From Aurantiacibacter zhengii (GTDB lineage: Bacteria; Pseudomonadota; Alphaproteobacteria; Sphingomonadales; Sphingomonadaceae): a DNA stretch of 64,000 nt. Shown here piece by piece: positions 1-64,000 of the stretch. Below the pieces are notes generated by a model. It did not search any database and was not told where the DNA came from. It saw nothing but the letters and a program-made list of their open reading frames with translations. Numbering within the stretch: position 1 is the first letter of the stretch; the number at the start of each line of letters is the position of its first letter. The translations under genes were made by a program, and so were the position numbers. The DNA is taken from assembly GCF_003584125.1 (NCBI RefSeq), contig NZ_QXFL01000010.1, positions 1 to 64,000 on the forward strand, given 5' to 3'.

Positions 1-1377
1 ACCTACGTCGAGCACGACTGCGTCGATTTCGGCATGCAGGACCAGAAGATACCGGGCGACGGTGTCGTGACCGGCAGCGGCACGATCAACGGGCGGCTGG
101 TCTATGTCTTCAGCCAGGATTTCACCGTGTTCGGCGGCTCTCTCAGCAAGCGTCACGCGGAGAAGATCTGCAAGGTGATGGACAATGCCATGAAGGTCGG
201 CGCGCCGGTGATCGGGCTCAATGACAGCGGCGGGGCGCGCATCCAGGAAGGCGTGGCCAGCCTTGGCGGCTATGCCGAGGTGTTCCAGAAGAACGTGCTG
301 GCATCGGGCGTCATCCCGCAGCTCAGCCTGATCATGGGGCCGTGCGCGGGCGGGGCGGTGTACTCACCGGCCATGACAGACTTCATCTTCATGGTGAAGG
401 ACAGCTCCTACATGTTCGTGACCGGGCCCGAGGTGGTGAAGACCGTCACCAACGAGGAAGTCACGCAGGAAGACCTCGGCGGCGCGGTGGTGCACACGAC
501 CAAGACGAGCGTTGCCGACCTTGCTCTCGAGAACGATATCGAGGCGCTGCTGGCCGCGCGCGAACTGATCGGCTTCGTGCCGGAGAGCAACCGCGACCCG
601 CTGCCGCACCTGCCGACCGACGATCCGTGGGACCGGCGCGAGGACAGCCTCGACACGCTGATCCCCGCCAGTTCCAACATGCCCTACGACATGCACGAAC
701 TGATCCGTAAGGTTGTCGACGACGGCAACTTCTTCGAGATCCAGCCAAAGCACGGCGCGAACATCATCACAGGCTTTGGCCGGATCGAGGGCAAGCCCGT
801 GGGCTTCGTCGCCAACCAGCCGATGGTGCTCGCCGGCGTGCTCGACATCGACGCCAGCCGCAAGGCGGCGCGCTTCGTGCGCTTCTGCGATGCGTTCAGC
901 ATCCCGATCGTCACCTTCGTGGACGTGCCCGGCTTCCTTCCCGGCACGAGCCAGGAACACAACGGCATCATCAAGCACGGCGCGAAGCTATTGTTCGCCT
1001 ATGCCGAGGCGACCGTGCCCAAGATTACCGTGATCACCCGCAAGGCCTACGGCGGCGCGTATGACGTGATGGCATCGAAGCACCTGCGCGGCGATCTCAA
1101 CTACGCGTGGCCCACGGCAGAGATCGCCGTGATGGGGGCGAAGGGCGCGGTGGAGATCATCTTCCGCCAGGACCGCGACAACCCGGACAAGATCGCCGAG
1201 AAGACCAAGGAATACGAAGACCGCTTCGCCAACCCCTTCGTGGCGGCATCGCGCGGCTACATCGACGAGGTGATCTACCCCCACTCCACCCGCCGCCGCA
1301 TCGCCCTGGGCCTGCGCAAGCTGGCCGGCAAGAAACTCGAAAACCCGTGGAAGAAACACGATAACCTGCCGCTTTAG
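1..1377 (+). CDS. pccB: Propionyl-CoA carboxylase beta subunit, 5' end cut by window
   Basis: Carboxyltransferase (beta) subunit of a biotin-dependent acyl-CoA carboxylase. It moves the carboxyl group from biotin to propionyl-CoA to give methylmalonyl-CoA. The reading frame is open from base 1 ([11 protein letters not shown] precedes the first Met at base 34), so about 50 N-terminal residues of a roughly 510-residue protein lie outside the window. Crotonase-fold landmarks are the [11 protein letters not shown] segment, [12 protein letters not shown] and, in the C-terminal half, [25 protein letters not shown] and AYGGAYDVM. The C terminus is complete. The match to bacterial PccB is close; another short-chain acyl-CoA carboxylase beta subunit is less likely. 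The neighbouring DUF488 gene starts 5 bases later, on the same strand. Confidence 0.93.
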
Positions 1378-1382
1378 CTGAC

Positions 1383-1829
1383 ATGCATAGGCTCACCACC
1401 ATCGGCTACGCTCACGCCACGCAGGATGCACTGGTCGCGGCGCTGCGTGAAGCGAACGTCGAACTCCTCGCCGACATCCGCGCATTGCCGCTTTCGCGCC
1501 GTGCGGGCTTCTCGAAAAACTCGCTCAAGGCGGCAGTGGAAGAGGCGGGCATCGAATACCGTCACTTCAAGCATCTCGGCACGCCGAAGGAAGGCCGCGA
1601 TGCTGCGCGCAAGGGCAATTACGCCGCATTGCTCCGCGTGTACGAGGGACAGCTCGAACTGCCCGAGGCGCTGGCGCAGATGGTCGAGTTGCAGGCGCTC
1701 GCCGCCGAAAAGCGCACGAGCCTTTTGTGCTATTGCGGCGAGGCGGAGAAGTGCCATCGCTCCCTGCTGATCGAGCACGCCTTTGCCGACACGCCGGTCG
1801 CCCATCTGCATCCGCAACTACCGACTTAG
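1383..1829 (+). CDS. DUF488 family protein
   Basis: A 148-residue DUF488 protein. The family signatures are visible: TIGYAH near the N terminus, LLADIRALPLSRR (residues about 28-41), the FSKNSLKAA segment, YRHFKHLGTP, and a C-terminal LLCYCGEAEKCHR (about 118-130) with a conserved Cys pair and His. The biochemical function of DUF488 is not established; the CxxxxxxCHR motif suggests metal or redox chemistry, which is inference. It follows pccB closely on the same strand and may be co-transcribed with it. Confidence 0.88.
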   Translation: MHRLTTIGYAHATQDALVAALREANVELLADIRALPLSRRAGFSKNSLKAAVEEAGIEYRHFKHLGTPKEGRDAARKGNYAALLRVYEGQLELPEALAQMVELQALAAEKRTSLLCYCGEAEKCHRSLLIEHAFADTPVAHLHPQLPT

Positions 1830-1861
1830 GACCGTAATGCGCCCTCATGCGTAAGGAAGGC

Positions 1862-2407
1862 ATGTGGTTCGATACCTCGTCCGACATGTGGCAGATATTT
1901 GTCACCACGATCGCCATCTACGTCGCGCTGATCCTGATCCTGCGCGTAGTGGGCAAGCGATCTCTGGCCAAACTCAACATATTCGACCTTGTGGTGACCG
2001 TGGCGCTCGGCTCCACGCTGGCCACGATCATGCTGAGCGCGGACACTACCTGGTCCGAAGGGATCGTCGCCTTCGTTACCTTGTGCGGCTTGCAGTGGGG
2101 TCTTTCGTGGCTCAGCTTGCGGGTTACATGGTTCAAGGCACTGGTGCGTTCCGAACCGCGGCTCCTGCTGAGCGATGGACAGTTCCTCGACAAGGCCATG
2201 CGCGAAGAACGCATCCTGCGACAGGAAGTCCACGCGGAAGTGCGCAGCCACGGCTTCGGTGACCTGGAAGACATCGCCGCAGTTATTCTGGAGACCGACG
2301 GCTCTTTCAGCGTCATTCCCAGAAGCCGGGTGGATACAGGCAGCGCGCTAGAGACCGTGCTACGCGAACCGCACGATCCGGTGAAAGGAGCGAAACCCGC
2401 GCGCTAG
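1862..2407 (+). CDS. DUF421 membrane protein, first of tandem pair
   Basis: A DUF421 (YetF-like) protein of about 181 residues. Two or three N-terminal membrane segments ([36 protein letters not shown] and the following hydrophobic stretch) precede a small cytosolic alpha/beta domain (FKALVRSEPRLLLSDGQFL ... [10 protein letters not shown]). [21 protein letters not shown] is typical of the family. An in-frame ATG exists at 1847, but the ATG at 1862 gives the same MWFD start as the next gene and has an AAGGAAGG directly upstream. DUF421 proteins have no agreed biochemical role. The copy at 2444-2980 is clearly a paralogue made by tandem duplication. Confidence 0.87.
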   Translation: MWFDTSSDMWQIFVTTIAIYVALILILRVVGKRSLAKLNIFDLVVTVALGSTLATIMLSADTTWSEGIVAFVTLCGLQWGLSWLSLRVTWFKALVRSEPRLLLSDGQFLDKAMREERILRQEVHAEVRSHGFGDLEDIAAVILETDGSFSVIPRSRVDTGSALETVLREPHDPVKGAKPAR

Positions 2408-2443
2408 CCGGACCCGTTCGGGCGAGCGGCGCGTTGATGCATC

Positions 2444-2980
2444 ATGTGGTTCGACAACTGGCCAGACATTGGCACCATCGCCCTCACGACCCTCGTGATT
2501 TACGCCGCGCTGATCGCGATCCTGCAGATCGCCGGCAAGCGGAGCATTGCCAAGCTCAATATCTTCGATCTGGTCGTTACGGTTGCGCTGGGCTCGATCC
2601 TGGCATCGGTCATGCTGACCAGCAGCCTTTCGGTGGCCGATGGCCTGGCCGCCTTCATCGTGCTGGCATTCCTGCAATGGGTGGTATCGTTCCTCTCGGT
2701 GCGGTTTGGCTGGTTCAAGCAGGTGGTCCGCTCCGATTCGCGCATCCTCTTCAAGGATGGCGAGTTTCTGGAAAAGGAGATGAAGTCCGAGCGCGTTACC
2801 CATGGCGAAATCGAAGCCGCGATAAGGGGCAAGGGTCATGGCGACATGTCGCAGATCGCCGCCGTCGTTCTGGAAACCGATGGCAGTTTCAGCGTGATCG
2901 AGGGGCCACCTGCCAGCCAGTACAGCGCTCTCGATCGGATGCTGAAGGGCAACGACAAGTCCGAAACCGGCGGCACCTAG
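2444..2980 (+). CDS. DUF421 membrane protein, second of tandem pair
   Basis: A 178-residue DUF421 protein, paralogous to the gene just upstream: both start MWFD and both carry GKRS[LI][16 protein letters not shown] and a C-terminal ETDGSFSVI. Hydrophobic N-terminal segments suggest two or three membrane spans, then a cytosolic domain ([20 protein letters not shown]). The gap to the first copy is only 36 bases, so the two are probably co-transcribed. Its last codons overlap the end of aroB by 4 bases on the opposite strand, making a convergent pair. Confidence 0.87.
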
Positions 2981-4086
2981 TGCGCCTGTAGCTGCTCGCT
3001 CAGGAAAGCGGCGACATCTTCCATCGCTACCTGCCTGTCGACGAAGGCCTCGCCGATGCCGCGCAGCAGGATGAAGGGCAGGGTGCCAGCATCCATCTTC
3101 TTGTCGTGCAACATGTGCGCTGCGAGGTCCCGGCCGGTGCAATCCATGCCCAGCGCAGCAATCTCGGTACGCAGCCCCGCCGATGCGATGGCCTGCGTCA
3201 CCCTGTTGGCATCGTCCAGCGAGATATAATCAAGCCGCGCCGAATACCGTGCCGCCAGCACCATGCCGAGCGCCACCGCTTCACCGTGCAGCAGCCTGTC
3301 CGAAAACCCCGTCTCCGCCTCCAGCGCGTGGCCGAAGGTGTGTCCCAGGTTGAGCAGGGCGCGCGTGCCTGTCGTCTCGCGTTCGTCCTGCGCCACGATG
3401 CGCGCCTTCGCCTCCACGCTGCGGGTAACCGCGTATTCGAGCGCTTCGGCTTCTCGCGCGGTGACCTTTGCGCCGTTTGCCTCGCACCAGGCGAAGAAGT
3501 CCGGATCGCCAAGAATGCCGTATTTGATGACCTCGGCATAACCCGCGCCCATTTCGCGCGCGGGAAGAGTGCCCAGCGTTGCGGTATCGGCCAGGACCAA
3601 AGCGGGTTGATGAAAAGCACCGACGAGGTTCTTGCCCGCGCGAGTGTTGATCGCGGTCTTGCCGCCGACACTGCTGTCGACCTGTGCCAGCAAGGTGGTG
3701 GGGATCTGCACGAAACCGCAGCCGCGTTTCAGTACGGCTGCGGCAAAACCCGTCAGGTCGCCCACCACGCCGCCACCCAGCGCAAATATATGGTCGCCGC
3801 GCTCGACACCGTGTTCCAGCAGCCAGTCGACCAGCTTTTCCAGCACGCCCCAGCTTTTCGCGCCCTCTCCCGGCTCGGCGATGAACCAGTCCACGCCCAC
3901 CCCGCTCGCGCCAAGGGCGGCTTCCAGCCTGCCGCCATGCGCGGCATGAGAATTGCGATCTGCCACGGCTGCGACCCGGTCCTTGCGAATGAAATCGCGG
4001 GCAAGGTAACCCGCATTATCGAGCAACCCGTGGCCGACATGCACGTCATAGCCGCGCCCGGCCAGTTCAACGCGGATCACAGCCAT
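2977..4086 (-). CDS. aroB: 3-dehydroquinate synthase
   Basis: Second enzyme of the shikimate pathway: converts DAHP to 3-dehydroquinate, using NAD and a divalent metal, in the cytosol. The 369 residues match the family length. NAD-binding [11 protein letters not shown] lies at about 104-114, [18 protein letters not shown] follows, and the metal ligands are visible as the Glu of GYAEVIKYG and the His residues of [11 protein letters not shown] and [11 protein letters not shown]. The ATG overlaps the end of aroK by 10 bases, so the two are translationally coupled, the standard aroK-aroB arrangement. Confidence 0.97.
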
Positions 4087-4652
4087 CGGTCGAGTTCCTT
4101 CAGAATGCGCGCCACCGCCTCGGTGTGGGGGCCGGCGCTGCTGGTAACGTGTATCGGCGCCCTGGTGTAGGCGGGTTCGCGCTCCGTCTTCATACGCGTC
4201 ACGATTTCGCGTGTATTGCCGCCCCGCAGCAGCGGGCGCCTGTCGTTGCGGCTGACCCGCTCGACCAGCACGTCGATATCGCTGTCCAGCCAGACGGCGA
4301 TGCCGCCGTCCAGGATGATTGCGCGCGTTTCGTCCTGGACGAAGGCGCCGCCGCCGGTTGCGATGACGCAGTTGCGGCGGTTCTCTTCCAGTAACCGAGC
4401 GATCACGCGGCGTTCACCGTCGCGGAAATAGGCTTCGCCAAATTGTTCGAATATCTCGGGAATGGACATGTTGGCCGCTTCGGCAATTTCGTCATCGGCG
4501 TCGATGAACTGCGCGCCCAGCGTCCCTGCCAGTTTGCGACCGACCGTACTCTTGCCCACGCCCATCATGCCGACCAGCACGATCGGGCGTTCGATCCGCC
4601 TGCGGATGGCGCGGATTGTCGCATCATCGGGTAAGGGCGTGGCAATGGTCAT
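4077..4652 (-). CDS. aroK: Shikimate kinase
   Basis: Phosphorylates shikimate at O3 with ATP in the chorismate pathway. The P-loop GMMGVGKST comes about 28 residues after the chosen start. It is followed by the shikimate-binding [18 protein letters not shown] segment, [16 protein letters not shown] and the lid arginine in RPLLRG. I chose the ATG at 4652 (191 residues); an in-frame ATG at 4694 would add MLASATSPTIGLAA, which looks like non-coding sequence. It is transcribed with aroB, which it overlaps. The 46-residue gene at 4735 runs in the opposite direction. Confidence 0.95.
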
Positions 4653-4734
4653 TGCCGCAAGGCCTATAGTTGGGCTAGTCGCGCTGGCAAGCATGAGCCG
4701 TGTTTAGGGCGGCCAAGGGAAGCTATTTGCAAAA

Positions 4735-4875
4735 GTGTCGAAACGACGGATGACGATTGTGGTTCTTGTGGCTGTGGCGCTGGCGGTGATGCTGGGCGTT
4801 GCCTGGTACGATGGCGGGCGCGAAGAACAACGACTGATCGTGGAGCCCGTTTCGCTGCCGGAGGGCAATTCGTGA
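4735..4875 (+). CDS. Small single-span membrane protein
   Basis: A 46-residue frame (MSKRRMTIVVLVAVALAVM...) with a positively charged start, one hydrophobic segment and an acidic tail ending LPEGNS. The GTG at 4735 is chosen; an ATG at 4750 would give 41 residues. Its TGA overlaps the GTG start of the next gene (GTGA at 4872-4875), so the two are translationally coupled. Small proteins of this type occur upstream of the large secreted protein in related Sphingomonadales as I recall them, but no function is known. Confidence 0.6.
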   Translation: MSKRRMTIVVLVAVALAVMLGVAWYDGGREEQRLIVEPVSLPEGNS

Positions 4876-6722
4876 AACGCGCCGTATTCTTCATTAGTGC
4901 TGCCGGGCTGACGCTGTCTTCCTCGCTGGCGATGGCAGGCGGCCCGGAAGACCTGCTGCCCGATATCTTTCGCGATCCGCCGCCGCAGCAGCAACCGTCG
5001 CCCACACCTACACCCACGCAAACGCGCCCGGCCACGCCTTCGCGGCCTTCGACCCCGTCCGCTCCTGGTGGCAGCGGCGAGGTGGTGCAGCCCATACCCG
5101 ACACGTCCAACTCGTCCGGCAGCACTTCGGTCAACGTGCCTGCCGATTTCCCTTCCCTGGCAGAGTTGGAAGGGATGGAAGAGGACGAGATCAACGAGCT
5201 GCTGGGCCTGAGGCCGAAGTTCGACATTCCCGCCGCGGCCCGCCGCGCGGTGGAGAATGTTGGCGTGATAGCGCAGGCCGAAGGGGGCTTTCCCAGCCGT
5301 TCGCTGGCCAACCAGCCCGCGGCCCTGGTGTCCGCCGTGCTGCAGGCCAGTGACGGTCCGGTGGTTTCGCGCTGGGGCCACATCCTGATGCGCCGCGCAT
5401 TGGCGAGCAGGCTGGAAACGCCGCGCGGTCTGAACCCGGTGGCCTTTGCCGCGATGCGGGCGCGCGTACTTGCCAACATGGGCGAGGGCGCGGTGGCGCG
5501 GGCTTTCGTGCAGGATATCGACGGTTCGGAGTACGATCCCGCGCTCGCGTCTGCTGCATTCGATGCCTATCTCGCCACAGGTGACGTGCTGGGGATGTGC
5601 CCTGTTGCCCGCCTGCAGAGCGATCTTGTCGACACGCCCGAATGGGAGATGCTGCAGGCCATCTGCTCTGCCTATCTCGGCGATACGCGCAGCGCCGATC
5701 GCCGCCTGCAACGCGCCTTCGGCACCGGCGTGGCGGACGAGATCGACGTGCGCCTCGCACAACGGTACGCCGGCGCTGCCGGGGAAGGTGGCCGTGCAGT
5801 CAATATCGAATGGGACGGTGTGGATGAACTGACTCCGTGGCGGTTCGCCATGGCGCGAGCGGTGGGCGAGGACCTGCCGGAGAACCTGCGCAATGGCGGT
5901 GGCCTGTCCTATGATATTTCCACCGTCCTGATCCCGGCAACCCCGCTGCTGCAGCGGGTGGAAGTGGCAGACACAGCCGCGGCGCGCGGCGTGCTTTCTT
6001 CCGCCGCCATGATCGATCTCTATTCGCAGCTTTGGTCCAGCGACAGCTACGATGCGGCTGACAAGAGCCTCGCCGCCCAGTTGCGAGAGGCATACGTCGC
6101 CAATACCCCCGCACAGCGTGTGGCGGCGATGCGCCAGTTGTGGGGGGAGGGTAATGACTATGGCCGCCTTGTCCTGACAGCCTATGCCGCAGCCCGCCTG
6201 CCGGTCAGCGAGGATATGGAGGACGACGCGGCAAACCTGATTGCCTCCATGCTGGCGGCGGGGCTCGATCGCAACGCCATGCGCTGGGCCGATGTAGTAC
6301 CGGATGGAAGCAAGGCATGGGCCCTGCTGTCGCTCGCCCGCCCAGGTGCCGATGGCGCCGTGGACGGGGGCGATATCGACAGTTTCCTCGACGATGATGG
6401 CAGCGCCAACATGCGCACGTCCGCTTTCCTCCTTGCTGGGCTGGCGGGGCTTGGCCGGATCGATAGCGACGACCTTGCCGATTTCTCCGAGCGTGTAGGG
6501 GCCAACTTCGAACGCCGTAGCGCATGGAGCGACAAGATCGGACGCGCGGGCGAACTGGGCAATTCCACCCTCGTCGCGATGCTGGCCGGGCTTGGCATGC
6601 AAGGCCGAAGCTGGGAGCAGATGACGCCGCGGCACCTCTATCACATCGTGCGCGCGTTGAACGCAGCGGGCCTTTCCGCCGAAGCACGGATGATCGCCGC
6701 GGAGGCGGTCGCGCGCGGCTAG
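4872..6722 (+). CDS. Secreted or periplasmic protein of unknown function, 616 residues
   Basis: GTG start overlapping the stop of the small gene before it. A Sec signal peptide is clear (MKRAVFFISAAGLTLSSSLAMA, cleavage after AMA at about residue 22). A Pro/Thr/Ser-rich linker follows at about residues 35-75 (PTPTPTQTRPATPSRPSTPS). The remaining roughly 520 residues are Ala/Leu-rich and look all-helical, like a repeat or solenoid protein. I do not recognise a domain or catalytic motif. It sits between aroK and xerD; the xerD start is 5 bases downstream, so xerD may be expressed from this operon. A role in the envelope is inference from the signal peptide only. Confidence 0.82.
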   Translation: MKRAVFFISAAGLTLSSSLAMAGGPEDLLPDIFRDPPPQQQPSPTPTPTQTRPATPSRPSTPSAPGGSGEVVQPIPDTSNSSGSTSVNVPADFPSLAELEGMEEDEINELLGLRPKFDIPAAARRAVENVGVIAQAEGGFPSRSLANQPAALVSAVLQASDGPVVSRWGHILMRRALASRLETPRGLNPVAFAAMRARVLANMGEGAVARAFVQDIDGSEYDPALASAAFDAYLATGDVLGMCPVARLQSDLVDTPEWEMLQAICSAYLGDTRSADRRLQRAFGTGVADEIDVRLAQRYAGAAGEGGRAVNIEWDGVDELTPWRFAMARAVGEDLPENLRNGGGLSYDISTVLIPATPLLQRVEVADTAAARGVLSSAAMIDLYSQLWSSDSYDAADKSLAAQLREAYVANTPAQRVAAMRQLWGEGNDYGRLVLTAYAAARLPVSEDMEDDAANLIASMLAAGLDRNAMRWADVVPDGSKAWALLSLARPGADGAVDGGDIDSFLDDDGSANMRTSAFLLAGLAGLGRIDSDDLADFSERVGANFERRSAWSDKIGRAGELGNSTLVAMLAGLGMQGRSWEQMTPRHLYHIVRALNAAGLSAEARMIAAEAVARG

Positions 6723-6726
6723 GCCT

Positions 6727-7605
6727 GTGTCCGCCGCCATCGACAGCTTCCTGGCCATGCTCGCTGCAGAGCGGGGCGCGGCACCGAATACGCTGGCCGC
6801 CTACCGACGCGACCTCGAGGGGAGCGAAGCGGTGATTGGCGACCTTGTTGACGCGACCCGGTCGGACCTCGAAAAACTCCCGCGAGCGTGGAGCGATCTT
6901 GCTGCCTCCACCGTCGCGCGAAAGGTCTCCGCGCTGCGACAGTTCTTCGACTTCTGCATCGATGATGGCTTGCGCGACGATGACCCCTCTGCCGCGCTGC
7001 CGCGTCCGCAGGCGCGCCGTCCGCTGCCTAAATTGCTGAGCCATGCAGAAGTCGCGAAGCTGTTCGACCAGGCTGAAAGCGAGGCCGCCAGCGACCGTCC
7101 TGCGCCGGTGCGCATGCTCACGCTGCTCGAACTGCTCTACGGCTCGGGCTTGCGAGCCACCGAACTTGTCGCCCTGCCGCTGGCCGCCGTGCCGCGCGAC
7201 GCGCCGTTCCTGACGATCACCGGCAAGGGCGGGCAGCAGCGCTTGGTGCCCGTATCGCGCCGGGCGCAGCACGCCATCGGCAGGTGGCTGGCGCTGCGCG
7301 AGGGCAAGTCCGCGTTCCTGTTCCCCTCTCGCCAGAAACATCTCAGCCGCATCAGGCTATACCAGATGCTGAAGGAACTTGCCGCGCGCGCCGATCTCGA
7401 TCCGGCGAAGGTCAGCCCTCACGTGCTGCGCCACGCCTTTGCCACGCATTTGCTGGAGGGCGGGGCAGACCTGCGCGTGCTGCAGACCCTGCTCGGTCAT
7501 GCCGATATCGCGACCACGCAGATCTACACCCACGTCGATTCGGCGCGGTTGGTGGCGCTGGTGAATGAACGGCATCCTCTTGCAGGCGGGCGCGGAGCGG
7601 AGTAG
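6727..7605 (+). CDS. xerD: Tyrosine recombinase XerD
   Basis: Site-specific recombinase that resolves chromosome dimers at dif, together with XerC and FtsK. The 292 residues match the usual 290-300. An N-terminal SAM-like core-binding domain (about 1-90) is followed by the catalytic domain with all expected residues: R143 (GLRATEL), K167 (TGKGGQQR), H232 and R235 (HVLRHAF), H258 (LGHADI) and nucleophile Y267 (IYTHV). Start is GTG. Chromosomal context with accA and aroKB argues for housekeeping XerD rather than a phage integrase; XerC cannot be fully excluded. Confidence 0.93.
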
Positions 7606-7615
7606 CGGCTCTGGC

Positions 7616-8575
7616 ATGATTTCTTATCTGGAATTCGAAAAGCCGGTAGCCGAACTGGACGCCAAGATCACCGAACTGCGCGACGCCGCGGGAGAGGATG
7701 GCTCGGTCGACATCTCCAAGGAACTGAAGCGCCTGGAGAAAAAAAGCGCGACCCTGCTGGAAAGCACCTATCGCGACCTGTCGCCGTGGCAGAAGACGCA
7801 AGTGGCGCGCCATCCCGGGCGCCCGCACTTCCACGATTATCTGCGCCACGGTTTCACCGACTTCATGCCGCTAGGCGGAGACCGCGCCTATGCCGACGAC
7901 CAGGCGATCATGGGCGGGCTCGCCCGCTTGGGTGAGCGCAAGGTGATGCTGATCGGGCATGAGAAGGGCAACGATACCGAGAGCCGGATCCGTCACAATT
8001 TCGGCATGGGCAAGCCCGAGGGTTACCGCAAGGCTATTCGCCTGATGGAACTGGCGGACCGGTTCGGCCTGCCGGTGGTGACGCTGGTGGATACGTCTGG
8101 CGCATTTCCCGGTATCGAGGCGGAGGAGCGCGGCCAGGCAGAAGCGATCGCCCGTTCGACCGAAGCCTGCCTTGGGCTGGGCGTGCCGATGGTCGCCGCT
8201 ATCGTGGGCGAGGGCGGCTCTGGCGGGGCGGTGGCACTGGCCAGCGCGGAACGGGTCCTGATGTTCGAGCATGCCGTCTATTCGGTGATCTCTCCCGAAG
8301 GCTGCGCTTCGATCCTGTGGCGCACCGCTGCCAAGGCTCCGGAAGCGGCGGAAGCCATGAAGATGACGGCGCAGGATCTTGCGAAACTGGGCGTGATCGA
8401 CCGGATCGTGGCGGAACCCGTTGGCGGGGCGCAGCGCGATCCGCAAGCCGCGGCAGAGGCACTGGCAACGGCCATCGGCGAGGAGCTGGACGCGCTGGCA
8501 GGACTGGATGCGGACACGATCCGCCGCAAGCGCGAGGATCGCTTCCTTGCCATCGGCAGCAACATCTCTCGCTGA
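7616..8575 (+). CDS. accA: Acetyl-CoA carboxylase carboxyltransferase subunit alpha
   Basis: Alpha half of the carboxyltransferase that makes malonyl-CoA for fatty acid synthesis; partner is AccD, not in this window. The 319-residue frame begins [10 protein letters not shown], the usual AccA opening. A coiled N-terminal helix region ([13 protein letters not shown] ... ELKRLEKKS) is followed by the crotonase-like domain with [29 protein letters not shown], the oxyanion-hole glycine segment [11 protein letters not shown] and [15 protein letters not shown]. The ATG at 7616 is preferred; an upstream in-frame ATG at 7565 lies inside xerD. Confidence 0.97.
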
Positions 8576-8602
8576 TCGCAGCAGGGTCTCTCCGCCCGGT
8601 CG

Positions 8603-8627
8603 GGAACATCATTGCGGCAATTAGGTT
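8603..8627 (+). promoter_or_regulatory. Possible EcfG-type (general stress) promoter
   Basis: GGAAC at 8603-8607 is followed after 16 bases by GGTT at 8624-8627, close to the alphaproteobacterial EcfG consensus GGAAC-N16/17-CGTT. It lies 60 bases upstream of the M48 protease start. One base of the -10 element differs, and such short motifs occur by chance. Confidence 0.25.
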
Positions 8628-8688
8628 TCCTCCTGCAATAACTGCAACGCCAGGTCGTGTGCGTTGCGTGTCCCTTGAGGAGGCCCGA

Positions 8689-10161
8689 ATGCCGCTGAAA
8701 AACACCCGAAAATTCACTGCAATGGCGCTTGCCGGAGCCGCCTCGCTAGCGCTGGGCGCCTGTGCAAGCGTTCCCGGTGCGAATGTCGCTCCCGGATCGC
8801 CCATTACCGCCGAAGAGGCGCAGCTCGGGGCTGAAAATCACCAGGCCTTCGTTAACGAGTTCGGCGGCGCGATGACCGGGCCCTACGCCCGCTATGTCGA
8901 CCAGGTCGGCTCCAACATCGCATTGCAGTCAGGCCTCGCCACCCGGCCCGACGCATTCGAGGTGACGCTGCTGAATTCCAGCGTGAACAACGCCTTCGCT
9001 GTGCCGGGCGGCTACGTCTATGCGACCCGCCAGTTGGTGAACCTGATGAACAACGAGGCGGAACTGGCCGCCGTGCTGGGGCACGAGGTCGGCCACGTTG
9101 CCGCGCGCCACTCCGCCCGGCGGCAGCAGGCCGCGCAGCGCAACCAGTTGCTCGGCCTGCTGGGTGCCGTGATCGGCGGCGCGGTACTGGGCAGCTCCGA
9201 ACTGGCAAATCTCAGCCTGCAGGGCTCGCAGCTTGCAACGCTTGGTTATTCGCGCAGCCAGGAACTGGAAGCGGACCAGCTCGGCATCCAGTACCTGAAC
9301 CGCGCGGGCTATGATCCCAACGCAATGTCCACCCTGCTCGCCAGCCTGGCCGCGCAAAACCAGCTGGATGCGCAGTTGCAGGGCCGCGAGAACGCGACGA
9401 TTCCCGAATGGGCAAGCACGCACCCCGATCCCGCCAGCCGCGTGCAGAACGCGCGTCAGCTTGCCGCAGGTGGTACGGGCGTGGTCAATCGCGAGACCTT
9501 CCTCAGCCGCATCGACGGCATGATCTATGGTGACGATCCCGAACAGGGCGTGATCGAAGGGCGGCAGTTCATCCACCCGATCCTTCGCTTCAGTTTCACT
9601 GCGCCGCAGGGCTTCTACATGGTCAACGGCACGCGCGCCGTTACCATTAATGGCGAACAGGGGCGTGCACAGCTTACGGTGGGACCGTACAACAACGATC
9701 TCAACGCCTACGTGCGCAATGTCTTCAACGCGCTGGGCGGAGAGCAGCAGCAAATCACGCCCTCAAACATAGAGCGCACCACGGTGAACGGGTTGCCCGC
9801 TGCCTACGGAACTGCACGGGTGAACAATGGCCAGCAGCAGGTCGATGTCACAGTCTTTGCCTACGAGTTTAGCAACGACACGGCCTATCACTTCGCCGCT
9901 ATTACTCCGGCAGGACAGGCGGGCGTCTTCAATTCGCTCTACCAGTCGATGCGCCGCGTCAGCGCGAGCGAAGCGGGCAGCGTCGTTCCGCGGCGGGTTG
10001 ACGTGGTGACGGCGGCGCGCGGTGATACGGTGCGCACCTTGGCCAGCCGGATGGCTTACACCGACGCCCAGGAAGCCCGTTTCCGCGTGCTGAACGGGCT
10101 GGGTTCGGGCGATCAGATCGTGCCGGGACGCGAATACAAGATCGTCGTCCGCTCTAACTGA
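8689..10161 (+). CDS. M48 family metalloprotease lipoprotein with C-terminal LysM-like domain
   Basis: A 490-residue lipoprotein. Signal peptide with lipobox LGAC places the lipidated Cys at residue 25. The zinc protease motif HEVGH is at 132-136 and the downstream Glu ligand in SQELEADQLG at about 192-194, as in M48 (BepA/LoiP-like) proteases. These act in the periplasm on misassembled outer-membrane proteins. The last 60 residues (ARGDTVRTLASRMAY ... VPGREYKIV) look like the small LysM-like domain often fused to these proteases in Sphingomonadales. The ATG at 8689 has GAGGAG seven bases upstream and the signal peptide begins there, although the frame is open further upstream. Confidence 0.92.
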   Translation: MPLKNTRKFTAMALAGAASLALGACASVPGANVAPGSPITAEEAQLGAENHQAFVNEFGGAMTGPYARYVDQVGSNIALQSGLATRPDAFEVTLLNSSVNNAFAVPGGYVYATRQLVNLMNNEAELAAVLGHEVGHVAARHSARRQQAAQRNQLLGLLGAVIGGAVLGSSELANLSLQGSQLATLGYSRSQELEADQLGIQYLNRAGYDPNAMSTLLASLAAQNQLDAQLQGRENATIPEWASTHPDPASRVQNARQLAAGGTGVVNRETFLSRIDGMIYGDDPEQGVIEGRQFIHPILRFSFTAPQGFYMVNGTRAVTINGEQGRAQLTVGPYNNDLNAYVRNVFNALGGEQQQITPSNIERTTVNGLPAAYGTARVNNGQQQVDVTVFAYEFSNDTAYHFAAITPAGQAGVFNSLYQSMRRVSASEAGSVVPRRVDVVTAARGDTVRTLASRMAYTDAQEARFRVLNGLGSGDQIVPGREYKIVVRSN

Positions 10162-10179
10162 GCCGACGGTAATAAAACG

Positions 10180-10213
10180 AAAAACGGGCCGGCGCGTGCG
10201 TCGGCCCGTTTTT
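10180..10213 (+). terminator. Rho-independent terminator after the M48 protease
   Basis: Stem ACGGGCCG / CGGCCCGT with a loop of about 10 bases, followed by TTTTT, 20 bases after the stop codon at 10161. Confidence 0.85.
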
Positions 10214-10231
10214 CATGGCGCGTTTGTTTCG

Positions 10232-10271
10232 CGCAAAGAAAAGGGGGCGCCAGGTTTCCCTGACGCCCCCG
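10232..10271 (-). terminator. Rho-independent terminator for the Flp pilin genes
   Basis: Read on the minus strand, GGGGGCG pairs with CGCCCCC across a 14-base loop and is followed by TTTTCTTT. It sits just beyond the stop of the pilin gene at 10289. Confidence 0.75.
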
Positions 10272-10288
10272 AATTCCGTCCTAACCAG

Positions 10289-10474
10289 TTAGCCTTGGTT
10301 GGCGTCGTTTGCAGCGCTCAGCTCGGTCTGAACGTTCACGAAGGTGTTCGTCAGTTCGCCGCCGAGGCTCTGCATGGCGGTGATGGCAGCAACAGCGATA
10401 AGAGCGGCGATCAGGCCGTATTCGATGGCGGTCGCGCCCTGTTCGTCCTGGACGAGGTTCTTGAAGAAGGTCAT
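10289..10474 (-). CDS. Flp family type IVb pilin
   Basis: A 61-residue prepilin. The short leader ends at the cleavage motif DEQG/ATAIEYG, where prepilin peptidase TadV/CpaA cuts after Gly and the Glu-Tyr pair is diagnostic. A hydrophobic helix follows (LIAALIAVAAITAM) and then a short polar tail. The ATG at 10474 has AGGAGA upstream. The assembled product would be a tight-adherence (Tad/Flp) pilus filament. No tad/cpa assembly genes are in the window, so they must be elsewhere if the pilus is made. A second pilin gene lies 94 bases upstream. Confidence 0.93.
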   Translation of the reverse strand: MTFFKNLVQDEQGATAIEYGLIAALIAVAAITAMQSLGGELTNTFVNVQTELSAANDANQG

Positions 10475-10568
10475 TTCAAATCTCCTGGTTGTAATCTTCG
10501 GTACCCGGCTCAACCGGATGTCACCGTTCGAGCAATTTGATTTCTACGTAGAAGGTGTTGAGAAATTC

Positions 10569-10763
10569 CTAACCGCCTTCATTGTTGTTGACGGCTTCAT
10601 ATTTGTCGCTCACGTCGCCCCACATTCCGACGGTCTCGGTTGCGAGACCCTGCAGGGCGGTTACCATCGCGATCACGATAAGCGCCGCGATTAGGCCGTA
10701 TTCGACAGCTGTCGCCCCCTGGGTGTCGCGCAGCAGGCGCTTGATGAAATGTTTCGCAAACAA
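10569..10763 (-). CDS. Flp family type IVb pilin, second copy
   Basis: A 64-residue prepilin with leader and cleavage motif DTQG/ATAVEYG and hydrophobic helix GLIAALIVIAMVTAL. The mature tail (MWGDVSDKYEAVNNNEGG) differs strongly from the neighbouring pilin at 10289-10474, so the two may be a major and a minor pilin rather than a redundant pair. Same orientation as its neighbour; a shared transcript is possible but the 94-base gap could hold a second promoter. Confidence 0.92.
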   Translation of the reverse strand: MFAKHFIKRLLRDTQGATAVEYGLIAALIVIAMVTALQGLATETVGMWGDVSDKYEAVNNNEGG

Positions 10764-10833
10764 CGCTGGTCCCCTGGTTAAACTGCGACAGCATGCGGTT
10801 TCGCACTTGAGGTTTAAGGATTCCTTTAGTCGT

Positions 10834-11244
10834 ATGGTTGACGTGCAAAATATTCCGACATGGTTGCTGGTCGTGGCGCTTGCCCTGTTCGACCAGGAAG
10901 GCCGCGTCCTGCTGCAGCAGCGTCCCCCCGGGAAGCATCACGGCGGCATGTGGGAATTTCCCGGCGGCAAGGTCGAAGTGTCTGAAAAACCTGTAAAAGC
11001 GCTTATCAGGGAGATTGCGGAGGAGCTGGGCCTGGAACTCGACGCAGCGATGCTGGAACCGGCCTTCTTTGCCGAGGAAGGCACCGATCCGGCGATTGTC
11101 CTCAATCTTTACACTTCGCGCCAGCCGGTGGGAGAGCCGCGGGCACTGGAAGGGCAGGACTGGGGCTGGTTCTCTCTTGCACAAGCGGCGGCATTGCCAC
11201 TGGCACCGATGGACCGAAAACTATTGTCACGCTTTGCCGGATAG
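10834..11244 (+). CDS. mutT: MutT-type Nudix hydrolase
   Basis: A 136-residue Nudix protein. The full box G-x5-E-x7-REUxEExGU is present (GKVEVSE, then REIAEELGL at about 55-65). The opening VVALALFDQEGRVLLQQRP and the WEFPGGK segment are typical of MutT, which hydrolyses 8-oxo-dGTP to prevent A:T to C:G mutations. Substrate preference is inferred from the MutT-like length and motifs; other Nudix NTP hydrolases share them. The ATG at 10834 matches the usual MutT start just before the first strand. Confidence 0.88.
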   Translation: MVDVQNIPTWLLVVALALFDQEGRVLLQQRPPGKHHGGMWEFPGGKVEVSEKPVKALIREIAEELGLELDAAMLEPAFFAEEGTDPAIVLNLYTSRQPVGEPRALEGQDWGWFSLAQAAALPLAPMDRKLLSRFAG

Positions 11245-11290
11245 GGGTTGCCAAGCTGCAAAACCCTCCCTATTTGCCCGCCTCTCAAGT

Positions 11291-11367
11291 GCGCCAGTAG
11301 CTCAGCTGGATAGAGTACCTGACTACGAATCAGGCGGCCGGAGGTTCGAATCCTTCCTGGCGCACCA
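11291..11367 (+). tRNA. tRNA-Arg (anticodon ACG)
   Basis: A 77-base cloverleaf with acceptor GCGCCAG/CTGGCGC, D arm AGCTCAGCTGGATAGAG, anticodon stem CCTGA/TCAGG around CTACGAA (anticodon ACG), T arm GGAGGTTCGAATCCTTCC and an encoded CCA end. ACG is normally edited to ICG and reads CGU, CGC and CGA. Confidence 0.97.
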
Positions 11368-11370
11368 AGA

Positions 11371-11404
11371 AAGGGACTGACCTGAAAGGGTCGGTCCCTT
11401 TTTT
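11371..11404 (+). terminator. Rho-independent terminator after tRNA-Arg
   Basis: AAGGGACTGACC pairs with GGTCGGTCCCTT (one G-T pair) across a short loop and is followed by TTTT, directly after the tRNA CCA end. Confidence 0.9.
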
Positions 11405-11555
11405 GGTTCTGTCGCAGAAAAGTTCGGACGGCCGCCTTATTTCGTGATCGGTGCAGGGCCAGGAATCGGTGACCCTGCCTTTTCGTCCATGCTGCGGAAC
11501 CCTTGCCTGCGCTCGCCTGTTCATGGTGCAAATACATTCAACAGGAGTTCGCCAC

Positions 11556-12041
11556 GTGTCCCACGACATCTTTGCCCGCCTCAAGGAAGATCACGAATCG
11601 CACCGCGCCATTCTCGACAAGCTTGCCGAGACCCACGGCGAGAGCAACGAGCGCAAGGAATTGCTGGAGCAGTTCACCAAGGAAGTGAAAAGCCATGCGG
11701 CGGCGGAAGAGCAGGCGCTCTATTCCACGATGCTGCGCAAGCCGCCGACCACCGACATGACGCGTCACTCTGTGGCCGAGCATCACGAGCTGAACGAGCT
11801 GCTGAACGACCTAGCGGCGCAGGACATGTCGACCTCTGCCTGGATGGCCGCTTTCAAGAAGCTGGACCACGATTATCGCCATCACATCAACGAGGAAGAG
11901 GAAGATCACTTCCCCGAATTCGAGCCATACCTTACCGACGAAGACCGCGAGCACATGCGCAGCGTCTTCGACCGCCGCAAGGCGGAGGAAAAGGACGAGG
12001 CCGAGGTGACGCCTGAAAAGATGGAAGACGCGAAGGAATAG
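11556..12041 (+). CDS. Hemerythrin HHE cation-binding domain protein
   Basis: A 161-residue all-helical HHE protein. Candidate iron-ligand His and Glu residues recur as in the family: LKEDHESHR (about 10-17), SHAAAEEQALY, VAEHHELNE and DHDYRHHINEEEEDHF, a four-helix di-iron layout. Such proteins bind O2 or NO, or guard against iron and oxidative stress; the exact role is unknown here. The GTG at 11556 is chosen because AGGAG lies 8 bases upstream and the family starts at this point. A longer in-frame start at 11451 would add a stretch without domain similarity. The C-terminal 25 residues are charged and probably disordered. Confidence 0.87.
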   Translation: MSHDIFARLKEDHESHRAILDKLAETHGESNERKELLEQFTKEVKSHAAAEEQALYSTMLRKPPTTDMTRHSVAEHHELNELLNDLAAQDMSTSAWMAAFKKLDHDYRHHINEEEEDHFPEFEPYLTDEDREHMRSVFDRRKAEEKDEAEVTPEKMEDAKE

Positions 12042-12068
12042 GCGCGAGCCGCAGCGGAGGGCGCGTTA

Positions 12069-13613
12069 TTGGAAAGAGTTGAAAACCGGGTCGAGGACTA
12101 CGATGATTCCTCGATAGAACCGGGCGTCTGGCGTTATGCCAGGGCCCGCAAGGTTCGAGTCGTCATTGACGGAGCGGATTATTTCGACCTGATCCAGCAG
12201 GCCATGCTGAAGGCGCGCCAGCGCATCCTGTTGATCGGGTGGGATTTCGACACCCGCATCCATCTCAAGCGCGGTCGCCGCTGGTGGCAGAAGGGCTGGA
12301 AGAGCGAGTACCCCTCGCGCCTGGGCAGTTTCATCATCTGGCTGAACAACCATCGGCCTGATCTGGAAATCCGCATCCTGAAATGGAGCTATGGCTTCCT
12401 GAAGTTCTTCGGGCGCGGGGCCATGGCGTTCGACCTCCTTCGCTGGTGGCGCCACCGGCGAATCGATTTCAAGTTCGATACCGCGCACCCGGTAGCATGC
12501 TCACACCACCAGAAACTGGTGATCATTGACGACGATTTCGCCGTCTGCGGCGGCATCGACATGACAACCCGGCGGTGGGACACGCGCGAACACCTGGAGG
12601 ACGAGCCCGGTCGCAAACGGCCCGACGGGACACCCTATGGCCCCTGGCACGATCTTACGATGATGATGGAAGGCGAGGTAGCCAGCGAACTGGAGCGCCT
12701 GGGCCGCGCTCGCTGGGTAAGGGCAGGGGGAAAACCGCTTTCAAAGCCGCATCCCGACCCTGGAAGCGCCTGGCCCGATAACCTTGCGCCGCATTTCGAG
12801 GACGTCGAGGTCGGGATCGCCCGCACCCGTGCCGAATACGACAAAGACCCCAAGGTCGACGAGATAGAAACGCTCTTCCTGCGGCAGATCGCCGGCGCGA
12901 AGCGGTTCGTCTATGCGGAGAACCAGTATTTCACCTCGCGCACCATCTGCGAAGCGATTGCCAAGCGCCTGTCGCAACCGGACCCGCCCGAGTTCACCAT
13001 CGTCATGCCGCATACCGGGGAAGGCTGGGCAGAAGCGACCGCGATGGATCCCGCGCGCGACGAGCTGGTCGCCGCGCTGGAGGAACTCGACACGCATGAC
13101 CGCTTCAATCTCTACGTCCCCCACAGCGGAGAGACGCCTATCTATGTTCATGCCAAGCTGATGATCGTGGACGACCGCATCCTGCGCGTCGGCTCCGCCA
13201 ACATGAACAACCGTTCCATGGGACTGGATAGCGAATGCGATGTGTTCATCGACTGCGACAGGCCGGGTAACGCCAAGGCAGAACCGGCCATCCGCGCCAT
13301 CCGCGAATCGCTGCTGTCCGAGCATCTGGGCATCTTCAAGCAGGACGTGTCTTTCCTGATCGAGAAGCACGGCAGCATGGCGGGGATGATCGATTACATC
13401 GGTGACCGGAACAGGCGTTACCTGCGGCGTCTGCGGCCTGCCAGGCACGAAGACTGGGAACGCGGACTGGCGCTCGACGAAAGGCTCGATCCGGAACAGC
13501 CGGAGGAGCTTTTCGATTTCGACAAGTCAGACCGTGGCCTTTTCCGGCGGGGCAGCCTATTGGCCAAGGCGCACAGCAAGCTGAAGAGAAGGCGCAAACC
13601 CGCGAATGAGTAG
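12069..13613 (+). CDS. Phospholipase D / cardiolipin synthase-like protein
   Basis: A 514-residue PLD-superfamily enzyme with two HKD motifs: [11 protein letters not shown] (about residue 145) and [21 protein letters not shown] (about 360). Both have the His, Lys and Asp needed for the phosphatidyl-His intermediate. The C-terminal sequence [14 protein letters not shown] is common in alphaproteobacterial PLDs. No membrane segment is obvious, unlike classical ClsA. It may synthesise or hydrolyse phospholipids; the substrate cannot be told from sequence. The start is TTG with CGGAGGG seven bases upstream. The stop overlaps the folE start by 8 bases, so folE is translationally coupled to it. Confidence 0.88.
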
Positions 13614-14214
13614 CCTTGTAGGTCCGGACGAGGACGATCCCCGGGGCAAACCCCCGGTTCCCGAAGACGTGCAGGAGGCGATCCGCACGCTTATCAAATG
13701 GGCGGGCGACGATCCTACCCGCGAAGGGCTGCTCGACACGCCGAAGCGCGTGGCACGGGCGTGGAAGGAATACTGCGTCGGCTATGCCGAAGACCCCTCC
13801 CATCACCTTGCCCGCGTGTTCGAGGAAGTGGGCGGTTATGACGAGATCGTGCTGCTGAAGGACATTCCGTTCCAGAGCCACTGCGAGCATCACATGGCCC
13901 CGATCATCGGCAAGGCGGCGATTGCCTATCTGCCGACCGACCGGGTGGTGGGCATTTCCAAGCTGGCACGCGTGCTGCACGGCTTTGCCCGCCGGCTTCA
14001 GGTGCAGGAACGCCTGACCGCAGAGGTGGCCCAGTGTATCCAGGATCATCTCAACCCCCGCGGCGTTGCCGTGGTGATCGAAGCCAGCCATGCCTGTATG
14101 ACCGCCCGCGGCGTGCGCACCCCAGGCGTGAGCATGGTGACCAGCCAGGTCATGGGCACATTCCGCAGCGACCCGCGAAGCCGCGAAGAAGTACTCAAGC
14201 TGATGGGTTACTGA
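13606..14214 (+). CDS. folE: GTP cyclohydrolase I
   Basis: Converts GTP to 7,8-dihydroneopterin triphosphate, the first step of tetrahydrofolate synthesis. The 202-residue protein has zinc ligands in [10 protein letters not shown] (C93, H96) and C at about 164 ([10 protein letters not shown]), plus the family signatures [15 protein letters not shown] and [12 protein letters not shown]. The ATG lies inside the end of the phospholipase D gene. The MurA-like gene follows 40 bases later. Confidence 0.96.
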
Positions 14215-14254
14215 GCAGGCCGACTGGCCGCCGAGACGAATTGAAAGGAAAAGA

Positions 14255-15547
14255 ATGACTGCATTGCGCGTAAGAGGCGGGCAGAAGCTGGTCGGCAAGA
14301 TCGAACCCTCCGCCAACAAGAACGCGGTGCTCCCGGTGCTGTGCGCCACGCTGCTGAGCGAGGCGCCGATCATGCTGCGCAACGTTCCCGAGATCACCGA
14401 TGTGCAGCGCATCCACGCATTCTTCAGCGAGCTTGGCTCCACGGTTGAGTGGGACAAGTCTGCCAAAACCCTCAGGATCGATCACTCGACCATTTCATCC
14501 AGCGCGAAAGCCAAGCTGCCGCAAGCCATGCGCGCATCGATCATGATGATCCCCGGTCTTCTCTCGCGCCTTGGCGAAGCACGGCTGGAACACGAGGTGA
14601 AGGGCTGCACGCTGGGCGCGCGCGAGATCGATCCGCACGTACAGGTGTTCAAGGCGTTCGGCGCGGATGTGTCCTACGAAGGCAAGGACATCGTGTTCCG
14701 CAACAGCCACAAGGCCGACGGCACGCGCATGTGGCTGGAATATGCCTCCGTCACCACGACCGAGAATTTCATCATCAGCGCGCTGACCGCCAACGGCACC
14801 AGCCAGATCGTGAACGCTGCGTGCGAACCGCATGTGCAGGAAATGTGCACCTTCCTGGAATTGATGGGCGGCACCATCCGGGGGAAGGGTACCTCGATGG
14901 TTTCGGTCGACGGGTGCAGCAGCTTCAAGGCAGTCGATTACACCTTCGTGGAGGATTTCCACGAGATCGCCACCTTCCTCGCGTTGTCCGCGATCACCGG
15001 CGGCGATGTCTCGGTGCGCAATACGCGGCCCGAGGATTTCATGCTAATCGACAAGACGTTCGAGAAGTTTGGCGCCCATGTCGAGCACAAGGATGGCTGG
15101 TCGCGCCTTGCCGCGCCAGAGGAGCTGGTGGTGCAGAAGAACTTCACCAGCCACCTGACGACCAAGGTGGAAGCCGCGCCGTGGCCCTATATTCCGGCTG
15201 ACCTGCTACCGATCTTCATTGCCCTTGGCGTGAAGGCGCGGGGACAGACGATGTTCTGGAACAAGGTCTACGAAGGTGGCCTGACCTGGCACACAGAGCT
15301 AAGCTTGTTCGGCGCGCACACGCTTCTGTGCGATCCGCACCGGCTGATTACCTTTGGCGGACAGAAGCTGGTTCCGGCCACCGTGACCAGCCCATACATC
15401 ATTCGCGTGGCTATTGCCCTGCTGATGGTGGCTGCATCGATCGAAGGCGAATCGACCATTCTCGACGCCGATCCGATGCGCCGCGCGCATCCCGATTTCG
15501 TACCCAATATCGACAGCCTCGGCGTCGACGTATCCTGGGACGACTAG
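14255..15547 (+). CDS. Divergent MurA-like enolpyruvyl transferase
   Basis: A 430-residue EPSP-synthase/MurA-fold protein. It keeps Lys22 in SANKNAVLP, Cys118 and Arg123 in KGCTLGAREIDPH (the position of the fosfomycin-target Cys), and an Asp in the C-terminal PADLLP. The usual TGFPTDMQ-type segment reads PWPYIPADLLP, and the canonical DLRAGAAL region reads YIIRVAIALLMV. This looks like a separate MurA-like subfamily rather than the housekeeping MurA. UDP-GlcNAc enolpyruvyl transfer is the likely activity but is not proven. RBS GAAAGGAAAAG precedes the ATG. It is downstream of folE on the same strand. Confidence 0.8.
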   Translation: MTALRVRGGQKLVGKIEPSANKNAVLPVLCATLLSEAPIMLRNVPEITDVQRIHAFFSELGSTVEWDKSAKTLRIDHSTISSSAKAKLPQAMRASIMMIPGLLSRLGEARLEHEVKGCTLGAREIDPHVQVFKAFGADVSYEGKDIVFRNSHKADGTRMWLEYASVTTTENFIISALTANGTSQIVNAACEPHVQEMCTFLELMGGTIRGKGTSMVSVDGCSSFKAVDYTFVEDFHEIATFLALSAITGGDVSVRNTRPEDFMLIDKTFEKFGAHVEHKDGWSRLAAPEELVVQKNFTSHLTTKVEAAPWPYIPADLLPIFIALGVKARGQTMFWNKVYEGGLTWHTELSLFGAHTLLCDPHRLITFGGQKLVPATVTSPYIIRVAIALLMVAASIEGESTILDADPMRRAHPDFVPNIDSLGVDVSWDD

Positions 15548-15613
15548 ACAGGGGGAAGGGGCCGTATGGTTCCGCTCCAATTTGCAAACTCGATTGAAAA
15601 CAAGGAATTGAAA

Positions 15614-16120
15614 ATGCGCAAGATCGTACTCGCTGCAGCCATGGCCGGCACGGCCCTTACCCTCAGCGCCTGCGGCGAAACCGCCGAAGAGCCTGAGGAA
15701 GCCGAGCCGATGGAAACCGTCGAAGCCGGCATTCCCGCCGACACCGAAACCGGTGCCATTACCGACGCCAGCACGGCTTCCGTCGAGGAACTCATGGCTG
15801 TCGACGGCGTCTCGCAGGAACTGGCCGATGCCATCGTCGCCGGGCAGCCCTATGCCGACGTTACCGAACTGAACGCCGTGCTGCTAGCCAACGTCAGCGA
15901 GGAAGAGGCGGCAACGGTGCTGGAAAACGTTTTCGTGCCGATCAACCTCAACGAGGCATCCAACGAAGCCATCGCGCTGATCCCGGGCATGAGCGACCGC
16001 ATGATCGGCGAATTCCTGGAATATCGTCCCTACGAGAACATGGATGAGTTCAACCGCGAAATCGGCAAGTACGTTGACGAGGACGAAGTCGCTCGCCTGC
16101 GTCGCTACGTCACTCTCTGA
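15614..16120 (+). CDS. Lipoprotein with helix-hairpin-helix (ComEA-like) motifs
   Basis: A 168-residue protein with a lipoprotein signal (lipobox LSAC, Cys at about residue 20), then an acidic low-complexity linker (EEPEEAEPMETVEAG). Two tandem HhH-type segments follow: STASVEELMAVDGVSQELADAIV and LNEASNEAIALIPGMSDRMIGEFLEYRPY. The second matches the ComEA pattern in which residues after a Gly contact DNA backbone. ComEA binds incoming DNA in competence, but this acidic lipoprotein might equally bind protein. The ATG at 15614 has AAGGAA upstream and starts the signal peptide. The gene overlaps the convergent msrQ-like gene by 16 bases. Confidence 0.78.
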   Translation: MRKIVLAAAMAGTALTLSACGETAEEPEEAEPMETVEAGIPADTETGAITDASTASVEELMAVDGVSQELADAIVAGQPYADVTELNAVLLANVSEEEAATVLENVFVPINLNEASNEAIALIPGMSDRMIGEFLEYRPYENMDEFNREIGKYVDEDEVARLRRYVTL

Positions 16121-16686
16121 CGCTGCTGGATAGCTATCTTCACGATCTCGATGGCGGCCATGATCCCGATGTGGATCCAGGCCGTCGTCGGATCGAAGCT
16201 GGCCAGAACCCAGTGCACGAACATCAGCACCGCCGCCGGGTAAACGAGGCGGTGCAGTTTTTTCCATGACCGCTTCATGGCCCGAACGGCCTTGTCGTTC
16301 GATGTGATCGCCAGCGGGATGAACAGCGCCAGCGCTAGCCAGCCTGTCAGCATGTCGGAATTGCCGGCCTCTTCCAGCACCGGCTGAAACGCCCCCTTGT
16401 GCCATAGGTAGATGGCGGTGTGAGCGGCTGCATAGGCGAAGCTGGCCACGCCAAGGTCCCGCCTCCTGCGCAGCAACCAGATGGCCCAGGGAGACTTGCG
16501 AAACAGCAGGCGGACCGGCGTCACGGCCAGTGTCACCATCAGCAGCCACGCGGCCCAGTCCCCGGTGTCGCCGATCGCGTGACCGTATCCGTAAAGGTCC
16601 GGGGTCATCACCCAGCGCCAGCCGATCCAGATTGCGGGAAGGGCGAGGGTCAGCCAGAGGAATGGCCGTGATCTCAGAAACTGCAT
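16105..16686 (-). CDS. msrQ: MsrQ-like heme b membrane protein
   Basis: A 193-residue ferric-reductase-like transmembrane protein. About six hydrophobic segments are visible (FLWLTLALPAIWIGW, AWLLMVTLAVTPV, GVASFAYAAAHTAIYL, GWLALALFIPLAI, LVYPAAVLMFVHWVLA and a last short one). The His residues of AHTAIYLWH and FVHW and the sequence RRRRDLGVASF fit MsrQ, which passes electrons from the quinone pool to the periplasmic methionine-sulfoxide reductase MsrP. No msrP lies next to it. A start at 16710 is also possible, but that ATG falls close to the upstream terminator. Confidence 0.8.
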   Translation of the reverse strand: MQFLRSRPFLWLTLALPAIWIGWRWVMTPDLYGYGHAIGDTGDWAAWLLMVTLAVTPVRLLFRKSPWAIWLLRRRRDLGVASFAYAAAHTAIYLWHKGAFQPVLEEAGNSDMLTGWLALALFIPLAITSNDKAVRAMKRSWKKLHRLVYPAAVLMFVHWVLASFDPTTAWIHIGIMAAIEIVKIAIQQRQRVT

Positions 16687-16714
16687 GGTTTGTCCGTAGC
16701 CCTGTTCCATAGCT

Positions 16715-16747
16715 ACAAAAAGGGCGCCGCAGCGGGCGCCCTTTTCT
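16715..16747 (-). terminator. Rho-independent terminator after the peroxiredoxin gene
   Basis: On the minus strand GGGCGCC pairs with GGCGCCC across a 6-base loop, followed by TTTTT. It separates the peroxiredoxin from the msrQ-like gene. Confidence 0.8.
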
Positions 16748-16768
16748 TTGGTCGATGTGGCGAAGGTC

Positions 16769-17248
16769 CTAGAGCTGGCCGAGCATGTGCTCCGCGCTCG
16801 ATACCTTGAATTCGCCGGGATTTTCCACGTTGATCTCGGTAACCACGCCATCTTCCACGATCATGGAATAGCGGTTGGAACGGGTGCCCATGCCATAGCC
16901 GCTCATATCGGCGGTAAGGCCCAGCGCCTTGGCAAATTCGGCACTGCCGTCGGCCAGCATCGTGATCTCGTCGCCGCCATCGGCCTTGTTCCAGGCGCCC
17001 AGCACGAAGGCATCGTTCACCGATGTGCAGGCGATCTCGTCCACGCCCTTGGCCTTCAGTTCGTCGGCCTTATCAACATAGCCCGGCAGGTGCTTGGCAG
17101 AGCAGGTCGGCGTGAAAGCGCCCGGAACCGCGAAAAGGGCGACCTTGCGGCCCGCGAAGAAATCGCTCGACTGCACGGCTTCGGGGCCATCGCTCGTGGG
17201 CTTTACCAGCTTCACGTCGGGAAGCTTGTCACCTTTGGAAATCGTCAT
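16769..17248 (-). CDS. Prx5-type peroxiredoxin
   Basis: A 159-residue thiol peroxidase of the Prx5 subfamily. The peroxidatic Cys49 sits in VPGAFTPTCSAKHLPGY, the family hallmark, and TSVNDAFVLGAW is also diagnostic. A second Cys at about 74 (EIACTSVND) is in a position shared by many Prx5 proteins; the resolving mechanism cannot be settled from sequence. It reduces H2O2 and alkyl hydroperoxides in the cytosol, probably using glutathione or thioredoxin. It is convergent with nothing nearby and ends at a clear terminator. Confidence 0.94.
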   Translation of the reverse strand: MTISKGDKLPDVKLVKPTSDGPEAVQSSDFFAGRKVALFAVPGAFTPTCSAKHLPGYVDKADELKAKGVDEIACTSVNDAFVLGAWNKADGGDEITMLADGSAEFAKALGLTADMSGYGMGTRSNRYSMIVEDGVVTEINVENPGEFKVSSAEHMLGQL

Positions 17249-17437
17249 TTAATAATCCTCCTGTCACCGTCCGGGCTCCGACATAGGTGCTGCCGCCAAG
17301 TCCGCAAGCGGAATGCCATTTACCCGGCATTAAACAGGGGTTGTCCCCCGTCGCGCCGCCCACTATGTGCGGTCGCAGCATAGGCGTTGCATGGAGCCCC
17401 GGCGACGCATTACCCGAACACGACAGGAGACGTGCCC

Positions 17438-18853
<1,416 letters not shown>

Positions 18854-18879
18854 TCTGCGGTTTGCACCGATGAAAACAC

Positions 18880-18916
18880 GAACGCCCCGGCCATTCGCGC
18901 CGGGGCGTTCCTTTTT
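18880..18916 (+). terminator. Rho-independent terminator after ahcY
   Basis: A perfect 12-bp stem (GAACGCCCCGGC with GCCGGGGCGTTC), 7-base loop, then CTTTTT, 27 bases after the ahcY stop. It separates ahcY from divL. Confidence 0.93.
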
Positions 18917-18988
18917 GGGCATCAGGACTGTCGGGATTTGCCTGCCGCCCATTGCAACTGCGCCCCCTGTCCCATAGCTGCATAGGCA

Positions 18989-21319
18989 ATGGAATTGACC
19001 CCATCCGCGATGGCCCTGCTGGGGCTGATGCTGGCCGCGTGGACCTTTGGCGCGGTGTGGCTGGTCGTGGGCTCCCTCCAGCGCGCCCGCGCGGCGCGCC
19101 ATGCCCGCAACACCGTTCGCCGCCTGTCGCGCATGATCGACGATGCGCCCGCCATTCCGCTGCTGGTGCGTGCCGATGGCAAGATAGAGGGGCCGGACAG
19201 GCTGGCCAAGTGGATCGGACTGGATACCCTGCCGGGATTTCTCAGTGAGCTGGGCGGCGGTCTGGTGGACGAGGAACTGAAGGACCTGCGTGAAGCCGTG
19301 CGCCGCACGCAGAAAACGGCCGCACCGTTCAGCATGGTCGTGACACCCAAGGGTTCCACAAAGAGCCTTGCCGTGCGCGGGCAGCTGGCCGATCCGGTCA
19401 TCGCCACGGGCGGAGCTGCCATGGTATGGTGGTTCGACTTTTCCGAAAGCCAGGGCGAACTTGCTCGCCTGCGCGAGGAAACCGCCCGCGCGCGCAACGA
19501 TTTCGCTGCGCTGGTCGGCCTGATTGAGGCCGCGCCCATGCCGATGTGGTTCCGCGGCCCGGAAATGGACCTGCGCCTGGTCAACAGCGCCTATGTCACC
19601 GCAGTGGGCGCGAAGGATGCCGCGAGCGTGGTGGACAAGCAGATCGAACTGGTGGAACCGGTGGACGGTCTTTCAGCAGCGCAGATCGCCGGACAGGCGC
19701 ACAGCCGCGACCTGCCGGTGGAGCGGATCGTCCAGGCAACCGTGGGCAACCAGCGCCGCACACTCCGCGTGTCGGACCTGCCGCTGGGAGAGGAAGGCGT
19801 TGCCGGATACGCCATCGATATCGAGGAGATGGAGGAGCAGACACGCGCCTTCCGCGCTTTCCGTGCGGCCCAGCGCTCAATGCTCGACCAGCTTTCCATC
19901 GGCGTGGCGCAGTTCGATCCCGACCGCCGCCTCGCCTTTTCCAACCAGCCATTCCAGCGCATCTTTGCATTGCCCGGTTCCGCCCGTGTGGACCCGCCCG
20001 ATTTCGACCGGTTCCTGGACCTTGCCCGCGACGCTGGCCGACTGCCCGAAACGCGCGATTTTCCGTCGTGGCGGGCAGAACTGGCGGCATGGTTTACCCA
20101 GGATGCCCCGGTGGAGGATGCCTGGACGCTGCCTGACAGCACCCACCTGCGCATCGTCGCCCAGCCGCTGCCCGACGGCGGTCTCGTGCTGGTGGCGGAG
20201 GACAGGTCCGAACAGCTTGCGCTTTCGGCCACGCGCGACACGCTGCTGCGCACCCGGACCGCCACTTTCGATTCGCTTTTCGAATCGCTCGCGGTGTTCG
20301 CGCCCGACGGCCGGATGCAGCTGTGGAACCGCCGGTTCCCCGCCATCTGGAACCTGCCGGAAGAGTTCTTCGACGAGCATCCCCATGTCGACGAATTGCT
20401 CGACCGAATTGCGGACCGTCTGGCGCGGCCCGGTCAACGCACCGCCATTGCCGAAGTCGTGCGCGCTGCCACGCTGGACCGGCAGCAGCGCGGCGGGCGG
20501 GTAGTGCTATCCGACGGGCGTACGCTGGAATTCGCCGGTGTTCCCTTGCCCGATGGCAACGGCCTGCTGACGGTGCTGGACGTAACCGATTCCACCAAGG
20601 CGGAAGAGGCCCTGCGCGAACGCAACCAGGCGCTGGAGGAGGCGGACGCGGTGAAGACGCGGTTCCTTGCCAACATGAGCTACGAATTCCGCACGCCGCT
20701 GACATCCATCGGCGGCTTTGCCGAATTGCTGCAGACCGGGGTCGCGGGCGAACTCTCGGACCAGGGCAAGGAATATGTGGGCGCGATCATCGCCTCGGTG
20801 GAGCGGCTGTCGCAACAGATCGAATCGGTGCTGGACCTGACGCAGAGCGAGGCTGGCCTGCTGCCCATCGCCACCGAGGAATTGGAACTGCTGAGCTTTG
20901 CCACACAGGTGGTGCGGGCGCGGGAAGACGCCATCGAGGCAAAGAATATCACCCTGGACCTGCGCGGCGACAAGAGCGCGGGATCGGTACAGGCAGACCG
21001 CCGCCAGTTGAGCCGCGCGGTGGGCAACCTGCTCGACAATGCCATTGCCGCGACGCCTGAAGGCGGGCGTATCCTCGTCGCGCTGGGCCGCCGTAAATCG
21101 GGCGCCCGCATCGTGATTTCAGATAATGGCGAGGGGATGCGCCCCAGCGAACTCGCCCGCGCGCTGGACGGCTATCGCCTGAGCGGCAGCGACGGAAAGG
21201 ATGGCAAGCGCGGCCTCGGCCTGCCGCTCGCCCGCCAGTTGATCGAGGCCCATGGCGGCAGGCTGGAAATCCAGTCGGAGAAGGGCGGAGGCACAACGGC
21301 GACGGTGAAGCTGCCTTGA
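18989..21319 (+). CDS. divL: DivL-type PAS/kinase-fold protein with Tyr in place of the phospho-His
   Basis: A 776-residue membrane-anchored sensor protein. One N-terminal membrane segment (about 8-30) is followed by several PAS-like domains (about 180-540), a dimerisation helix and a HATPase domain. The H-box reads NMSYEFRTPL: residue 565 is Tyr, not the usual His. ATP-site motifs are intact (NLLDNA about 682, DNGEGM about 712, GLGLPLA about 743). Length, architecture and the Tyr match Caulobacter DivL, which regulates the CckA phosphorelay and so CtrA activity in the cell cycle rather than acting as a normal kinase. Its TGA overlaps the tsaE TTG start, so it heads a long operon. Confidence 0.9.
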   Translation: MELTPSAMALLGLMLAAWTFGAVWLVVGSLQRARAARHARNTVRRLSRMIDDAPAIPLLVRADGKIEGPDRLAKWIGLDTLPGFLSELGGGLVDEELKDLREAVRRTQKTAAPFSMVVTPKGSTKSLAVRGQLADPVIATGGAAMVWWFDFSESQGELARLREETARARNDFAALVGLIEAAPMPMWFRGPEMDLRLVNSAYVTAVGAKDAASVVDKQIELVEPVDGLSAAQIAGQAHSRDLPVERIVQATVGNQRRTLRVSDLPLGEEGVAGYAIDIEEMEEQTRAFRAFRAAQRSMLDQLSIGVAQFDPDRRLAFSNQPFQRIFALPGSARVDPPDFDRFLDLARDAGRLPETRDFPSWRAELAAWFTQDAPVEDAWTLPDSTHLRIVAQPLPDGGLVLVAEDRSEQLALSATRDTLLRTRTATFDSLFESLAVFAPDGRMQLWNRRFPAIWNLPEEFFDEHPHVDELLDRIADRLARPGQRTAIAEVVRAATLDRQQRGGRVVLSDGRTLEFAGVPLPDGNGLLTVLDVTDSTKAEEALRERNQALEEADAVKTRFLANMSYEFRTPLTSIGGFAELLQTGVAGELSDQGKEYVGAIIASVERLSQQIESVLDLTQSEAGLLPIATEELELLSFATQVVRAREDAIEAKNITLDLRGDKSAGSVQADRRQLSRAVGNLLDNAIAATPEGGRILVALGRRKSGARIVISDNGEGMRPSELARALDGYRLSGSDGKDGKRGLGLPLARQLIEAHGGRLEIQSEKGGGTTATVKLP

Positions 21320-21753
21320 GGATCGAACTTCCGGACCTGAAGGCGATGCAGGGCTTCGGCCAGCGCATCGCGGCCCGGCTGCAGTCCGGCGATGTCGTGG
21401 CGCTGACAGGTGGCCTCGGTACTGGCAAGACGACCCTCTCGCGCGAAATCCTGTCCGCACTGGGCCATGAAGGCGAGGTGCCTTCGCCGACCTTTACGAT
21501 CATCGAAACCTACGACCATCTCGATCCGCCGGTGGTCCACGCTGATTTCTACCGCCTCGAGCATCCGTCGGAGGCAGAGCAGCTTGGCCTCGACGATTAC
21601 CGTGAGGGCGCAGCCTTGCTGGCCGAGTGGCCCGACCACGCTGGCGGATTTGCGAATGAGGCAGCCTGCCTGCAAATCACGCTGGAAATTGCCGGTGTCG
21701 GACGCATTGCCGTTGTGGAACCGGGCGCAGGTTGGCAAGGACGCTGGCCATGA
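21316..21753 (+). CDS. tsaE: tRNA threonylcarbamoyladenosine biosynthesis ATPase TsaE
   Basis: A 145-residue P-loop ATPase. Walker A GGLGTGKTTLSRE (about 32-44), then the family signatures SPTFTIIETYD and HADFYRLEHPSEAEQLGLDDY. TsaE works with TsaB and TsaD to make t6A37 in tRNAs reading ANN codons. TTG start overlaps the divL stop; its TGA overlaps the next gene's ATG (ATGA), so translation is coupled along the operon. Confidence 0.95.
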   Translation: MRIELPDLKAMQGFGQRIAARLQSGDVVALTGGLGTGKTTLSREILSALGHEGEVPSPTFTIIETYDHLDPPVVHADFYRLEHPSEAEQLGLDDYREGAALLAEWPDHAGGFANEAACLQITLEIAGVGRIAVVEPGAGWQGRWP

Positions 21754-22742
21754 CATCGACTCTTCCCGCAGGGCTGGACGAATTTCTGGAAACCGCCGGT
21801 TGGCATGGCGCCGAGATCGAGCCGCTGCCCGGCGACGCCAGCTTCCGCCGCTATTTTCGTGTCCGCTCCGGTGACAATCACGCCATGCTGATGGACGCAC
21901 CGCCTCCGCACGAGGACCCCGGTCCATTCCTGCACGTCGGTAAATGGCTGACAGGCCAAGGCCTGCGCGCACCGCAAATCCTGGCGGAGGCGCCGGAGCG
22001 CGGTCTCGTGCTGATCGAGGATTTCGGACACGACCGCATGCGCGACTGGCTGGAGGTCAATCCGGCGGAAGAACGCCGCGCCTACCGCGATGCCATCGAT
22101 GCGCTGGTGAACCTGCACCAGTGCCCGCCTGGGCCGTTCGAAAGCTATACGCTGGAGACCTACCTCCGCGAGGCTTCGCTGTTTCCCGACTGGTTCTGCA
22201 AGACCGCGGGCATGAACGTCGATTCGATGGGCTTTGCGACCGCGTGGCGCGAAGCGCTGGGGCCGCTGCTGATCCGCCAGCAGCCGGGCGTCACCGTTCT
22301 GCGCGACTATCATGCCGAAAACATCATGCTGCTTGGCCCGCAGGGGGAATATTCGGGCGAGCAGGGGCTGATCGACTTTCAGGATGCGCTTGTGGGGCAC
22401 CCCGCCTACGACATTGTCTCGCTGTTGCAGGACGCGCGGCGCGATGTGTCCGCCGATCTCGAAGCCGAGATGTTGCAGCACTACAGTAGCCGGATGGACG
22501 TGGGCGAGACATTCGCGGCGGATTACGCCGTGCTGGGCGCGCAGCGGAATGCGAAGATCGTGGGCATCTTCACCCGCCTGTGGAAGCGTGATGGGAAGGA
22601 GCGTTACCTGCCGATGATCCCGCGCGTCTGGGCTGCCATGGAGCGAAACCTTGCCCATCCCGCGCTGGAACCTGTCGCCCGCTGGTTCGCTGCCAACATA
22701 CCGGATACGGTCCGCGCAAGGCAGGGAGGCATTTTCGGGTGA
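21750..22742 (+). CDS. amgK: AmgK-like N-acetylmuramate/N-acetylglucosamine kinase
   Basis: A 330-residue aminoglycoside-phosphotransferase-fold sugar kinase. Catalytic loop VLRDYHAENIMLL and metal-binding LIDFQDALVGHPAYD are visible, as is the N-terminal GDASFRRYFR. In Pseudomonas and Caulobacter, AmgK phosphorylates the anomeric position of recycled MurNAc or GlcNAc, and MurU then makes the UDP-sugar. The partner-like nucleotidyltransferase is the next gene, overlapping by GTGA, which strongly supports this role. The pathway bypasses early peptidoglycan synthesis including the fosfomycin-sensitive MurA step. The start ATG overlaps the tsaE stop. Confidence 0.88.
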   Translation: MTSTLPAGLDEFLETAGWHGAEIEPLPGDASFRRYFRVRSGDNHAMLMDAPPPHEDPGPFLHVGKWLTGQGLRAPQILAEAPERGLVLIEDFGHDRMRDWLEVNPAEERRAYRDAIDALVNLHQCPPGPFESYTLETYLREASLFPDWFCKTAGMNVDSMGFATAWREALGPLLIRQQPGVTVLRDYHAENIMLLGPQGEYSGEQGLIDFQDALVGHPAYDIVSLLQDARRDVSADLEAEMLQHYSSRMDVGETFAADYAVLGAQRNAKIVGIFTRLWKRDGKERYLPMIPRVWAAMERNLAHPALEPVARWFAANIPDTVRARQGGIFG

Positions 22743-23455
22743 GCAAATTGGCCAGCGATACCGCGATGGTGCTTGCTGCCGGTATGGGCAAGCGCATGCG
22801 CCCGCTTACGGCCACCCAGCCAAAGCCGATGGTGCGTGTCGCGGGCAAGGCGCTGGTGGATCACGCGCTGGACAAGCTGGCCGATGCCGGCGTCGCGCGC
22901 GCGGTGGTGAACGTGCACTACCTCGCCGATTCCATCGAGGCGCACCTGGCGGAGCGCAAGCATCCGCAAATCATCATTTCCGACGAGCGCGAGCAGTTGC
23001 TGGAAACCGGCGGCGGGATCGTGAAGGCGGCAGAGCACCTTCCCGATCCGTTCTTCTGCCTGAACTCCGACAACATTTGGCTGGATGGCCCGGTCAACGC
23101 CTTTGCCGACCTGTCGGCCTTCTGGGATGCGGACAAAATGGACGCCCTGCTGCTGCTGGTGACGCACAAGGCGGCGCACAATTTCAGCGGCAAGGGCGAT
23201 TTCCACATGGATGCAGAGGGCCAGTTGCGGCGCCGCCAGTCGGGCAGGATCGCGCCCTACATCTTCACCGGCATCCAGCTGATTTCCACGCGGCTGATGC
23301 GCGATGCGCCGGATGGCGCGTTCTCCACCAACGTGTTCTGGACCCGCGCGATAGAGGAGGGCCGTCTGTACGGTACGGCCTTTACCGGGCAGTGGTTCGA
23401 GGTGGGCACGCCGCAGGCCATCCGCCCCACCGAAGAAGCCCTTTCGGAAGTATGA
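22739..23455 (+). CDS. murU: MurU-like N-acetylmuramate-1-phosphate uridylyltransferase
   Basis: A 238-residue nucleotidyltransferase of the sugar-phosphate type. Signature VLAAGMGKRMRPLT near the N terminus, then KPMVRVAGKALVDHAL, ETGGGIVKA, the metal-binding Asp in CLNSDNIWL, and EVGTPQ at the C terminus. Adjacent amgK supports conversion of MurNAc-1-P to UDP-MurNAc. A general mannose-1-P or glucose-1-P nucleotidyltransferase shares these motifs, so the assignment rests on context as well. GTG start overlaps amgK. Confidence 0.87.
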   Translation: MSKLASDTAMVLAAGMGKRMRPLTATQPKPMVRVAGKALVDHALDKLADAGVARAVVNVHYLADSIEAHLAERKHPQIIISDEREQLLETGGGIVKAAEHLPDPFFCLNSDNIWLDGPVNAFADLSAFWDADKMDALLLLVTHKAAHNFSGKGDFHMDAEGQLRRRQSGRIAPYIFTGIQLISTRLMRDAPDGAFSTNVFWTRAIEEGRLYGTAFTGQWFEVGTPQAIRPTEEALSEV

Positions 23456-23476
23456 AACCGGGTCTAGGCTGACCTG

Positions 23477-26452
23477 ATGGCGGGGCGGCAAGACATTCAA
23501 ACACCTCAGGTTTATTCCATTGCTGCGCATCGCGGATTCGCCGATGCGCTGGTGGCGGGGCTGGTGCCGCGCTACGGCGAGGACGCCTTCGGCCTTGCCC
23601 GCTTGACGCTGCTGCTGCCCAGCGCGCGAGCCGCGCGGACCATGAGCGAAGCGTTTGTCCGCCATGCGGGCGAGACTGGCCGGCCGGGTCTGCTGATGCC
23701 CCGCATGGTGCTGGTGGGCGATCTCGATCTCGACGAATCGCTGGGGCCGCTGTTCGATTCGCTGGGTGCAGGCGCTGCGATCCCGCCCGCCGCCGATCCG
23801 ACACGCCGATGGCTGCGCCTTGCCACGCTGATCCGCGAAGTCCGCGGCGACAAGGCCCCGCGGGGCGCCGCGCTGCTCCGCTTGGCGCGCGAAACCGGCC
23901 AGGTGATGGACCGCCTGCTGGTGGAGGAGATCGCCCCGGACGATCTGCTGTCGGACGGCGTGCTGGACATGGTGGGCGACCTGTCGGAGCACTGGCGGTA
24001 CAACCTGCACCTGTTCGCCACGGTACAGCGCTTGTGGCTCGACGACTTGCAGAAGCGCGGGGAGCGGGACGCTGCCGCCCGGCGCAACATGCTGTTCCGG
24101 GAGGCCGCGCGGCGCATGCGCGAAACACCGCCCGAAACGCCTTTCGTCGCCGCCGGTGTCACCAGCGCCGCACCCGCACTGGCACGGTTGCTGCGTACGG
24201 TATCCGAATTGCCGCAGGGCGCGGTGGTGCTGCCCGATCTCGACCTGTCGATGGGAGACGAGGTGTGGGACGAACTGGGCAGCGCGGGAGATACGGCAGG
24301 CGAAACCCCCTTCGCCAGCGGCGATGCGCTGACCCATCCGCAATATCATCTGAAACTGCTCCTGAACCGCATGGGCGTGGCGAGGGCCGAGGTGCAGCAA
24401 TGGCACCGTGCCGGTCTCGCCAAGGGTCCGCCAGAGCGCACGCACGCCATTTCCAGTCTCTTCCTACCGCCCGAAGCGAGCAAGGCATGGGTGAAGCTGC
24501 CCGCGGCAAAACGACGTATGTCGGGCGTGAGACTGGTAGAGACTGCCAATCCGGAAGAGGAAGCGCAGGCCGTCGCGCTGATGGTGCGGGAGGCGCTGGA
24601 CGAGCCGGAAAGGCGTGTTGCCGTCGTCACCCCCGACCGTGGCCTTGCCAGCCGTGTGGCCCAGCACCTGCGGCGCTGGCACATCGAGGCAGACGATTCC
24701 GCTGGCCGCCCGCTGGGCGAAACCGCTGCGGGGCGCGTCCTCCTTTTGCTGGCCGAAATTGCTGCTGAGCCCGCCGCACCCGTTCCCCTGATTGCCCTGC
24801 TGGAGCACCCCCTGGTGGCAGCGGGTGAGGGCAGGGCCGCGTGGCTGCGCGCCGCCCGCCGGTTCGAGCTGCAACTGCGCGGTCCGCGGAAGGCACCCGG
24901 TCTCGCCCCGCTGCACCCGCTGGCCAGGAAGGCGGGCGTCGAGCCGTGGTGGCAGGATGTCGAAGCTGCTCTTACCCCGCTGCTGGGTGCCGGTAGCGAA
25001 GCCGATCTCGCCACTTGGCTGGACCTGCTTGCCGAGGCGGGGGAGGCGCTGTGCGGCGAGAGCCTTTGGGCACGCGAGGATGGCCGGTCGTTGTCGGCCT
25101 TTGTCGAGGACCTGCGCCTTCACGCGCGCGATATCGCCACGCCGCTGGAAGCCGACGAACTGCCTTTCGTGCTGCGCGATGCGATGGACCGCGTTGCCGT
25201 GCGACCTCCCTATGGGGGTCATCCGCGGGTGGCGATCTACGGCTTGCTGGAAGCGCGCATGACGCGCGCGGACCTGGTCATCTGCGCGGGCCTGAACGAA
25301 GGGACCTGGCCGCCGCGTCCGGCAACCGATCCGCTGTTGGCACCGGGCGTCCTGCGTGCGCTGGGCGTGCCGGGCGCGGATTTCCGCATCGGCTTTTCCG
25401 CGCACGATCTTGCCGGGGCTCTCGGCGCGCCGGAGGTGGTGCTGACCCGCGCGCGGAGGGATCTTGCCGGGCCTGCCATCGCCTCCCGCTTCCTGCTGCG
25501 CGTGCGGGCCTTGCTGGGGGAGGACCTTGTTGCGAGGCACGAGGACAGGGAAGTCGTCACGCTCGCCCGCGCGCTCGACGATCCACCGCAAGTGCCGCAC
25601 GCCCCGCGCCCGCAACCGTGTCCTCCTGCCGAAATGCGGCGGCAGGACATCAGCGTTACCGCGCTCGATAGGCTGCGCAGCGATCCCTACCAGTATTACG
25701 CCGCCAAGCTGCTGCGATTGGGCGAACTCGACCATGTCGATGCCCAGCCAACGCCTGCCTGGCAGGGCGAACTGGCGCATGCGATCCTGGAGGACTGGCA
25801 CAACGGCAAGGGTGAACTTGCCGAGCTGGCCGACCGTCACCTGCGCGAAATGTCCGCCCACCCATTGATGCGCGCCCTGTGGCGGCCACGCCTGCTGGCG
25901 GCGCTGCAATGGGTTGCCGAAGCGATAGAGGCCGACCCGGAGCGCAAGCCAGTCGCCATAGAGCAATGGGGTGAAATGACCGAACGAGGCATCCGGATCT
26001 TCGGCAAGGCCGACCGGATCGACAGGCTGGCCGATGGCTCGCTCGCCGTGGTCGATTACAAGACCGGCAGTCCGCCAACCGGCGCGCAGGTAGAGGAAGG
26101 CTTTGCGCTGCAACTCGGCACCATCGGCCTGATTGCGCAGGCCGGCGGGTTCGACAACATCACCGGCGATCCGGTGAAGTTCGAATACTGGTCGCTGGGG
26201 AAGGCCAAGGCCAAGGACCACAAGACCGGCTTCGGCTATGTCTCCACCCCGCTGCTGGAAGGAAAGAAGCGCACGGGCATCCCCCCAGAAGATTTCCTGC
26301 CCGAAGCGCGTCGATACCTCGACGACGCCTTGGATCGCTGGCTGCTGGGGAATGAGCCTTTTACCGCGCGCTTAAACCCCGATGCGCCGGGCTACGACAC
26401 CTATGACCAGTTGATGCGGCTTGCCGAGTGGCAGGGGCGGGACGAGGCATGA
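23477..26452 (+). CDS. addB: Double-strand break repair protein AddB
   Basis: Large (991-residue) subunit of the alphaproteobacterial AddAB helicase-nuclease that resects DNA ends and loads RecA. The N-terminal part is the degenerate helicase-like region that in AddB reads Chi-type sequences. The C-terminal nuclease domain carries GELAHAILEDWHNG and the PD-(D/E)XK core FGKADRIDRLADGSLAVVDYKTG at about 840-862. Its TGA overlaps the addA ATG, as expected for two subunits made in equal amounts. Confidence 0.93.
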   Translation: MAGRQDIQTPQVYSIAAHRGFADALVAGLVPRYGEDAFGLARLTLLLPSARAARTMSEAFVRHAGETGRPGLLMPRMVLVGDLDLDESLGPLFDSLGAGAAIPPAADPTRRWLRLATLIREVRGDKAPRGAALLRLARETGQVMDRLLVEEIAPDDLLSDGVLDMVGDLSEHWRYNLHLFATVQRLWLDDLQKRGERDAAARRNMLFREAARRMRETPPETPFVAAGVTSAAPALARLLRTVSELPQGAVVLPDLDLSMGDEVWDELGSAGDTAGETPFASGDALTHPQYHLKLLLNRMGVARAEVQQWHRAGLAKGPPERTHAISSLFLPPEASKAWVKLPAAKRRMSGVRLVETANPEEEAQAVALMVREALDEPERRVAVVTPDRGLASRVAQHLRRWHIEADDSAGRPLGETAAGRVLLLLAEIAAEPAAPVPLIALLEHPLVAAGEGRAAWLRAARRFELQLRGPRKAPGLAPLHPLARKAGVEPWWQDVEAALTPLLGAGSEADLATWLDLLAEAGEALCGESLWAREDGRSLSAFVEDLRLHARDIATPLEADELPFVLRDAMDRVAVRPPYGGHPRVAIYGLLEARMTRADLVICAGLNEGTWPPRPATDPLLAPGVLRALGVPGADFRIGFSAHDLAGALGAPEVVLTRARRDLAGPAIASRFLLRVRALLGEDLVARHEDREVVTLARALDDPPQVPHAPRPQPCPPAEMRRQDISVTALDRLRSDPYQYYAAKLLRLGELDHVDAQPTPAWQGELAHAILEDWHNGKGELAELADRHLREMSAHPLMRALWRPRLLAALQWVAEAIEADPERKPVAIEQWGEMTERGIRIFGKADRIDRLADGSLAVVDYKTGSPPTGAQVEEGFALQLGTIGLIAQAGGFDNITGDPVKFEYWSLGKAKAKDHKTGFGYVSTPLLEGKKRTGIPPEDFLPEARRYLDDALDRWLLGNEPFTARLNPDAPGYDTYDQLMRLAEWQGRDEA

Positions 26453-29400
26453 GCGGCCCAAGAACAGGTCGGGTCTTCCCCCTCAAGGACAACCAGTCGC
26501 TGGCTGTCGATCCGCGCGACAGCGTGTGGCTGTCCGCGTCGGCGGGCACCGGCAAGACGCAGGTGCTGTCCGCCCGCGTGCTGCGCCTGCTGCTGACGCC
26601 GGGCGTGCGGCCCGAGCATATCCTGTGCCTCACCTTCACCAAGGCAGGCGCCGCCGAAATGGCAACCCGCGTGAACGAGGTGCTGGCGAACTGGGTCCGG
26701 ATGGAGGACGACCGGTTGGTGGCCGACCTGCGGGCCATCGGCGCGGATATCGATCCCGAAACCCGCGCCCGCGCCCGCACGCTGTTCGCAGCCGTGCTCG
26801 ATTGCCCCGGCGGGGGGCTGCGGATCGACACGATCCACGCGTTCTCGCAGTGGCTGCTGGCTGCATTCCCGGAAGAGGCTGGCCTGATCCCTGGCACCCG
26901 CCCGATGGAAGATCGCGACCGCGACATGCTCGCCGAGCGCGTACTGCGCGAACTGCTGGTGGACTGGGAGAAAAGCGACGCCGCGACGCAATCGGCGCTG
27001 GAAAGCCTGTCGCTGCGCATGGGCTCGGACGGGGCGCGAGGCTGGCTGATGCGCTGCGCGGCGGCGCGCGGCGTGTGGTTCGGTCCGGGTGCATGGCAAC
27101 CACCAATGGAACCGCGCGTGAAGCGGCTGCTGGGCTTGGATGCCGACGCCTCACGCCAGGATCTTGCAAAACTGTGCGCGGATGACGCGTTCGATACCGA
27201 TGCATTGCGGCAATGGCGGGCCGCGCATGCGGCGTGGGGCACGAAGACGGCGCTCGGTTGCCTTGAAGCGATCGATGGGTGGCTTGCGGGTGACCACAAT
27301 GCGCGCTTCGACAGGTGCGAGGACCTGACCAAGGCGCTGTTCACCCAGAAAGGCGATGTCCGCTCGCTCGCCAGCCTCGAAAAGCACGACCCATACGTTG
27401 CCGATAGCGCCGCCCGCGTTGCAGAGCATCTCGCGGCCATACAGGAGCAGGCGACCCTGCTCGACCTTGTCGACACCATCACCCCCGCACTGGAAGTAGG
27501 CCGCAAGTTCGCCATAGCGTGGGACGAGGCCAAGGCACGCGAGGGGCTGGTCGATTTCGACGATCTGATCATGCGCGCCGCCCGGCTTCTAGGCAATTCG
27601 GACATGTCGGCATGGATCCGCTACAAGCTGGACCGCCGCTTCGACCATATCCTAGTGGACGAGGCGCAGGATACTAACGCGGCGCAATGGGCCATCATCG
27701 ACGCGCTGACCGATGATTTCTTCGCCGGGCTGGGACAGGCCGAAGACAGGCTGCGCACGATCTTCGTGGTGGGCGATTACAAGCAGGCGATCTTCCGTTT
27801 CCAGGGAACGAGCCCGGAGAACTTTGCCGCAGCACGCGCCAGCTATGCCAGGCGGCTGTCCGACTGGGTGCAGGGCGCCGCGCAGGCGCGCCAGGGGATC
27901 GATGCGCGCACCTTGCAGGACCTTGGGCTGGGCCGGTCATACCGCACGGCGCAAAGCGTCCTCGCCTTTGTGGACGAGGCGATCGAGGCTATCGGTCACG
28001 GCAATTTCGGCCTCGACCGCAAGCCCGACCCGCACATCGGCGATGATCGCCCCGGACTTGTCACGCTGTGGGCGCCTGTTCACGGACACCCGGACGAGGT
28101 GGAGGAGGAGGGCGAAGACGGCCCCGAGATCGGCGTCTCCGAACCCGAACGCCGCATGGCCGAAAAGATCGCCGACCAGATCAAGCGCATGTGGGACGGC
28201 GGCTTCCCGCTGGTGAAAGACAAGGCAAACCCGCGCAATGCCACGCCGGGCGACTTCATGGTGCTGGTGCGCAAACGCAAGGAACTGGCCGGGCTGATCG
28301 TGGCGAAGCTGCACGCTGCGAACGTGCCCGTGGCCGGTGTCGACCGGTTGCGGCTTGGCGCGCCGCTGGCGGTGAAGGATTTGATGGCCGCGCTCCGTTT
28401 TGCCGCGCAGCCGCGCGATGACCTGAGCCTCGCCTGCCTGCTTGTCTCGCCGATTTTCGGATGGAGCCAGGGCGACCTGCTGGAATATGCCGCGCGCGAC
28501 AAGGGCGTGGCGCTGTGGGATCACCTGCGCGATCTCGACGCTGGAAGGCCGCAGGAAGCTGTCGCCATGCTCTCGCAACTGCTGGCCCTCGCTGATTTCG
28601 AGACGCCGCAGGCCCTGCTCCACTGGGTGCTGCTCGGTCCGTGGAAAGCGCGCGGCAAACTGGTCGCGAGGCTGGGCCGGGAAGCCAACGACCCGATCGA
28701 CGAACTGCTTAACGCCGCGCAGCAATTCAGCGCCTCCAGCACGCCCAGCCTGCAGGGCTTTATCCGCTGGTTCGATGCGGGCGACGGGGAACTGAAGCGC
28801 GAGGCGGAAGGTGCGGGCGACATGGTGCGGGTGATGACCGTGCATGGATCGAAGGGTTTGCAGGCACCCATCGTGATTCTGGCCGATGCCTGCGGCGATC
28901 CCGATGCCTCGCGCGCGTCCGGTCTCGAACTGGAGGAAGATCTGCCGGGCGGGGAGGGGCGCACCATCCCGTTACCGGCGCTGCGCAGCGAAGAACGGGT
29001 GGGCCGCATCCAGGCCGCTGCCGATGCCGCCAAGGCGGCCGAGCGGGAGGAGCACTGGCGACTGCTTTACGTGGCGATGACCCGCGCCGAGGAAGCGCTG
29101 TTCATCGGCGGTGCGCTGGGCAAACGGGAGAAGGAGCCTGCCGAGGACAGCTGGTATGCCCGCCTTGCGCCGCTGTTCGATGCCGTGCCGCTGGACGATC
29201 CCACTTGGGGTTGGCGGCTGGAGCGCGGAGAGCATGCCGAAGCCGTGCCGCACAAGTCGCAACAGGCATTGCCGATCCCGCCGGTGCTGCCGAGGTGGGC
29301 GACCACGCCCATCGGACCCGAACCGCGCCCGCCGCGCCCTCTTGCGCCGTCTGCCGGGATGGATGAGCAGGGCGCGGATCCGCCGCTACCCGCCGATCAG

Positions 29401-29901
29401 GCCGCCATCGCCGCGCGGCGCGGGGTGCTGATCCACGCGCTGCTGGAGCGTCTGCCCGACACCCCGCGCGACCTGCGCGAAAGCGGCGGGCGGGCCTGGC
29501 TGCAACGGCACGGGCCGGATCTGTCCGATGCCGAACGCGACGAGATGCTTCAGCGGGCCTTGGCAGTTATCGACGAACCCGAGTGGCAGGGCCTGTTCGG
29601 CCCCGATGCACTGGCGGAGGTGCCGCTTGCGGCGACCGTCGGGGAACAGGTGATCGCCGGTACCGCAGACCGGCTGCTGGTAACGCCCGACCGGGTGCTG
29701 GTCGCCGATTTCAAGACGGCGCGCCGTCCACCGGGCAGTCTGGCGCAGGTTCCCGAATCGACGCTGCGGCAGATGGGCGCCTATGCCGCAGCACTGGCGG
29801 TGATCTATCCGGACCGGGCGATAGAGGCCGTCGTGCTCTACACCCAGACACCCCGGCTCATCGCCATTCCCGCGGACGTGCTGGCCCGTCACAAGCCCTA
29901 G
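26449..29901 (+). CDS. addA: Double-strand break repair helicase AddA
   Basis: A 1150-residue UvrD/Rep-type helicase with a C-terminal nuclease. Walker A SASAGTGKTQVL (about 30-41), LCLTFTKAGAAEM, Walker B HILVDEAQDTN (about 405), VGDYKQAIFRFQG, VMTVHGSKGLQAP and LLYVAMTRAEEALF give the full superfamily 1A motif series. The nuclease core ends in GTADRLLVTPDRVLVADFKT near residue 1090. The ATG at 26449 overlaps the addB stop; an in-frame ATG at 26428 is less likely. Confidence 0.95.
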   Translation: MSGPRTGRVFPLKDNQSLAVDPRDSVWLSASAGTGKTQVLSARVLRLLLTPGVRPEHILCLTFTKAGAAEMATRVNEVLANWVRMEDDRLVADLRAIGADIDPETRARARTLFAAVLDCPGGGLRIDTIHAFSQWLLAAFPEEAGLIPGTRPMEDRDRDMLAERVLRELLVDWEKSDAATQSALESLSLRMGSDGARGWLMRCAAARGVWFGPGAWQPPMEPRVKRLLGLDADASRQDLAKLCADDAFDTDALRQWRAAHAAWGTKTALGCLEAIDGWLAGDHNARFDRCEDLTKALFTQKGDVRSLASLEKHDPYVADSAARVAEHLAAIQEQATLLDLVDTITPALEVGRKFAIAWDEAKAREGLVDFDDLIMRAARLLGNSDMSAWIRYKLDRRFDHILVDEAQDTNAAQWAIIDALTDDFFAGLGQAEDRLRTIFVVGDYKQAIFRFQGTSPENFAAARASYARRLSDWVQGAAQARQGIDARTLQDLGLGRSYRTAQSVLAFVDEAIEAIGHGNFGLDRKPDPHIGDDRPGLVTLWAPVHGHPDEVEEEGEDGPEIGVSEPERRMAEKIADQIKRMWDGGFPLVKDKANPRNATPGDFMVLVRKRKELAGLIVAKLHAANVPVAGVDRLRLGAPLAVKDLMAALRFAAQPRDDLSLACLLVSPIFGWSQGDLLEYAARDKGVALWDHLRDLDAGRPQEAVAMLSQLLALADFETPQALLHWVLLGPWKARGKLVARLGREANDPIDELLNAAQQFSASSTPSLQGFIRWFDAGDGELKREAEGAGDMVRVMTVHGSKGLQAPIVILADACGDPDASRASGLELEEDLPGGEGRTIPLPALRSEERVGRIQAAADAAKAAEREEHWRLLYVAMTRAEEALFIGGALGKREKEPAEDSWYARLAPLFDAVPLDDPTWGWRLERGEHAEAVPHKSQQALPIPPVLPRWATTPIGPEPRPPRPLAPSAGMDEQGADPPLPADQAAIAARRGVLIHALLERLPDTPRDLRESGGRAWLQRHGPDLSDAERDEMLQRALAVIDEPEWQGLFGPDALAEVPLAATVGEQVIAGTADRLLVTPDRVLVADFKTARRPPGSLAQVPESTLRQMGAYAAALAVIYPDRAIEAVVLYTQTPRLIAIPADVLARHKP

Positions 29902-29996
29902 TGTTGGCGGCCCCAAGGAAAGCTTTTGTTACCCAAGCATTGAGTCCCTGAACGAAGCGCCTAGTTAGGGTGCCAATTGAATTCAGGAGAACATTG

Positions 29997-30317
29997 ATGG
30001 CGACCGTGAACGTAACCGATGCCAGCTTCCAGTCAGACGTGCTGGACGCCGACAAGCCCGTGCTGGTGGATTTCTGGGCCGACTGGTGCGGCCCCTGCAA
30101 GATGATCGCGCCCGCACTGGAAGAGATTTCGGACGAGATGGCGGACAAGGTGACGATCGCCAAGATGGACATCATGGAAAACCCCGACGTGCCCGGCCAG
30201 ATGGGCGTGCAGTCGATCCCCTACCTGGTCGTGTTCAAGGACGGAAAGCCAGTGGCCCAGCAGATGGGTGCCGCGCCGAAGAACGCACTGAAGAGCTGGC
30301 TCGAAAGCGTTCTCTAA
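29997..30317 (+). CDS. trxA: Thioredoxin
   Basis: A 106-residue cytosolic thioredoxin with active site WCGPC (C31, C34), FWADW ahead of it, the cis-Pro in SIPYLVVF and the usual single-domain length. Reduces ribonucleotide reductase, peroxiredoxins and other disulfides. The ATG at 29997 has CAGGAGA upstream; an in-frame ATG at 29970 is non-conserved extra sequence. It follows addA by about 95 bases and probably has its own promoter. Confidence 0.97.
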   Translation: MATVNVTDASFQSDVLDADKPVLVDFWADWCGPCKMIAPALEEISDEMADKVTIAKMDIMENPDVPGQMGVQSIPYLVVFKDGKPVAQQMGAAPKNALKSWLESVL

Positions 30318-30322
30318 GGCCG

Positions 30323-31129
30323 TCAGGCTTCAAGCGAATTGAGCCGCGCCGCCATGTCGTCCCACAGGGACGGTGTGGCGGCGGCGACCAGACCTTTGCG
30401 GTCCCATTCGTCCACCCTGTAGGGTGACCCGTCATCGGGGCGCGCAACCTTGCCGCCCGCTTCCTCCAGCCACAGGCAGCCCACGGCATGATCCCATGCC
30501 AGCGTGCGCTCGAATATCGACACGTCGTTCTCGCCCAGTGCGAGGCGCGGGTATTGCTCGGCAGCGCAATAGGGAATGTCGGTGAGGCGATAGTTCGGGC
30601 AGATGTGCTCGATCATCGCGGCGCGCTTGGTATCATCCATGAAAATCAGCGAGATCGCGGCCACGGGCGGGTCCTCTCCGGTGGTACGTGCGGTGATGCG
30701 CTCTCCGCCGACATAGGCTCCCTTGCCGCGATGGGCGGCGCAGAACCGGCCCGAAAGGCAATCGTAGATCCACCCGCTTTGCGCGACGCCATGATCGGCC
30801 TGCGCAATAAGAATGCCGAAGGGCGGCTGTCCGCTAGCGAAGTTGCGGGTGCCGTCGATCGGATCGACGATCCAGCACGGCCCCTTCAACCGTTCGAGCA
30901 CCGACTTGTCCTCGTGCGCGGCTTCTTCCCCTACGCAGAGCAGGCCGGGGGCAAGCTTTGCCAAACCTTCCTGCAAGGCGACCTCGCTCTCCCTGTCGGC
31001 GATGGTGACGGGGTCGTTGCCACCCTTGTCCTCAACTTGGTGATCGGCAAGGTTGCGGTAGCGTGGCAGGATGACCCGTTCGGTCACGTCACGGCACAGG
31101 GCCAGGATCTCGCGGTCGATGACGCTCAT
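30323..31129 (-). CDS. Inositol monophosphatase family phosphatase
   Basis: A 268-residue metal-dependent phosphatase of the IMPase fold. Metal ligands are visible in LLCVGEEAA (E68-E69), WIVDPIDGTRNFA (D89, D92) and LAWDHAVGCLWLEEAGG. Several alphaproteobacteria use a member of this family as the histidinol-phosphatase HisN, and HisN is a fair candidate here, but CysQ-like and inositol phosphatases share the motifs. The ATG at 31129 overlaps the argJ TGA by 4 bases, so the two form one amino-acid-biosynthesis-like operon. Confidence 0.85.
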   Translation of the reverse strand: MSVIDREILALCRDVTERVILPRYRNLADHQVEDKGGNDPVTIADRESEVALQEGLAKLAPGLLCVGEEAAHEDKSVLERLKGPCWIVDPIDGTRNFASGQPPFGILIAQADHGVAQSGWIYDCLSGRFCAAHRGKGAYVGGERITARTTGEDPPVAAISLIFMDDTKRAAMIEHICPNYRLTDIPYCAAEQYPRLALGENDVSIFERTLAWDHAVGCLWLEEAGGKVARPDDGSPYRVDEWDRKGLVAAATPSLWDDMAARLNSLEA

Positions 31130-32364
31130 GACCGGTAATCCGCATTGATCGCAATGTAACCGTGGGTGAGATCGCAGGTCCATACCGTTGCCCGGCCTTC
31201 GCCAAGCCCCAGGTCGACGTCGATGTCGATCTCATTGCCCTCAAGATGTTTCGCCACGGGTGCTTCGTCATAGTCGGGAAGGGGAAGTCCATTTCTCGCC
31301 GCCCACACGCCGCCAAATGCGATGCCCAGCTTGTCGCGGTCGGCAGGCTCGCCCGCCTTGCCCACCGCCATCACGACGCGGCCCCAATTGGCATCGCTGC
31401 CCGCAATCGCCGTTTTTACCAGAGGGGAATTCGCGATGGCGAGCCCCACGCGACGGGCGCTCTCGTCCGATTCTGCGCCAGTGACATTCACCGCGATGAA
31501 TTTCTGCGCGCCTTCGCCGTCGCGCACCACCAGATGCGCCAGCTGGCGGCACACATCGTGCAGCGCTGCCATGAAGGCATCGGCCCCGGCATCGTCGAAA
31601 CCTGCAAGCGGCGCGTTGCCTGCCTTGCCGGTGGCGAATGCCAGCACGGTATCGCTGGTGGACGTGTCGCTGTCCACGGTGATGCAGTTGAACGTGCCGG
31701 CACTGGCTGCGGAAAGGCACTGTTGCAGGAAGGCCGGGTCGACCGCCGCGTCGGTGAAGATGTAGCCGAGCATCGTCGCCATGTCGGGCGCGATCATGCC
31801 GCTGCCCTTGACGATACCGTTCAGGATAACCTTCGTATCGCCCAGCATGGCGGTGGCGGTGGCACCCTTGGCGAAGGTATCGGTGGTGCCGATGGTTCGG
31901 GCTGCGTCCTCGTAGGAAACCTCTGGTGCATCCAGAACCCGTGCGATGCCCGCCTCGGCCTTGTCCTTGGGCAGCGGCACGCCGATGACCCCGGTGGAGG
32001 ACACCAGAACGTCCGACGGCTTGCAATCGAGATGATGCGCCACCTGCGCCATGATCTGCTCCACCGCTTCGCGTCCGCGATAGCCGGTAAAGGCGTTGGA
32101 ATTGCCGGCATTGACCACCAGCGCACGGGCCTGGCCCAGCTTCACCTGTTCGCGCCCCAGCTCCACCTCGCTGGAACAGCAGACGTTGCGGGTGAACACG
32201 CCTGCCAGCGCCGTGCCTTTTGACAGTTCGGCATAGGTGAGATCGGCCCTGTCCCAGTTCTTGTAACCCGCACGGCCAACGCGGAGTGTCACACCCTCGA
32301 TCGCGGGCATATCGGGAAAGGGCAGGGCGAGGGGCGATCTTTCTAGGTCCATGCCCGCCGCCAT
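31126..32364 (-). CDS. argJ: Bifunctional glutamate N-acetyltransferase / amino-acid acetyltransferase
   Basis: ArgJ makes N-acetylglutamate in arginine synthesis, recycling acetyl groups from N-acetylornithine. The 412-residue precursor self-cleaves before the Thr of the APDMATMLGY motif (T197) to give alpha and beta chains. SSTGVIGVPLP, the VKGSGMIAPDM segment and the C-terminal DLTHGYIAINADYRS are typical. An in-frame Met at residue 5 (32352) could be the start. The gene is divergent from the small secreted protein at 32459. Confidence 0.96.
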   Translation of the reverse strand: MAAGMDLERSPLALPFPDMPAIEGVTLRVGRAGYKNWDRADLTYAELSKGTALAGVFTRNVCCSSEVELGREQVKLGQARALVVNAGNSNAFTGYRGREAVEQIMAQVAHHLDCKPSDVLVSSTGVIGVPLPKDKAEAGIARVLDAPEVSYEDAARTIGTTDTFAKGATATAMLGDTKVILNGIVKGSGMIAPDMATMLGYIFTDAAVDPAFLQQCLSAASAGTFNCITVDSDTSTSDTVLAFATGKAGNAPLAGFDDAGADAFMAALHDVCRQLAHLVVRDGEGAQKFIAVNVTGAESDESARRVGLAIANSPLVKTAIAGSDANWGRVVMAVGKAGEPADRDKLGIAFGGVWAARNGLPLPDYDEAPVAKHLEGNEIDIDVDLGLGEGRATVWTCDLTHGYIAINADYRS

Positions 32365-32458
32365 AAAGGCCCTTTACCTGCGCGCCAACACGACAATTCA
32401 CGGCTGTAAAAGCATCGCTGGTGGACTTTGGGGAATGACGCGCTATCTGGAAGGCGAG

Positions 32459-32716
32459 ATGTTACGCCAACTGCTTACCCTCCTTGCGCTTGTTTCGGGC
32501 CTCGGCCTGGTTGCCACGCCTGCCGTGGCGGCACAGGCCAACGTGGTCAGCGTGGCGGCATCGGGCGATACTTCGGACTGCCAGGTCGTCAGCCTGCCGC
32601 TGGAACTGGTGCGCGGCAAGGCGCGTGATCCGCAGGTCCGGCAGCCATGCAGGCCGCGGCCCCTCATCGTCCACACGCCCACCGTGCAGTTGCAGGCAGA
32701 CCGCGCGCACGAATAG
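32459..32716 (+). CDS. Small secreted protein, unknown
   Basis: An 85-residue protein with a clear Sec signal peptide (MLRQLLTLLALVSGLGLVATPAVAA, cleavage near residue 25). The mature part is short and polar, with two Cys (SDCQVV and RQPCRPRP) that could form a disulfide. An ATG at 32435 is also in frame. It lies between argJ and secA; no function is recognised. Confidence 0.65.
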   Translation: MLRQLLTLLALVSGLGLVATPAVAAQANVVSVAASGDTSDCQVVSLPLELVRGKARDPQVRQPCRPRPLIVHTPTVQLQADRAHE

Positions 32717-32805
32717 TGCCGCATGCTCCTTACATCGCCTGATTAATTCCGGCTGCGCACCCATGCGCGGCCTCTTTCCATATTATCTGACAGGATAGGC
32801 CCATC

Positions 32806-35613
32806 ATGTGGCAGACCATCGCCAAGTCCGTTTTCGGTTCGTCCAACGACCGTTACGTCCGTTCGCTCGACAAGATCGTCGGGCGCATCAATGCGCTTGA
32901 AGAGCAGCTCGAGGATTTCTCCGACGACGAGCTGAAGGCGCAGACTCTCAAGTTCCGCAAGAAGCTGGAAGAGGGCGCGACCCTCGACGATATTTTGCCC
33001 GAAGCTTTCGCCACCGTGCGCGAGGCATCGAAGCGCGTCATGGGCATGCGCCACTACGACGTGCAGATGGTCGGCGGCATCGTGCTCCATCGCGGCGAAA
33101 TCGCCGAAATGAAGACGGGTGAGGGCAAGACGCTGGTCGCAACGCTGGCCACCTACCTGAACGCCATCGAAGGCAAGGGCGTCCACGTCGTTACCGTGAA
33201 CGACTACCTCGCCCGCCGCGACGCGGAATGGATGGGCCAGCTGTACGGCTTCCTGGGCCTGACCACGGGCGTGATCGTGCCGAACCTGCCCGAAGCTGCC
33301 CGGCGCGATGCCTACGCCGCCGACATCACCTATGGCACGAACAACGAATTCGGTTTCGACTACCTGCGCGACAACATGAAGCAGGAGCGCCGCCAGATGG
33401 TGCAGCGCCCCTTCAACTACGCCATCGTCGACGAGGTGGATTCCATCCTGATCGACGAAGCGCGTACCCCGCTGATCATCTCCGGCCCGACCGAGGACAA
33501 GAGCGACCTTTACATCGCGCTGGACGCGATGGTGAAGCAGATCGTGAAGGACCAGGAGGCGCTGGAGAAAGAGCGCGGTGATGAGCTGACCGAAGAGGAA
33601 AGCTTCTACACCAAGGACGAGAAGACCCGGAACATCCAGCTCACCGAAGAGGGCGTGGAAGAGATGGAAAAGCGGCTGATCGCCGCCGGCCTGCTCGAAA
33701 CCGACAACCTCTATGACGTGGAGAACACGCAGGTCGTCCATCACCTGGACCAGGCGCTGCGCGCGGTAGTGATGTTCAAGAAGGATACCGATTACATCGT
33801 CAAGGACGACAAGGTCGTGATCATCGACGAGTTCACCGGCCGTATGATGGACGGGCGGCGCTGGTCGAACGGCCTGCACCAGGCGGCAGAGGCCAAGGAA
33901 GGGGTGGAAATCCAGCCCGAGAACCAGACAATGGCCTCGATCACTTTCCAGAACTATTTCCGCATGTATCCCAAGCTTTCCGGTATGACCGGCACCGCCG
34001 CCACCGAGGCGAGCGAGTTCTGGGACATCTACAAGCTGAACGTGGTGGAAATCCCCACCAACGTTCCCGTGGCGCGCGTGGACGAGGAGGACGAGTTCTA
34101 CAAGAACACGCTCGACAAGTTCGCCGCCATTGCGAAAGCTATCAAGGAAAAGAACGAGATCGGCCAGCCGGTGCTGGTGGGTACGGTCTCCATCGAGAAA
34201 TCCGAGCTGCTCAGCCAGTTCCTCGACAAGGAAGGCGTGAAGCACGCCGTCCTGAACGCCCGCATGCACGAACAGGAAGCCCACATCGTGGCGCAGGCGG
34301 GCCGCATCGGTGCCGTTACCATCGCCACCAACATGGCCGGTCGCGGTACGGACATTCAGCTTGGCGGCAACGTGGAATTCCGCGTCGGCGACGAGCTTGC
34401 CGAGATGGAAGACGGCCCTGAAAAGGATGCCGCGATCGAGCGCATCAAGGCCGAGGTGAAGGAAGAGCGCCAGAAGGTGAAAGAGGCAGGCGGCCTGTTC
34501 GTGCTCGGCACCGAACGCCACGAGAGCCGCCGCATCGACAATCAGCTGCGCGGCCGTTCGGGCCGCCAGGGCGACCCTGGCTTGTCGCGTTTCTACCTCT
34601 GCCTGGAAGATGACCTGCTGCGCATCTTCGGGCCGGACACGCTGTTCTCCAAGATGATGAACGCCAACCTTGAAGATGGCGAGGCCATCGGCTCCAAGTG
34701 GCTTTCCAAGGCCATCGAGACCGCGCAGAAGAAGGTCGAGGCGCGCAACTACGAAATGCGCAAGCAGGTCGTGCAGTACGACGACGTGATGAACGACCAG
34801 CGCAAGGTCATTTACGACCAGCGAGCCGAAATCATGGATTCGGAGCGCGTGGACGATGTCGTGCTCGACATGCGCCAGGATGCCATCAACTCGCTGGTGG
34901 TCGAAGCCTGTCCGCCAGGCTCCTACCCGGAACAGTGGGACGTCGAGGGGCTGAAGGAAAAGGTCGCCGACGTGCTGGGCCTCACTCCGCCGATCAACGA
35001 CTGGATGGAAGAGGATGCGGTCGAGCCGGAACTGATCGAAGAGCGCCTGCAAGACCTGGCCGAGGAGCGGCTCAACGAACGGACTGCGGAAATTCCCGAG
35101 AACTCGTGGCGGCGGGTGGAGAAATCCATCCTGCTCGAACGGCTCGACTATCACTGGAAGGAACACCTCGCCACGCTGGATGCGCTGCGCCAGGTGGTGT
35201 TCCTGCGTGCCTATGCTCAGAAGCAGCCGATCAACGAGTACAAACAGGAAGCCTTCGGCCTGTTCCAGACCATGCTCGACACCCTGCGCGAGGACGTGAC
35301 GAAGGTTCTGATGACGGCGCAACTGCGTCCCGCGGCTCCGCCGCCGTCGCCGCGCGCCCTGCCGGATCTGCCCGACTTCCTGACCGGGCACGTCGATCCG
35401 TTCACGGGTGAGGACGACAGTAACGATGGCGACGGTTCGGAACGGATGCAGCCGCTGTTCGGCACCCTGGCCAGTTCGCCCGTGGCAAGCACCGGCACCG
35501 CCGGTTCCGCCCAGCGCGAAAATCCCTATGCCGACAAGAACGTCAGCCGCAATGCGCCGTGCCCGTGCGGTTCGGGCAACAAGTACAAGCATTGCCACGG
35601 CGCGGTCGCCTAA
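32806..35613 (+). CDS. secA: Protein translocase subunit SecA
   Basis: The 935-residue ATPase that drives preproteins through SecYEG. Walker [12 protein letters not shown] (about 100-110), [23 protein letters not shown] (DEAD-like, about 209), [14 protein letters not shown], the [10 protein letters not shown] motif and SGRQGDPG are all present. The C-terminal zinc-binding SEC-C tail, [14 protein letters not shown], which contacts SecB, is intact. AGGATAGG precedes the ATG. Confidence 0.98.
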
Positions 35614-35641
35614 CGGCTTGCCTGCAAGTTTGAAGCAGATA

Positions 35642-35669
35642 GCATGGGGGCGAAGGAGAGCCCCCATGC
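35642..35669 (+). promoter_or_regulatory. Hairpin enclosing the RBS and start codon of the methyltransferase lipoprotein
   Basis: GCATGGGGGC at 35642-35651 pairs perfectly with GCCCCCATGC at 35660-35669. The 8-base loop carries the AAGGAG ribosome-binding site, and the ATG start (35666) is locked in the 3' arm. Such a structure would limit translation initiation. It has no following T-run, so it is not a normal terminator for secA. Confidence 0.6.
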
Positions 35670-36436
35670 CATCCACTTTCAGGCCCATCGTCGCCGCCAC
35701 GTCGAGCCTTGCCGCACTAACCCTCGCCGGCTGTTCGGCACTCGAATCGCCAGCCCCGGTCAGTTACGCGCTGGCCGACATGGGCGATTACATCATGGCC
35801 GCAGTGCTCAGCCCGGCGCGCCCGGCCGAGGACAAGGCTCGCGATGAAGCGCGCCAGCCGGAGGAGATCGTCGCATTTGCCGGCGTGCAGCGCGGTGACA
35901 CGATTGCCGAGATGGCGCCGGGCGGCGGTTATTACACGCGCATCCTGTCACAGACAGTCGGGCCAGAGGGCAAGGTCTATGCCCTGATGCCGGCCTTTTA
36001 TGCCAACCGCGAAGGCGGGCTCGACACCATCAATGCCATCGCCGAACAGTATGGCAATGTGGAGGTTGTCGTGGTGGAAGGCTACGATGCGATGTCCCTT
36101 CCGGAACAGGTCGATCTCGTCTGGACGACGGAAAACTACCACGACTTCGCCAACGGCGATATCGGCGTGACAAATGCCTGGGCCTTCGATGCGCTGAAGC
36201 CCGGCGGCATCTACTTCGTGGAAGACCACGCTGCCCCCGGCACCGGCCTTGCAGCCACCTCGACCCTCCACCGCATAGATCCTGCCGCCGTGCGCGAGCA
36301 GGTAGCCGCCGCCGGCTTCACGCTGGAAGCGGAGAGTGACGTGCTGCGAAACCCGGCAGACCCGCACACGGCCGGACCGCGCGAATTCGGCGGCGTGACG
36401 GACAAGTTTGCTTTCCGGTTCAGAAAACCGGGTTAA
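35666..36436 (+). CDS. Predicted methyltransferase-fold lipoprotein
   Basis: A 256-residue protein with a lipoprotein signal (LTLAGCSA, Cys at about residue 23) and a class I SAM-methyltransferase fold: motif I TIAEMAPGGGYYTRIL, then VGPEGKVYAL and DLVWTTENYHDF. A SAM-fold protein exported to the periplasm is odd, because SAM is cytosolic; the family (COG4798-like) is nonetheless common with signal peptides, and its reaction is unknown. The ATG at 35666 has AAGGAG upstream inside a hairpin. Upstream in-frame codons lie within secA and are not coding. Confidence 0.8.
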   Translation: MPSTFRPIVAATSSLAALTLAGCSALESPAPVSYALADMGDYIMAAVLSPARPAEDKARDEARQPEEIVAFAGVQRGDTIAEMAPGGGYYTRILSQTVGPEGKVYALMPAFYANREGGLDTINAIAEQYGNVEVVVVEGYDAMSLPEQVDLVWTTENYHDFANGDIGVTNAWAFDALKPGGIYFVEDHAAPGTGLAATSTLHRIDPAAVREQVAAAGFTLEAESDVLRNPADPHTAGPREFGGVTDKFAFRFRKPG

Positions 36437-36780
36437 CAAACCCGACCTCTGGCCTTGATTGCGCCGCCCGAAATAGTTGCAAAAAATTTTTTGTACGTGG
36501 CGGAACCGCTCGCGATTTAGTGCATTACTGCGATTACAAGGCTGCGCTTTCTCCCTGGCTGACGAGTCAAAGAAGCGCGGCCTTTGTTTTGTCCGGACTG
36601 GACAGCTTTGCGTGAGCAGCTCGCCATCCCGCACTGCTGGTAGCCAACTTTGCCCGCATGGCTCCCATGGTTAACTTCATATTAGCCGCTTGCTGCGACA
36701 CCCCCTGGTGACACACGCGAAGGGGCCAGTGATGCTGCACTCGATTTCTTTCTCGAAGAGCCAACCCCTGTCGCCGACGC
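36437..36780. other. 344-base intergenic region with AT palindrome and terminator-like hairpin
   Basis: No gene is supported here. It holds a perfect 14-base palindrome of six A and six T flanked by C and G (36480-36493), and a strong hairpin at 36538-36590. The rest, about 190 bases before the acyltransferase, shows no recognisable signal. Confidence 0.5.
36538..36590 (+). terminator. Terminator-like hairpin with 12-bp stem
   Basis: AAGGCTGCGCTT (36538-36549) pairs with AAGCGCGGCCTT (36573-36584) with one G-T pair, across a 23-base loop, then TGTTTT. It could end the methyltransferase transcript or a small RNA starting near the upstream AT palindrome. Confidence 0.55.
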
Positions 36781-37791
36781 ATGTCCGCTAGACAGGGCAG
36801 GGCGCTGGGTATGACACGGCTTCACGGTCTCGACGCGCTGCGCGGCGTGGCGGCACTCGCCGTGTTCCTGCACCACCTTTGCCACTATTACTTCCTGCCG
36901 GACCTGCTGCCGATTGCGGGGCGCTCGGTCGACCTGTTCTTTGCGCTTTCCGGCTTCGTGATGGCGCGAACCTATGACGCCAAGCTGCGCGAAGGGCTTG
37001 GTGCCACCCGCTTCCTGCTGAAACGATACAACAGGCTCGCCCCATGCGCCTTCATAGGCGGGGGGATCGGCCTCGTCTTCGCCGTGGCGACCGGATATTT
37101 TCCGAACCATGTCGTGGTAGCAGGTGTGATCGGGACGATCCTGTTCCTTCCCGTACCCATCGGCGCATTCACCTATCCCCTCAACGGCGCGGCATGGTCT
37201 TTGACGGTCGAGCTGTTCCTGAACTGGGTGCACGGCGCTTTCCTGGCCCGGCGCGAACGGCTGTGGCTGGTGCTTGCCGTGGCTGTCGCGCTCTATGCAG
37301 TCGTCGCCTGGCGCGACGGCGGTACGCACTCGCTCAGCAGCATGGCTTACCTGCCCAATACCCTGCTGCGAGGGCTGTCGTGTTACGTGATCGGGGTGAT
37401 CCTTTACCGCACCTGCGGCGACCGCGCCCTGTGGCGCAGTGCTGCGCCAGCGGTGATCGCCTTTCCGTTCGTGACAGCGGCCTTGCAGTACGCCCTCGCA
37501 GACTGGATAGCCTCGCTGGTATTCCTCGGCCTGATCCCCGTGTTCATCCGCGGTACGCTGGGGCAGATGCCGGCTGCCATCGGCGGCGTACTGGGCGGCC
37601 TGTCATACCCGCTTTATGCGACCCATTTCCCGATCATCCTGTTCAGCAGGGCGCTGGGCATCAGCCCGCTTGGCACCACCGTAATCTGTCTGGCGGTCGC
37701 CGCATTGCTGATGCTGACAGTGGAAGCGGCGCGGACCGGGAAGAGCAATACGCGCGCGTCCGATCAGATGCGTGCGCCGCATCCGGGTTGA
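36781..37791 (+). CDS. Acyltransferase 3 family membrane protein
   Basis: A 336-residue integral membrane O-acyltransferase (OafA/Acyl_transf_3 type). GLDALRGVAALAVFLHH carries the family Arg and catalytic-region His; RSVDLFFALSGFVMARTY and AAWSLTVELFLN follow. About ten hydrophobic segments are visible. Such proteins acetylate or succinylate surface polysaccharides; the substrate is unknown. The ATG at 36811 is an alternative start, nearer the family start. The gene is the last core gene before the tRNA-Asn element. Confidence 0.85.
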   Translation: MSARQGRALGMTRLHGLDALRGVAALAVFLHHLCHYYFLPDLLPIAGRSVDLFFALSGFVMARTYDAKLREGLGATRFLLKRYNRLAPCAFIGGGIGLVFAVATGYFPNHVVVAGVIGTILFLPVPIGAFTYPLNGAAWSLTVELFLNWVHGAFLARRERLWLVLAVAVALYAVVAWRDGGTHSLSSMAYLPNTLLRGLSCYVIGVILYRTCGDRALWRSAAPAVIAFPFVTAALQYALADWIASLVFLGLIPVFIRGTLGQMPAAIGGVLGGLSYPLYATHFPIILFSRALGISPLGTTVICLAVAALLMLTVEAARTGKSNTRASDQMRAPHPG

Positions 37792-37849
37792 TCGCTTCCG
37801 GCTGATTTGCGTTGAGCTTTCCACCGCGAACCGCGTTCAGCGAAGTGGA

Positions 37850-37869
37850 AAATGGCTCCCCGAGTTGGA
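37850..37869 (+). repeat. attL core of the tRNA-Asn element
   Basis: AAATGGCTCCCCGAGTTGGA is identical to 57443-57462, where it is the 3' end of tRNA-Asn plus three flanking bases. Here it stands alone as a partial tRNA end, marking the left junction of the element. Confidence 0.92.
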
Positions 37870-37985
37870 ACCATTCCCTTTATCGCTGGCCTTCGCTTGC
37901 CTTCGATCTTTCCCAGATTTCCTAGGGCCTTCCTCGCCGCATCCTTCGCACCCCTTCGTTGCAATTCGCTAGAAGCCGCATTATG

Positions 37986-38005
37986 ATGTGGGAGTAAATG
38001 AGGGA
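37986..38005 (+). repeat. Left copy of a 20-base repeat near the element ends
   Basis: Matches 57369-57388 at 19 of 20 positions in the same orientation (ATGTGGGAGTAAATGAGGGA here). It lies 117 bases inside attL and its GAGGGA is the likely ribosome-binding site of the integrase. It is a candidate arm-type integrase binding site. Confidence 0.65.
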
Positions 38006-38012
38006 TAGACCT

Positions 38013-39227
38013 GTGCCGAAGCTTACTGCTCTGAAAGTCCAGAAGGTAAAGACACCCGGTCGCTACGGTGACGGGGGCGGGCTGTATCTGCTCGTCGCAA
38101 AACCGGGCAAGGGATCGTCGGAACCCATCGGTTCGAAGTCGTGGATGCTGCGAACGGTGGCAAAAGGTTCGGATGGGAAAACCCTTCGTCGCGACATTGG
38201 CCTTGGTCCTGTCGATCTCGTTTCCCTGGAGGAAGCGCGCGACAAGGCGCGAGAATTACGCAAGGTGGCTCGCGCTGGCGGCAATCCGATTGCACACCGC
38301 GATCAGCGGGACGAAACGCCCCCGACATTCCGTGAAGCCGCGAAGGCTTGCCATGATGCCAAGCGGGCAGGCTGGTCCGAGAAAAACGCAACGTCCTTCC
38401 TTTCCAGCTTAGGACAGCACGTGTTCCCTGTAATCGGAGATAGCCCGGTCAACATGGTGAGCGATAAAGACGTGGCCGCTACGCTTGCTCCGCTCTGGAC
38501 CACAAAGGCTGCAATGGCGAAGAAACTGCGCGCCCGGATCGGCCTCGTTCTGAACTACGCGAAGGCAGAAGATTGGCGGGCAACTGGCGCTCCGCGTGAA
38601 GCGCTTTCAACCCTGCTGCCTAAGCAACCCAGCGAAGGCAACTTTGCCTCGATGCCATACGATCAGGTGCCCGCGTTCTTTGCCAAGCAAACCGGCAAGG
38701 GTGACACGCCTTCACGGCTGGCCCTGCTGCTTCAAATACTGACAGGCGCTCGTCATGGTGAAGTGCGGTCGGCCATGTGGTCGCACTTCGATCTTGAGAA
38801 AGCGCTCTGGCACCGGCCAGCCGAATTGATGAAGTCGGGCGAAGCGCACACCGTCACGCTGTCTCCCCAAGCCCTAGCCATATTGGAGCGGGCGCAGGCG
38901 ATCAGGACAGACGCGCGGGATTGCCTCGTATTTCCTAATCGCAACGGTGCTGCGCTGACCGACAACGCGATAAGCAAGCTGGTGCGGCCTACTGGTTTCA
39001 CGGCCCACGGTTTCCGCGCGTCGTTCCGCACTTGGGCGGCTGAACGCATGTCTTCAATACCGGAGGCGGTCGCGGAAGCTGCGCTTGCCCACAAGATACC
39101 GGATCAGGTCGTGCGCTCCTACAATCGCGCGAAGTTCCTCGACCTGCGGCGAACCCTGCTCGATGGCTGGGGCGCGTTTGTCGCGGGCGAGGGCGCGAAG
39201 GTGGTTCAACTCCCGCTTCGAATGTGA
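38013..39227 (+). CDS. int: Tyrosine-type integrase (P4 family)
   Basis: A 404-residue integrase with the N-terminal DUF4102 domain (MPKLTALKVQ ... GRYGDGGGLYLLV), a core-binding domain and a catalytic domain. Catalytic residues are R247 (TGARHGEVRSAMW), H332 and R335 (HGFRASFRTWAAE), H360 and Y370 (VVRSYNRAKF). The GTG at 38013 is preferred: GAGGGA lies 7 bases upstream and homologues start at MPKLT. An ATG at 37998 would add five residues. It sits inside attL but at the end away from the intact tRNA gene. Confidence 0.93.
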   Translation: MPKLTALKVQKVKTPGRYGDGGGLYLLVAKPGKGSSEPIGSKSWMLRTVAKGSDGKTLRRDIGLGPVDLVSLEEARDKARELRKVARAGGNPIAHRDQRDETPPTFREAAKACHDAKRAGWSEKNATSFLSSLGQHVFPVIGDSPVNMVSDKDVAATLAPLWTTKAAMAKKLRARIGLVLNYAKAEDWRATGAPREALSTLLPKQPSEGNFASMPYDQVPAFFAKQTGKGDTPSRLALLLQILTGARHGEVRSAMWSHFDLEKALWHRPAELMKSGEAHTVTLSPQALAILERAQAIRTDARDCLVFPNRNGAALTDNAISKLVRPTGFTAHGFRASFRTWAAERMSSIPEAVAEAALAHKIPDQVVRSYNRAKFLDLRRTLLDGWGAFVAGEGAKVVQLPLRM

Positions 39228-39253
39228 AAACTACGTTAAATCATGTATTTAGT

Positions 39254-39274
39254 GCGTTAGGGCGTTAAATAGCG
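39254..39274 (+). repeat. 21-base repeat upstream of the AlpA-like gene (copy 1)
   Basis: GCGTTAGGGCGTTAAATAGC plus G. It matches 49607-49627 at 19 of 21 positions. A further CGTTAAAT lies at 39234-39241, so three CGTTA words occur in 37 bases, as in regulator or replication-initiator binding sites. Confidence 0.65.
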
Positions 39275-39309
39275 AAGATCGCGCATTTCGTGAACATTCC
39301 TCTGCACCC

Positions 39310-39325
39310 GCTGGCCTTCGCCAGC
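39310..39325 (+). promoter_or_regulatory. Short hairpin in the leader of the AlpA-like gene
   Basis: GCTGGC CTTC GCCAGC forms a perfect 6-bp stem with a 4-base loop, 21 bases before the start codon and just before the ribosome-binding site. No T-run follows, so it is more likely a leader structure than a terminator. Confidence 0.4.
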
Positions 39326-39346
39326 TTCTCGCAGAAGGAAATACAG

Positions 39347-39535
39347 ATGGAACCTCTTGCCCTACCTCCGAAAGAAGCCTTTGCCGCAATTGGTGTGGGA
39401 GTCACCAAAGGCTATGAACTGATTGCTTCCGGCGATCTTCAAACGTTCAAGGTTGGCCGCGCCACGCGGGTAACAACCGAGAGCATCCGTGCATACGTCG
39501 CCCGGCAGATTGAATTGTGCAGCAAGGCTGCATGA
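39347..39535 (+). CDS. AlpA/excisionase-like helix-turn-helix protein
   Basis: A 62-residue protein with one MerR-type winged-helix-like fold: ALPPKEAFAAIGVGVTKGYELIASGDL is followed by KVGRATRVTTESIRAYVARQI, the pattern of HTH_17 excisionases and AlpA activators. In P4-like elements such proteins activate or direct integrase-mediated excision. AAGGA lies 9 bases before the ATG at 39347. An in-frame ATG at 39290 is unlikely because the extra residues do not match the domain. It sits next to int and just downstream of a 21-base repeat. Confidence 0.82.
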   Translation: MEPLALPPKEAFAAIGVGVTKGYELIASGDLQTFKVGRATRVTTESIRAYVARQIELCSKAA

Positions 39536-39538
39536 GAA

Positions 39539-39748
39539 ATGGAACGCCACGAAAGGGCCGGCACCCATAAATGCCGAAGCCGCCACCCTGGGCAAGGGCA
39601 GCGGCTCTGGAATGATCAGCTTGGCGGCGATCACCGATTTTCTACCGCGAAACGCCCGCTGCTGCAAGCCAATCGCGCCATGAGGGACCGCCTCGCGATC
39701 CTTCGATGGTCGCACCCCTGGTATCCGCGCCGGAGGGTTTTAGCATGA
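39539..39748 (+). CDS. Doubtful small gene, 69 residues
   Basis: An open frame (MERHERAGTHKC...) starting 3 bases after the AlpA-like gene and ending in ATGA with the next gene. The spacing fits the overlapping operon. The sequence is rich in Arg, His and Trp and has no recognisable domain, so it may be chance. A second overlapping frame (39489-39683) covers the same bases. Confidence 0.3.
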   Translation: MERHERAGTHKCRSRHPGQGQRLWNDQLGGDHRFSTAKRPLLQANRAMRDRLAILRWSHPWYPRRRVLA

Positions 39749-39963
39749 CAGTCCTGAAACACCCGGCGCGTCCGGTCAGGGCCATCCACGTTCGCGGCGT
39801 CTTCGGCGATTGGCAAACAAGCTTTGCGGGCGACAACTGGCGTCCTGCCTTCCGAACCGAATGGGGAAGCCTGCAATCTGTATTGCGCGAAGTCGAATTT
39901 TCCAACGTGCGACAAGGGCTACCGATCATCGTCCATACCGAGGATTGGGAGGTTGCGATATGA
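39745..39963 (+). CDS. Small protein of the replication operon, unknown
   Basis: A 72-residue protein starting MTVLKHPARPVRAIHVRG, with GGAGG 8 bases before the ATG at 39745. No domain is recognised; the sequence has alternating hydrophobic strands (RAIHVRGVFGDWQTSF, LPIIVHTEDWEVAI). Its TGA overlaps the next ATG (ATGA), making it the first clearly supported member of a chain of coupled genes that leads to the primase. Confidence 0.65.
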   Translation: MTVLKHPARPVRAIHVRGVFGDWQTSFAGDNWRPAFRTEWGSLQSVLREVEFSNVRQGLPIIVHTEDWEVAI

Positions 39964-40415
39964 TCCCGCCACTCGACCCCTCTCGCGCGGCCACTGACGC
40001 TGCGCGGCCTACCGCAGTTCGGTGTGGACTGACACACGTGTCGGTCGGCCCCCTCGGTGATGATTGGACTGCTGTGTCATGGTCGCCCAAGAGTGGCCCG
40101 AACCCGCTCTGTTTGCCGCGTCCGTATGAACTCGCGGTGGATCATGCGCGGGCTTTCGTCGCCTTGCGCCCCCTCCGCTGTGTTCTCGACCTGCCCAATG
40201 GGCTGGGCGATATGGAGGGGCGCGGCCTTATCCACGTGGAGGCAAGGGGCGCCGCCGTTGAAATCGTCCACGAAAGCGCGAGCGGCAGTAGCTTCGCAAT
40301 TCTGCACCGCTTCATGCTGGGCAATGAAAAGCGCGCTCTCCTTTTCGCCCTCGACAAGCTGACGGAATATCCGAACCGGAAGGGCGCCAGCCGCCTTGGG
40401 CGGGTGTCGGTATGA
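39960..40415 (+). CDS. Hypothetical protein of the replication operon
   Basis: A 151-residue protein of unknown function, coupled by ATGA overlaps to both neighbours. No motif is recognised; the C-terminal half has a compact alpha/beta look (CVLDLPNGLGD, GLIHVEARGAAVEIVHES, FAILHRFMLGNEKRALLFALDKL). Position directly before the primase suggests a replication accessory role, which is inference from context only. Confidence 0.65.
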   Translation: MIPPLDPSRAATDAARPTAVRCGLTHVSVGPLGDDWTAVSWSPKSGPNPLCLPRPYELAVDHARAFVALRPLRCVLDLPNGLGDMEGRGLIHVEARGAAVEIVHESASGSSFAILHRFMLGNEKRALLFALDKLTEYPNRKGASRLGRVSV

Positions 40416-41374
40416 TGGACTTCAATCAGCGAGTCTATCGTGGCGATAGCCAGAGGCCTCAGCCTCTCGACCTGGACGCGATACGCGCCGACCATCCCCT
40501 TCCGGCAGTTGTCGCCAATGCCGGTGTCAAGCTGCAGCGAGCCGGAGCGGAATGGAAGTGTTGCTGCCCGCTTCATAGCGACCGCACTCCCTCGTTCACG
40601 ATCTTCGACAATGGGCGGCGGTGGTGGTGCTTCGGCTGCGGTGTGGGCGGTGATGTGCTGGACTTCATCCAGGCGCTGCACGGTGTCGGGCTGCGAGAAG
40701 CTGCAGCGATGTTGGGTGAGCATGGCACCCCTGCAGTATCGCTGCCTACAAGACCGGCGGAGGAAACCGGCGACCGGACTGGCGAAGCACGGGAAATCTG
40801 GCGCGCCGCCTCTCCCGTGAAAGGCACGCCAGCCGAAAGCTACCTGCGCTCGCGCGGTATCACGGTAGACCTCCCGCCTTCGCTGCGGTTCACCTCGATC
40901 CCCTACGGCAAGCGCGGTGGTGCAATGCCCTGCCTTGTCTGTTGCATACAGTCGCCCGATGGCCCGGTTCAGGGCATCCAGCGCGTCTATCTTGCGCCGG
41001 ATGGCTCTGGAAAGGCCGATGTGCCGAAACCCAAGCTGTCGCTTGGCAAGGTGGCGGGGGGTGCCCTGCGTCTCGCCCCACTTGATGGCAAGGAACTCGT
41101 CGTAACAGAGGGCCCGGAAGATGGCCTGACGCTGTTGCAAGAGCTTCGTCGACCGGTCTGGGTGGGATGTGGAACATCCATGCTCCCTGCGATGCAATTC
41201 CCTTCCACGGTGCGCAGCGTAGCGATTGGTGGGGACAACGATGAGGCCGGGCGGACGGCGGTTGAAAAGGCCGCCCACACCTACGCCAGCCGGGGCCTGA
41301 CGGTGCGGTCATTCTTCCCGCCGGAAGGCAGCAAAGACTTCAACTCGTTTCTGAACAAGGAGGCCGCGCAATGA
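40412..41374 (+). CDS. CHC2 zinc-finger / Toprim primase-like protein
   Basis: A 320-residue DnaG-like primase of a mobile element. The CHC2 zinc finger is C52-x2-H55 ... C73-x2-C76 (CPLH and CFGC). A Toprim domain follows with the Glu of LVVTEGPEDGLTLL (about 235) and the acidic GGDNDEAG (about 275). A central DUF7146-like region links them (LRFTSIPYGKRGGAMPCLV). It would make RNA primers for element replication, probably with the DUF3987 protein encoded next (ATGA overlap). Starts at 40412 and 40415 are both possible. Confidence 0.88.
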   Translation: MMDFNQRVYRGDSQRPQPLDLDAIRADHPLPAVVANAGVKLQRAGAEWKCCCPLHSDRTPSFTIFDNGRRWWCFGCGVGGDVLDFIQALHGVGLREAAAMLGEHGTPAVSLPTRPAEETGDRTGEAREIWRAASPVKGTPAESYLRSRGITVDLPPSLRFTSIPYGKRGGAMPCLVCCIQSPDGPVQGIQRVYLAPDGSGKADVPKPKLSLGKVAGGALRLAPLDGKELVVTEGPEDGLTLLQELRRPVWVGCGTSMLPAMQFPSTVRSVAIGGDNDEAGRTAVEKAAHTYASRGLTVRSFFPPEGSKDFNSFLNKEAAQ

Positions 41375-42897
41375 CGGCTCAATCTATCCAGTCGCGTTTC
41401 GACGAGGGCGAACGTGTAAGCATATGGCCGGTCCCGGATATGTCGGTGCTCAATGCCGGTCGTCGTTCTCCGGTGCCCATGCCCACTGGCCTTTTCGGGG
41501 ATGCCTTCTCCCTGCTGGCCGATATCGCGGAAGGGACCAGCACGCCGCCCGATTATCCCGCGATTGCATTTCTCACTGCCTGCGCCAGCCTGATCGGCGG
41601 CAAGCGGCGAGTTCGTCCGTATTCTACTGCGTCCTGGGCTGAGCCTTGCATAATCTGGGCCGGTGCCGTTGGAGACCCCAGTTCGCGCAAGTCTCCTGCC
41701 CTCGACACGGTGACCGAACCCCTTCGCAATATCGAGCGGGATCATGCCGAGAATCATAAGTCCGCCCTGCGAACGTGGCAAGAGAACATGGAGGCCGCGA
41801 AGGCCACCAAGAAGAACTGGCAGGACAAGCTGTCGAAGGCTGTGAAAGAGAACCTGCCGCCACCATCGATGCCGGACGGTGCTGAAGAGCCGCAGGAGCC
41901 TGTTCGTCGCCGCACGGTAATCATGGATGCGACTCCGGAGGCGGTTGGGGCCATCCTGGGAGGCAATCCGCAAGGCACGCTCCACTTTCGCGACGAGCTC
42001 GCCGGGTGGCTGGGATCATTCGAGCGCTACAGTCCGGGCGGGCGAGAATTCTGGCTAGAAGCCTACGGCGGTCGCGCGTTTACGATCGACCGGAAGGGAT
42101 CTGCCAAGGGGCCGATTATCATTCCGTTCAACGGCGTCTCGGTCTGCGGGGGCATTCAGCCTGCCAAGCTGGCCGATGCGCTGCTCTCGTCGCCTGACGA
42201 TGGTCTGGTTGCCCGCTTCCTCTGGGCATGGCCGGACAAGTTGAGCGTGGTGCAGCGCCCTCGTCAGGCTGCCGATATCGGTGCGCTTGAAGGGGTCTAT
42301 CGCCGCCTTGATGGTCTTTCGTGGGGTCAGGATAGCGAAGGTCGGCAGACCTACATCACCTTACCGCTGTCGGACAACGCGGCGGATATCTTCGAGCGCT
42401 GGCAGCAGGACAACGCGGCCCTCGATGATGACGCCTCGGCGCTGTTCAAGTCCTTCGTCGGCAAGATGGACGGCACCGTTCTGCGCCTCGCGCTGGTTGC
42501 AGAACTGATCGCCTGGGCATGGAACGGCAGCGCGGAGCCGCGCGAAGTCTCGGCCACATCGCTGATCGCAGCGGCAGAATGGGTGGACGACTATGCGAAG
42601 CCGATGGCTGAGCGGGTCTATGGCGATGCCGCCCTCCCCAAGGTGGAGCGCAACGCTTCAGTCTTGGCGCGCTACATCGTCAAGCAGGGCTTCGACCGGA
42701 TCAACCTGCGTGCGCTCAAACGCTCCCCGCACAAAAGCAAGTTGTCGGGGCTGCGTTCCGGCGATGCGATGAACGCTGCGATCGAATGTCTGGTGGACGC
42801 GGGTTGGTTGCTTGCTGACCTGGCACGCGATGGCGAAGCACCCGGACGCCAGCGTTTGGATTATCTCGTCAACCCAGCCGTTCATGGAGGTGCATGA
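41371..42897 (+). CDS. DUF3987 domain protein (replication helicase-like)
   Basis: A 508-residue DUF3987 (YfjI-like) protein common in prophages and islands next to a primase. Typical stretches are GAVGDPSSRKSPALDTVTEPL, VIMDATPEAVGAIL, LHFRDELAGWLGSFERY and FNGVSVCGGIQPAKLADAL. GDPSSRKSPAL stands where a P-loop might be but lacks the classic GK[ST]. The family is thought to act like a helicase in element replication; this is not proven. It overlaps the primase upstream and the next gene downstream, both by ATGA. Confidence 0.85.
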   Translation: MTAQSIQSRFDEGERVSIWPVPDMSVLNAGRRSPVPMPTGLFGDAFSLLADIAEGTSTPPDYPAIAFLTACASLIGGKRRVRPYSTASWAEPCIIWAGAVGDPSSRKSPALDTVTEPLRNIERDHAENHKSALRTWQENMEAAKATKKNWQDKLSKAVKENLPPPSMPDGAEEPQEPVRRRTVIMDATPEAVGAILGGNPQGTLHFRDELAGWLGSFERYSPGGREFWLEAYGGRAFTIDRKGSAKGPIIIPFNGVSVCGGIQPAKLADALLSSPDDGLVARFLWAWPDKLSVVQRPRQAADIGALEGVYRRLDGLSWGQDSEGRQTYITLPLSDNAADIFERWQQDNAALDDDASALFKSFVGKMDGTVLRLALVAELIAWAWNGSAEPREVSATSLIAAAEWVDDYAKPMAERVYGDAALPKVERNASVLARYIVKQGFDRINLRALKRSPHKSKLSGLRSGDAMNAAIECLVDAGWLLADLARDGEAPGRQRLDYLVNPAVHGGA

Positions 42898-43355
42898 TGA
42901 GCTGGAAAGAATATGCCGAAAGCATCCAGAGAGCCGGGGACGTTAGGGACAATAGGGACAGTAGGTGCGAAAGAGCGACTAGCGCCCCTCGCCCTTCCCC
43001 TGTGCCAAGGGTGGTTGCCGATAGCCTTTACCGCGAATGGGTGAAGGCATTGAACGCCATTGATCCCTGCGACCCGAACGACGGCTTCCCCCAAGAGCAC
43101 TGGAGGCGGTTACACACCGCCTCTTTCTGGTGGCTTGAGGGCTACGGTAGGCAGGCAGCGCGTGACGGCTGGGTAACAGGGGACGTGTTCGGTCTCCGGA
43201 AAGGTTGTGAGCGAAGGGGCGGACTGATCGACCAGATGGACGGTTGCCGCGCTTTGGTAATGGAGGGCCGTCGGGCGCGCTGGCGGTCCTATGGCGTGGC
43301 CTTCAGCTATGCGGCTGGGGCATATCCTGATCTGCCTGCTTGGTGGTCGGTTTGA
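42897..43355 (+). CDS. Hypothetical protein at end of the replication operon
   Basis: A 152-residue protein (MSWKEYAESIQRAG...), rich in Trp, Arg and Gly in the C-terminal half. No domain is recognised. TGATGA at its start overlaps the DUF3987 stop, and GGAGG lies just upstream; an ATG three bases earlier (42894) is also usable. It is the last gene of the coupled replication operon; the following genes run on the opposite strand. Confidence 0.65.
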   Translation: MSWKEYAESIQRAGDVRDNRDSRCERATSAPRPSPVPRVVADSLYREWVKALNAIDPCDPNDGFPQEHWRRLHTASFWWLEGYGRQAARDGWVTGDVFGLRKGCERRGGLIDQMDGCRALVMEGRRARWRSYGVAFSYAAGAYPDLPAWWSV

Positions 43356-43407
43356 GGATATCCGCAATCACACGGGTCAAAGCGACTGCAATCGGTTTCG
43401 GCGCGGC

Positions 43408-44256
43408 TCAGTCCAATTCGACCTGCTTGCCGAAGGACTTGCGCATTTGTGCTTCCCAAAGACTGAAGTCTGCCCTTTCAAGCACAGCGATCTCGCCGCT
43501 CGCACGATTAAGACTTACTGCGATGCGGGCCAGCCGGACTCTCCCGAAAGCTGTTCTGTAAATCGCCGCGCCATAAATGAAGGCGATCAAGCTGTCGTGA
43601 CCAATCTGTTGGGCCCCGCCGCCGAAAACGTATGAGCTGTCAGCACCAATAAGTGCGTTGGTGGCATAATCGGTATCGCTCAACACTAGATTTATCGGCC
43701 CCTGTGGTGGGGCATCGCTGGCGCACAAGTCGGCAATCAAAATGACAACGCCGGTTCGTCCCATATTTCGCAAGGAAACCGTGACAACGTCTTGTGAATT
43801 TTGAACGATCTTCGGCACGAGGAAACCAGACTCAGCAGTTTGAAAGAGGGAGACGCTAGCCTCCGCGGCTTTAGAAGCAGCGCTTGCCGCGAACGCGGCC
43901 CAGGCCGTAAAGCTAATCGTTATGATGAGCGCCACGATCTCGAAGAAAGTCAGCCATAGTTGGCTAGCCGCGAGGCTGTTAGATTGGTCTGTAGCGCCAA
44001 CCATCGCCCATTGAGCGCACAGATCGGCGTCTTCCCTGTTTTCGGGTGCCGAGCATTTGGGCTCATACCTTTGAGGAGATGTCTCGCTGTTATTGGTTGC
44101 TTTCGGGAGCCTCGCCTCTCTGGCGGGCTGATAAGATTGCTGGGTTGTATTGGCTTCTTCAATCGCCCGCAAAAGGTTATAACCGGTGTATGATCCGCCA
44201 CCGATTACCGCTATTCCTGCGACGAGCAAGACGATACGCCAATAGCGCTTAAACAT
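43408..44256 (-). CDS. Membrane-anchored hypothetical protein (cargo)
   Basis: A 282-residue protein with an N-terminal membrane segment (IVLLVAGIAVIGGGSYTGYNLL) and a second at about residues 105-125 (FFEIVALIITISFTAWAAFAA). Between them is a polar loop with DADLCAQWAMVGATDQSNSLAASQ, a pattern I associate with cargo proteins of Sphingomonadales islands. The C-terminal 150 residues are soluble and strand-rich. Codon use looks more AT-rich than in the core genes, consistent with transfer. Function unknown. Confidence 0.68.
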   Translation of the reverse strand: MFKRYWRIVLLVAGIAVIGGGSYTGYNLLRAIEEANTTQQSYQPAREARLPKATNNSETSPQRYEPKCSAPENREDADLCAQWAMVGATDQSNSLAASQLWLTFFEIVALIITISFTAWAAFAASAASKAAEASVSLFQTAESGFLVPKIVQNSQDVVTVSLRNMGRTGVVILIADLCASDAPPQGPINLVLSDTDYATNALIGADSSYVFGGGAQQIGHDSLIAFIYGAAIYRTAFGRVRLARIAVSLNRASGEIAVLERADFSLWEAQMRKSFGKQVELD

Positions 44257-44402
44257 AATATCAGAAGCACCCCTGTGAGCTTGCCCAGCTTGATTATGGT
44301 CCGGTTTCTTGCAGAGTGTCTACCTTCGTCGAACAAAAACGCGAAGTTGCGTTGTCAATTAATTGGAAGGCTTCTGAAGAGGCACGACAGCGGAGCGCCT
44401 AA

Positions 44403-44825
44403 ATGATAATTGCGGGTAAGGGATATGCCGGAATTATGTTAGCGATGTCCGCGATTGCCGGGTGTGGCCCGAGGGACGGCGACTCAAATGTTGTGATGGC
44501 CGATAGCAGTACATCATCGGCGGAAGAGACGATGAGTAGCGGCCCGCGCCCTGCTAAGAACGATCGTAGGCATATCACACAGTCGGAAAATGAGATGGCT
44601 AGCGAGCCATCGGACATTGAGCCTGGCCTATCCATGCCGGCCCCTGCCTCAGTCGAGCGCGTGGAGCTTGTCGAAGCAGGGCAACGTAGCCCAGGGCGCG
44701 CATTCACTTCGATAGCAGCTTGCGAGAGAGCTAAGGAAGCGTTGGCGAAACACGACGAGGAAACTTGCGATCCGCGTGCGCTTCTTTGCGTGCCAAATCA
44801 GCGGACTTGTGTGTCTCTCGATTGA
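44403..44825 (+). CDS. Putative lipoprotein, unknown
   Basis: A 140-residue protein with a lipobox (AMSAIAGCG, Cys at about residue 21) and then a long polar, probably disordered, Ser/Glu/Pro-rich stretch. The C-terminal 35 residues contain four Cys (AACERAKEALAKHDEETCDPRALLCVP, RTCVSLD), which could form two disulfides in the periplasm. No family is recognised. Confidence 0.6.
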   Translation: MIIAGKGYAGIMLAMSAIAGCGPRDGDSNVVMADSSTSSAEETMSSGPRPAKNDRRHITQSENEMASEPSDIEPGLSMPAPASVERVELVEAGQRSPGRAFTSIAACERAKEALAKHDEETCDPRALLCVPNQRTCVSLD

Positions 44826-44855
44826 TTTGAGAAGGTAAGGCAAACTGGGTGATGC

Positions 44856-45419
44856 TTACAGCACCATCGCAGCGGCAATCGCCCCCATTAGCGTCTCGAT
44901 CGGCACCGGCACGTTGCTCGACCGATAGCCCGGGTTCATCGCGAACCGCTCGCCGTACTGCTCGATCCAGTGGCGGCCGTTCAGCCGCCAGGCGCGCTGC
45001 AGGGGCGCCACCGGTAAGAGATAACAACGGCGGCTGGGAGCGAAGGCATAGGCAATAAAATCACAAGCCAGAGGCTTCTGTATCCAGCCAGGCTTGCCTC
45101 GCTGCGCGTCGCTCCAACGCTCTAGCAGGATATCAGGCCAGTCGTTCATGCGGACCTTCTCGTCGACCGTATAGACCCGGCCCGACGCGAGAGTAATTAC
45201 CCGGTCGATACCGCCGCGCTGTGCCCATCCGTCCTGTCGGACGCTAACGGCGCTGATCATCGTAGGGAAGGCGCGCAGGTAGAGTTCATGCCACCATGGC
45301 GCATCGGTGAACTTTTCGGACAGGGCGAGGCTATCCCGGAATTCGTGTATCTTCGGCACGTTAAAGCGCCCCGACGATGAAGCCGGGGCGCTGCTGGTTT
45401 GTTGGAAGCGGCTCGCCAT
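44856..45419 (-). CDS. Hypothetical protein with possible PD-(D/E)XK nuclease core
   Basis: A 187-residue protein, last in a four-gene minus-strand operon. The central segment GGIDRVITLASGRVYTVDEKVR has the spacing of a PD-(D/E)XK nuclease core (Asp, then DEK at the end of a second strand), preceded by conserved-looking WWHELYLRAFP. LACDFIAYAFAPSRRCYLLP follows as a further strand. This is inference from a short pattern; no family match is claimed. The ATG at 45419 is chosen because the sequence before it has no protein character. Confidence 0.6.
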   Translation of the reverse strand: MASRFQQTSSAPASSSGRFNVPKIHEFRDSLALSEKFTDAPWWHELYLRAFPTMISAVSVRQDGWAQRGGIDRVITLASGRVYTVDEKVRMNDWPDILLERWSDAQRGKPGWIQKPLACDFIAYAFAPSRRCYLLPVAPLQRAWRLNGRHWIEQYGERFAMNPGYRSSNVPVPIETLMGAIAAAMVL

Positions 45420-45439
45420 TATCGCGCCTGTTTCACCGA

Positions 45440-45922
45440 TCACCCTAGAAGGCGTCGGTAGTCCTCCACGGTCTGCGCGACATAGGACCAAGACCAAGAT
45501 TGGGTGCCGCCGTGGCAAGGCTCTAGCACCTTATCCAGCTTCCAGCGCAAAGCCTCTGCGTCGGGCGCTGGCATGTCCAACAAGGCGCTTTGTGCATCGC
45601 AGAACACATCGCAGAGACGTTCCAATTCGTCGTGCGCTGCGTGGTAGTCGTGGGCCTTGGCGACAACCTCGCGCCGCTTCTCGTCGTATTGAGCGGTCCC
45701 TTTCGTCACGCCGTTAGAGCGCAAGCGCGCTTCTAAGGCATCCTCCAAGGGCTGCACCACGTTGCGATAATACGCGTCGCAGGCCGCGTCGGCTTCCTGC
45801 ATCTTGCGCATGGCCGCGTCCCATTCGGTGCGGTCGGCTGGCGCTGCTGCTACGCTGGCGGGAATGGTGGAGGCCGCGACAAGCGCGGCGCTTCCGGTGA
45901 TGAATTGGCGACGGTCGGTCAT
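45440..45922 (-). CDS. Exported helical protein, paralogue of the preceding gene
   Basis: A 160-residue protein with a Tat-like signal (MTDRRQFITGSAALVAASTIPASVAAA; only one of the twin Arg contexts, DRRQFI, fits). The mature part is helical: ADRTEWDAAMRKMQEADAACDAYY and AQSALLDMPAPDAEALRWKLDKVL. The words ADRTEWD and PAPD recur in the protein encoded directly upstream (45919-46434), so the two are distant paralogues, one exported and one apparently cytosolic. Its ATG overlaps that gene's TGA. Confidence 0.62.
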   Translation of the reverse strand: MTDRRQFITGSAALVAASTIPASVAAAPADRTEWDAAMRKMQEADAACDAYYRNVVQPLEDALEARLRSNGVTKGTAQYDEKRREVVAKAHDYHAAHDELERLCDVFCDAQSALLDMPAPDAEALRWKLDKVLEPCHGGTQSWSWSYVAQTVEDYRRLLG

Positions 45923-46434
45923 GCTGCTTCTCCCGCCAGACGGGCCATGTCTTGCGCAACAATCTCGAAAGCATCGCCGCTTAGATCGCGGTCGTTCCAA
46001 ACTTCGTCGCGTTCGATCATTTCGACCTTAAAGAGAGCGGCGGCAAGATCGGGCGCTGGAGTATTGGCCAATGCCACCTGCGCTTTCCAGAGGGGGCGAT
46101 AGAATCGCTCTGTGGTCTGCTCTTCCTCGCGCACAACTCGGTCGATTGCAGTCTCCCATTCGGCCAAGGCTTTGGGGGGGGCGTCCTTACGCCAGTTGCG
46201 GCCAAACTTGAACTCTAGGTCCAATTCAATCCGGTCAGATGCCTCACGCAGTTTCGCGGGTGCGCCATATTCCTCCCATGCGCGGGATAGCGCTTGCAGG
46301 CGAAGGTAGTCCGCAAGGCGCTTGTCCCATTCGGTCCGGTCGGCGGACAGGTTAGTGATTGCGCTTGTCGCGGCCTGCGCAAGCATCGAGGCGTAGCCGT
46401 TCTGGGGGTGCCAGTTGTTGCCAATGTAAGTCAT
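45919..46434 (-). CDS. Helical hypothetical protein of the cargo operon
   Basis: A 171-residue, mostly helical protein without a signal peptide. It shares ADRTEWD and a PAPD(L)AAAL-type stretch with the exported protein encoded next. Proteins of this type are frequent in Sphingomonadales prophages and islands in my experience; no function is known. ATGA overlaps on both sides couple it to its neighbours. The ATG at 46434 is chosen because sequence before it lacks protein character. Confidence 0.62.
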   Translation of the reverse strand: MTYIGNNWHPQNGYASMLAQAATSAITNLSADRTEWDKRLADYLRLQALSRAWEEYGAPAKLREASDRIELDLEFKFGRNWRKDAPPKALAEWETAIDRVVREEEQTTERFYRPLWKAQVALANTPAPDLAAALFKVEMIERDEVWNDRDLSGDAFEIVAQDMARLAGEAA

Positions 46435-46733
46435 GCTGCGCCTCCCGCGTCCAGCTGCTTCGCTGCTCGAAGTATATTCGCAATCTTCGTCTCGCGGGCG
46501 GCAAGCGATGGGAGCGCCTTGGGGAAGGCGATGATCTGCGCGCAAGCCGGAACGGCGCGGCTGTTCGCTTCCTCGATGATGGTTGTGCATTTGCGCTGAG
46601 TCCAGCGTGCCAGCTTCATGGCTTGATGAATGTCGAGCGAGATTGTTACCTCGTCGTTGCCGCTGGGTATAGTGATAGTGATACGGTCGCCGTCCTGGTT
46701 GGCGAACGGTTCATCCGTGGCTAGTATGTGCAT
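46431..46733 (-). CDS. First gene of the cargo operon, unknown
   Basis: A 100-residue protein (MHILATDEPFANQDGDRITITIPSGNDEV...) with an N-terminal strand-rich part and a C-terminal helical part. No domain is recognised. It starts the four-gene minus-strand operon and faces the XRE regulator gene across a 150-base promoter region. Its TGA overlaps the next ATG. Confidence 0.6.
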   Translation of the reverse strand: MHILATDEPFANQDGDRITITIPSGNDEVTISLDIHQAMKLARWTQRKCTTIIEEANSRAVPACAQIIAFPKALPSLAARETKIANILRAAKQLDAGGAA

Positions 46734-46846
46734 AGTCGTGCCCTTTCAGAGAGGGTGAGATTAGCGGCGGGTGGAAAGGTAGTAGCTTCCGCTCGCCGCG
46801 CCTCGGCTTCATGCCTTGGCTGATAGTTTTCTAACAGTCCGTTTGA

Positions 46847-46873
46847 TTGACAGTCAAGCCCTGTTGTTATATT
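46847..46873 (+). promoter_or_regulatory. Promoter/operator candidate between divergent cargo operon and XRE regulator
   Basis: TTGACAGTCAA (46847-46857) is a perfect 11-base palindrome whose TTGACA can serve as a -35 box; TATATT (46868-46873) follows after 15 bases, slightly short of the ideal 17. The XRE start codon is 11 bases further. Overlap of a palindrome with a promoter suggests autoregulation. Confidence 0.45.
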
Positions 46874-46883
46874 TCTATCACCC

Positions 46884-47102
46884 ATGAATGGAAAACAATG
46901 CAGGATGGCGCGGGCTGGCCTTGGCCTTTCGCCGCAAGACTTGGCCGACCGCGCGGGTGTCCATTATATAACCTTGCGTCGGCTCGAAGCTGGCGAAGGG
47001 GTTTCGGAAGACACGCGCGGGAAGATTGAAAAGGCGCTCGCTGATGCTGGCGCAACCTTCTCAAAGCGCGGTGGCCGGATCGGCGCGACGGTGCCGGAAT
47101 AA
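46884..47102 (+). CDS. XRE-family helix-turn-helix regulator
   Basis: A 72-residue Cro/CI-type DNA-binding protein made almost only of the HTH domain: LSPQDLADRAGVHYITLRRLEAGEGVSEDTRGKIEKAL. It probably controls the divergent minus-strand cargo operon, itself, or both, through the palindrome upstream. It is too short to contain a CI-like self-cleavage domain, so control by SOS cleavage is unlikely. Confidence 0.82.
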   Translation: MNGKQCRMARAGLGLSPQDLADRAGVHYITLRRLEAGEGVSEDTRGKIEKALADAGATFSKRGGRIGATVPE

Positions 47103-47112
47103 TTCTAGCGGT

Positions 47113-47523
47113 CTAAGCGCGGTCGTCCCGCTCGTCTGCTACGTCTGCGAACCTGCCAAGCGTGCGCAGATATTGTCGGTCGCCAAGATACCACGGCGCG
47201 ACGGTCGCAAAGACAACTAGGCCCACGACAACCTGCGCAGTCTCTCCGGCTCCAAGAAACTCTAGCGCAGCTTCGGTTAGCGCCGCCAACAGGCCAGCGC
47301 CGACGACGAACAAACCAATGAAGGCGAGAAGCCAGAGGCCGCGCTTCCAGCGCTCCACGGCGCGAAATACTGGCGAGGGGCTGTCGAGGCTCTTGCTACG
47401 GTCCACGGCGTTTCTATGCCACAACTGCGGGCGGCGGTCTATTGGCTGTCCTGCTCCCGTAGTGCCAGGATAATTGCCTTTCGTGCACGGTGTGAATGGG
47501 AAGCGCAGTGGCGGCTTTCCCAC
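47113..47523 (-). CDS. Small two-span membrane protein, unknown
   Basis: Up to 136 residues, with hydrophobic segments LWLLAFIGLFVVGAGLLAAL and TAQVVVGLVVFATVAPWYL in the C-terminal half. The first 40 residues lie partly in a dispersed repeat and look non-coding; a GTG at 47406 (MDRSKSLDSP) is a plausible real start giving 98 residues. Convergent with the XRE gene, 10 bases apart. No function recognised. Confidence 0.5.
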   Translation of the reverse strand: MGKPPLRFPFTPCTKGNYPGTTGAGQPIDRRPQLWHRNAVDRSKSLDSPSPVFRAVERWKRGLWLLAFIGLFVVGAGLLAALTEAALEFLGAGETAQVVVGLVVFATVAPWYLGDRQYLRTLGRFADVADERDDRA

Positions 47524-47595
47524 GGTTCACGCCGAAAGCGGAAATTCAGCTAACGACCCGTTAGCGGACCAAACGAATTTGGGTTAAAGCCCAGT

Positions 47596-48123
47596 ATGCC
47601 TCTACGTATTCGGACCTTTTCTCCTCTGCTCCTGCTGCCAGCTTTGTCCAGCTGTAGCTATGCCTATGATCTACTGGCCGTGATGATTGATGGACAGTTG
47701 GCCTTCGTGGTGGATACCTCATCCGACTATCAGCCAGACTGCCTGAACAGCATCGACGTCCAAGCTGATGATGATGGACCGCCAGCGTCACCAGCACCCG
47801 GCGATGACAGACGACTTGTCGAGAATGGCAACGTTTACTGGTGGGATTACAGAGATGTCCGCTCTTGCGAGGATGGCTTTCCGATTTTCTACGGACGCCC
47901 ACTAACCGGCCCTCGGGCCGAAAACATCGGTTATGTGAGTGCGAAGCCGTTGAAGACAGGAGTGGTCTATAGTGTGGGCACCTCGGGCGAAGGGGCTTAC
48001 GGCTTCGGCTGGTTTCAGATCCTACCCAATGGTGAGATCAAGAATTATCAGAGCGACCCAACTCCGCCACTCCGCGACGACGAAGGCTATCTCGTGGAAG
48101 GGCGGTCGGACACTTCGAGCTAA
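47596..48123 (+). CDS. Putative lipoprotein, unknown
   Basis: A 175-residue protein. The N terminus MPLRIRTFSPLLLLPALSSCS is a lipoprotein signal with the Cys at about residue 20. The mature part is rich in Asp, Gly and Tyr (DTSSDYQPDCLNSI, NVYWWDYRDVRSC, GEGAYGFGWFQILPNGEI) and has two further Cys that could pair. No family recognised. Repeat copies flank it on both sides. Confidence 0.6.
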   Translation: MPLRIRTFSPLLLLPALSSCSYAYDLLAVMIDGQLAFVVDTSSDYQPDCLNSIDVQADDDGPPASPAPGDDRRLVENGNVYWWDYRDVRSCEDGFPIFYGRPLTGPRAENIGYVSAKPLKTGVVYSVGTSGEGAYGFGWFQILPNGEIKNYQSDPTPPLRDDEGYLVEGRSDTSS

Positions 48124-48365
48124 GGTCCGCTTCCCACCCATCTCGGACATTCCGCCCGAAAATGCTGCATCTCGAAAGCAGACATTCCCATAAAATCACT
48201 TGGAATCATCGACTTATCCGTTTCTGCTAACCGCAAATAGCTGCGTGAACCGGACTATCAACTCTGAATGGCTGCTTTTGAAAAAATCACGCCGAAACCG
48301 GACATTCTGCTAACGACCGAGTGCGGACATTGTTGACGTGCAACTGGCGAGTTATTGTACGGCTA

Positions 48366-48989
48366 ATGACTTTTTCCAAGCACCTCATCTTAGGTCTCGT
48401 CGGAGCACTTTCAGTCACTGCCTGTGATGACGACGATGCGGCGGTATCTCGTAGCTTGGTTGACGCCGGATTTTGGCAGTCGAAAGATGTTTCCGCAGAC
48501 GAGGCGATCGAAGTATTTTGGAACTTGGGCGGAGGCCTCAATGACGAACCTACGCACATCCTCTCATATCAGATCGGGCCAGGAAACACGCTGAAGGTTG
48601 CCCACCTTGAACGATTGGGTGCAACAGACCGGACCATCGCCGAAGAAGTGTTTCAGTTACCGGCAAATGTGGCGGACAATGCCAGAACTCAGTTATGGCG
48701 CCTTCGACCGAGGAAACTTGGGAGCTTCGATGACCCTAGTATGTTCGTTCGACCAATCGGTTGCGAGCCTATTAGCGCACACGATGTTGCAGAACTGAAC
48801 GTCGCTTTCCTGAACGATAATGATACCTCGCAGGTCACTGAGGATGACCTGATGGCACTTTTTGAACTTCCCAGCAGGAGAAGTTGCGACAACGATCATG
48901 CGAGACAAGCTCGACAGCTACTTTCGAGGGTGATCGAAGGACTTCCAAAATCGCGCGTGACAAGAGATTTCCTCGAAGTGGACAAATGA
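48366..48989 (+). CDS. Putative lipoprotein, unknown
   Basis: A 207-residue protein with signal MTFSKHLILGLVGALSVTAC and lipidated Cys at residue 20, followed by an acidic stretch DDDDAA. The rest is soluble and alpha/beta-like, with Cys in IGCEPISAHD and RRSCDNDHARQ. An in-frame start at 48321 lies in the dispersed repeat and is rejected. No function recognised; a third lipoprotein of the same cargo region. Confidence 0.6.
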   Translation: MTFSKHLILGLVGALSVTACDDDDAAVSRSLVDAGFWQSKDVSADEAIEVFWNLGGGLNDEPTHILSYQIGPGNTLKVAHLERLGATDRTIAEEVFQLPANVADNARTQLWRLRPRKLGSFDDPSMFVRPIGCEPISAHDVAELNVAFLNDNDTSQVTEDDLMALFELPSRRSCDNDHARQARQLLSRVIEGLPKSRVTRDFLEVDK

Positions 48990-49134
48990 CTGCTTTCCAC
49001 CCATTAGCAGACCTTCGACAGCGCGGGCGATCCACCCAAGACCGGACTGGCAGCTTTGCCACGGTGGAGCCGAAAGCAGCCTGTCAGCTAACGACCCGAT
49101 TGCAGTCATTCATCGCGCAGGGCAGACTACGCTC

Positions 49135-49320
49135 ATGGGCAAACGATCTGGCGTTCCTCACCGAGCTGAAGAGTTGGCCGCACTCACAAACGAAGAGTTG
49201 CAGTCGGAGTTAGAGCGTTCGCGCGCGCGATTGAACATCGCACCTTCCGCCAAAATGGCGAAGCTGTGGCACAAACGAATCCATTGGCTTGAGAGTGCGA
49301 TTGCTTCTCGGTCTAAATGA
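49135..49320 (+). CDS. Small hypothetical protein, 61 residues
   Basis: MGKRSGVPHRAEELAALTNEEL... is basic and helical, with a likely coiled-coil stretch (EELQSELERSRARL) and C-terminal KLWHKRIHWLESAIASRSK. No domain is recognised. It lies between two copies of the dispersed repeat; the repeat covers the bases just after its stop codon. Confidence 0.45.
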   Translation: MGKRSGVPHRAEELAALTNEELQSELERSRARLNIAPSAKMAKLWHKRIHWLESAIASRSK

Positions 49321-49377
49321 CCGCTTTCCACCCTACATTCGGACATTCAGCTTTCTAATTCGCCACGCCAAAAGCAG

Positions 49378-49551
49378 TCATTCCCTATCGCGTAGCGCCA
49401 GGACGATCTCCGGGCACAGGTTGCGCAACTCGATTAGCGCCATGTAGGCTTCGCCCCTTACCTGAAACAGACCGTTGTGGACCCCTGCCTCGGGGAAGGT
49501 CTTGCACCTGTCGAAAGCATTTTGGACGCGGTGGGCGAGTTCTCTGCTCAT
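49378..49551 (-). CDS. Small hypothetical protein, 57 residues
   Basis: MSRELAHRVQNAFDRCKTFP ... ALIELRNLCPEIVLALRDRE reads like a compact helical protein. The ATG at 49551 is chosen; an upstream Met at 49575 is possible. It is the only minus-strand gene between the lipoproteins and the plus-strand operon that starts at 49671. No function recognised. Confidence 0.5.
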   Translation of the reverse strand: MSRELAHRVQNAFDRCKTFPEAGVHNGLFQVRGEAYMALIELRNLCPEIVLALRDRE

Positions 49552-49606
49552 GCGTAGCCAATGCCGCAAAGGCACGATTCGGGAAAGAACAAAGCGAGGA
49601 CGGGAA

Positions 49607-49627
49607 GCGTTAGGCCGTTAAGTAGCG
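49607..49627 (+). repeat. 21-base repeat upstream of the RHH gene (copy 2)
   Basis: Matches 39254-39274 at 19 of 21 positions, same orientation. It lies 43 bases before the start of the right-hand plus-strand operon, as copy 1 lies 72 bases before the start codon of the AlpA-like gene. Confidence 0.65.
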
Positions 49628-49670
49628 TGGTGGGAAAGCTTTGGGCAAAGTTGGTGCGAAAGGAAGCGCC

Positions 49671-49817
49671 ATGCATCGAACAATCCATTGCACGCCCATC
49701 AAGTTTCATGCGCCCCAGAAGCTAGTGGACGCCATACATGAGGAAGCCGCCCGACAAGGGATGAACCTCTCGGAATTCATGCGTTCTATCGCGCGTGAAA
49801 AGGTGGGGCTCAACTGA
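49671..49817 (+). CDS. Ribbon-helix-helix small DNA-binding-like protein
   Basis: A 48-residue protein: TIHCTPIKFHAPQKLVDAI forms the strand and first helix, and AARQGMNLSEFMRSIAREKV the second helix of an Arc/CopG-type ribbon-helix-helix fold. Such proteins are usually dimeric repressors. AAAGGAAGC precedes the ATG. TGATG overlap couples it to the 307-residue gene, so it may autoregulate the operon, possibly at the 21-base repeat just upstream. Confidence 0.68.
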   Translation: MHRTIHCTPIKFHAPQKLVDAIHEEAARQGMNLSEFMRSIAREKVGLN

Positions 49818-50740
49818 TGCTTATCGACTACGGCCAAGCGCTCCTCGCTGGGAAGACCCTTGTCCCTGGCTATCACGAGATGCAGCAAGAGCGCGAACGC
49901 TCCACGCAGATGGCACTGCTTAACGAGCGTGCCCGACAGGAGATGAAGATCGCACTCGCGAACCAGCAGCGCGAAGAGGACTATCTCGCCGATGCTGCAA
50001 TTACGTTCCAGAACCCTACCGCGGAGAGCGTCGCTAAACTCCATGCTCGCTACCCCCAGCACTCGCGAGCGATTGCAACGGCCTGGGAAGCGCGCGACGA
50101 AGAGACACGACAGAACGAACTGACGCAGTTGTCGACCATCGTTCAACGCATTCGCATGGGCAACATCGAGGGTGCCGCGCAATTTGCTCGCCAGCGATAC
50201 GAGGCCGATGTCGAGGCAGGGACCGCCGATGATGGAGACCTCTTTGTTGTCCGTGCCTTGGAAAGCGGTGATCCCGATGCGGTTGCGCGCGTTGCGAACG
50301 GCCTTCTCATCGAAATGTCGGCGGCGGTAGGTCCGGAGCGCTTCGGTGCAACCTGGGAGAACCTGCGGCAGGAAGAGCGCCAGCAGGATCGTCATGCTGC
50401 GGTGTTGGCCAAGGATGAAGCCGAAGCTGGGGTCGCTGCGGCAGAGGCAGCAGCCGCGCCACAATACTACGGTGCGCGGGCCGAACGTGAGGCGGCGAAC
50501 GCCGATATCGCTGAAAGTGATGCCCGGTTTCGCGATCAGGAAAACCAGTCGGAGATCGCAAACCGGAACGCGCGAACCGTTGCCACCACACGCCGCGATG
50601 CCAGAGCAGCGGCAAGAGCAAGTGCACCGCGCGGAACGTCTCGCCCACGCCGTCCGACCTATTCGCAGTATGCCAGAAATGCTGATGGGGTTCGCATCGG
50701 GTTCAACACTGCAACGGGCGAGTGGGAAAGGGTCAACTGA
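49817..50740 (+). CDS. Hypothetical phage-like protein, 307 residues
   Basis: Highly charged, Gln/Glu/Ala-rich helical protein (MQQERERSTQMALLNERARQEM, AAVLAKDEAEAGVAAAEAAAA, REAANADIAESDARFRDQENQ), likely coiled coil over much of its length, ending in a strand-rich NADGVRIGFNTATGEWERVN. Such composition and its place directly before a very large protein resemble the internal/ejection proteins of short-tailed phages, but there is no motif to prove it. Start overlaps the RHH stop. Confidence 0.6.
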   Translation: MLIDYGQALLAGKTLVPGYHEMQQERERSTQMALLNERARQEMKIALANQQREEDYLADAAITFQNPTAESVAKLHARYPQHSRAIATAWEARDEETRQNELTQLSTIVQRIRMGNIEGAAQFARQRYEADVEAGTADDGDLFVVRALESGDPDAVARVANGLLIEMSAAVGPERFGATWENLRQEERQQDRHAAVLAKDEAEAGVAAAEAAAAPQYYGARAEREAANADIAESDARFRDQENQSEIANRNARTVATTRRDARAAARASAPRGTSRPRRPTYSQYARNADGVRIGFNTATGEWERVN

Positions 50741-50741
50741 T

Positions 50742-50897
50742 ATGGGACTTATCTCGCGCGAACTGTTGGCTATGTGCGGCATGGACCCAGATGACCCGAA
50801 CGCCATCAAGAAGAGGGCGGCTGAACTGGACCGGCTAGACCGCGCTCCGGTGAAGGTTCTCGACCCCTGCGGCGATAGCCCTGCGACGGTGCATTGA
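50742..50897 (+). CDS. Small hypothetical protein, 51 residues
   Basis: MGLISRELLAMCGMDPDDPNAIKKRAAELDRLDRAP... sits between the 307- and 1514-residue genes, with an overlap of one base (TGATG at 50895) to the latter. An operon-coupled position and normal codon composition support it; no domain is recognised. Confidence 0.55.
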   Translation: MGLISRELLAMCGMDPDDPNAIKKRAAELDRLDRAPVKVLDPCGDSPATVH

Positions 50898-53800
50898 TGG
50901 CCAGCGCTGCAACGCCTCCCACCGGTTTCGTGCTTGAGGAAGAACCACGCGCGACCCGACGCTCCGACGCCCCGCCACCTCCGCCGGGGTTTGCTCTGGA
51001 AGTCGATAGGCCTGATACGCCGGAACCGGACGCCCGGCGCACACCTGCCCGCGTCATTACCGGTGAAGTCGTCGACGGTGACACGATCCGAAGCGATGGC
51101 CCGAACGTGCGCCTGTGGGGTGTCGACGCGCCGGAACTGAATCAGCCGGGGTGGAACAGGGAGGGTGAACGGGTGCCTGTCGGGGAAGTGTCTCGCGATG
51201 CGCTGGCCGCATACCTGGCGCAAGGCACTCCCCTCATGGGCGATACTGCAATGGAGTCTTGGGGGCGACCTGTCGCACCAGTGACGGTTGATGGCAGGGA
51301 TGTAGGCCGGGACATGCTGCGCTCTGGCGACGCCTTCGCCGCGCCCGATTACCTGTCTGCCGACCCTGATCGTCGTTTCGATTATGTAGGCGCTGAACGG
51401 CTCGCTCGCCTCAATCGGCTGGGCGTGCATGGTGTCCAGACGCAAGACCCTGCCGACTACCGGGAGAATGGCGAGCTCACGCCGGAACAGCGCAGGCGCG
51501 GGCACTCATGGTTCAACCAGACGCCTTTCGAGGGACTGACGGAGGAAGGCCGGACGCAGTGGCTGGGCGTCCTGCGAACGGGCACGGCAGACGAGATTGC
51601 AGCGAAGGCGCGCGAACTCGGCTTCACGATTGATGAAGATCGAAACCGTGACTGGGTAGCGTGGCGCGACAACGAGCGCTCGGCTGGCCGGGAGCCTGTC
51701 ATTGACCGCGTGCTTTACGAGCGGGAGGTGCCCAAGCCTCTGATCGATGGCGGCGGCGGGCAGCTAGGCGCTGGCGTGCGCGGCTTTGGCGACGAGTTTG
51801 TTCTAGGCGGACTTGGTGAAGTCGGCGCGGTGGTCGATGCGCTGGGTGGCACGGAAGGCCGCGAAAACATCTGGAATAGTGATCGCCGCCTTGCCGACAT
51901 TTGGCACAACAATAATGACCAAAACGCTGCAATACTCGGCTACGATTCCGCGAACTATCCCGTCACCTCCACTACCAGCCGGATCGGCGGCGCGCTCACT
52001 TCGGGCTTTGTCTTGCCGTATGCCCAAGGGATGCGCGCCCGGAACCTCGCGGCTTATGGCGCGGGCTATGGCGCTACTTCCGGGTTCCTCGGCACTGACG
52101 GTTCGCTAGGGGACAGGCTAACGGGTGCAGCTATCGGAACGGCGGTGGGTGCCATTGCTGACCCTGCACTTGCCAAAGGCCTCGATCTGGCTGCGCCCTT
52201 CGTGGCGCGCGGTGCGCGTGCTGTGAGTGATCGCGTCCGTGGTGCTGGCACAAGTCGCCGCGCCGTGGAAACCACAGGCAGCGAAGCGGCGATGAACAAT
52301 GCCCTCGATCTGCCGCAAGGCAAATTGCCGCCCCTTCCTGCTGGCGCTCGCTTGAACACTACCGCAGCGATGGCCGATGATCTGGGCGAAGCAATCTCGG
52401 CCCCTGTGCAACGTCCGCAGCGCCTAGACCAGCCGTTAGAAGATCCAGCACGCCGGGAGATTGCCGACAACATCAACCCGCGTGATGTGCTGCCCATGCC
52501 GTCCAACCGGGTCGATGGGGTGGAGGAAGCGGCAAGCATCGACGCTGGCCGTTACGCGGAAGCGCGGGCACCGAACGAACGGGACGAATTGCAGCGCCGC
52601 ACTGTGCGCAACGTCATGGGGCGCGAAGTGCCCAAGGTCGGCCCGATTGATCTGGTGGGCTGGCTGCGCCTTCGTGGCGGTCTGCGTGAAGAGAACGGCG
52701 AACTTGCCAGCTTGGGCATTACGAACAACGCTGCACGCCGGGGAATGGATTTCGCAGGGCAGGAAATGCGTTTTGGCCCGATGCTGGCCGATGACGGCAT
52801 GACCCTCGATGATGCCGCGTTTGCCGCATGGGAGGAAGGCTACTTCCCGGAACTGTCAGAGCGGCCCGATGTGAACACGTTTCTTGAGGCGCTGGGGGAA
52901 ACCTACAACGGCGGCTCCGGTCGGCGCTTCCATGTTGACGACTTCGCGGAACTCGATGCTTACTATGGCAGGCAGACCGAACGCCTCGACCTGGAGCAAC
53001 AGCGTTATGAAAACGGGGAACCCGTCTATGAGGACCGGGCCGTTGCCGCTGCCGCAGACCAGCCGTTCCCGCCCGTGGAAGCCTATGAAGAATGGCCTAG
53101 CGATGCGATTGGCCGCGTGGGCAACATCGACGTTACGCGCCTCGATACTCCGCAGGACATTCGCCGCGCCCTGAAAACTTCTCACAATGCCTTGGGCGGA
53201 TTTGATGCCGCCACACGCGGGCGCATTACCAACGCAGAAACCGAACGGCTGGCCTCCGAACTGAACATGACGGCGGACCAACTGCTAAAGCGTCGTCGCG
53301 GGCAGGCGTTCAATGCAGAGGAAGCCTTGGCCGCTCGCCGCATACTGGCGAAGTCTGGCAACGAACTGGTGAACACTGCACGGCGCTTGCGTCAGATGGG
53401 CGACAATCCGGGGAGTGAAGCAGAAGCAGAGTTTCGCAAGAAATGGATGCGCCACGTTGCCATTCAGGAACAGGTCGCGGGCATGACGGCGGAAGCTGGC
53501 CGGGTGCTGCAACAATTCCGGCAGGCGGCGAACAGCCGGGAAGTGCGCGGCGATGTGCTGGAAGCCCTTATCCGTGGTGGTGGCGGCTCGAGGCGGATGC
53601 AGGAAGCTGCCGATGCCCTGATTGATATGGCCGAAACGTCACCGGGCAAATTCAACGCCTTTGCTGAAAAGGCAATGAAGCCCAAATGGCGCGACAAGAT
53701 CAGCGAACTTTACATTAATTTCCTGCTCTCCAATCCGCCTACGCATGTCGTGAACATGGTAAGCAACACGCTTACGGCGCTCGCGCAGATTCCCGAATAT

Positions 53801-55441
53801 GCGACCGGGGCGGCTATCGGTGCAGCTCGTCGCGCTGTGATGCGCGATCGGGCGAAGGATGCGATCCGTGCCAGTGAAGTCGGCGCTCGCACCATCGGAC
53901 TGTTGCAGGGGGCCAAGGAAGGCGCTCGCCTGTTCGCCCGCGCGCTTCGCTCTGGCGAGCCTGACGACTTCGTATCCAAGGTCGAGGGCGATCAATACAA
54001 CGCTATCAGCGGACTAAAGGGCGAGGTTATCCGCGTGCCGACGCGCCTGCTCACGGCGGAAGACCAATTCTTCAAAGGCATTGCTCGCCGGATGGAACTC
54101 AACGGGCAGGCTGCGCGCATTGCCAGCCGGGAAGGGCTGCGCGGCGATGCGTGGGACGCCCGCGTTGCGGAACTGGCCGCGAACCCGACCGATGAAATGC
54201 TGCAACGCTCGCTGGACTATGGGAAATATCTCACGTTCCAGACCAAGCTGGGCGAGACCGGGCGGCATGTGTCGGGTTTCGCGCAATCCAACATTCTCGC
54301 AAAGGTGGTGCTGCCCTTCGTTCGCACGCCCATAAACCTGATGAAGTTTGCAACGGAGCGGTCGATTGCAGCGCCGCTCCTGGGCGAATGGCGGGCGGAC
54401 TTCCGGGCAGGTGGTGAGCATAGGGACTTGGCCGTTGCCAAGATGCTGCTCGGCACCGGGTTTGCAACGCTGTTCTATGAAGCTGCGCTTGAGGGCCGGA
54501 TTACCGGAGGCGCTCCCCCTGACCCCGCCAAGGCTCGGTTGATGTATGCGGACGGCTGGCAACCCTACTCGATCCGCGTTGGCGACCGCTGGATTTCCTA
54601 TTCTCGGCTTGACCCGTTCTCCACCACGATTGGCGTTGCTGCCGACATGGCGACGCTGCCCGATGGTTTGAGCGACAGGCAAAAGGACGACAAAGCAATG
54701 CTCCTCGTTGCCTCGATCTTGGGCAACCTTGCTAGCAAGACCTGGCTCTCTGGTGTCTCGGCATTCAGTGAAGCACTGATGGAGCCGGGGCGCTATGCGG
54801 ACAACTGGCTGCAACGCACGGCTGGCGCTTTTGCGGTACCCGCTGGTGTGGCTGGCGTGACGCGCGCTGTTGATCCTGTGATGCGGAATACAGACAGCGT
54901 TGGCGAGGCGATACAAGCCCGCGTGCCGGGTATGTCCAGCGGCCTGATGCCGCGCCGCGATGTGTTCGGGGAGCCTATCGAGTTTGACAGTCTCGGCCCG
55001 GACTTCGTGTCGCCGTTCTGGCAATCGCAGGCGCAAGACGATCCGGTCGTGCGGGAAATGCTGCGCATCGGAAAGAGCGTTAGCGCGCCTGGTCGGCAAT
55101 ACACCGAAGATGGCGAACGGGTGGATTACACGCCGGAAGAATATGACCGCTATTCCGAGATTGCGGGTCGCCTGACCTACAACGCGCTGCTCGGTGAGAT
55201 TGCTTCGCCGCGATGGCAGAACGTAAGCGACAAACATCGACATAAGCTGGCCACCGACGCGATCCGAGAGGCCCGTGCAACCGCTCGTAGCGTGATTGAC
55301 GATATGTCCTACGAGCTACCGGAACGCGGTGCGGTGCCTGAATTGATGCCAGCCGATACGCGGGCGGAGCCTGCCCCTCTCCCGACGGGGTTCTCCGCCG
55401 ACGGTGTTCCTGCACCTCCTCCCGGCTTCACGGTGGAATGA
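50897..55441 (+). CDS. 1514-residue phage-like protein with N-terminal SNase domain
   Basis: Three parts. Residues 1-50 hold two P[TP]GF motifs (PPTGFVLEE, PPPPGFALEVD). Residues about 52-170 are a staphylococcal-nuclease-like domain with EVVDGDTIR, R72, D77 and E80 (VRLWGVDAPE). The rest contains Gly/Ala-rich, possibly membrane-active stretches (GAGYGATSGFLGTDGSLGDR) and a long helical region (LSNPPTHVVNMVSNTLTAL ... LPFVRTPINLMKFATERS) like phage virion ejection or polyvalent proteins. The C terminus repeats the P[TP]GF motif twice. A DNA-ejection role is inference. ATG at 50897 overlaps the previous stop. Confidence 0.7.
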   Translation: MASAATPPTGFVLEEEPRATRRSDAPPPPPGFALEVDRPDTPEPDARRTPARVITGEVVDGDTIRSDGPNVRLWGVDAPELNQPGWNREGERVPVGEVSRDALAAYLAQGTPLMGDTAMESWGRPVAPVTVDGRDVGRDMLRSGDAFAAPDYLSADPDRRFDYVGAERLARLNRLGVHGVQTQDPADYRENGELTPEQRRRGHSWFNQTPFEGLTEEGRTQWLGVLRTGTADEIAAKARELGFTIDEDRNRDWVAWRDNERSAGREPVIDRVLYEREVPKPLIDGGGGQLGAGVRGFGDEFVLGGLGEVGAVVDALGGTEGRENIWNSDRRLADIWHNNNDQNAAILGYDSANYPVTSTTSRIGGALTSGFVLPYAQGMRARNLAAYGAGYGATSGFLGTDGSLGDRLTGAAIGTAVGAIADPALAKGLDLAAPFVARGARAVSDRVRGAGTSRRAVETTGSEAAMNNALDLPQGKLPPLPAGARLNTTAAMADDLGEAISAPVQRPQRLDQPLEDPARREIADNINPRDVLPMPSNRVDGVEEAASIDAGRYAEARAPNERDELQRRTVRNVMGREVPKVGPIDLVGWLRLRGGLREENGELASLGITNNAARRGMDFAGQEMRFGPMLADDGMTLDDAAFAAWEEGYFPELSERPDVNTFLEALGETYNGGSGRRFHVDDFAELDAYYGRQTERLDLEQQRYENGEPVYEDRAVAAAADQPFPPVEAYEEWPSDAIGRVGNIDVTRLDTPQDIRRALKTSHNALGGFDAATRGRITNAETERLASELNMTADQLLKRRRGQAFNAEEALAARRILAKSGNELVNTARRLRQMGDNPGSEAEAEFRKKWMRHVAIQEQVAGMTAEAGRVLQQFRQAANSREVRGDVLEALIRGGGGSRRMQEAADALIDMAETSPGKFNAFAEKAMKPKWRDKISELYINFLLSNPPTHVVNMVSNTLTALAQIPEYATGAAIGAARRAVMRDRAKDAIRASEVGARTIGLLQGAKEGARLFARALRSGEPDDFVSKVEGDQYNAISGLKGEVIRVPTRLLTAEDQFFKGIARRMELNGQAARIASREGLRGDAWDARVAELAANPTDEMLQRSLDYGKYLTFQTKLGETGRHVSGFAQSNILAKVVLPFVRTPINLMKFATERSIAAPLLGEWRADFRAGGEHRDLAVAKMLLGTGFATLFYEAALEGRITGGAPPDPAKARLMYADGWQPYSIRVGDRWISYSRLDPFSTTIGVAADMATLPDGLSDRQKDDKAMLLVASILGNLASKTWLSGVSAFSEALMEPGRYADNWLQRTAGAFAVPAGVAGVTRAVDPVMRNTDSVGEAIQARVPGMSSGLMPRRDVFGEPIEFDSLGPDFVSPFWQSQAQDDPVVREMLRIGKSVSAPGRQYTEDGERVDYTPEEYDRYSEIAGRLTYNALLGEIASPRWQNVSDKHRHKLATDAIREARATARSVIDDMSYELPERGAVPELMPADTRAEPAPLPTGFSADGVPAPPPGFTVE

Positions 55442-55875
55442 TGGAGGAGGAACCGAAAAAAACCGGGCGGAAACCGGATGGCACGTTCGCGCCAGGTAAC
55501 AAGATGGGCGGTCGCCCACCGGGTTCGCTGAACAAGACGACACTGGCCGTTCGGGAACTGCTGGATGGTGAAGCGGAAGCCCTGACGCGCAAGGCTATTG
55601 ATCTTGCGCTTGCGGGTGATGGACGTGCACTGCGCCTTTGTCTGGACCGCATAGCGCCGCCACGGAGGGACGGACCAATTGAGTTCGAACTTCCCCCAAT
55701 AAAGACGATGGAAGACGCAGCGAAAGCATCTGCGGCGCTGTTGGATGCGGTGGCGGCTGGTGAAGTCACGCCCGATGAAGCGGGACGCGTGATGGCGTTA
55801 CTCACCGCTCATAAGCAGCTTGTCGAAAGCGGTGACTTGGAAGCCCGGATTGTGGCCTTGGAGAATAGACAATGA
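55438..55875 (+). CDS. DUF5681-like phage protein
   Basis: A 145-residue protein. The N-terminal GRKPDGTFAPGNKMGGRPPGS is the hallmark of DUF5681, a family often encoded near terminase genes in phages. The middle (LDRIAPPRRDGPIEFELPPI) and C-terminal helices (AAKASAALLDAVAAGEVTPDEA, LLTAHKQLVESGDLEARIVALE) complete the family pattern. Role unknown. No large terminase is nearby. ATGA overlaps on both sides. Confidence 0.75.
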   Translation: MMEEEPKKTGRKPDGTFAPGNKMGGRPPGSLNKTTLAVRELLDGEAEALTRKAIDLALAGDGRALRLCLDRIAPPRRDGPIEFELPPIKTMEDAAKASAALLDAVAAGEVTPDEAGRVMALLTAHKQLVESGDLEARIVALENRQ

Positions 55876-56099
55876 GAAACCTAGAAAAGCGCGTGTCCGA
55901 ACTTGAAATGTCCCGCGTAGATGGAAGGGCAGAAGTCCTGGTTGATCGTTGCGCAATGACAGATGCGGAGTTGGTGGCTTTCGATGAAGCTGCTCGCCGG
56001 TACCGCGAAGTCGGCCCCCGCAAGATGCAAGACCACGAGTTGCGGGCGATCTTCAACGCGCCGCGTGTCGATGCGATGCCTTTGGTTGCTGTTCAATGA
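55872..56099 (+). CDS. Small coiled-coil-like hypothetical protein
   Basis: A 75-residue protein starting MRNLEKRVSELEMSR, a short coiled-coil heptad pattern, then TDAELVAFDEAARRYREVG and a helical tail. Overlaps the DUF5681 gene (ATGA) and the next small gene (ATGA). No function recognised. Confidence 0.6.
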   Translation: MRNLEKRVSELEMSRVDGRAEVLVDRCAMTDAELVAFDEAARRYREVGPRKMQDHELRAIFNAPRVDAMPLVAVQ

Positions 56100-56272
56100 C
56101 GGGCTTAAGGAAGCGTCTGCAATTGCTAGAACAGGGCAATTCCGGAATTGTCTGCATTCCGCTGGGCGAGGGTGAAGCGCCGGAGAGTGCCGCCGCCAAA
56201 TACGAGCGGCGGACCCCTTCCACCGGAAAACAAACTATCGTGTGCCTGACGGCGCTCGATCTCGCCCTTTAG
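56096..56272 (+). CDS. Small hypothetical protein, 58 residues
   Basis: MTGLRKRLQLLEQGNSGIVC ... QTIVCLTALDLAL starts with a short amphipathic helix and ends at a TAG at 56270. The ATGA overlap with the preceding gene supports it as the last member of the right-hand operon. No function recognised. Confidence 0.5.
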   Translation: MTGLRKRLQLLEQGNSGIVCIPLGEGEAPESAAAKYERRTPSTGKQTIVCLTALDLAL

Positions 56273-56429
56273 CCCGGCTGCTCTGCCGGGCACGGTATGG
56301 GGCTACTGTCCCATTCGTCCCTATTGTCCCGCCTGCCATTCTCGCAGCGGCAACGATCTGGCGGGAACCGAAAAGCCTGATACGCTATCGTCTCGCTTTT
56401 GGATCACAAACCCATCCGAGTCTCCTCAA

Positions 56430-57269
56430 TTGAGCGTTCCTATTGACCATCACTACCTGCCTCAATTTTACTTGAGGCGTTGGACCCGAGGAGAGAAGCT
56501 TTATCGGTATGTGCGCCCACGGAAGGGTTCCGCCATACACCAAAAGAAGGTGACACCCGCAGCGGTCGGCTATCAACCACATCTATATGCTTATTCGGAC
56601 GGAACCGACGAAGCGGATCGGCAGAGGCTCGAAACACGTTTTTTCCAACTTATAGACGACCGTGCCGCCGCTGCTCTGGCAAAAGTCGAAGAGGGGCAAA
56701 GAGGCACTGCAATTGACCGAGTTGGGCTGGTGCAATTTCTTCTCTCACTGCTCCATCGTAGCCCAACGCGCATTGAGCACCTGCGCGACGAACTGGCTGA
56801 GCGTATGAAATCCGTTCCGGGCTTCGATGCAAGCGACCCTGCCCAAATAATGAGGATTGCAGACAGTATAAACGATCTCTTGAGCGATCTAATTTCATCA
56901 AGAGATATGGTGCCCTTCGTGGCGGAGATGAGAGTCTTTCGTGTGGACGTAGAGGCCAAAGTGAAACTTCTGACGTGCGACATACCCCTAATGCAGTCAC
57001 ACGGGATCAAGAGGCCTGACGCATTTCTCATGCTGCCGTATGCGCCTAATCGACTTTTAATATTGGCGCATGATGAGCGCGTGGCGCTCTCTTTCTCCTC
57101 CCAGGAAAAGGAAGCACTCGCAAACGCAGTGAACGACGCGGTAGTGAAGCAAGCAAGACAGGTGGTGATCGCCTCCAACGATGAAGCACGAGCGTTCATA
57201 GAAGCGAGGTTTGATCCATTTTCACCGCCGCCGCCAGAAAACGGGCTTCTTACTTGGGCGGCGCCATAA
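56430..57269 (+). CDS. DUF4238 protein (cargo)
   Basis: A 279-residue DUF4238 protein. The N-terminal IDHHYLPQFYLRRW is the family hallmark (HHYxPQFxLRxW), followed by helical regions and the middle LTCDIPLM and LPYAPNRLLILAHDE strands. The family is common in genomic islands and its function is unknown. Start is TTG at 56430, placed directly before the hallmark. By eye it is the most AT-rich gene in the element, and it stands apart from the coupled operon by about 157 bases, so it looks like separately acquired cargo at the right end. Confidence 0.78.
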   Translation: MSVPIDHHYLPQFYLRRWTRGEKLYRYVRPRKGSAIHQKKVTPAAVGYQPHLYAYSDGTDEADRQRLETRFFQLIDDRAAAALAKVEEGQRGTAIDRVGLVQFLLSLLHRSPTRIEHLRDELAERMKSVPGFDASDPAQIMRIADSINDLLSDLISSRDMVPFVAEMRVFRVDVEAKVKLLTCDIPLMQSHGIKRPDAFLMLPYAPNRLLILAHDERVALSFSSQEKEALANAVNDAVVKQARQVVIASNDEARAFIEARFDPFSPPPPENGLLTWAAP

Positions 57270-57368
57270 GACAATGCGCCGCGGTCTATTGGATTGCTGG
57301 CGCATTTTAGCACGCCTCCCAGTAGCTCGGGCAGCACGGGTGTTGTCGTGAACGGCTTTCCGAACGTC

Positions 57369-57388
57369 ATGTGGTAGTAAATGAGGGA
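57369..57388 (+). repeat. Right copy of a 20-base repeat near the element ends
   Basis: Matches 37986-38005 with one mismatch (T for G at the seventh base). It lies 54 bases inside attR and has no gene start of its own. Confidence 0.65.
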
Positions 57389-57442
57389 GCGAACTGAGGC
57401 GGCCCCAAGATTCGCTAGATCATTCAACGCTTTGGTGGAATG

Positions 57443-57462
57443 AAATGGCTCCCCGAGTTGGA
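57443..57462 (+). repeat. attR core, 3' end of tRNA-Asn
   Basis: Identical to attL at 37850-37869. Bases 57446-57462 are the last 17 bases of tRNA-Asn including CCA, so integration left the tRNA gene intact on this side. Confidence 0.92.
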
Positions 57463-57520
57463 TTCGAACCAACGACCAAGTGATTAACAGTCACCTACTC
57501 TACCGCTGAGCTATCGGGGA
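57446..57520 (-). tRNA. tRNA-Asn (anticodon GTT)
   Basis: A 75-base cloverleaf on the minus strand: acceptor TCCCCGA/TCGGGGA, D arm GCTCAGCGGTAGAGT, anticodon stem GGTGA/TCACT with loop CTGTTAA (anticodon GTT), T arm TTGGTTCGAATCCAA, discriminator G and encoded CCA. Its 3' end is the integration site of the element on its left. Confidence 0.97.
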
Positions 57521-57593
57521 GCAGCCCGTCAGGCAGGTGAGCGCCTATATGGGCCGTGATTCCGTTTGGCAAGTGTCGAATTGCAGGCTTTCG

Positions 57594-58385
57594 TCAAACC
57601 GCGAACTGTTCGGCCACGATGCGCTCGTCCAGCGCCTGGTGCGGATCGAACAGCAGGGTCATCTCCATGTCGCGCGCCACTTCGATATGCACTTCCGCCA
57701 CGTCGCGCACTTCCTTCGAATCTGCCACCGCGGCCACCGGGCGCTTGGCAGGTTCGTTCACACGGAAGCGCACCTTGCTCCTGTCGGGCAGGATCGCACC
57801 GCGCCAGCGGCGAGGGCGGAAGGGACTGATGGGGGTGAGGGCAAGCATGTTCGAATCGAGCGGCAGGATCGGGCCGTTTGCCGAAAGATTGTAAGCCGTG
57901 GATCCCACCGGCGTCGAAAGCAGGATTCCGTCGCCCGCCAGTTCCGGAATGCGGACCCGGCCATTGACGGAAATCTCGACCTTCGCCGTTTGCCGCGTTT
58001 CACGCAGCAGGCTGACTTCGTTGATGGCGCAGTAGGTGTGCGTCTCTCCGCTCTGCGTCGTTACGTGCATGCGTAGCGGCAGCACCGACATCGGCTTGGC
58101 CTCGCTCAGCCGCTGACCAAGGCCGCTGGCACCGTGATAGCGGTTCATCAAAAAGCCTACGGTACCCAGGTTCAGGCCGAACACCGGACGGGTCTTGCCG
58201 CCATCCAGCATGGTGTGAAGGGTGTCCAGCATCGTCCCGTCGCCGCCCAGCGTGATGATCGCCTCGGCCTCGTCTTCGCTGACGAAATCGTAGCGACTGC
58301 GCAGTTCGTCGGCTGCCCGGCGGGCCCGGTCGCTTTGCGAATGGACCAATGCCAGCTTCTGGAATTTCGGGTTATCGCCTGCCAC
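57594..58385 (-). CDS. nadK: NAD kinase
   Basis: Phosphorylates NAD to NADP. The 263 residues match the family. ATP/NAD site GGDGT at 47-51 (LGGDGTMLDTLH), then LGTVGFLMN, the INEVSLLRE segment and GDGILLSTPVGSTAYNLSANGPIL, all typical. The start ATG is at 58385. The EAL-domain gene begins about 110 bases away on the opposite strand. Confidence 0.97.
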   Translation of the reverse strand: MAGDNPKFQKLALVHSQSDRARRAADELRSRYDFVSEDEAEAIITLGGDGTMLDTLHTMLDGGKTRPVFGLNLGTVGFLMNRYHGASGLGQRLSEAKPMSVLPLRMHVTTQSGETHTYCAINEVSLLRETRQTAKVEISVNGRVRIPELAGDGILLSTPVGSTAYNLSANGPILPLDSNMLALTPISPFRPRRWRGAILPDRSKVRFRVNEPAKRPVAAVADSKEVRDVAEVHIEVARDMEMTLLFDPHQALDERIVAEQFAV

Positions 58386-58496
58386 GAACTGTATCCTCCC
58401 GCCGTGCGTGGCGCGACCCTATGGAGCAGCGTCCCGATTTGCAACGGGACTGTCGGTTGGCAAGACTTACCCCGTGGATTAGGCCAACAGCCATCC

Positions 58497-59306
58497 ATGC
58501 CGATACCCGTACAGATCCACGACCGCAGGCGCCGGACGGACCGCCGTCGCAGCGAGCCGCATCCCGTCAGCGAAGACCTTGCCGCCGCGCTGACGCACGA
58601 TGCGGTGGAGATCCTGTTCCAGCCACAGTATCGCACCAGCGATGGCGCGCTGGCGGGTGCGGAGGCGCTGGTGCGGTGGGATCATCCGGAGCACGGCAGC
58701 CTTGCCGGCGATTCGGTGGTGGCGATCGCGCAGTCCGGGGGCATCGCCCGCAGGCTTGCGCGTTACATCGCGCGTATGGCCATGACGCAGGCGGCGCAGT
58801 GGCCCGATCACCTGCGCCTCTCCCTCAATGTCACGGCGATGGACCTGTTCGACCGGACATTTGGCGAAGACCTGCTGGACATGCTGGCAGGCACCGGCTT
58901 TCCCGCCCGGCGCCTTACGCTGGAAATCACCGAGCAGGCACTGGTGGCCGACCTCGACCGCTCGGCCGAGCGGCTGCGCGTGCTGGCGGAAAGCGGTATT
59001 CGCATCGCGCTCGACGATTTCGGCGCGGGGTTCTGCAATTTCAGGTACCTTAAGGTGCTGCCGCTCCATGCGCTGAAACTGGACCGCGCGATGATCGAAG
59101 GCATCGCGACGGACGAGCGCGATCTCGCCGTGCTGCGCGGTATCGTCGCCATGGCCCGGGCGCTGGATATCGCGGTGATCGCCGAAGGGATCGAAACGAG
59201 TGAGCAGCGCGAAGCGGTAAGGCGCGAGGGTTGCGAGACCTGGCAGGGTTTCCTGGGGGGCAGGCCGATGCCGGGTTCCGACTTCGCGAAACTTGTCGGC
59301 GCCTAA
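58497..59306 (+). CDS. EAL-domain c-di-GMP phosphodiesterase, stand-alone
   Basis: A 269-residue protein made of one EAL domain and a short basic N-terminal tail (DRRRRTDRRR). Catalytic residues are all present: E56 of AEALVRW, Asn of LSLNVTAM, Glu of LEITEQ, DDFGAG at about 174-179, KLDR, Glu of AEGIET and Gln of WQGFLGG. It should therefore hydrolyse c-di-GMP to pGpG and lower c-di-GMP, favouring motility over attachment. No GGDEF, sensor or membrane segment. The ATG at 58497 matches the natural start; the open frame upstream runs into nadK on the other strand. Confidence 0.9.
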   Translation: MPIPVQIHDRRRRTDRRRSEPHPVSEDLAAALTHDAVEILFQPQYRTSDGALAGAEALVRWDHPEHGSLAGDSVVAIAQSGGIARRLARYIARMAMTQAAQWPDHLRLSLNVTAMDLFDRTFGEDLLDMLAGTGFPARRLTLEITEQALVADLDRSAERLRVLAESGIRIALDDFGAGFCNFRYLKVLPLHALKLDRAMIEGIATDERDLAVLRGIVAMARALDIAVIAEGIETSEQREAVRREGCETWQGFLGGRPMPGSDFAKLVGA

Positions 59307-62300
59307 CTGCCCTTCTTCTTGGCCTTGCGCACCACGTTGCTCAGGCCCTTGGTAAGCTGGAACAGCCCGTTCAGGCGGCTTTCCGGATCGCCCCAGGCGC
59401 GGTTGATCTGCAACTTCATGTCGGGCCGCAGCTTGGCCGTGCCCTTCAGCCGGTCGACATAGGCGACGAGGCCGACGGGATCGGGGAAGTTGTTCTCGTG
59501 GAACGTCACCAATGTGCCGCGCGCGCCCACCTCGATCTTGGCGATGCAGGCCTGGATAGCCTGGGCCTTGATCTCGATCAGGCGGATGAGGTTCTTGGTC
59601 GGCTGCGGCAGTTCGCCGAAGCGGTCGATCATCTCGGCTGCCAGCGCCTCGACTTCGCCTTGCCCCTCGGCCTGGTTCAGGCGGCGATAGAGCGCCATGC
59701 GCACGGCCAGGTCGGGCACATATTCCTCGGGGATCATGATGGGCGCATCGACGGTGATCTGCGGGGAAAGGCCGGTGCGGTCCGCTTCCAGCCCCACGTC
59801 TCCCGCCTTTGCGGCCATGATCGCGTCTTCCAGCATCGACTGGTAGAGTTCGAAGCCCACTTCGCGGATATGGCCCGATTGCTCGTCGCCAAGCAGGTTG
59901 CCTGCGCCGCGAATGTCGAGATCGTGGCTGGCGAGCTGGAAACCAGCGCCCAGCGAATCGAGATCGCCCAGCACCTTCAGCCGCTTTTGCGCCACTTCGG
60001 AAAGCGCCGTGTCCTTCTCGGTGGTGAGGTACGCATAGGCGCGGATCTTGGCCCGGCCCACCCGTCCTCGCAGCTGGTATAGCTGGGCAAGGCCGAAACG
60101 GTCGGCGCGGTGGATAATGATCGTGTTGGCGCTGGGCAGGTCCAGCCCGCTTTCGACGATAGTGGTGGAGAGCAGCACCTCGTACTTGCCCTCGTAGAAG
60201 GCGCTCATGCGCTCCTCGATCTCGCCCGCTGCCATCTGGCCGTGCGCGGCGATTACCTTCACCTCGGGCACGGTCTCGCGCAGCCAGTCTTCAAGTGCGG
60301 CCATATCCGAGATGCGCGGCACCACGATGAAACTCTGCCCGCCGCGATGGTGCTCGCGCAGCAGTGCCTCGCGGATCACCATGTCGTCCCATTCCATCAC
60401 GTAGGTGCGCACGGCAAGCCGGTCGACCGGCGGGGTCTTGATGGTGGACAGTTCGCGCAGGCCCGTCATCGCCATCTGCAGCGTGCGCGGGATGGGCGTG
60501 GCGGTAAGGGTAAGGACGTGAACGTCGGCGCGAAGCTGCTTCAGCTTCTCCTTGTGGGTCACGCCAAAGCGCTGTTCCTCGTCCACGATCACGAGGCCGA
60601 GGTTCTTGAACTTCGTGTTCTTGGAAAGGATCGCGTGGGTACCGATCACGATATCCATGTCGCCCGATGTCAGCGCGTCCCGCGTGTCCTTCATCTCCTT
60701 GGCGGAGACAAGGCGCGAGAGGCGCCCGATTTTCAGCGGGAAGCCGGAAAAGCGATCGACGAAATTCTGGAAGTGCTGGCGGGCGAGGAGGGTGGTTGGG
60801 GCCACCATCGCCACCTGCTGCCCGTTCATCGCCGCGACGAAGGCGGCGCGCAGGGCCACCTCGGTCTTGCCGAAGCCGACATCACCGCAGACGAGGCGAT
60901 CCATCGGTTTGCCGCTTTCGAGGTCGCGCAGCACATCGCCGATGGCCTGTTCCTGGTCCTCTGTCTCCTCGTACTGGAAACGGTCCAGGAATTGGTTGTA
61001 GCTGGCTTCTTCTGCCTCCAGCACCGGAGCCTTGCGCAGGGCGCGGCGCGCGGCGACTTCCATCAGTTCGCCCGCGATGGCCTGGATGCGCTCCTTCAGG
61101 CGGGCGCGGCGTTTCTGCCATGCTTCGCCGCCAAGCCTGTCGAGCGGCGCGCCTTCCTCGGATGAACCGTAGCGCGAGAGGACGTCGAGGTTCTCGACCG
61201 GGATGTAGAGCTTGTCGCCGCCCGCGTATTCCAGCATCACGCAGTCGTGCTGGCTCTTGCCCACAGTGATGGGTTCCAGGCCGAGGTACTTGCCGATGCC
61301 GTGGTCGACGTGGACCACAAGGTCACCGCGCGATAATGCCTGCAATTCGGCAAGGAAGGCGTCGGCATCCTTCTTTTTCTTGCGACGGCGAACGAGGCGG
61401 TCGCCCAGCAGGTCCTGCTCGGTGATGACTTCCAGTTCGTCGTTCGCAAAGCCGGTATCGAGCGGCAGGACCATTGCCGTCGTGCGGCCTTTTGCCGCCG
61501 CGCCCAGCGCCTCCTGCCAGGTTTCGGCAAGGCCCACGGGCGTGCCTGCTTCCTCGATGATCGAGGTAATGCGGCTGCGCGAGCCGGTGGAATAGGCCGC
61601 CAGCAGCGGTCGCCTCCCGGTCTTGCCCAAATCCTTGAGATGCGCGGCGGCGGCCTCGTACACGTTCTTGCCGGCGGAACGCTCGGGCGTGAAATCGCGT
61701 GCGGAGCGGAAGCCGAAGTCCACCACCTTGTCGCTCTCCGGCTCGGCGAAGATCGACGTGCGGTGGATAGGCCAGTCCCCCATCGCACTGCCGAATTCGC
61801 CCTGCGTCAGGTATAGCGATTGCGGATCGAGCGGACGGTAGCTGCCCTTGGCTTGTCCCGAAATATCGCCGCGCTGGCGGTGGTAATCGCTGATATCCTT
61901 CAGCCGTTCCTCTGCAGCGGGCAGCGCGCCGGAATCCATTACCAGCACGTCTTCCTTGCCCAGGTGGTCGAACAGCGTGGACAGGCGATCCTCGAACAGC
62001 GGCAGCCAGTGTTCCATGCCCGCCATGCGGCGCCCGTCGCTGATCGCCTCGTAAAGCGGATCCTGCGTGGCGTGCGCGCCGAACATCTCGCGATAGCGGC
62101 TGCGGAAGCGCTTGATACTGTCCTCGTCCAGCAAGGCTTCACTGGCGGGCAACAGCAGGTGGCTCTCGATGCGTTCGGTCGTGCGCTGGGTGCCCGGATC
62201 GAACAGCCGCAGGCTTTCCAGCTCGTCCCCGAAGAAATCGAGGCGCAGGCCCGCCTCCAGGCCGCTGGGGTAGATATCGACGATGGAGCCGCGCATCGCG

Positions 62301-62785
62301 AATTCGCCGGTGTCCACCACGGTATCGACGCGGGTGTACCCCTGCCTGCGCAGCAGCGCGGCCAGGCTCTCGTGCCCGATCTCGGTCCCCACCTTGAACT
62401 CGCGCACCGCCTCGCGGATGCGGAACGGCGTGAGCACACGCTGAAGCAGCGCGTTGATCGTGGTGACGACAAGCTGGTTCGCCTTCCCTCCGGATTGCAG
62501 CGAATGAAGGGCCGACAAACGCCGCGCGCTTACCGACAGGGCGGGGCTGGCGCGGTCGTAAGGCAGGCAGTCCCACGCGGGAAACTCGATCACCTGCAAT
62601 TCGGGGGCGAAGAACTGTGTCGCATCGGTCACCGCGCGCATGGCCGCATCGTCGGGCGCGATGAACACCGCCCGCTTTTTCGCGGCCCGCGCCAGATCGG
62701 CCAGCACCATGGGCTGCGCGCCGCGCACCACGCTGGCGAGCGTGAGCGGCGACTTGGCCGACAGGGTACGGGAAAGATCGGGCAT
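59303..62785 (-). CDS. mfd: Transcription-repair coupling factor
   Basis: A 1160-residue ATPase that removes stalled RNA polymerase from damage and recruits UvrA. N-terminal UvrB-like region (1-400), RNA-polymerase-interacting domain (about 480-550: [19 protein letters not shown]), RecG-like motor with Walker [13 protein letters not shown] (about 635) and DEEQRFGV (about 734), TRG-type motifs GRVGRAK, and a C-terminal D7 domain. The stop overlaps the EAL gene end by 4 bases (convergent). sdhE lies 49 bases upstream. Confidence 0.97.
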
Positions 62786-62834
62786 GAAGTTCTGGAAGGT
62801 TTAAGCGGCTGAGTGGTTCCGCCGCGCCTTGCCC

Positions 62835-63107
62835 TTAGATTTTCACATAGTCCAGCTTGCGCATGGCATCCATCTGCTGTCCGGCGAATTCGGCGGGCAC
62901 ATCCTGCGTGCCTAGCGCCCATGCCATGACATCCACATCGTCACGGTCCAGCAGCGCCTCGAACCAGGCCAGGCCGTCCTCGTCCCATTGGGCATGGTAG
63001 GTATCGAAATAACCGCCGAACATGTAATCCGCCTCGCGTGTCCCGCGGTGCCAGGCGCGGAAACGGGCGCGGTTCAGGCGGGTGGTGAGATCGGCTTGGT
63101 CGGTCAT
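62835..63107 (-). CDS. sdhE: Succinate dehydrogenase assembly factor SdhE
   Basis: A 90-residue YgfY/SdhE protein. The RGTREADYM motif (about 21-29) contains the conserved RGxxE used for attaching FAD to SdhA; DTYHAQWDEDGLAWFEALLDRDD follows. It lies between recG and mfd, a frequent alphaproteobacterial arrangement. Confidence 0.93.
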   Translation of the reverse strand: MTDQADLTTRLNRARFRAWHRGTREADYMFGGYFDTYHAQWDEDGLAWFEALLDRDDVDVMAWALGTQDVPAEFAGQQMDAMRKLDYVKI

Positions 63108-63161
63108 CGAAAACGGGGCCCCTCAGGCGAGAGGCCCCGTCTAGCCACTATGGCGCGCCGA

Positions 63162-63596
63162 TCAAGGGTGCGTGTGGGTGTAGAGGGTGGTGGACTTTTC
63201 GATCATCCCTTCCATTTCCTCGCGCAGGGCTTCAAGCTGCGCCTCCCCGCCGACCATTTCCGTCAGAGCCTCGACAAAGGCCATCCGCCCTGCCGGGGCG
63301 TGGCTGTCGAAATTTCCCATGCCGCCGGGCATGTCGGCCACCGTGATGATATCGTAATCGGGGCTCATCATCACCCAGTGGATCGTCTCGGCCGCCGCAC
63401 CCGATGCCTCGCGGGCAGGATTGACGTAGGTATCCATTACCTCGAGCCAGCGCTGCTCGTCGGCCCCGTCGGCAAACTTCAGCATCGTGACGGCGTAGGT
63501 CGTGCGCGGCTCTTCTGGCTCGTCCTGCGCAAAAGCCGGAGTCGCGGTGAGTGCGAGTGCCGCGGCACAGGCGGCAATCTTCAGAGATTCAAGCAT
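63162..63596 (-). CDS. Small secreted protein, unknown
   Basis: A 144-residue protein with a clear Sec signal peptide (MLESLKIAACAAALALTATPAFAQ, cleavage after AFA). The mature part has a single domain-like sequence with TYAVTMLKFADGADEQRWLEVMDTYVN and YDIITVADMPGGMGNFDSHA, which looks like a ferredoxin-like alpha-beta fold, and ends with a His-rich tail (THTHP). The ATG at 63596 is chosen because the signal peptide starts there. No family recognised. Confidence 0.7.
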   Translation of the reverse strand: MLESLKIAACAAALALTATPAFAQDEPEEPRTTYAVTMLKFADGADEQRWLEVMDTYVNPAREASGAAAETIHWVMMSPDYDIITVADMPGGMGNFDSHAPAGRMAFVEALTEMVGGEAQLEALREEMEGMIEKSTTLYTHTHP

Positions 63597-63748
63597 AAAA
63601 GTCCCCCTATCGACCGGGAGTTCATCCCGGTTTTGAGCGACCCTCGAGAAGCGTATTACCACGTACCGCCCGATGGGCGAAATCGCAGGCGTTGAAGCTT
63701 TCGCGGCGGGTGCTTCGCATTGCCGCCGGAATTCACTAGAGCACGGTC

Positions 63749-64000
63749 ATGCGTCCCGAAATCCTCATCCCGCTCTTTGCCGAGACCGACGGGCTCGATG
63801 GCATCGGGCCGAAGCTGAAGAAGCCGCTGGAGAAACTGGGCCTCACCCGTGTTCGCGATGTGCTCTACCACCTGCCCGAACGGTTCGTGGTGCGCCGCGC
63901 GGTGACGGATCTCGACGATGCGGGCGTGGGCGAACAGGTCGTGGTTGCGCTGGATATCGTGGAACACCGCGCCAGCCGGTCTCCGCGCGGGCCTTATCGT
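63749..64000 (+). CDS. recG: ATP-dependent DNA helicase RecG, 3' end outside window
   Basis: The first 84 codons of RecG, running off the window. MRPEILIPLFAETDGLDGIGPKLKKPLEKLGL and VRDVLYHLPERFVVRRAV match the N-terminal wedge-domain start of RecG, including the HLPxRY/F-like stretch that precedes the OB-fold. RecG remodels stalled forks and Holliday junctions. It is divergent from the secreted-protein gene and sits in the usual recG-sdhE-mfd cluster. Confidence 0.92.
   Translation, partial: MRPEILIPLFAETDGLDGIGPKLKKPLEKLGLTRVRDVLYHLPERFVVRRAVTDLDDAGVGEQVVVALDIVEHRASRSPRGPYR

Follow-up and report, generated by a model that had tools for sequence, protein, structure and literature searches.

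A satellite-like element of 19.6 kb in Aurantiacibacter zhengii probably places a nuclease-carrying ejection protein of its own into the particles of a helper podovirus. The element lies in the window, by which the whole analysed stretch of 64,000 nucleotides is meant. Its giant protein of 1514 residues (50897..55441, forward strand) would, as part of the same joint judgement, be a podovirus-type ejection (pilot) protein headed by a staphylococcal nuclease (SNase) domain, with a long body of internal-virion-protein type behind it and short tags at both ends. The genome sequences suggest that a 20-kb element without detected capsid genes borrows the particles of another virus and arms them.

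The giant protein and its nuclease domain

The frame is open over all 1514 residues at the coordinates given in the first-pass annotation, and its start ATG is overlapped by the stop codon of a 51-aa ORF (50742..50897, +) in the arrangement TGATG. The SNase domain is the only one above its cut-off in the Pfam scan, which finds neither an LPD nor another of the domains listed for polyvalent proteins. The window's giant is also devoid of the DD-peptidase-like (M15) domain that is seen by pattern in 12 of 19 SNase giants.

The SNase domain matches PF00565 over residues 70-176 (51104..51424, +), with 24.7 bits against a cut-off of 21 in the protein scan and 29.5 bits in the genome scan, and its active-site motif begins at D60. 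The DGDT, R72-D77-E80 and WGR124 residues are all present and include the catalytic Arg-Asp-Glu set and the second Arg of SNases. D60, D62, T63, R72, D77, E80 and R124 are invariant in 14 of 14 aligned sequences, the window's among them. This alignment is a better test of the active site than its presence by pattern in 19/19 SNase giants, because a like pattern had selected the 19. The same residues are retained in two viral-contig homologues, and dN/dS in the SNase part is 0.05-0.30 (four pairs). When an AlphaFold2 model of the N-terminal part, itself of low confidence (mean pLDDT 42.5), was searched with Foldseek, 49 of 50 PDB matches were titled staphylococcal nuclease, the exception being 1kdb; the best E was 5.5e-4 and two matches had E <= 0.001. 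The SNase domain with R72, D77 and E80 that had been read from the sequence alone is thus borne out by a profile score above cut-off, a complete active-site set, the structural matches and the conservation of these residues in homologues. As staphylococcal nuclease requires calcium, it may be conjectured that the giant's domain is inert in the producing cytoplasm and active in the envelope.

The ejection body and its phage relatives

Residues 1046-1436 (54032..55204, +) match PHROG 6651 with an E of 2e-32, and by tblastn the giant matches 49 phage records, several of which are annotated as 'internal virion protein D'. The "phage-like" giant of the first-pass annotation can therefore be specified further, as the matches of its C-terminal half are to internal virion (ejection) proteins of podoviruses. 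The body has a dN/dS of 0.05-0.16 (four pairs). Its AlphaFold2 model is poor (mean pLDDT 36), and a PDB profile search with it gave no match. Residues 45-421, compared by tblastn with 50,697 phage records, reached E <= 1e-3 for two unannotated fecal-sample contigs only.

The apparent podovirus contig G945 carries an SNase-headed homologue within its structural module, where the order is TerL, portal, capsid-like, Hc3-like, DNA-ejection and c2 gene, and then the giant. This location after terminase, portal, capsid and ejection genes argues for a genuine ejection-protein type. As the contig has a whole phage module, it also rules out that SNase giants are confined to satellites. In prophage G534, the same three-gene ejection cassette follows terminase, portal and head genes, without an SNase; a PHROG 598 'DNA ejection' gene is part of this cassette both here and in the G006 element, with a homologue in G945. 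The structural-module location is thus seen for these two relatives, while the window copy has no head-gene match nearby. The proposal of a nuclease carried in a virion is well supported for the protein type, as G945 indicates, but the window copy itself lies on an integrated element without detected head genes and not on a phage. Of 80 relatives on viral contigs, of which 16 are truncated at the N end, only two carry an SNase. A first scan of viral contigs with a single giant protein as query gave no match, and a scan from the SNase side gave none that was confirmed.

Matching tags at both ends

The giant has four P[TP]GF motifs, at residues 8, 29, 1496 and 1508, within PTGFVLE (residues 8-14, 50918..50938), PPGFALE (29-35, 50981..51001), PTGFSAD (1496-1502, 55382..55402) and PPGFTVE (1508-1514, 55418..55438), all on the forward strand; the family tag table numbers them 9, 30, 1497 and 1509, as its sequence begins one codon earlier. 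Four occurrences compare with a mean of 0.033 and a maximum of 2 in 20,000 residue shuffles. The claimed excess of the short motif at both ends is therefore real, but the longer form P[TP]GF-x-[LV]E, said to occur twice at each end, is complete in three of the four tags, PTGFSAD being the deviant. The motif is also, across SNase giants, one of three interchangeable end-tag types, so that what is general is the same kind of tag at both ends and not this particular sequence.

The N- and C-terminal tag types agree in all 19 SNase giants, the type being set by a pattern that allows variants such as PPGW. On the core tree the type switches about seven times, and the closest pair with swapped tags shares 84% core identity. 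The PPGF-type rows show some clustering there (28 of 500 shuffles were as low), which implies fewer independent swaps. Since the two ends agree although the type changes about seven times, they probably share a single docking partner and are exchanged as a pair, in line with the common partner proposed from the window alone. The G088 protein also has an internal tag, PPPGFVL, of another type than the tags at its ends.

Related tags are found in phages as well. In IMG/VR, PPGF and DPWAxF tags stand at the front of phage proteins, some with matches to DNA-ejection, internal-virion or DarB-like families, and the neighbours of these proteins include Hc3 and DNA-ejection genes (69 of 111 listed neighbour ORFs were scanned). 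The 27 of 31 distinct tagged proteins that were scanned, L078, L079, L097 and L113 being left out, gave one LPD1, one ddrB-ParB and one DarB-like match. The search of phage proteins that the first reading had called for thus shows similar twin tags at the head of others, some of them from ejection and polyvalent families. Among the 19 SNase giants, 12 pass a strict twin-repeat test (p<=0.02), as do 7 of 64 giants from viral contigs; L006, G224, G482, G392, G058, G248 and G160 do not reach it. One strict pattern for a WPG twin tag found no stretch in viral contigs, and a scan of them for the NPYLALG tag found none either, but it is uninformative as it also missed the tag's own source contig.

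The integrated element and its relatives

The element is closed by an exact 20-bp direct repeat (D11) of the tRNA-Asn 3' end, with an attL-like copy at 37850..37869 and an attR-like copy at 57443..57462 within the 3' end of tRNA-Asn(gtt) (57446..57520, −), the integration site, which is also used in L007 and G006. It thus combines flanking att repeats at a tRNA with a tyrosine integrase (37998..39227, +; PHROG 1, E 1.9e-44, and Pfam integrase domains), as phage satellites do. These repeats and the lack of a terminase or portal match rule out that the giant is an ordinary phage gene. Replication genes follow in the form of a primase with CHC2 zinc ribbon and Toprim (40412..41374, +; PHROG, Pfam) and a DUF3987 helicase-like protein (41371..42897, +; PF13148, E 2.9e-62; PHROG 2373 DNA helicase). 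Two small proteins are shared with other elements: one of cluster c12 (42894..43355, +) with G062, G248 and G249, and a TAT-signal-like one of cluster c7 (45440..45925, −; TAT match below cut-off; weak PHROG 6121 'virion structural' match, E 0.064) with G057, G058, G062 and L006.

Upstream of the giant, a 307-aa gene (49817..50740, +) stands where other elements have their ejection partner genes (c2/c3); its product has no Pfam or PHROG match at a meaningful E-value and is 26% identical to the G392 protein in the same position. Downstream lies a DUF5681 gene (55438..55875, +; PF18932, 27.2 bits, just under the cut-off of 27.5), which also comes directly or one gene after the giant gene in G062, G006, L007, G160 and G553. 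In G062 and G224, ORFs that resemble DUF5681 to the eye immediately precede large-terminase genes, and by this gene order the protein is a candidate small terminase. A Salmonella phage whose structural proteome is tabulated in PMC8954984, in the part consulted, has a DUF5681 protein there with two peptides. A DUF4238 cargo gene (56430..57269, +; PF14022, E 1.9e-27) completes the series.

SNase-bearing loci number 19, span at least 12 genus groups and have an open giant ORF. Att-like repeats, at several tRNA genes, bound 12 of them, the window's included, and the other seven are cut by contig ends or have no att repeat. Partial matches (G011, G157), a broken copy (G258) and an internally shortened one (G088b, 402 aa) were left out, L005 and L008, on contigs as long as those of G221 and G258, were taken as the same loci as these and counted once each, and G057, G274, G534 and G498b show no SNase by pattern. 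The elements are 17-30 kb long, their common parts are mostly 70-74% identical, and variable cargo genes adjoin the giant; some have tail-spike-like genes. One integrase profile matches 11 of the 12 att-bounded elements, G221 weakly (E 1e-4); G498 has no match.

No TerL or portal match was found inside any of the 19 loci (one of the scans lacked L006 and L007), and it is in this sense, by TerL and portal profiles and not by genome-wide capsid profiles, that head genes are absent. Among the controls, G534 was detected by PHROG 38 and 156 and missed by PHROG 2, for which reason PHROG 38 was used instead; G026 was detected by PF12236 and weakly by PHROG 2. PHROG scans covered 133 of 150 listed element proteins, with the best 25 of 56 and the best 25 of 68 families, and another 20 proteins were scanned singly. 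Among the matches listed for the second protein set is one to PHROG 94 'head maturation protease' (1e-14), and a G088 protein weakly matches families of this type, so some head-type genes may be present in elements. Of the genomes with these loci, only G482 has an Hc3 match, on a different contig.

A possible route into borrowed particles

In the proposed mechanism, the element's integrase, primase and helicase would bring about its excision and replication, for which the genes and att repeats are seen, and a podovirus would provide the particle. The end tags would attach to a single helper protein, for which portal, internal core and scaffold are candidates, and draw the ejection protein encoded by the element into the head of the helper; the observed part of this docking step is the matching of tag types at both ends, which change together. 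At the next infection, by analogy with T7/P22-type ejection proteins, the body would help to build a channel for DNA through the envelope, and the nuclease would enter with or ahead of the DNA and may then cut nucleic acid of the recipient or of a competitor. A wider generalisation is possible, though the odds lean somewhat against it: the elements would hold only the virus parts that touch the next cell (the nuclease-armed ejection protein, its partner genes and sometimes a tail spike), swappable tags would fit the ejection protein to any podovirus that is available, and the borrowed particle would fire the satellite's injection machine and nuclease.

A co-resident podovirus prophage as helper, recognisable by a shared tag, is ruled out for the three podovirus-type prophages examined in element-carrying genomes. 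The ejection-type proteins of prophage C12 in the window's own genome, which also has a free SNase (C12:52372-52758), and of G282 C81 are untagged, and G482 prophage C1 has GPWDDY where the element has the PPGF type. In G282, the spikes of element and prophage are 55.8% identical; their N-termini differ, so this is read as a common C-terminal part, which hints at a shared receptor and not a shared particle.

The same anatomy would serve defence, with the tagged nuclease protein replacing the ejection protein of an infecting podovirus and poisoning its particles, so that the host is protected and transfer of the element is secondary. Entry of the tagged protein into particles would not depend on packaging of the element, and the cargo beside the giant is variable; this reading is nevertheless improbable, as the ejection partner, the replication genes and some tail-spike-like genes point to the use of particles and not only their ruin, and the body is under purifying selection, as would be expected of a functional ejection protein. 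It is less probable still that these are podovirus prophages which lost their head genes and kept the ejection gene by chance. In favour are the phage contig G945 with its SNase-headed protein, prophage G534 with the ejection cassette, and the existence of a shortened copy (G088b) and a broken one (G258). However, identical loss would have had to occur many times over, in 19 loci of at least 12 genus groups, 12 of them repeat-bounded, with an open giant ORF, shared parts mostly 70-74% identical, a gene under purifying selection and tags kept at both ends, though the G534 protein has none at its C-terminus.

Two further alternatives concern parts of the protein. The SNase fold may hold or guide DNA in the particle without cutting it, since a nuclease touching packaged DNA is hazardous to a virus and the domain is divergent at 24.7 bits; the catalytic positions, invariant in the alignment and kept in the two viral-contig homologues, leave this little probability. 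The tags may be polyprotein cleavage sites or domain spacers, as several relatives have them between domains (near residue 450, beside M15). This too is unlikely: the N-terminal tags, often twins, are confined to roughly the first 50 residues, where a cut would free very little of the protein, the type changes jointly at both ends, and the twins of IMG/VR phage proteins are mostly near the N-terminus.

Comparison with known systems

If the satellite reading is true, the reach of satellites extends beyond the packaging or capsid size of a virus: they can also exchange its injection machinery and equip borrowed particles with an enzyme. In that case the tags would be a readable code for protein entry into the podovirus head, which makes the recruitment of ejection proteins directly testable and offers a route to load chosen proteins into environmental phage particles.

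In fold and active site, the giant's nuclease resembles staphylococcal nuclease homologues (PF00565), including free phage SNases, but unlike these it is fused to an ejection protein. The body is like podovirus internal virion proteins (T7 gp16-type 'internal virion protein D', PHROG 6651; P22-type modules), with an SNase and matching end tags where T7 gp16 carries a lytic transglycosylase. The latter enzyme is named in a title cited in the consulted part of PMC8954989, and the nearest published case of a phage nuclease found is GBSV1-NSN, a non-specific nuclease (PMC2390534, seen in part). Polyvalent phage proteins are multi-domain effectors thought to enter with the DNA; the available main text of Iyer et al. 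2017 (PMC5512222) has no mention of 'SNase', 'staphylococcal nuclease' or 'packaging signal'. Satellites are described in the accessible part of PMC13376191 as 7-20 kb long, with att repeats, integrase and replication genes and no structural genes. Like such phage satellites (PICI, PICMI, P4-like), the 17-30 kb elements have integrase, att repeats and replication genes and no terminase or portal match; unlike them, the elements carry ejection-module genes and in some cases tail-spike-like genes too.

An SNase-headed relative of internal virion proteins

The giant protein is encoded by an uninterrupted reading frame of 1514 aa (50897-55441), for which Pfam gives staphylococcal nuclease (SNase) as the sole family over the cut-off (residues 70-176, 24.7 bits). 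PHROGs match its body to 'internal virion protein', with the best stretch at residues 1046-1436 (E 2e-32), and the SNase part to a family of unknown function (residues 55-152, E 7.9e-10) and to an endonuclease family (residues 57-144, E 0.0035). When the whole protein was compared by tblastn with 50,697 phage records, 49 matched; the best 30 of these match from residue 748 on, several being annotated as 'internal virion protein D' (from phages of Pelagibacter, Roseobacter and others), and the SNase part is covered by none of the 30. With residues 45-421 as the query, tblastn returned two fecal-sample contigs only, both unannotated, in one of which the match sits amid bacterial-type genes.

The SNase fold and active site of the giant are supported by several kinds of evidence, with nuclease activity as the predicted function. 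In an alignment of 14 sequences including that of the window, D60, G61, D62, T63, R72, D77, E80, G123 and R124 are invariant. A pattern of the same active-site residues fits 19 SNase-bearing giants and two giants from viral contigs, which adds little to the alignment as far as the 19 are concerned because they were chosen by a like pattern. In the PDB, a four-sequence profile matches thermonuclease chains (best E 0.0011), 49 of the 50 Foldseek matches listed for a low-confidence N-terminal model are titled staphylococcal nuclease, and dN/dS of the SNase part in four pairs is 0.10, 0.30, 0.17 and 0.05.

The best support for an SNase-headed ejection protein being a true virion protein comes from the gene set of L182, a 30.9-kb viral record in which terminase and portal are present beside such a giant. 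Its capsid protein is 32% identical to that of the prophage G534 and another gene is 26% identical to the head-closure gene Hc3 of G534 (E 5e-33); its DNA-ejection gene and that of the G006 element share 51% identity, and its c2 gene, with 39% identity to the G057 one, is followed by the giant, of which the C end is missing and the twin tags are of a fourth type. In G534 itself, terminase, portal, major head protein, Hc3 and DNA ejection are accompanied by a c2-type gene and by a homologue of the giant that lacks SNase and bears twin tags (DDFEIV) at its N-terminus. When viral contigs were scanned with a profile, 83 relatives of the giant's body were found, of which 80 were retained, with SNase in two and a truncated N end in 16. 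The other SNase-bearing relative, L180, has element-like neighbours and DPWAxF tags on both ends, and its 51-kb record gave no match to PHROG 38 terminase or PHROG 156 portal. The host genome also holds a podovirus-type prophage (G000:C12:~11000-53000, L163-L165). It has a T7-type portal and a free SNase gene (52372-52758), and its untagged 1061-aa giant is weakly related to that of the window (E 1e-6).

Repeat-bounded elements and their gene content

In the window, a 20-bp exact repeat (37850-37869 and 57443-57462, the second copy within the 3' end of tRNA-Asn) encloses genes for an integrase, a primase and a DUF3987 helicase, small genes, one gene of 307 aa, the gene of the giant, and DUF5681 and DUF4238 genes; the scanned genes other than the giant gave no clear virion match (best E 0.064). 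Direct repeats lie amid the small genes, one set of 35-50 nt at 47509-47565, 48269-48325 and 49069-49103 (spacing 760 and 778 nt) and one of 19 nt at 48984-49002 and 49315-49333.

Related loci were sought at three taxonomic levels. A protein query against 298 genomes of the family, taken from a larger group, matched 140, of which 15 at E <= 1e-130 (SNase in 12) and the other 125 more weakly, many to the SNase part alone. Profile searches of the order (396 genomes) and class (385 genomes) gave 16 matches at E <= 1e-20 and four matches, the window's included, respectively; the former added five SNase-bearing loci, all within the same family as the window, and the latter no further one. Together with L006 and L007, the family and order searches give 19 SNase-bearing loci, that of the window among them.

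A tRNA-gene repeat of 14-63 bp (Asn, Lys, Gln, Tyr, Thr, Glu, Arg or Ser) bounds 12 of the 19, those of 14-15 bp being weak cases, and the other seven are incomplete or without a detected att repeat. The 12 bounded elements are 17.4-24.0 kb long, apart from one of 30.0 kb, and an integrase profile matches 11 of them, G221 weakly and the G498 element not at all. Of the 20 most similar pairs listed, 18 have shared parts that are 70-74% identical in nucleotides, in a comparison that also took in three elements without SNase.

Such elements are probably satellite-like and would put their own nuclease-carrying ejection protein into the particles of a helper podovirus. None of the 19 loci matched terminase PHROG 2 or PHROG 38, portal PF12236 or PHROG 156, or head-closure PHROG 578 (L006 and L007 being absent from one run), and in the element-bearing genomes these profiles matched elsewhere or not at all; the positive controls were recovered, G534 by PHROG 38, 156 and 578 and G026 by PF12236. 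Twenty proteins scanned singly matched primases or helicases, protease families, a 'DNA ejection' protein and, for three tail-like proteins, virion structural families, with neither terminase nor portal among them. A scan of 133 element proteins, cluster representatives from 11 elements, gave replication, integration, transposase and unknown families among others (best 25 of 56 and of 68 families), together with one family each of DNA ejection, virion structural and head maturation protease proteins. The last of these, found in one element, counts against the satellite reading, as do the seven loci that are incomplete or without a detected att repeat and the lack in the window's copy of an M15 peptidase-like domain that is present by pattern in 12 of the 19 giants.

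Among the papers listed in a literature search that took in few subscription papers, none describes an arrangement of this kind, whether for satellites with ejection or pilot proteins, for SNase joined to internal virion or ejection proteins or for satellites of this bacterial group; this does not prove absence from print.

Several elements have tail-spike or fibre-like genes adjoining the ejection genes (L042:6050-8737, L062:1686-3959, L045:14342-17238 and L049:14252-16105). Five such proteins were scanned: three match PHROG families named 'virion structural protein' (one from G249, weakly, and two from G058), that of G160 matches an unknown family, and that of L007 matched no family in the PHROG scan. 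A second, small SNase-like cargo gene occurs in G248 (L051:13261-13611), G282 (8157-8510) and G160 (13400-13786), the last two in joined coordinates. ORFs that by eye are DUF5681-like lie immediately upstream of large-terminase genes at G224:C6:63123-64950 and G062:C1:1649982-1651864, in genomes without a match to the portal profiles, and may form with them a terminase-bearing mobile cassette.

Tags at both ends of the giant

The tags of the 19 giants are PPGF-like in ten, xWxxF in five and WPG in four, and the N-terminal type equals the C-terminal type in every one. Random pairing with these totals would give such agreement about once in ten million, a figure that counts for less than the core tree because the 19 rows are related. 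On that tree, which leaves 5 of its 16 inner branches open and has two long rows, the tag type changes about 7 times, against a mean of 8.0 in shuffles, 52 of 200 being as low; the tree of the first 14 rows has 6 changes. Two Croceicoccus copies have cores 84% identical and differ in tag type at both ends. The giants of G282 and G160 are 94-96% identical over the first 400 residues and 56-67% in the body, and this near-identical front over a divergent body shows the mode of cassette movement. In G088b (L072/L071) the giant is cut to 402 aa by an apparent internal deletion, with tags retained at both ends.

None of the three resident podovirus-type prophages examined shares the tag of the element in its genome, which also counts against the satellite reading. 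Ejection-type giants of the viral contigs L223 and L253 carry other twin or triple N-terminal repeats, NLIDDAV and GPDPFA, which suggests further tag types.

A DNA-pattern search of viral contigs found 26 stretches of the PPGF kind and 13 of the DPWAxF kind, several near-identical. L110 has no twin tag in frame, L078, L079 and L097 have theirs deep inside a long frame, and in the remainder the twin lies no further than ~110 residues into the stop-to-stop frame. Among 27 tagged proteins scanned, matches were to DNA ejection (four), major head protein (two), internal virion protein with endolysin domain, DarB-like antirestriction, ddrB-ParB and LPD1 (one each), and two tape-measure families (one weak match each); 69 neighbour proteins included five Hc3, five DNA-ejection and two major head proteins. 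A tag near the C-terminus was found in none of 24 tagged viral proteins examined, some of them truncated by contig ends. Many phage proteins thus carry N-terminal tags, and the giant's family is distinguished by matching N- and C-terminal tags.
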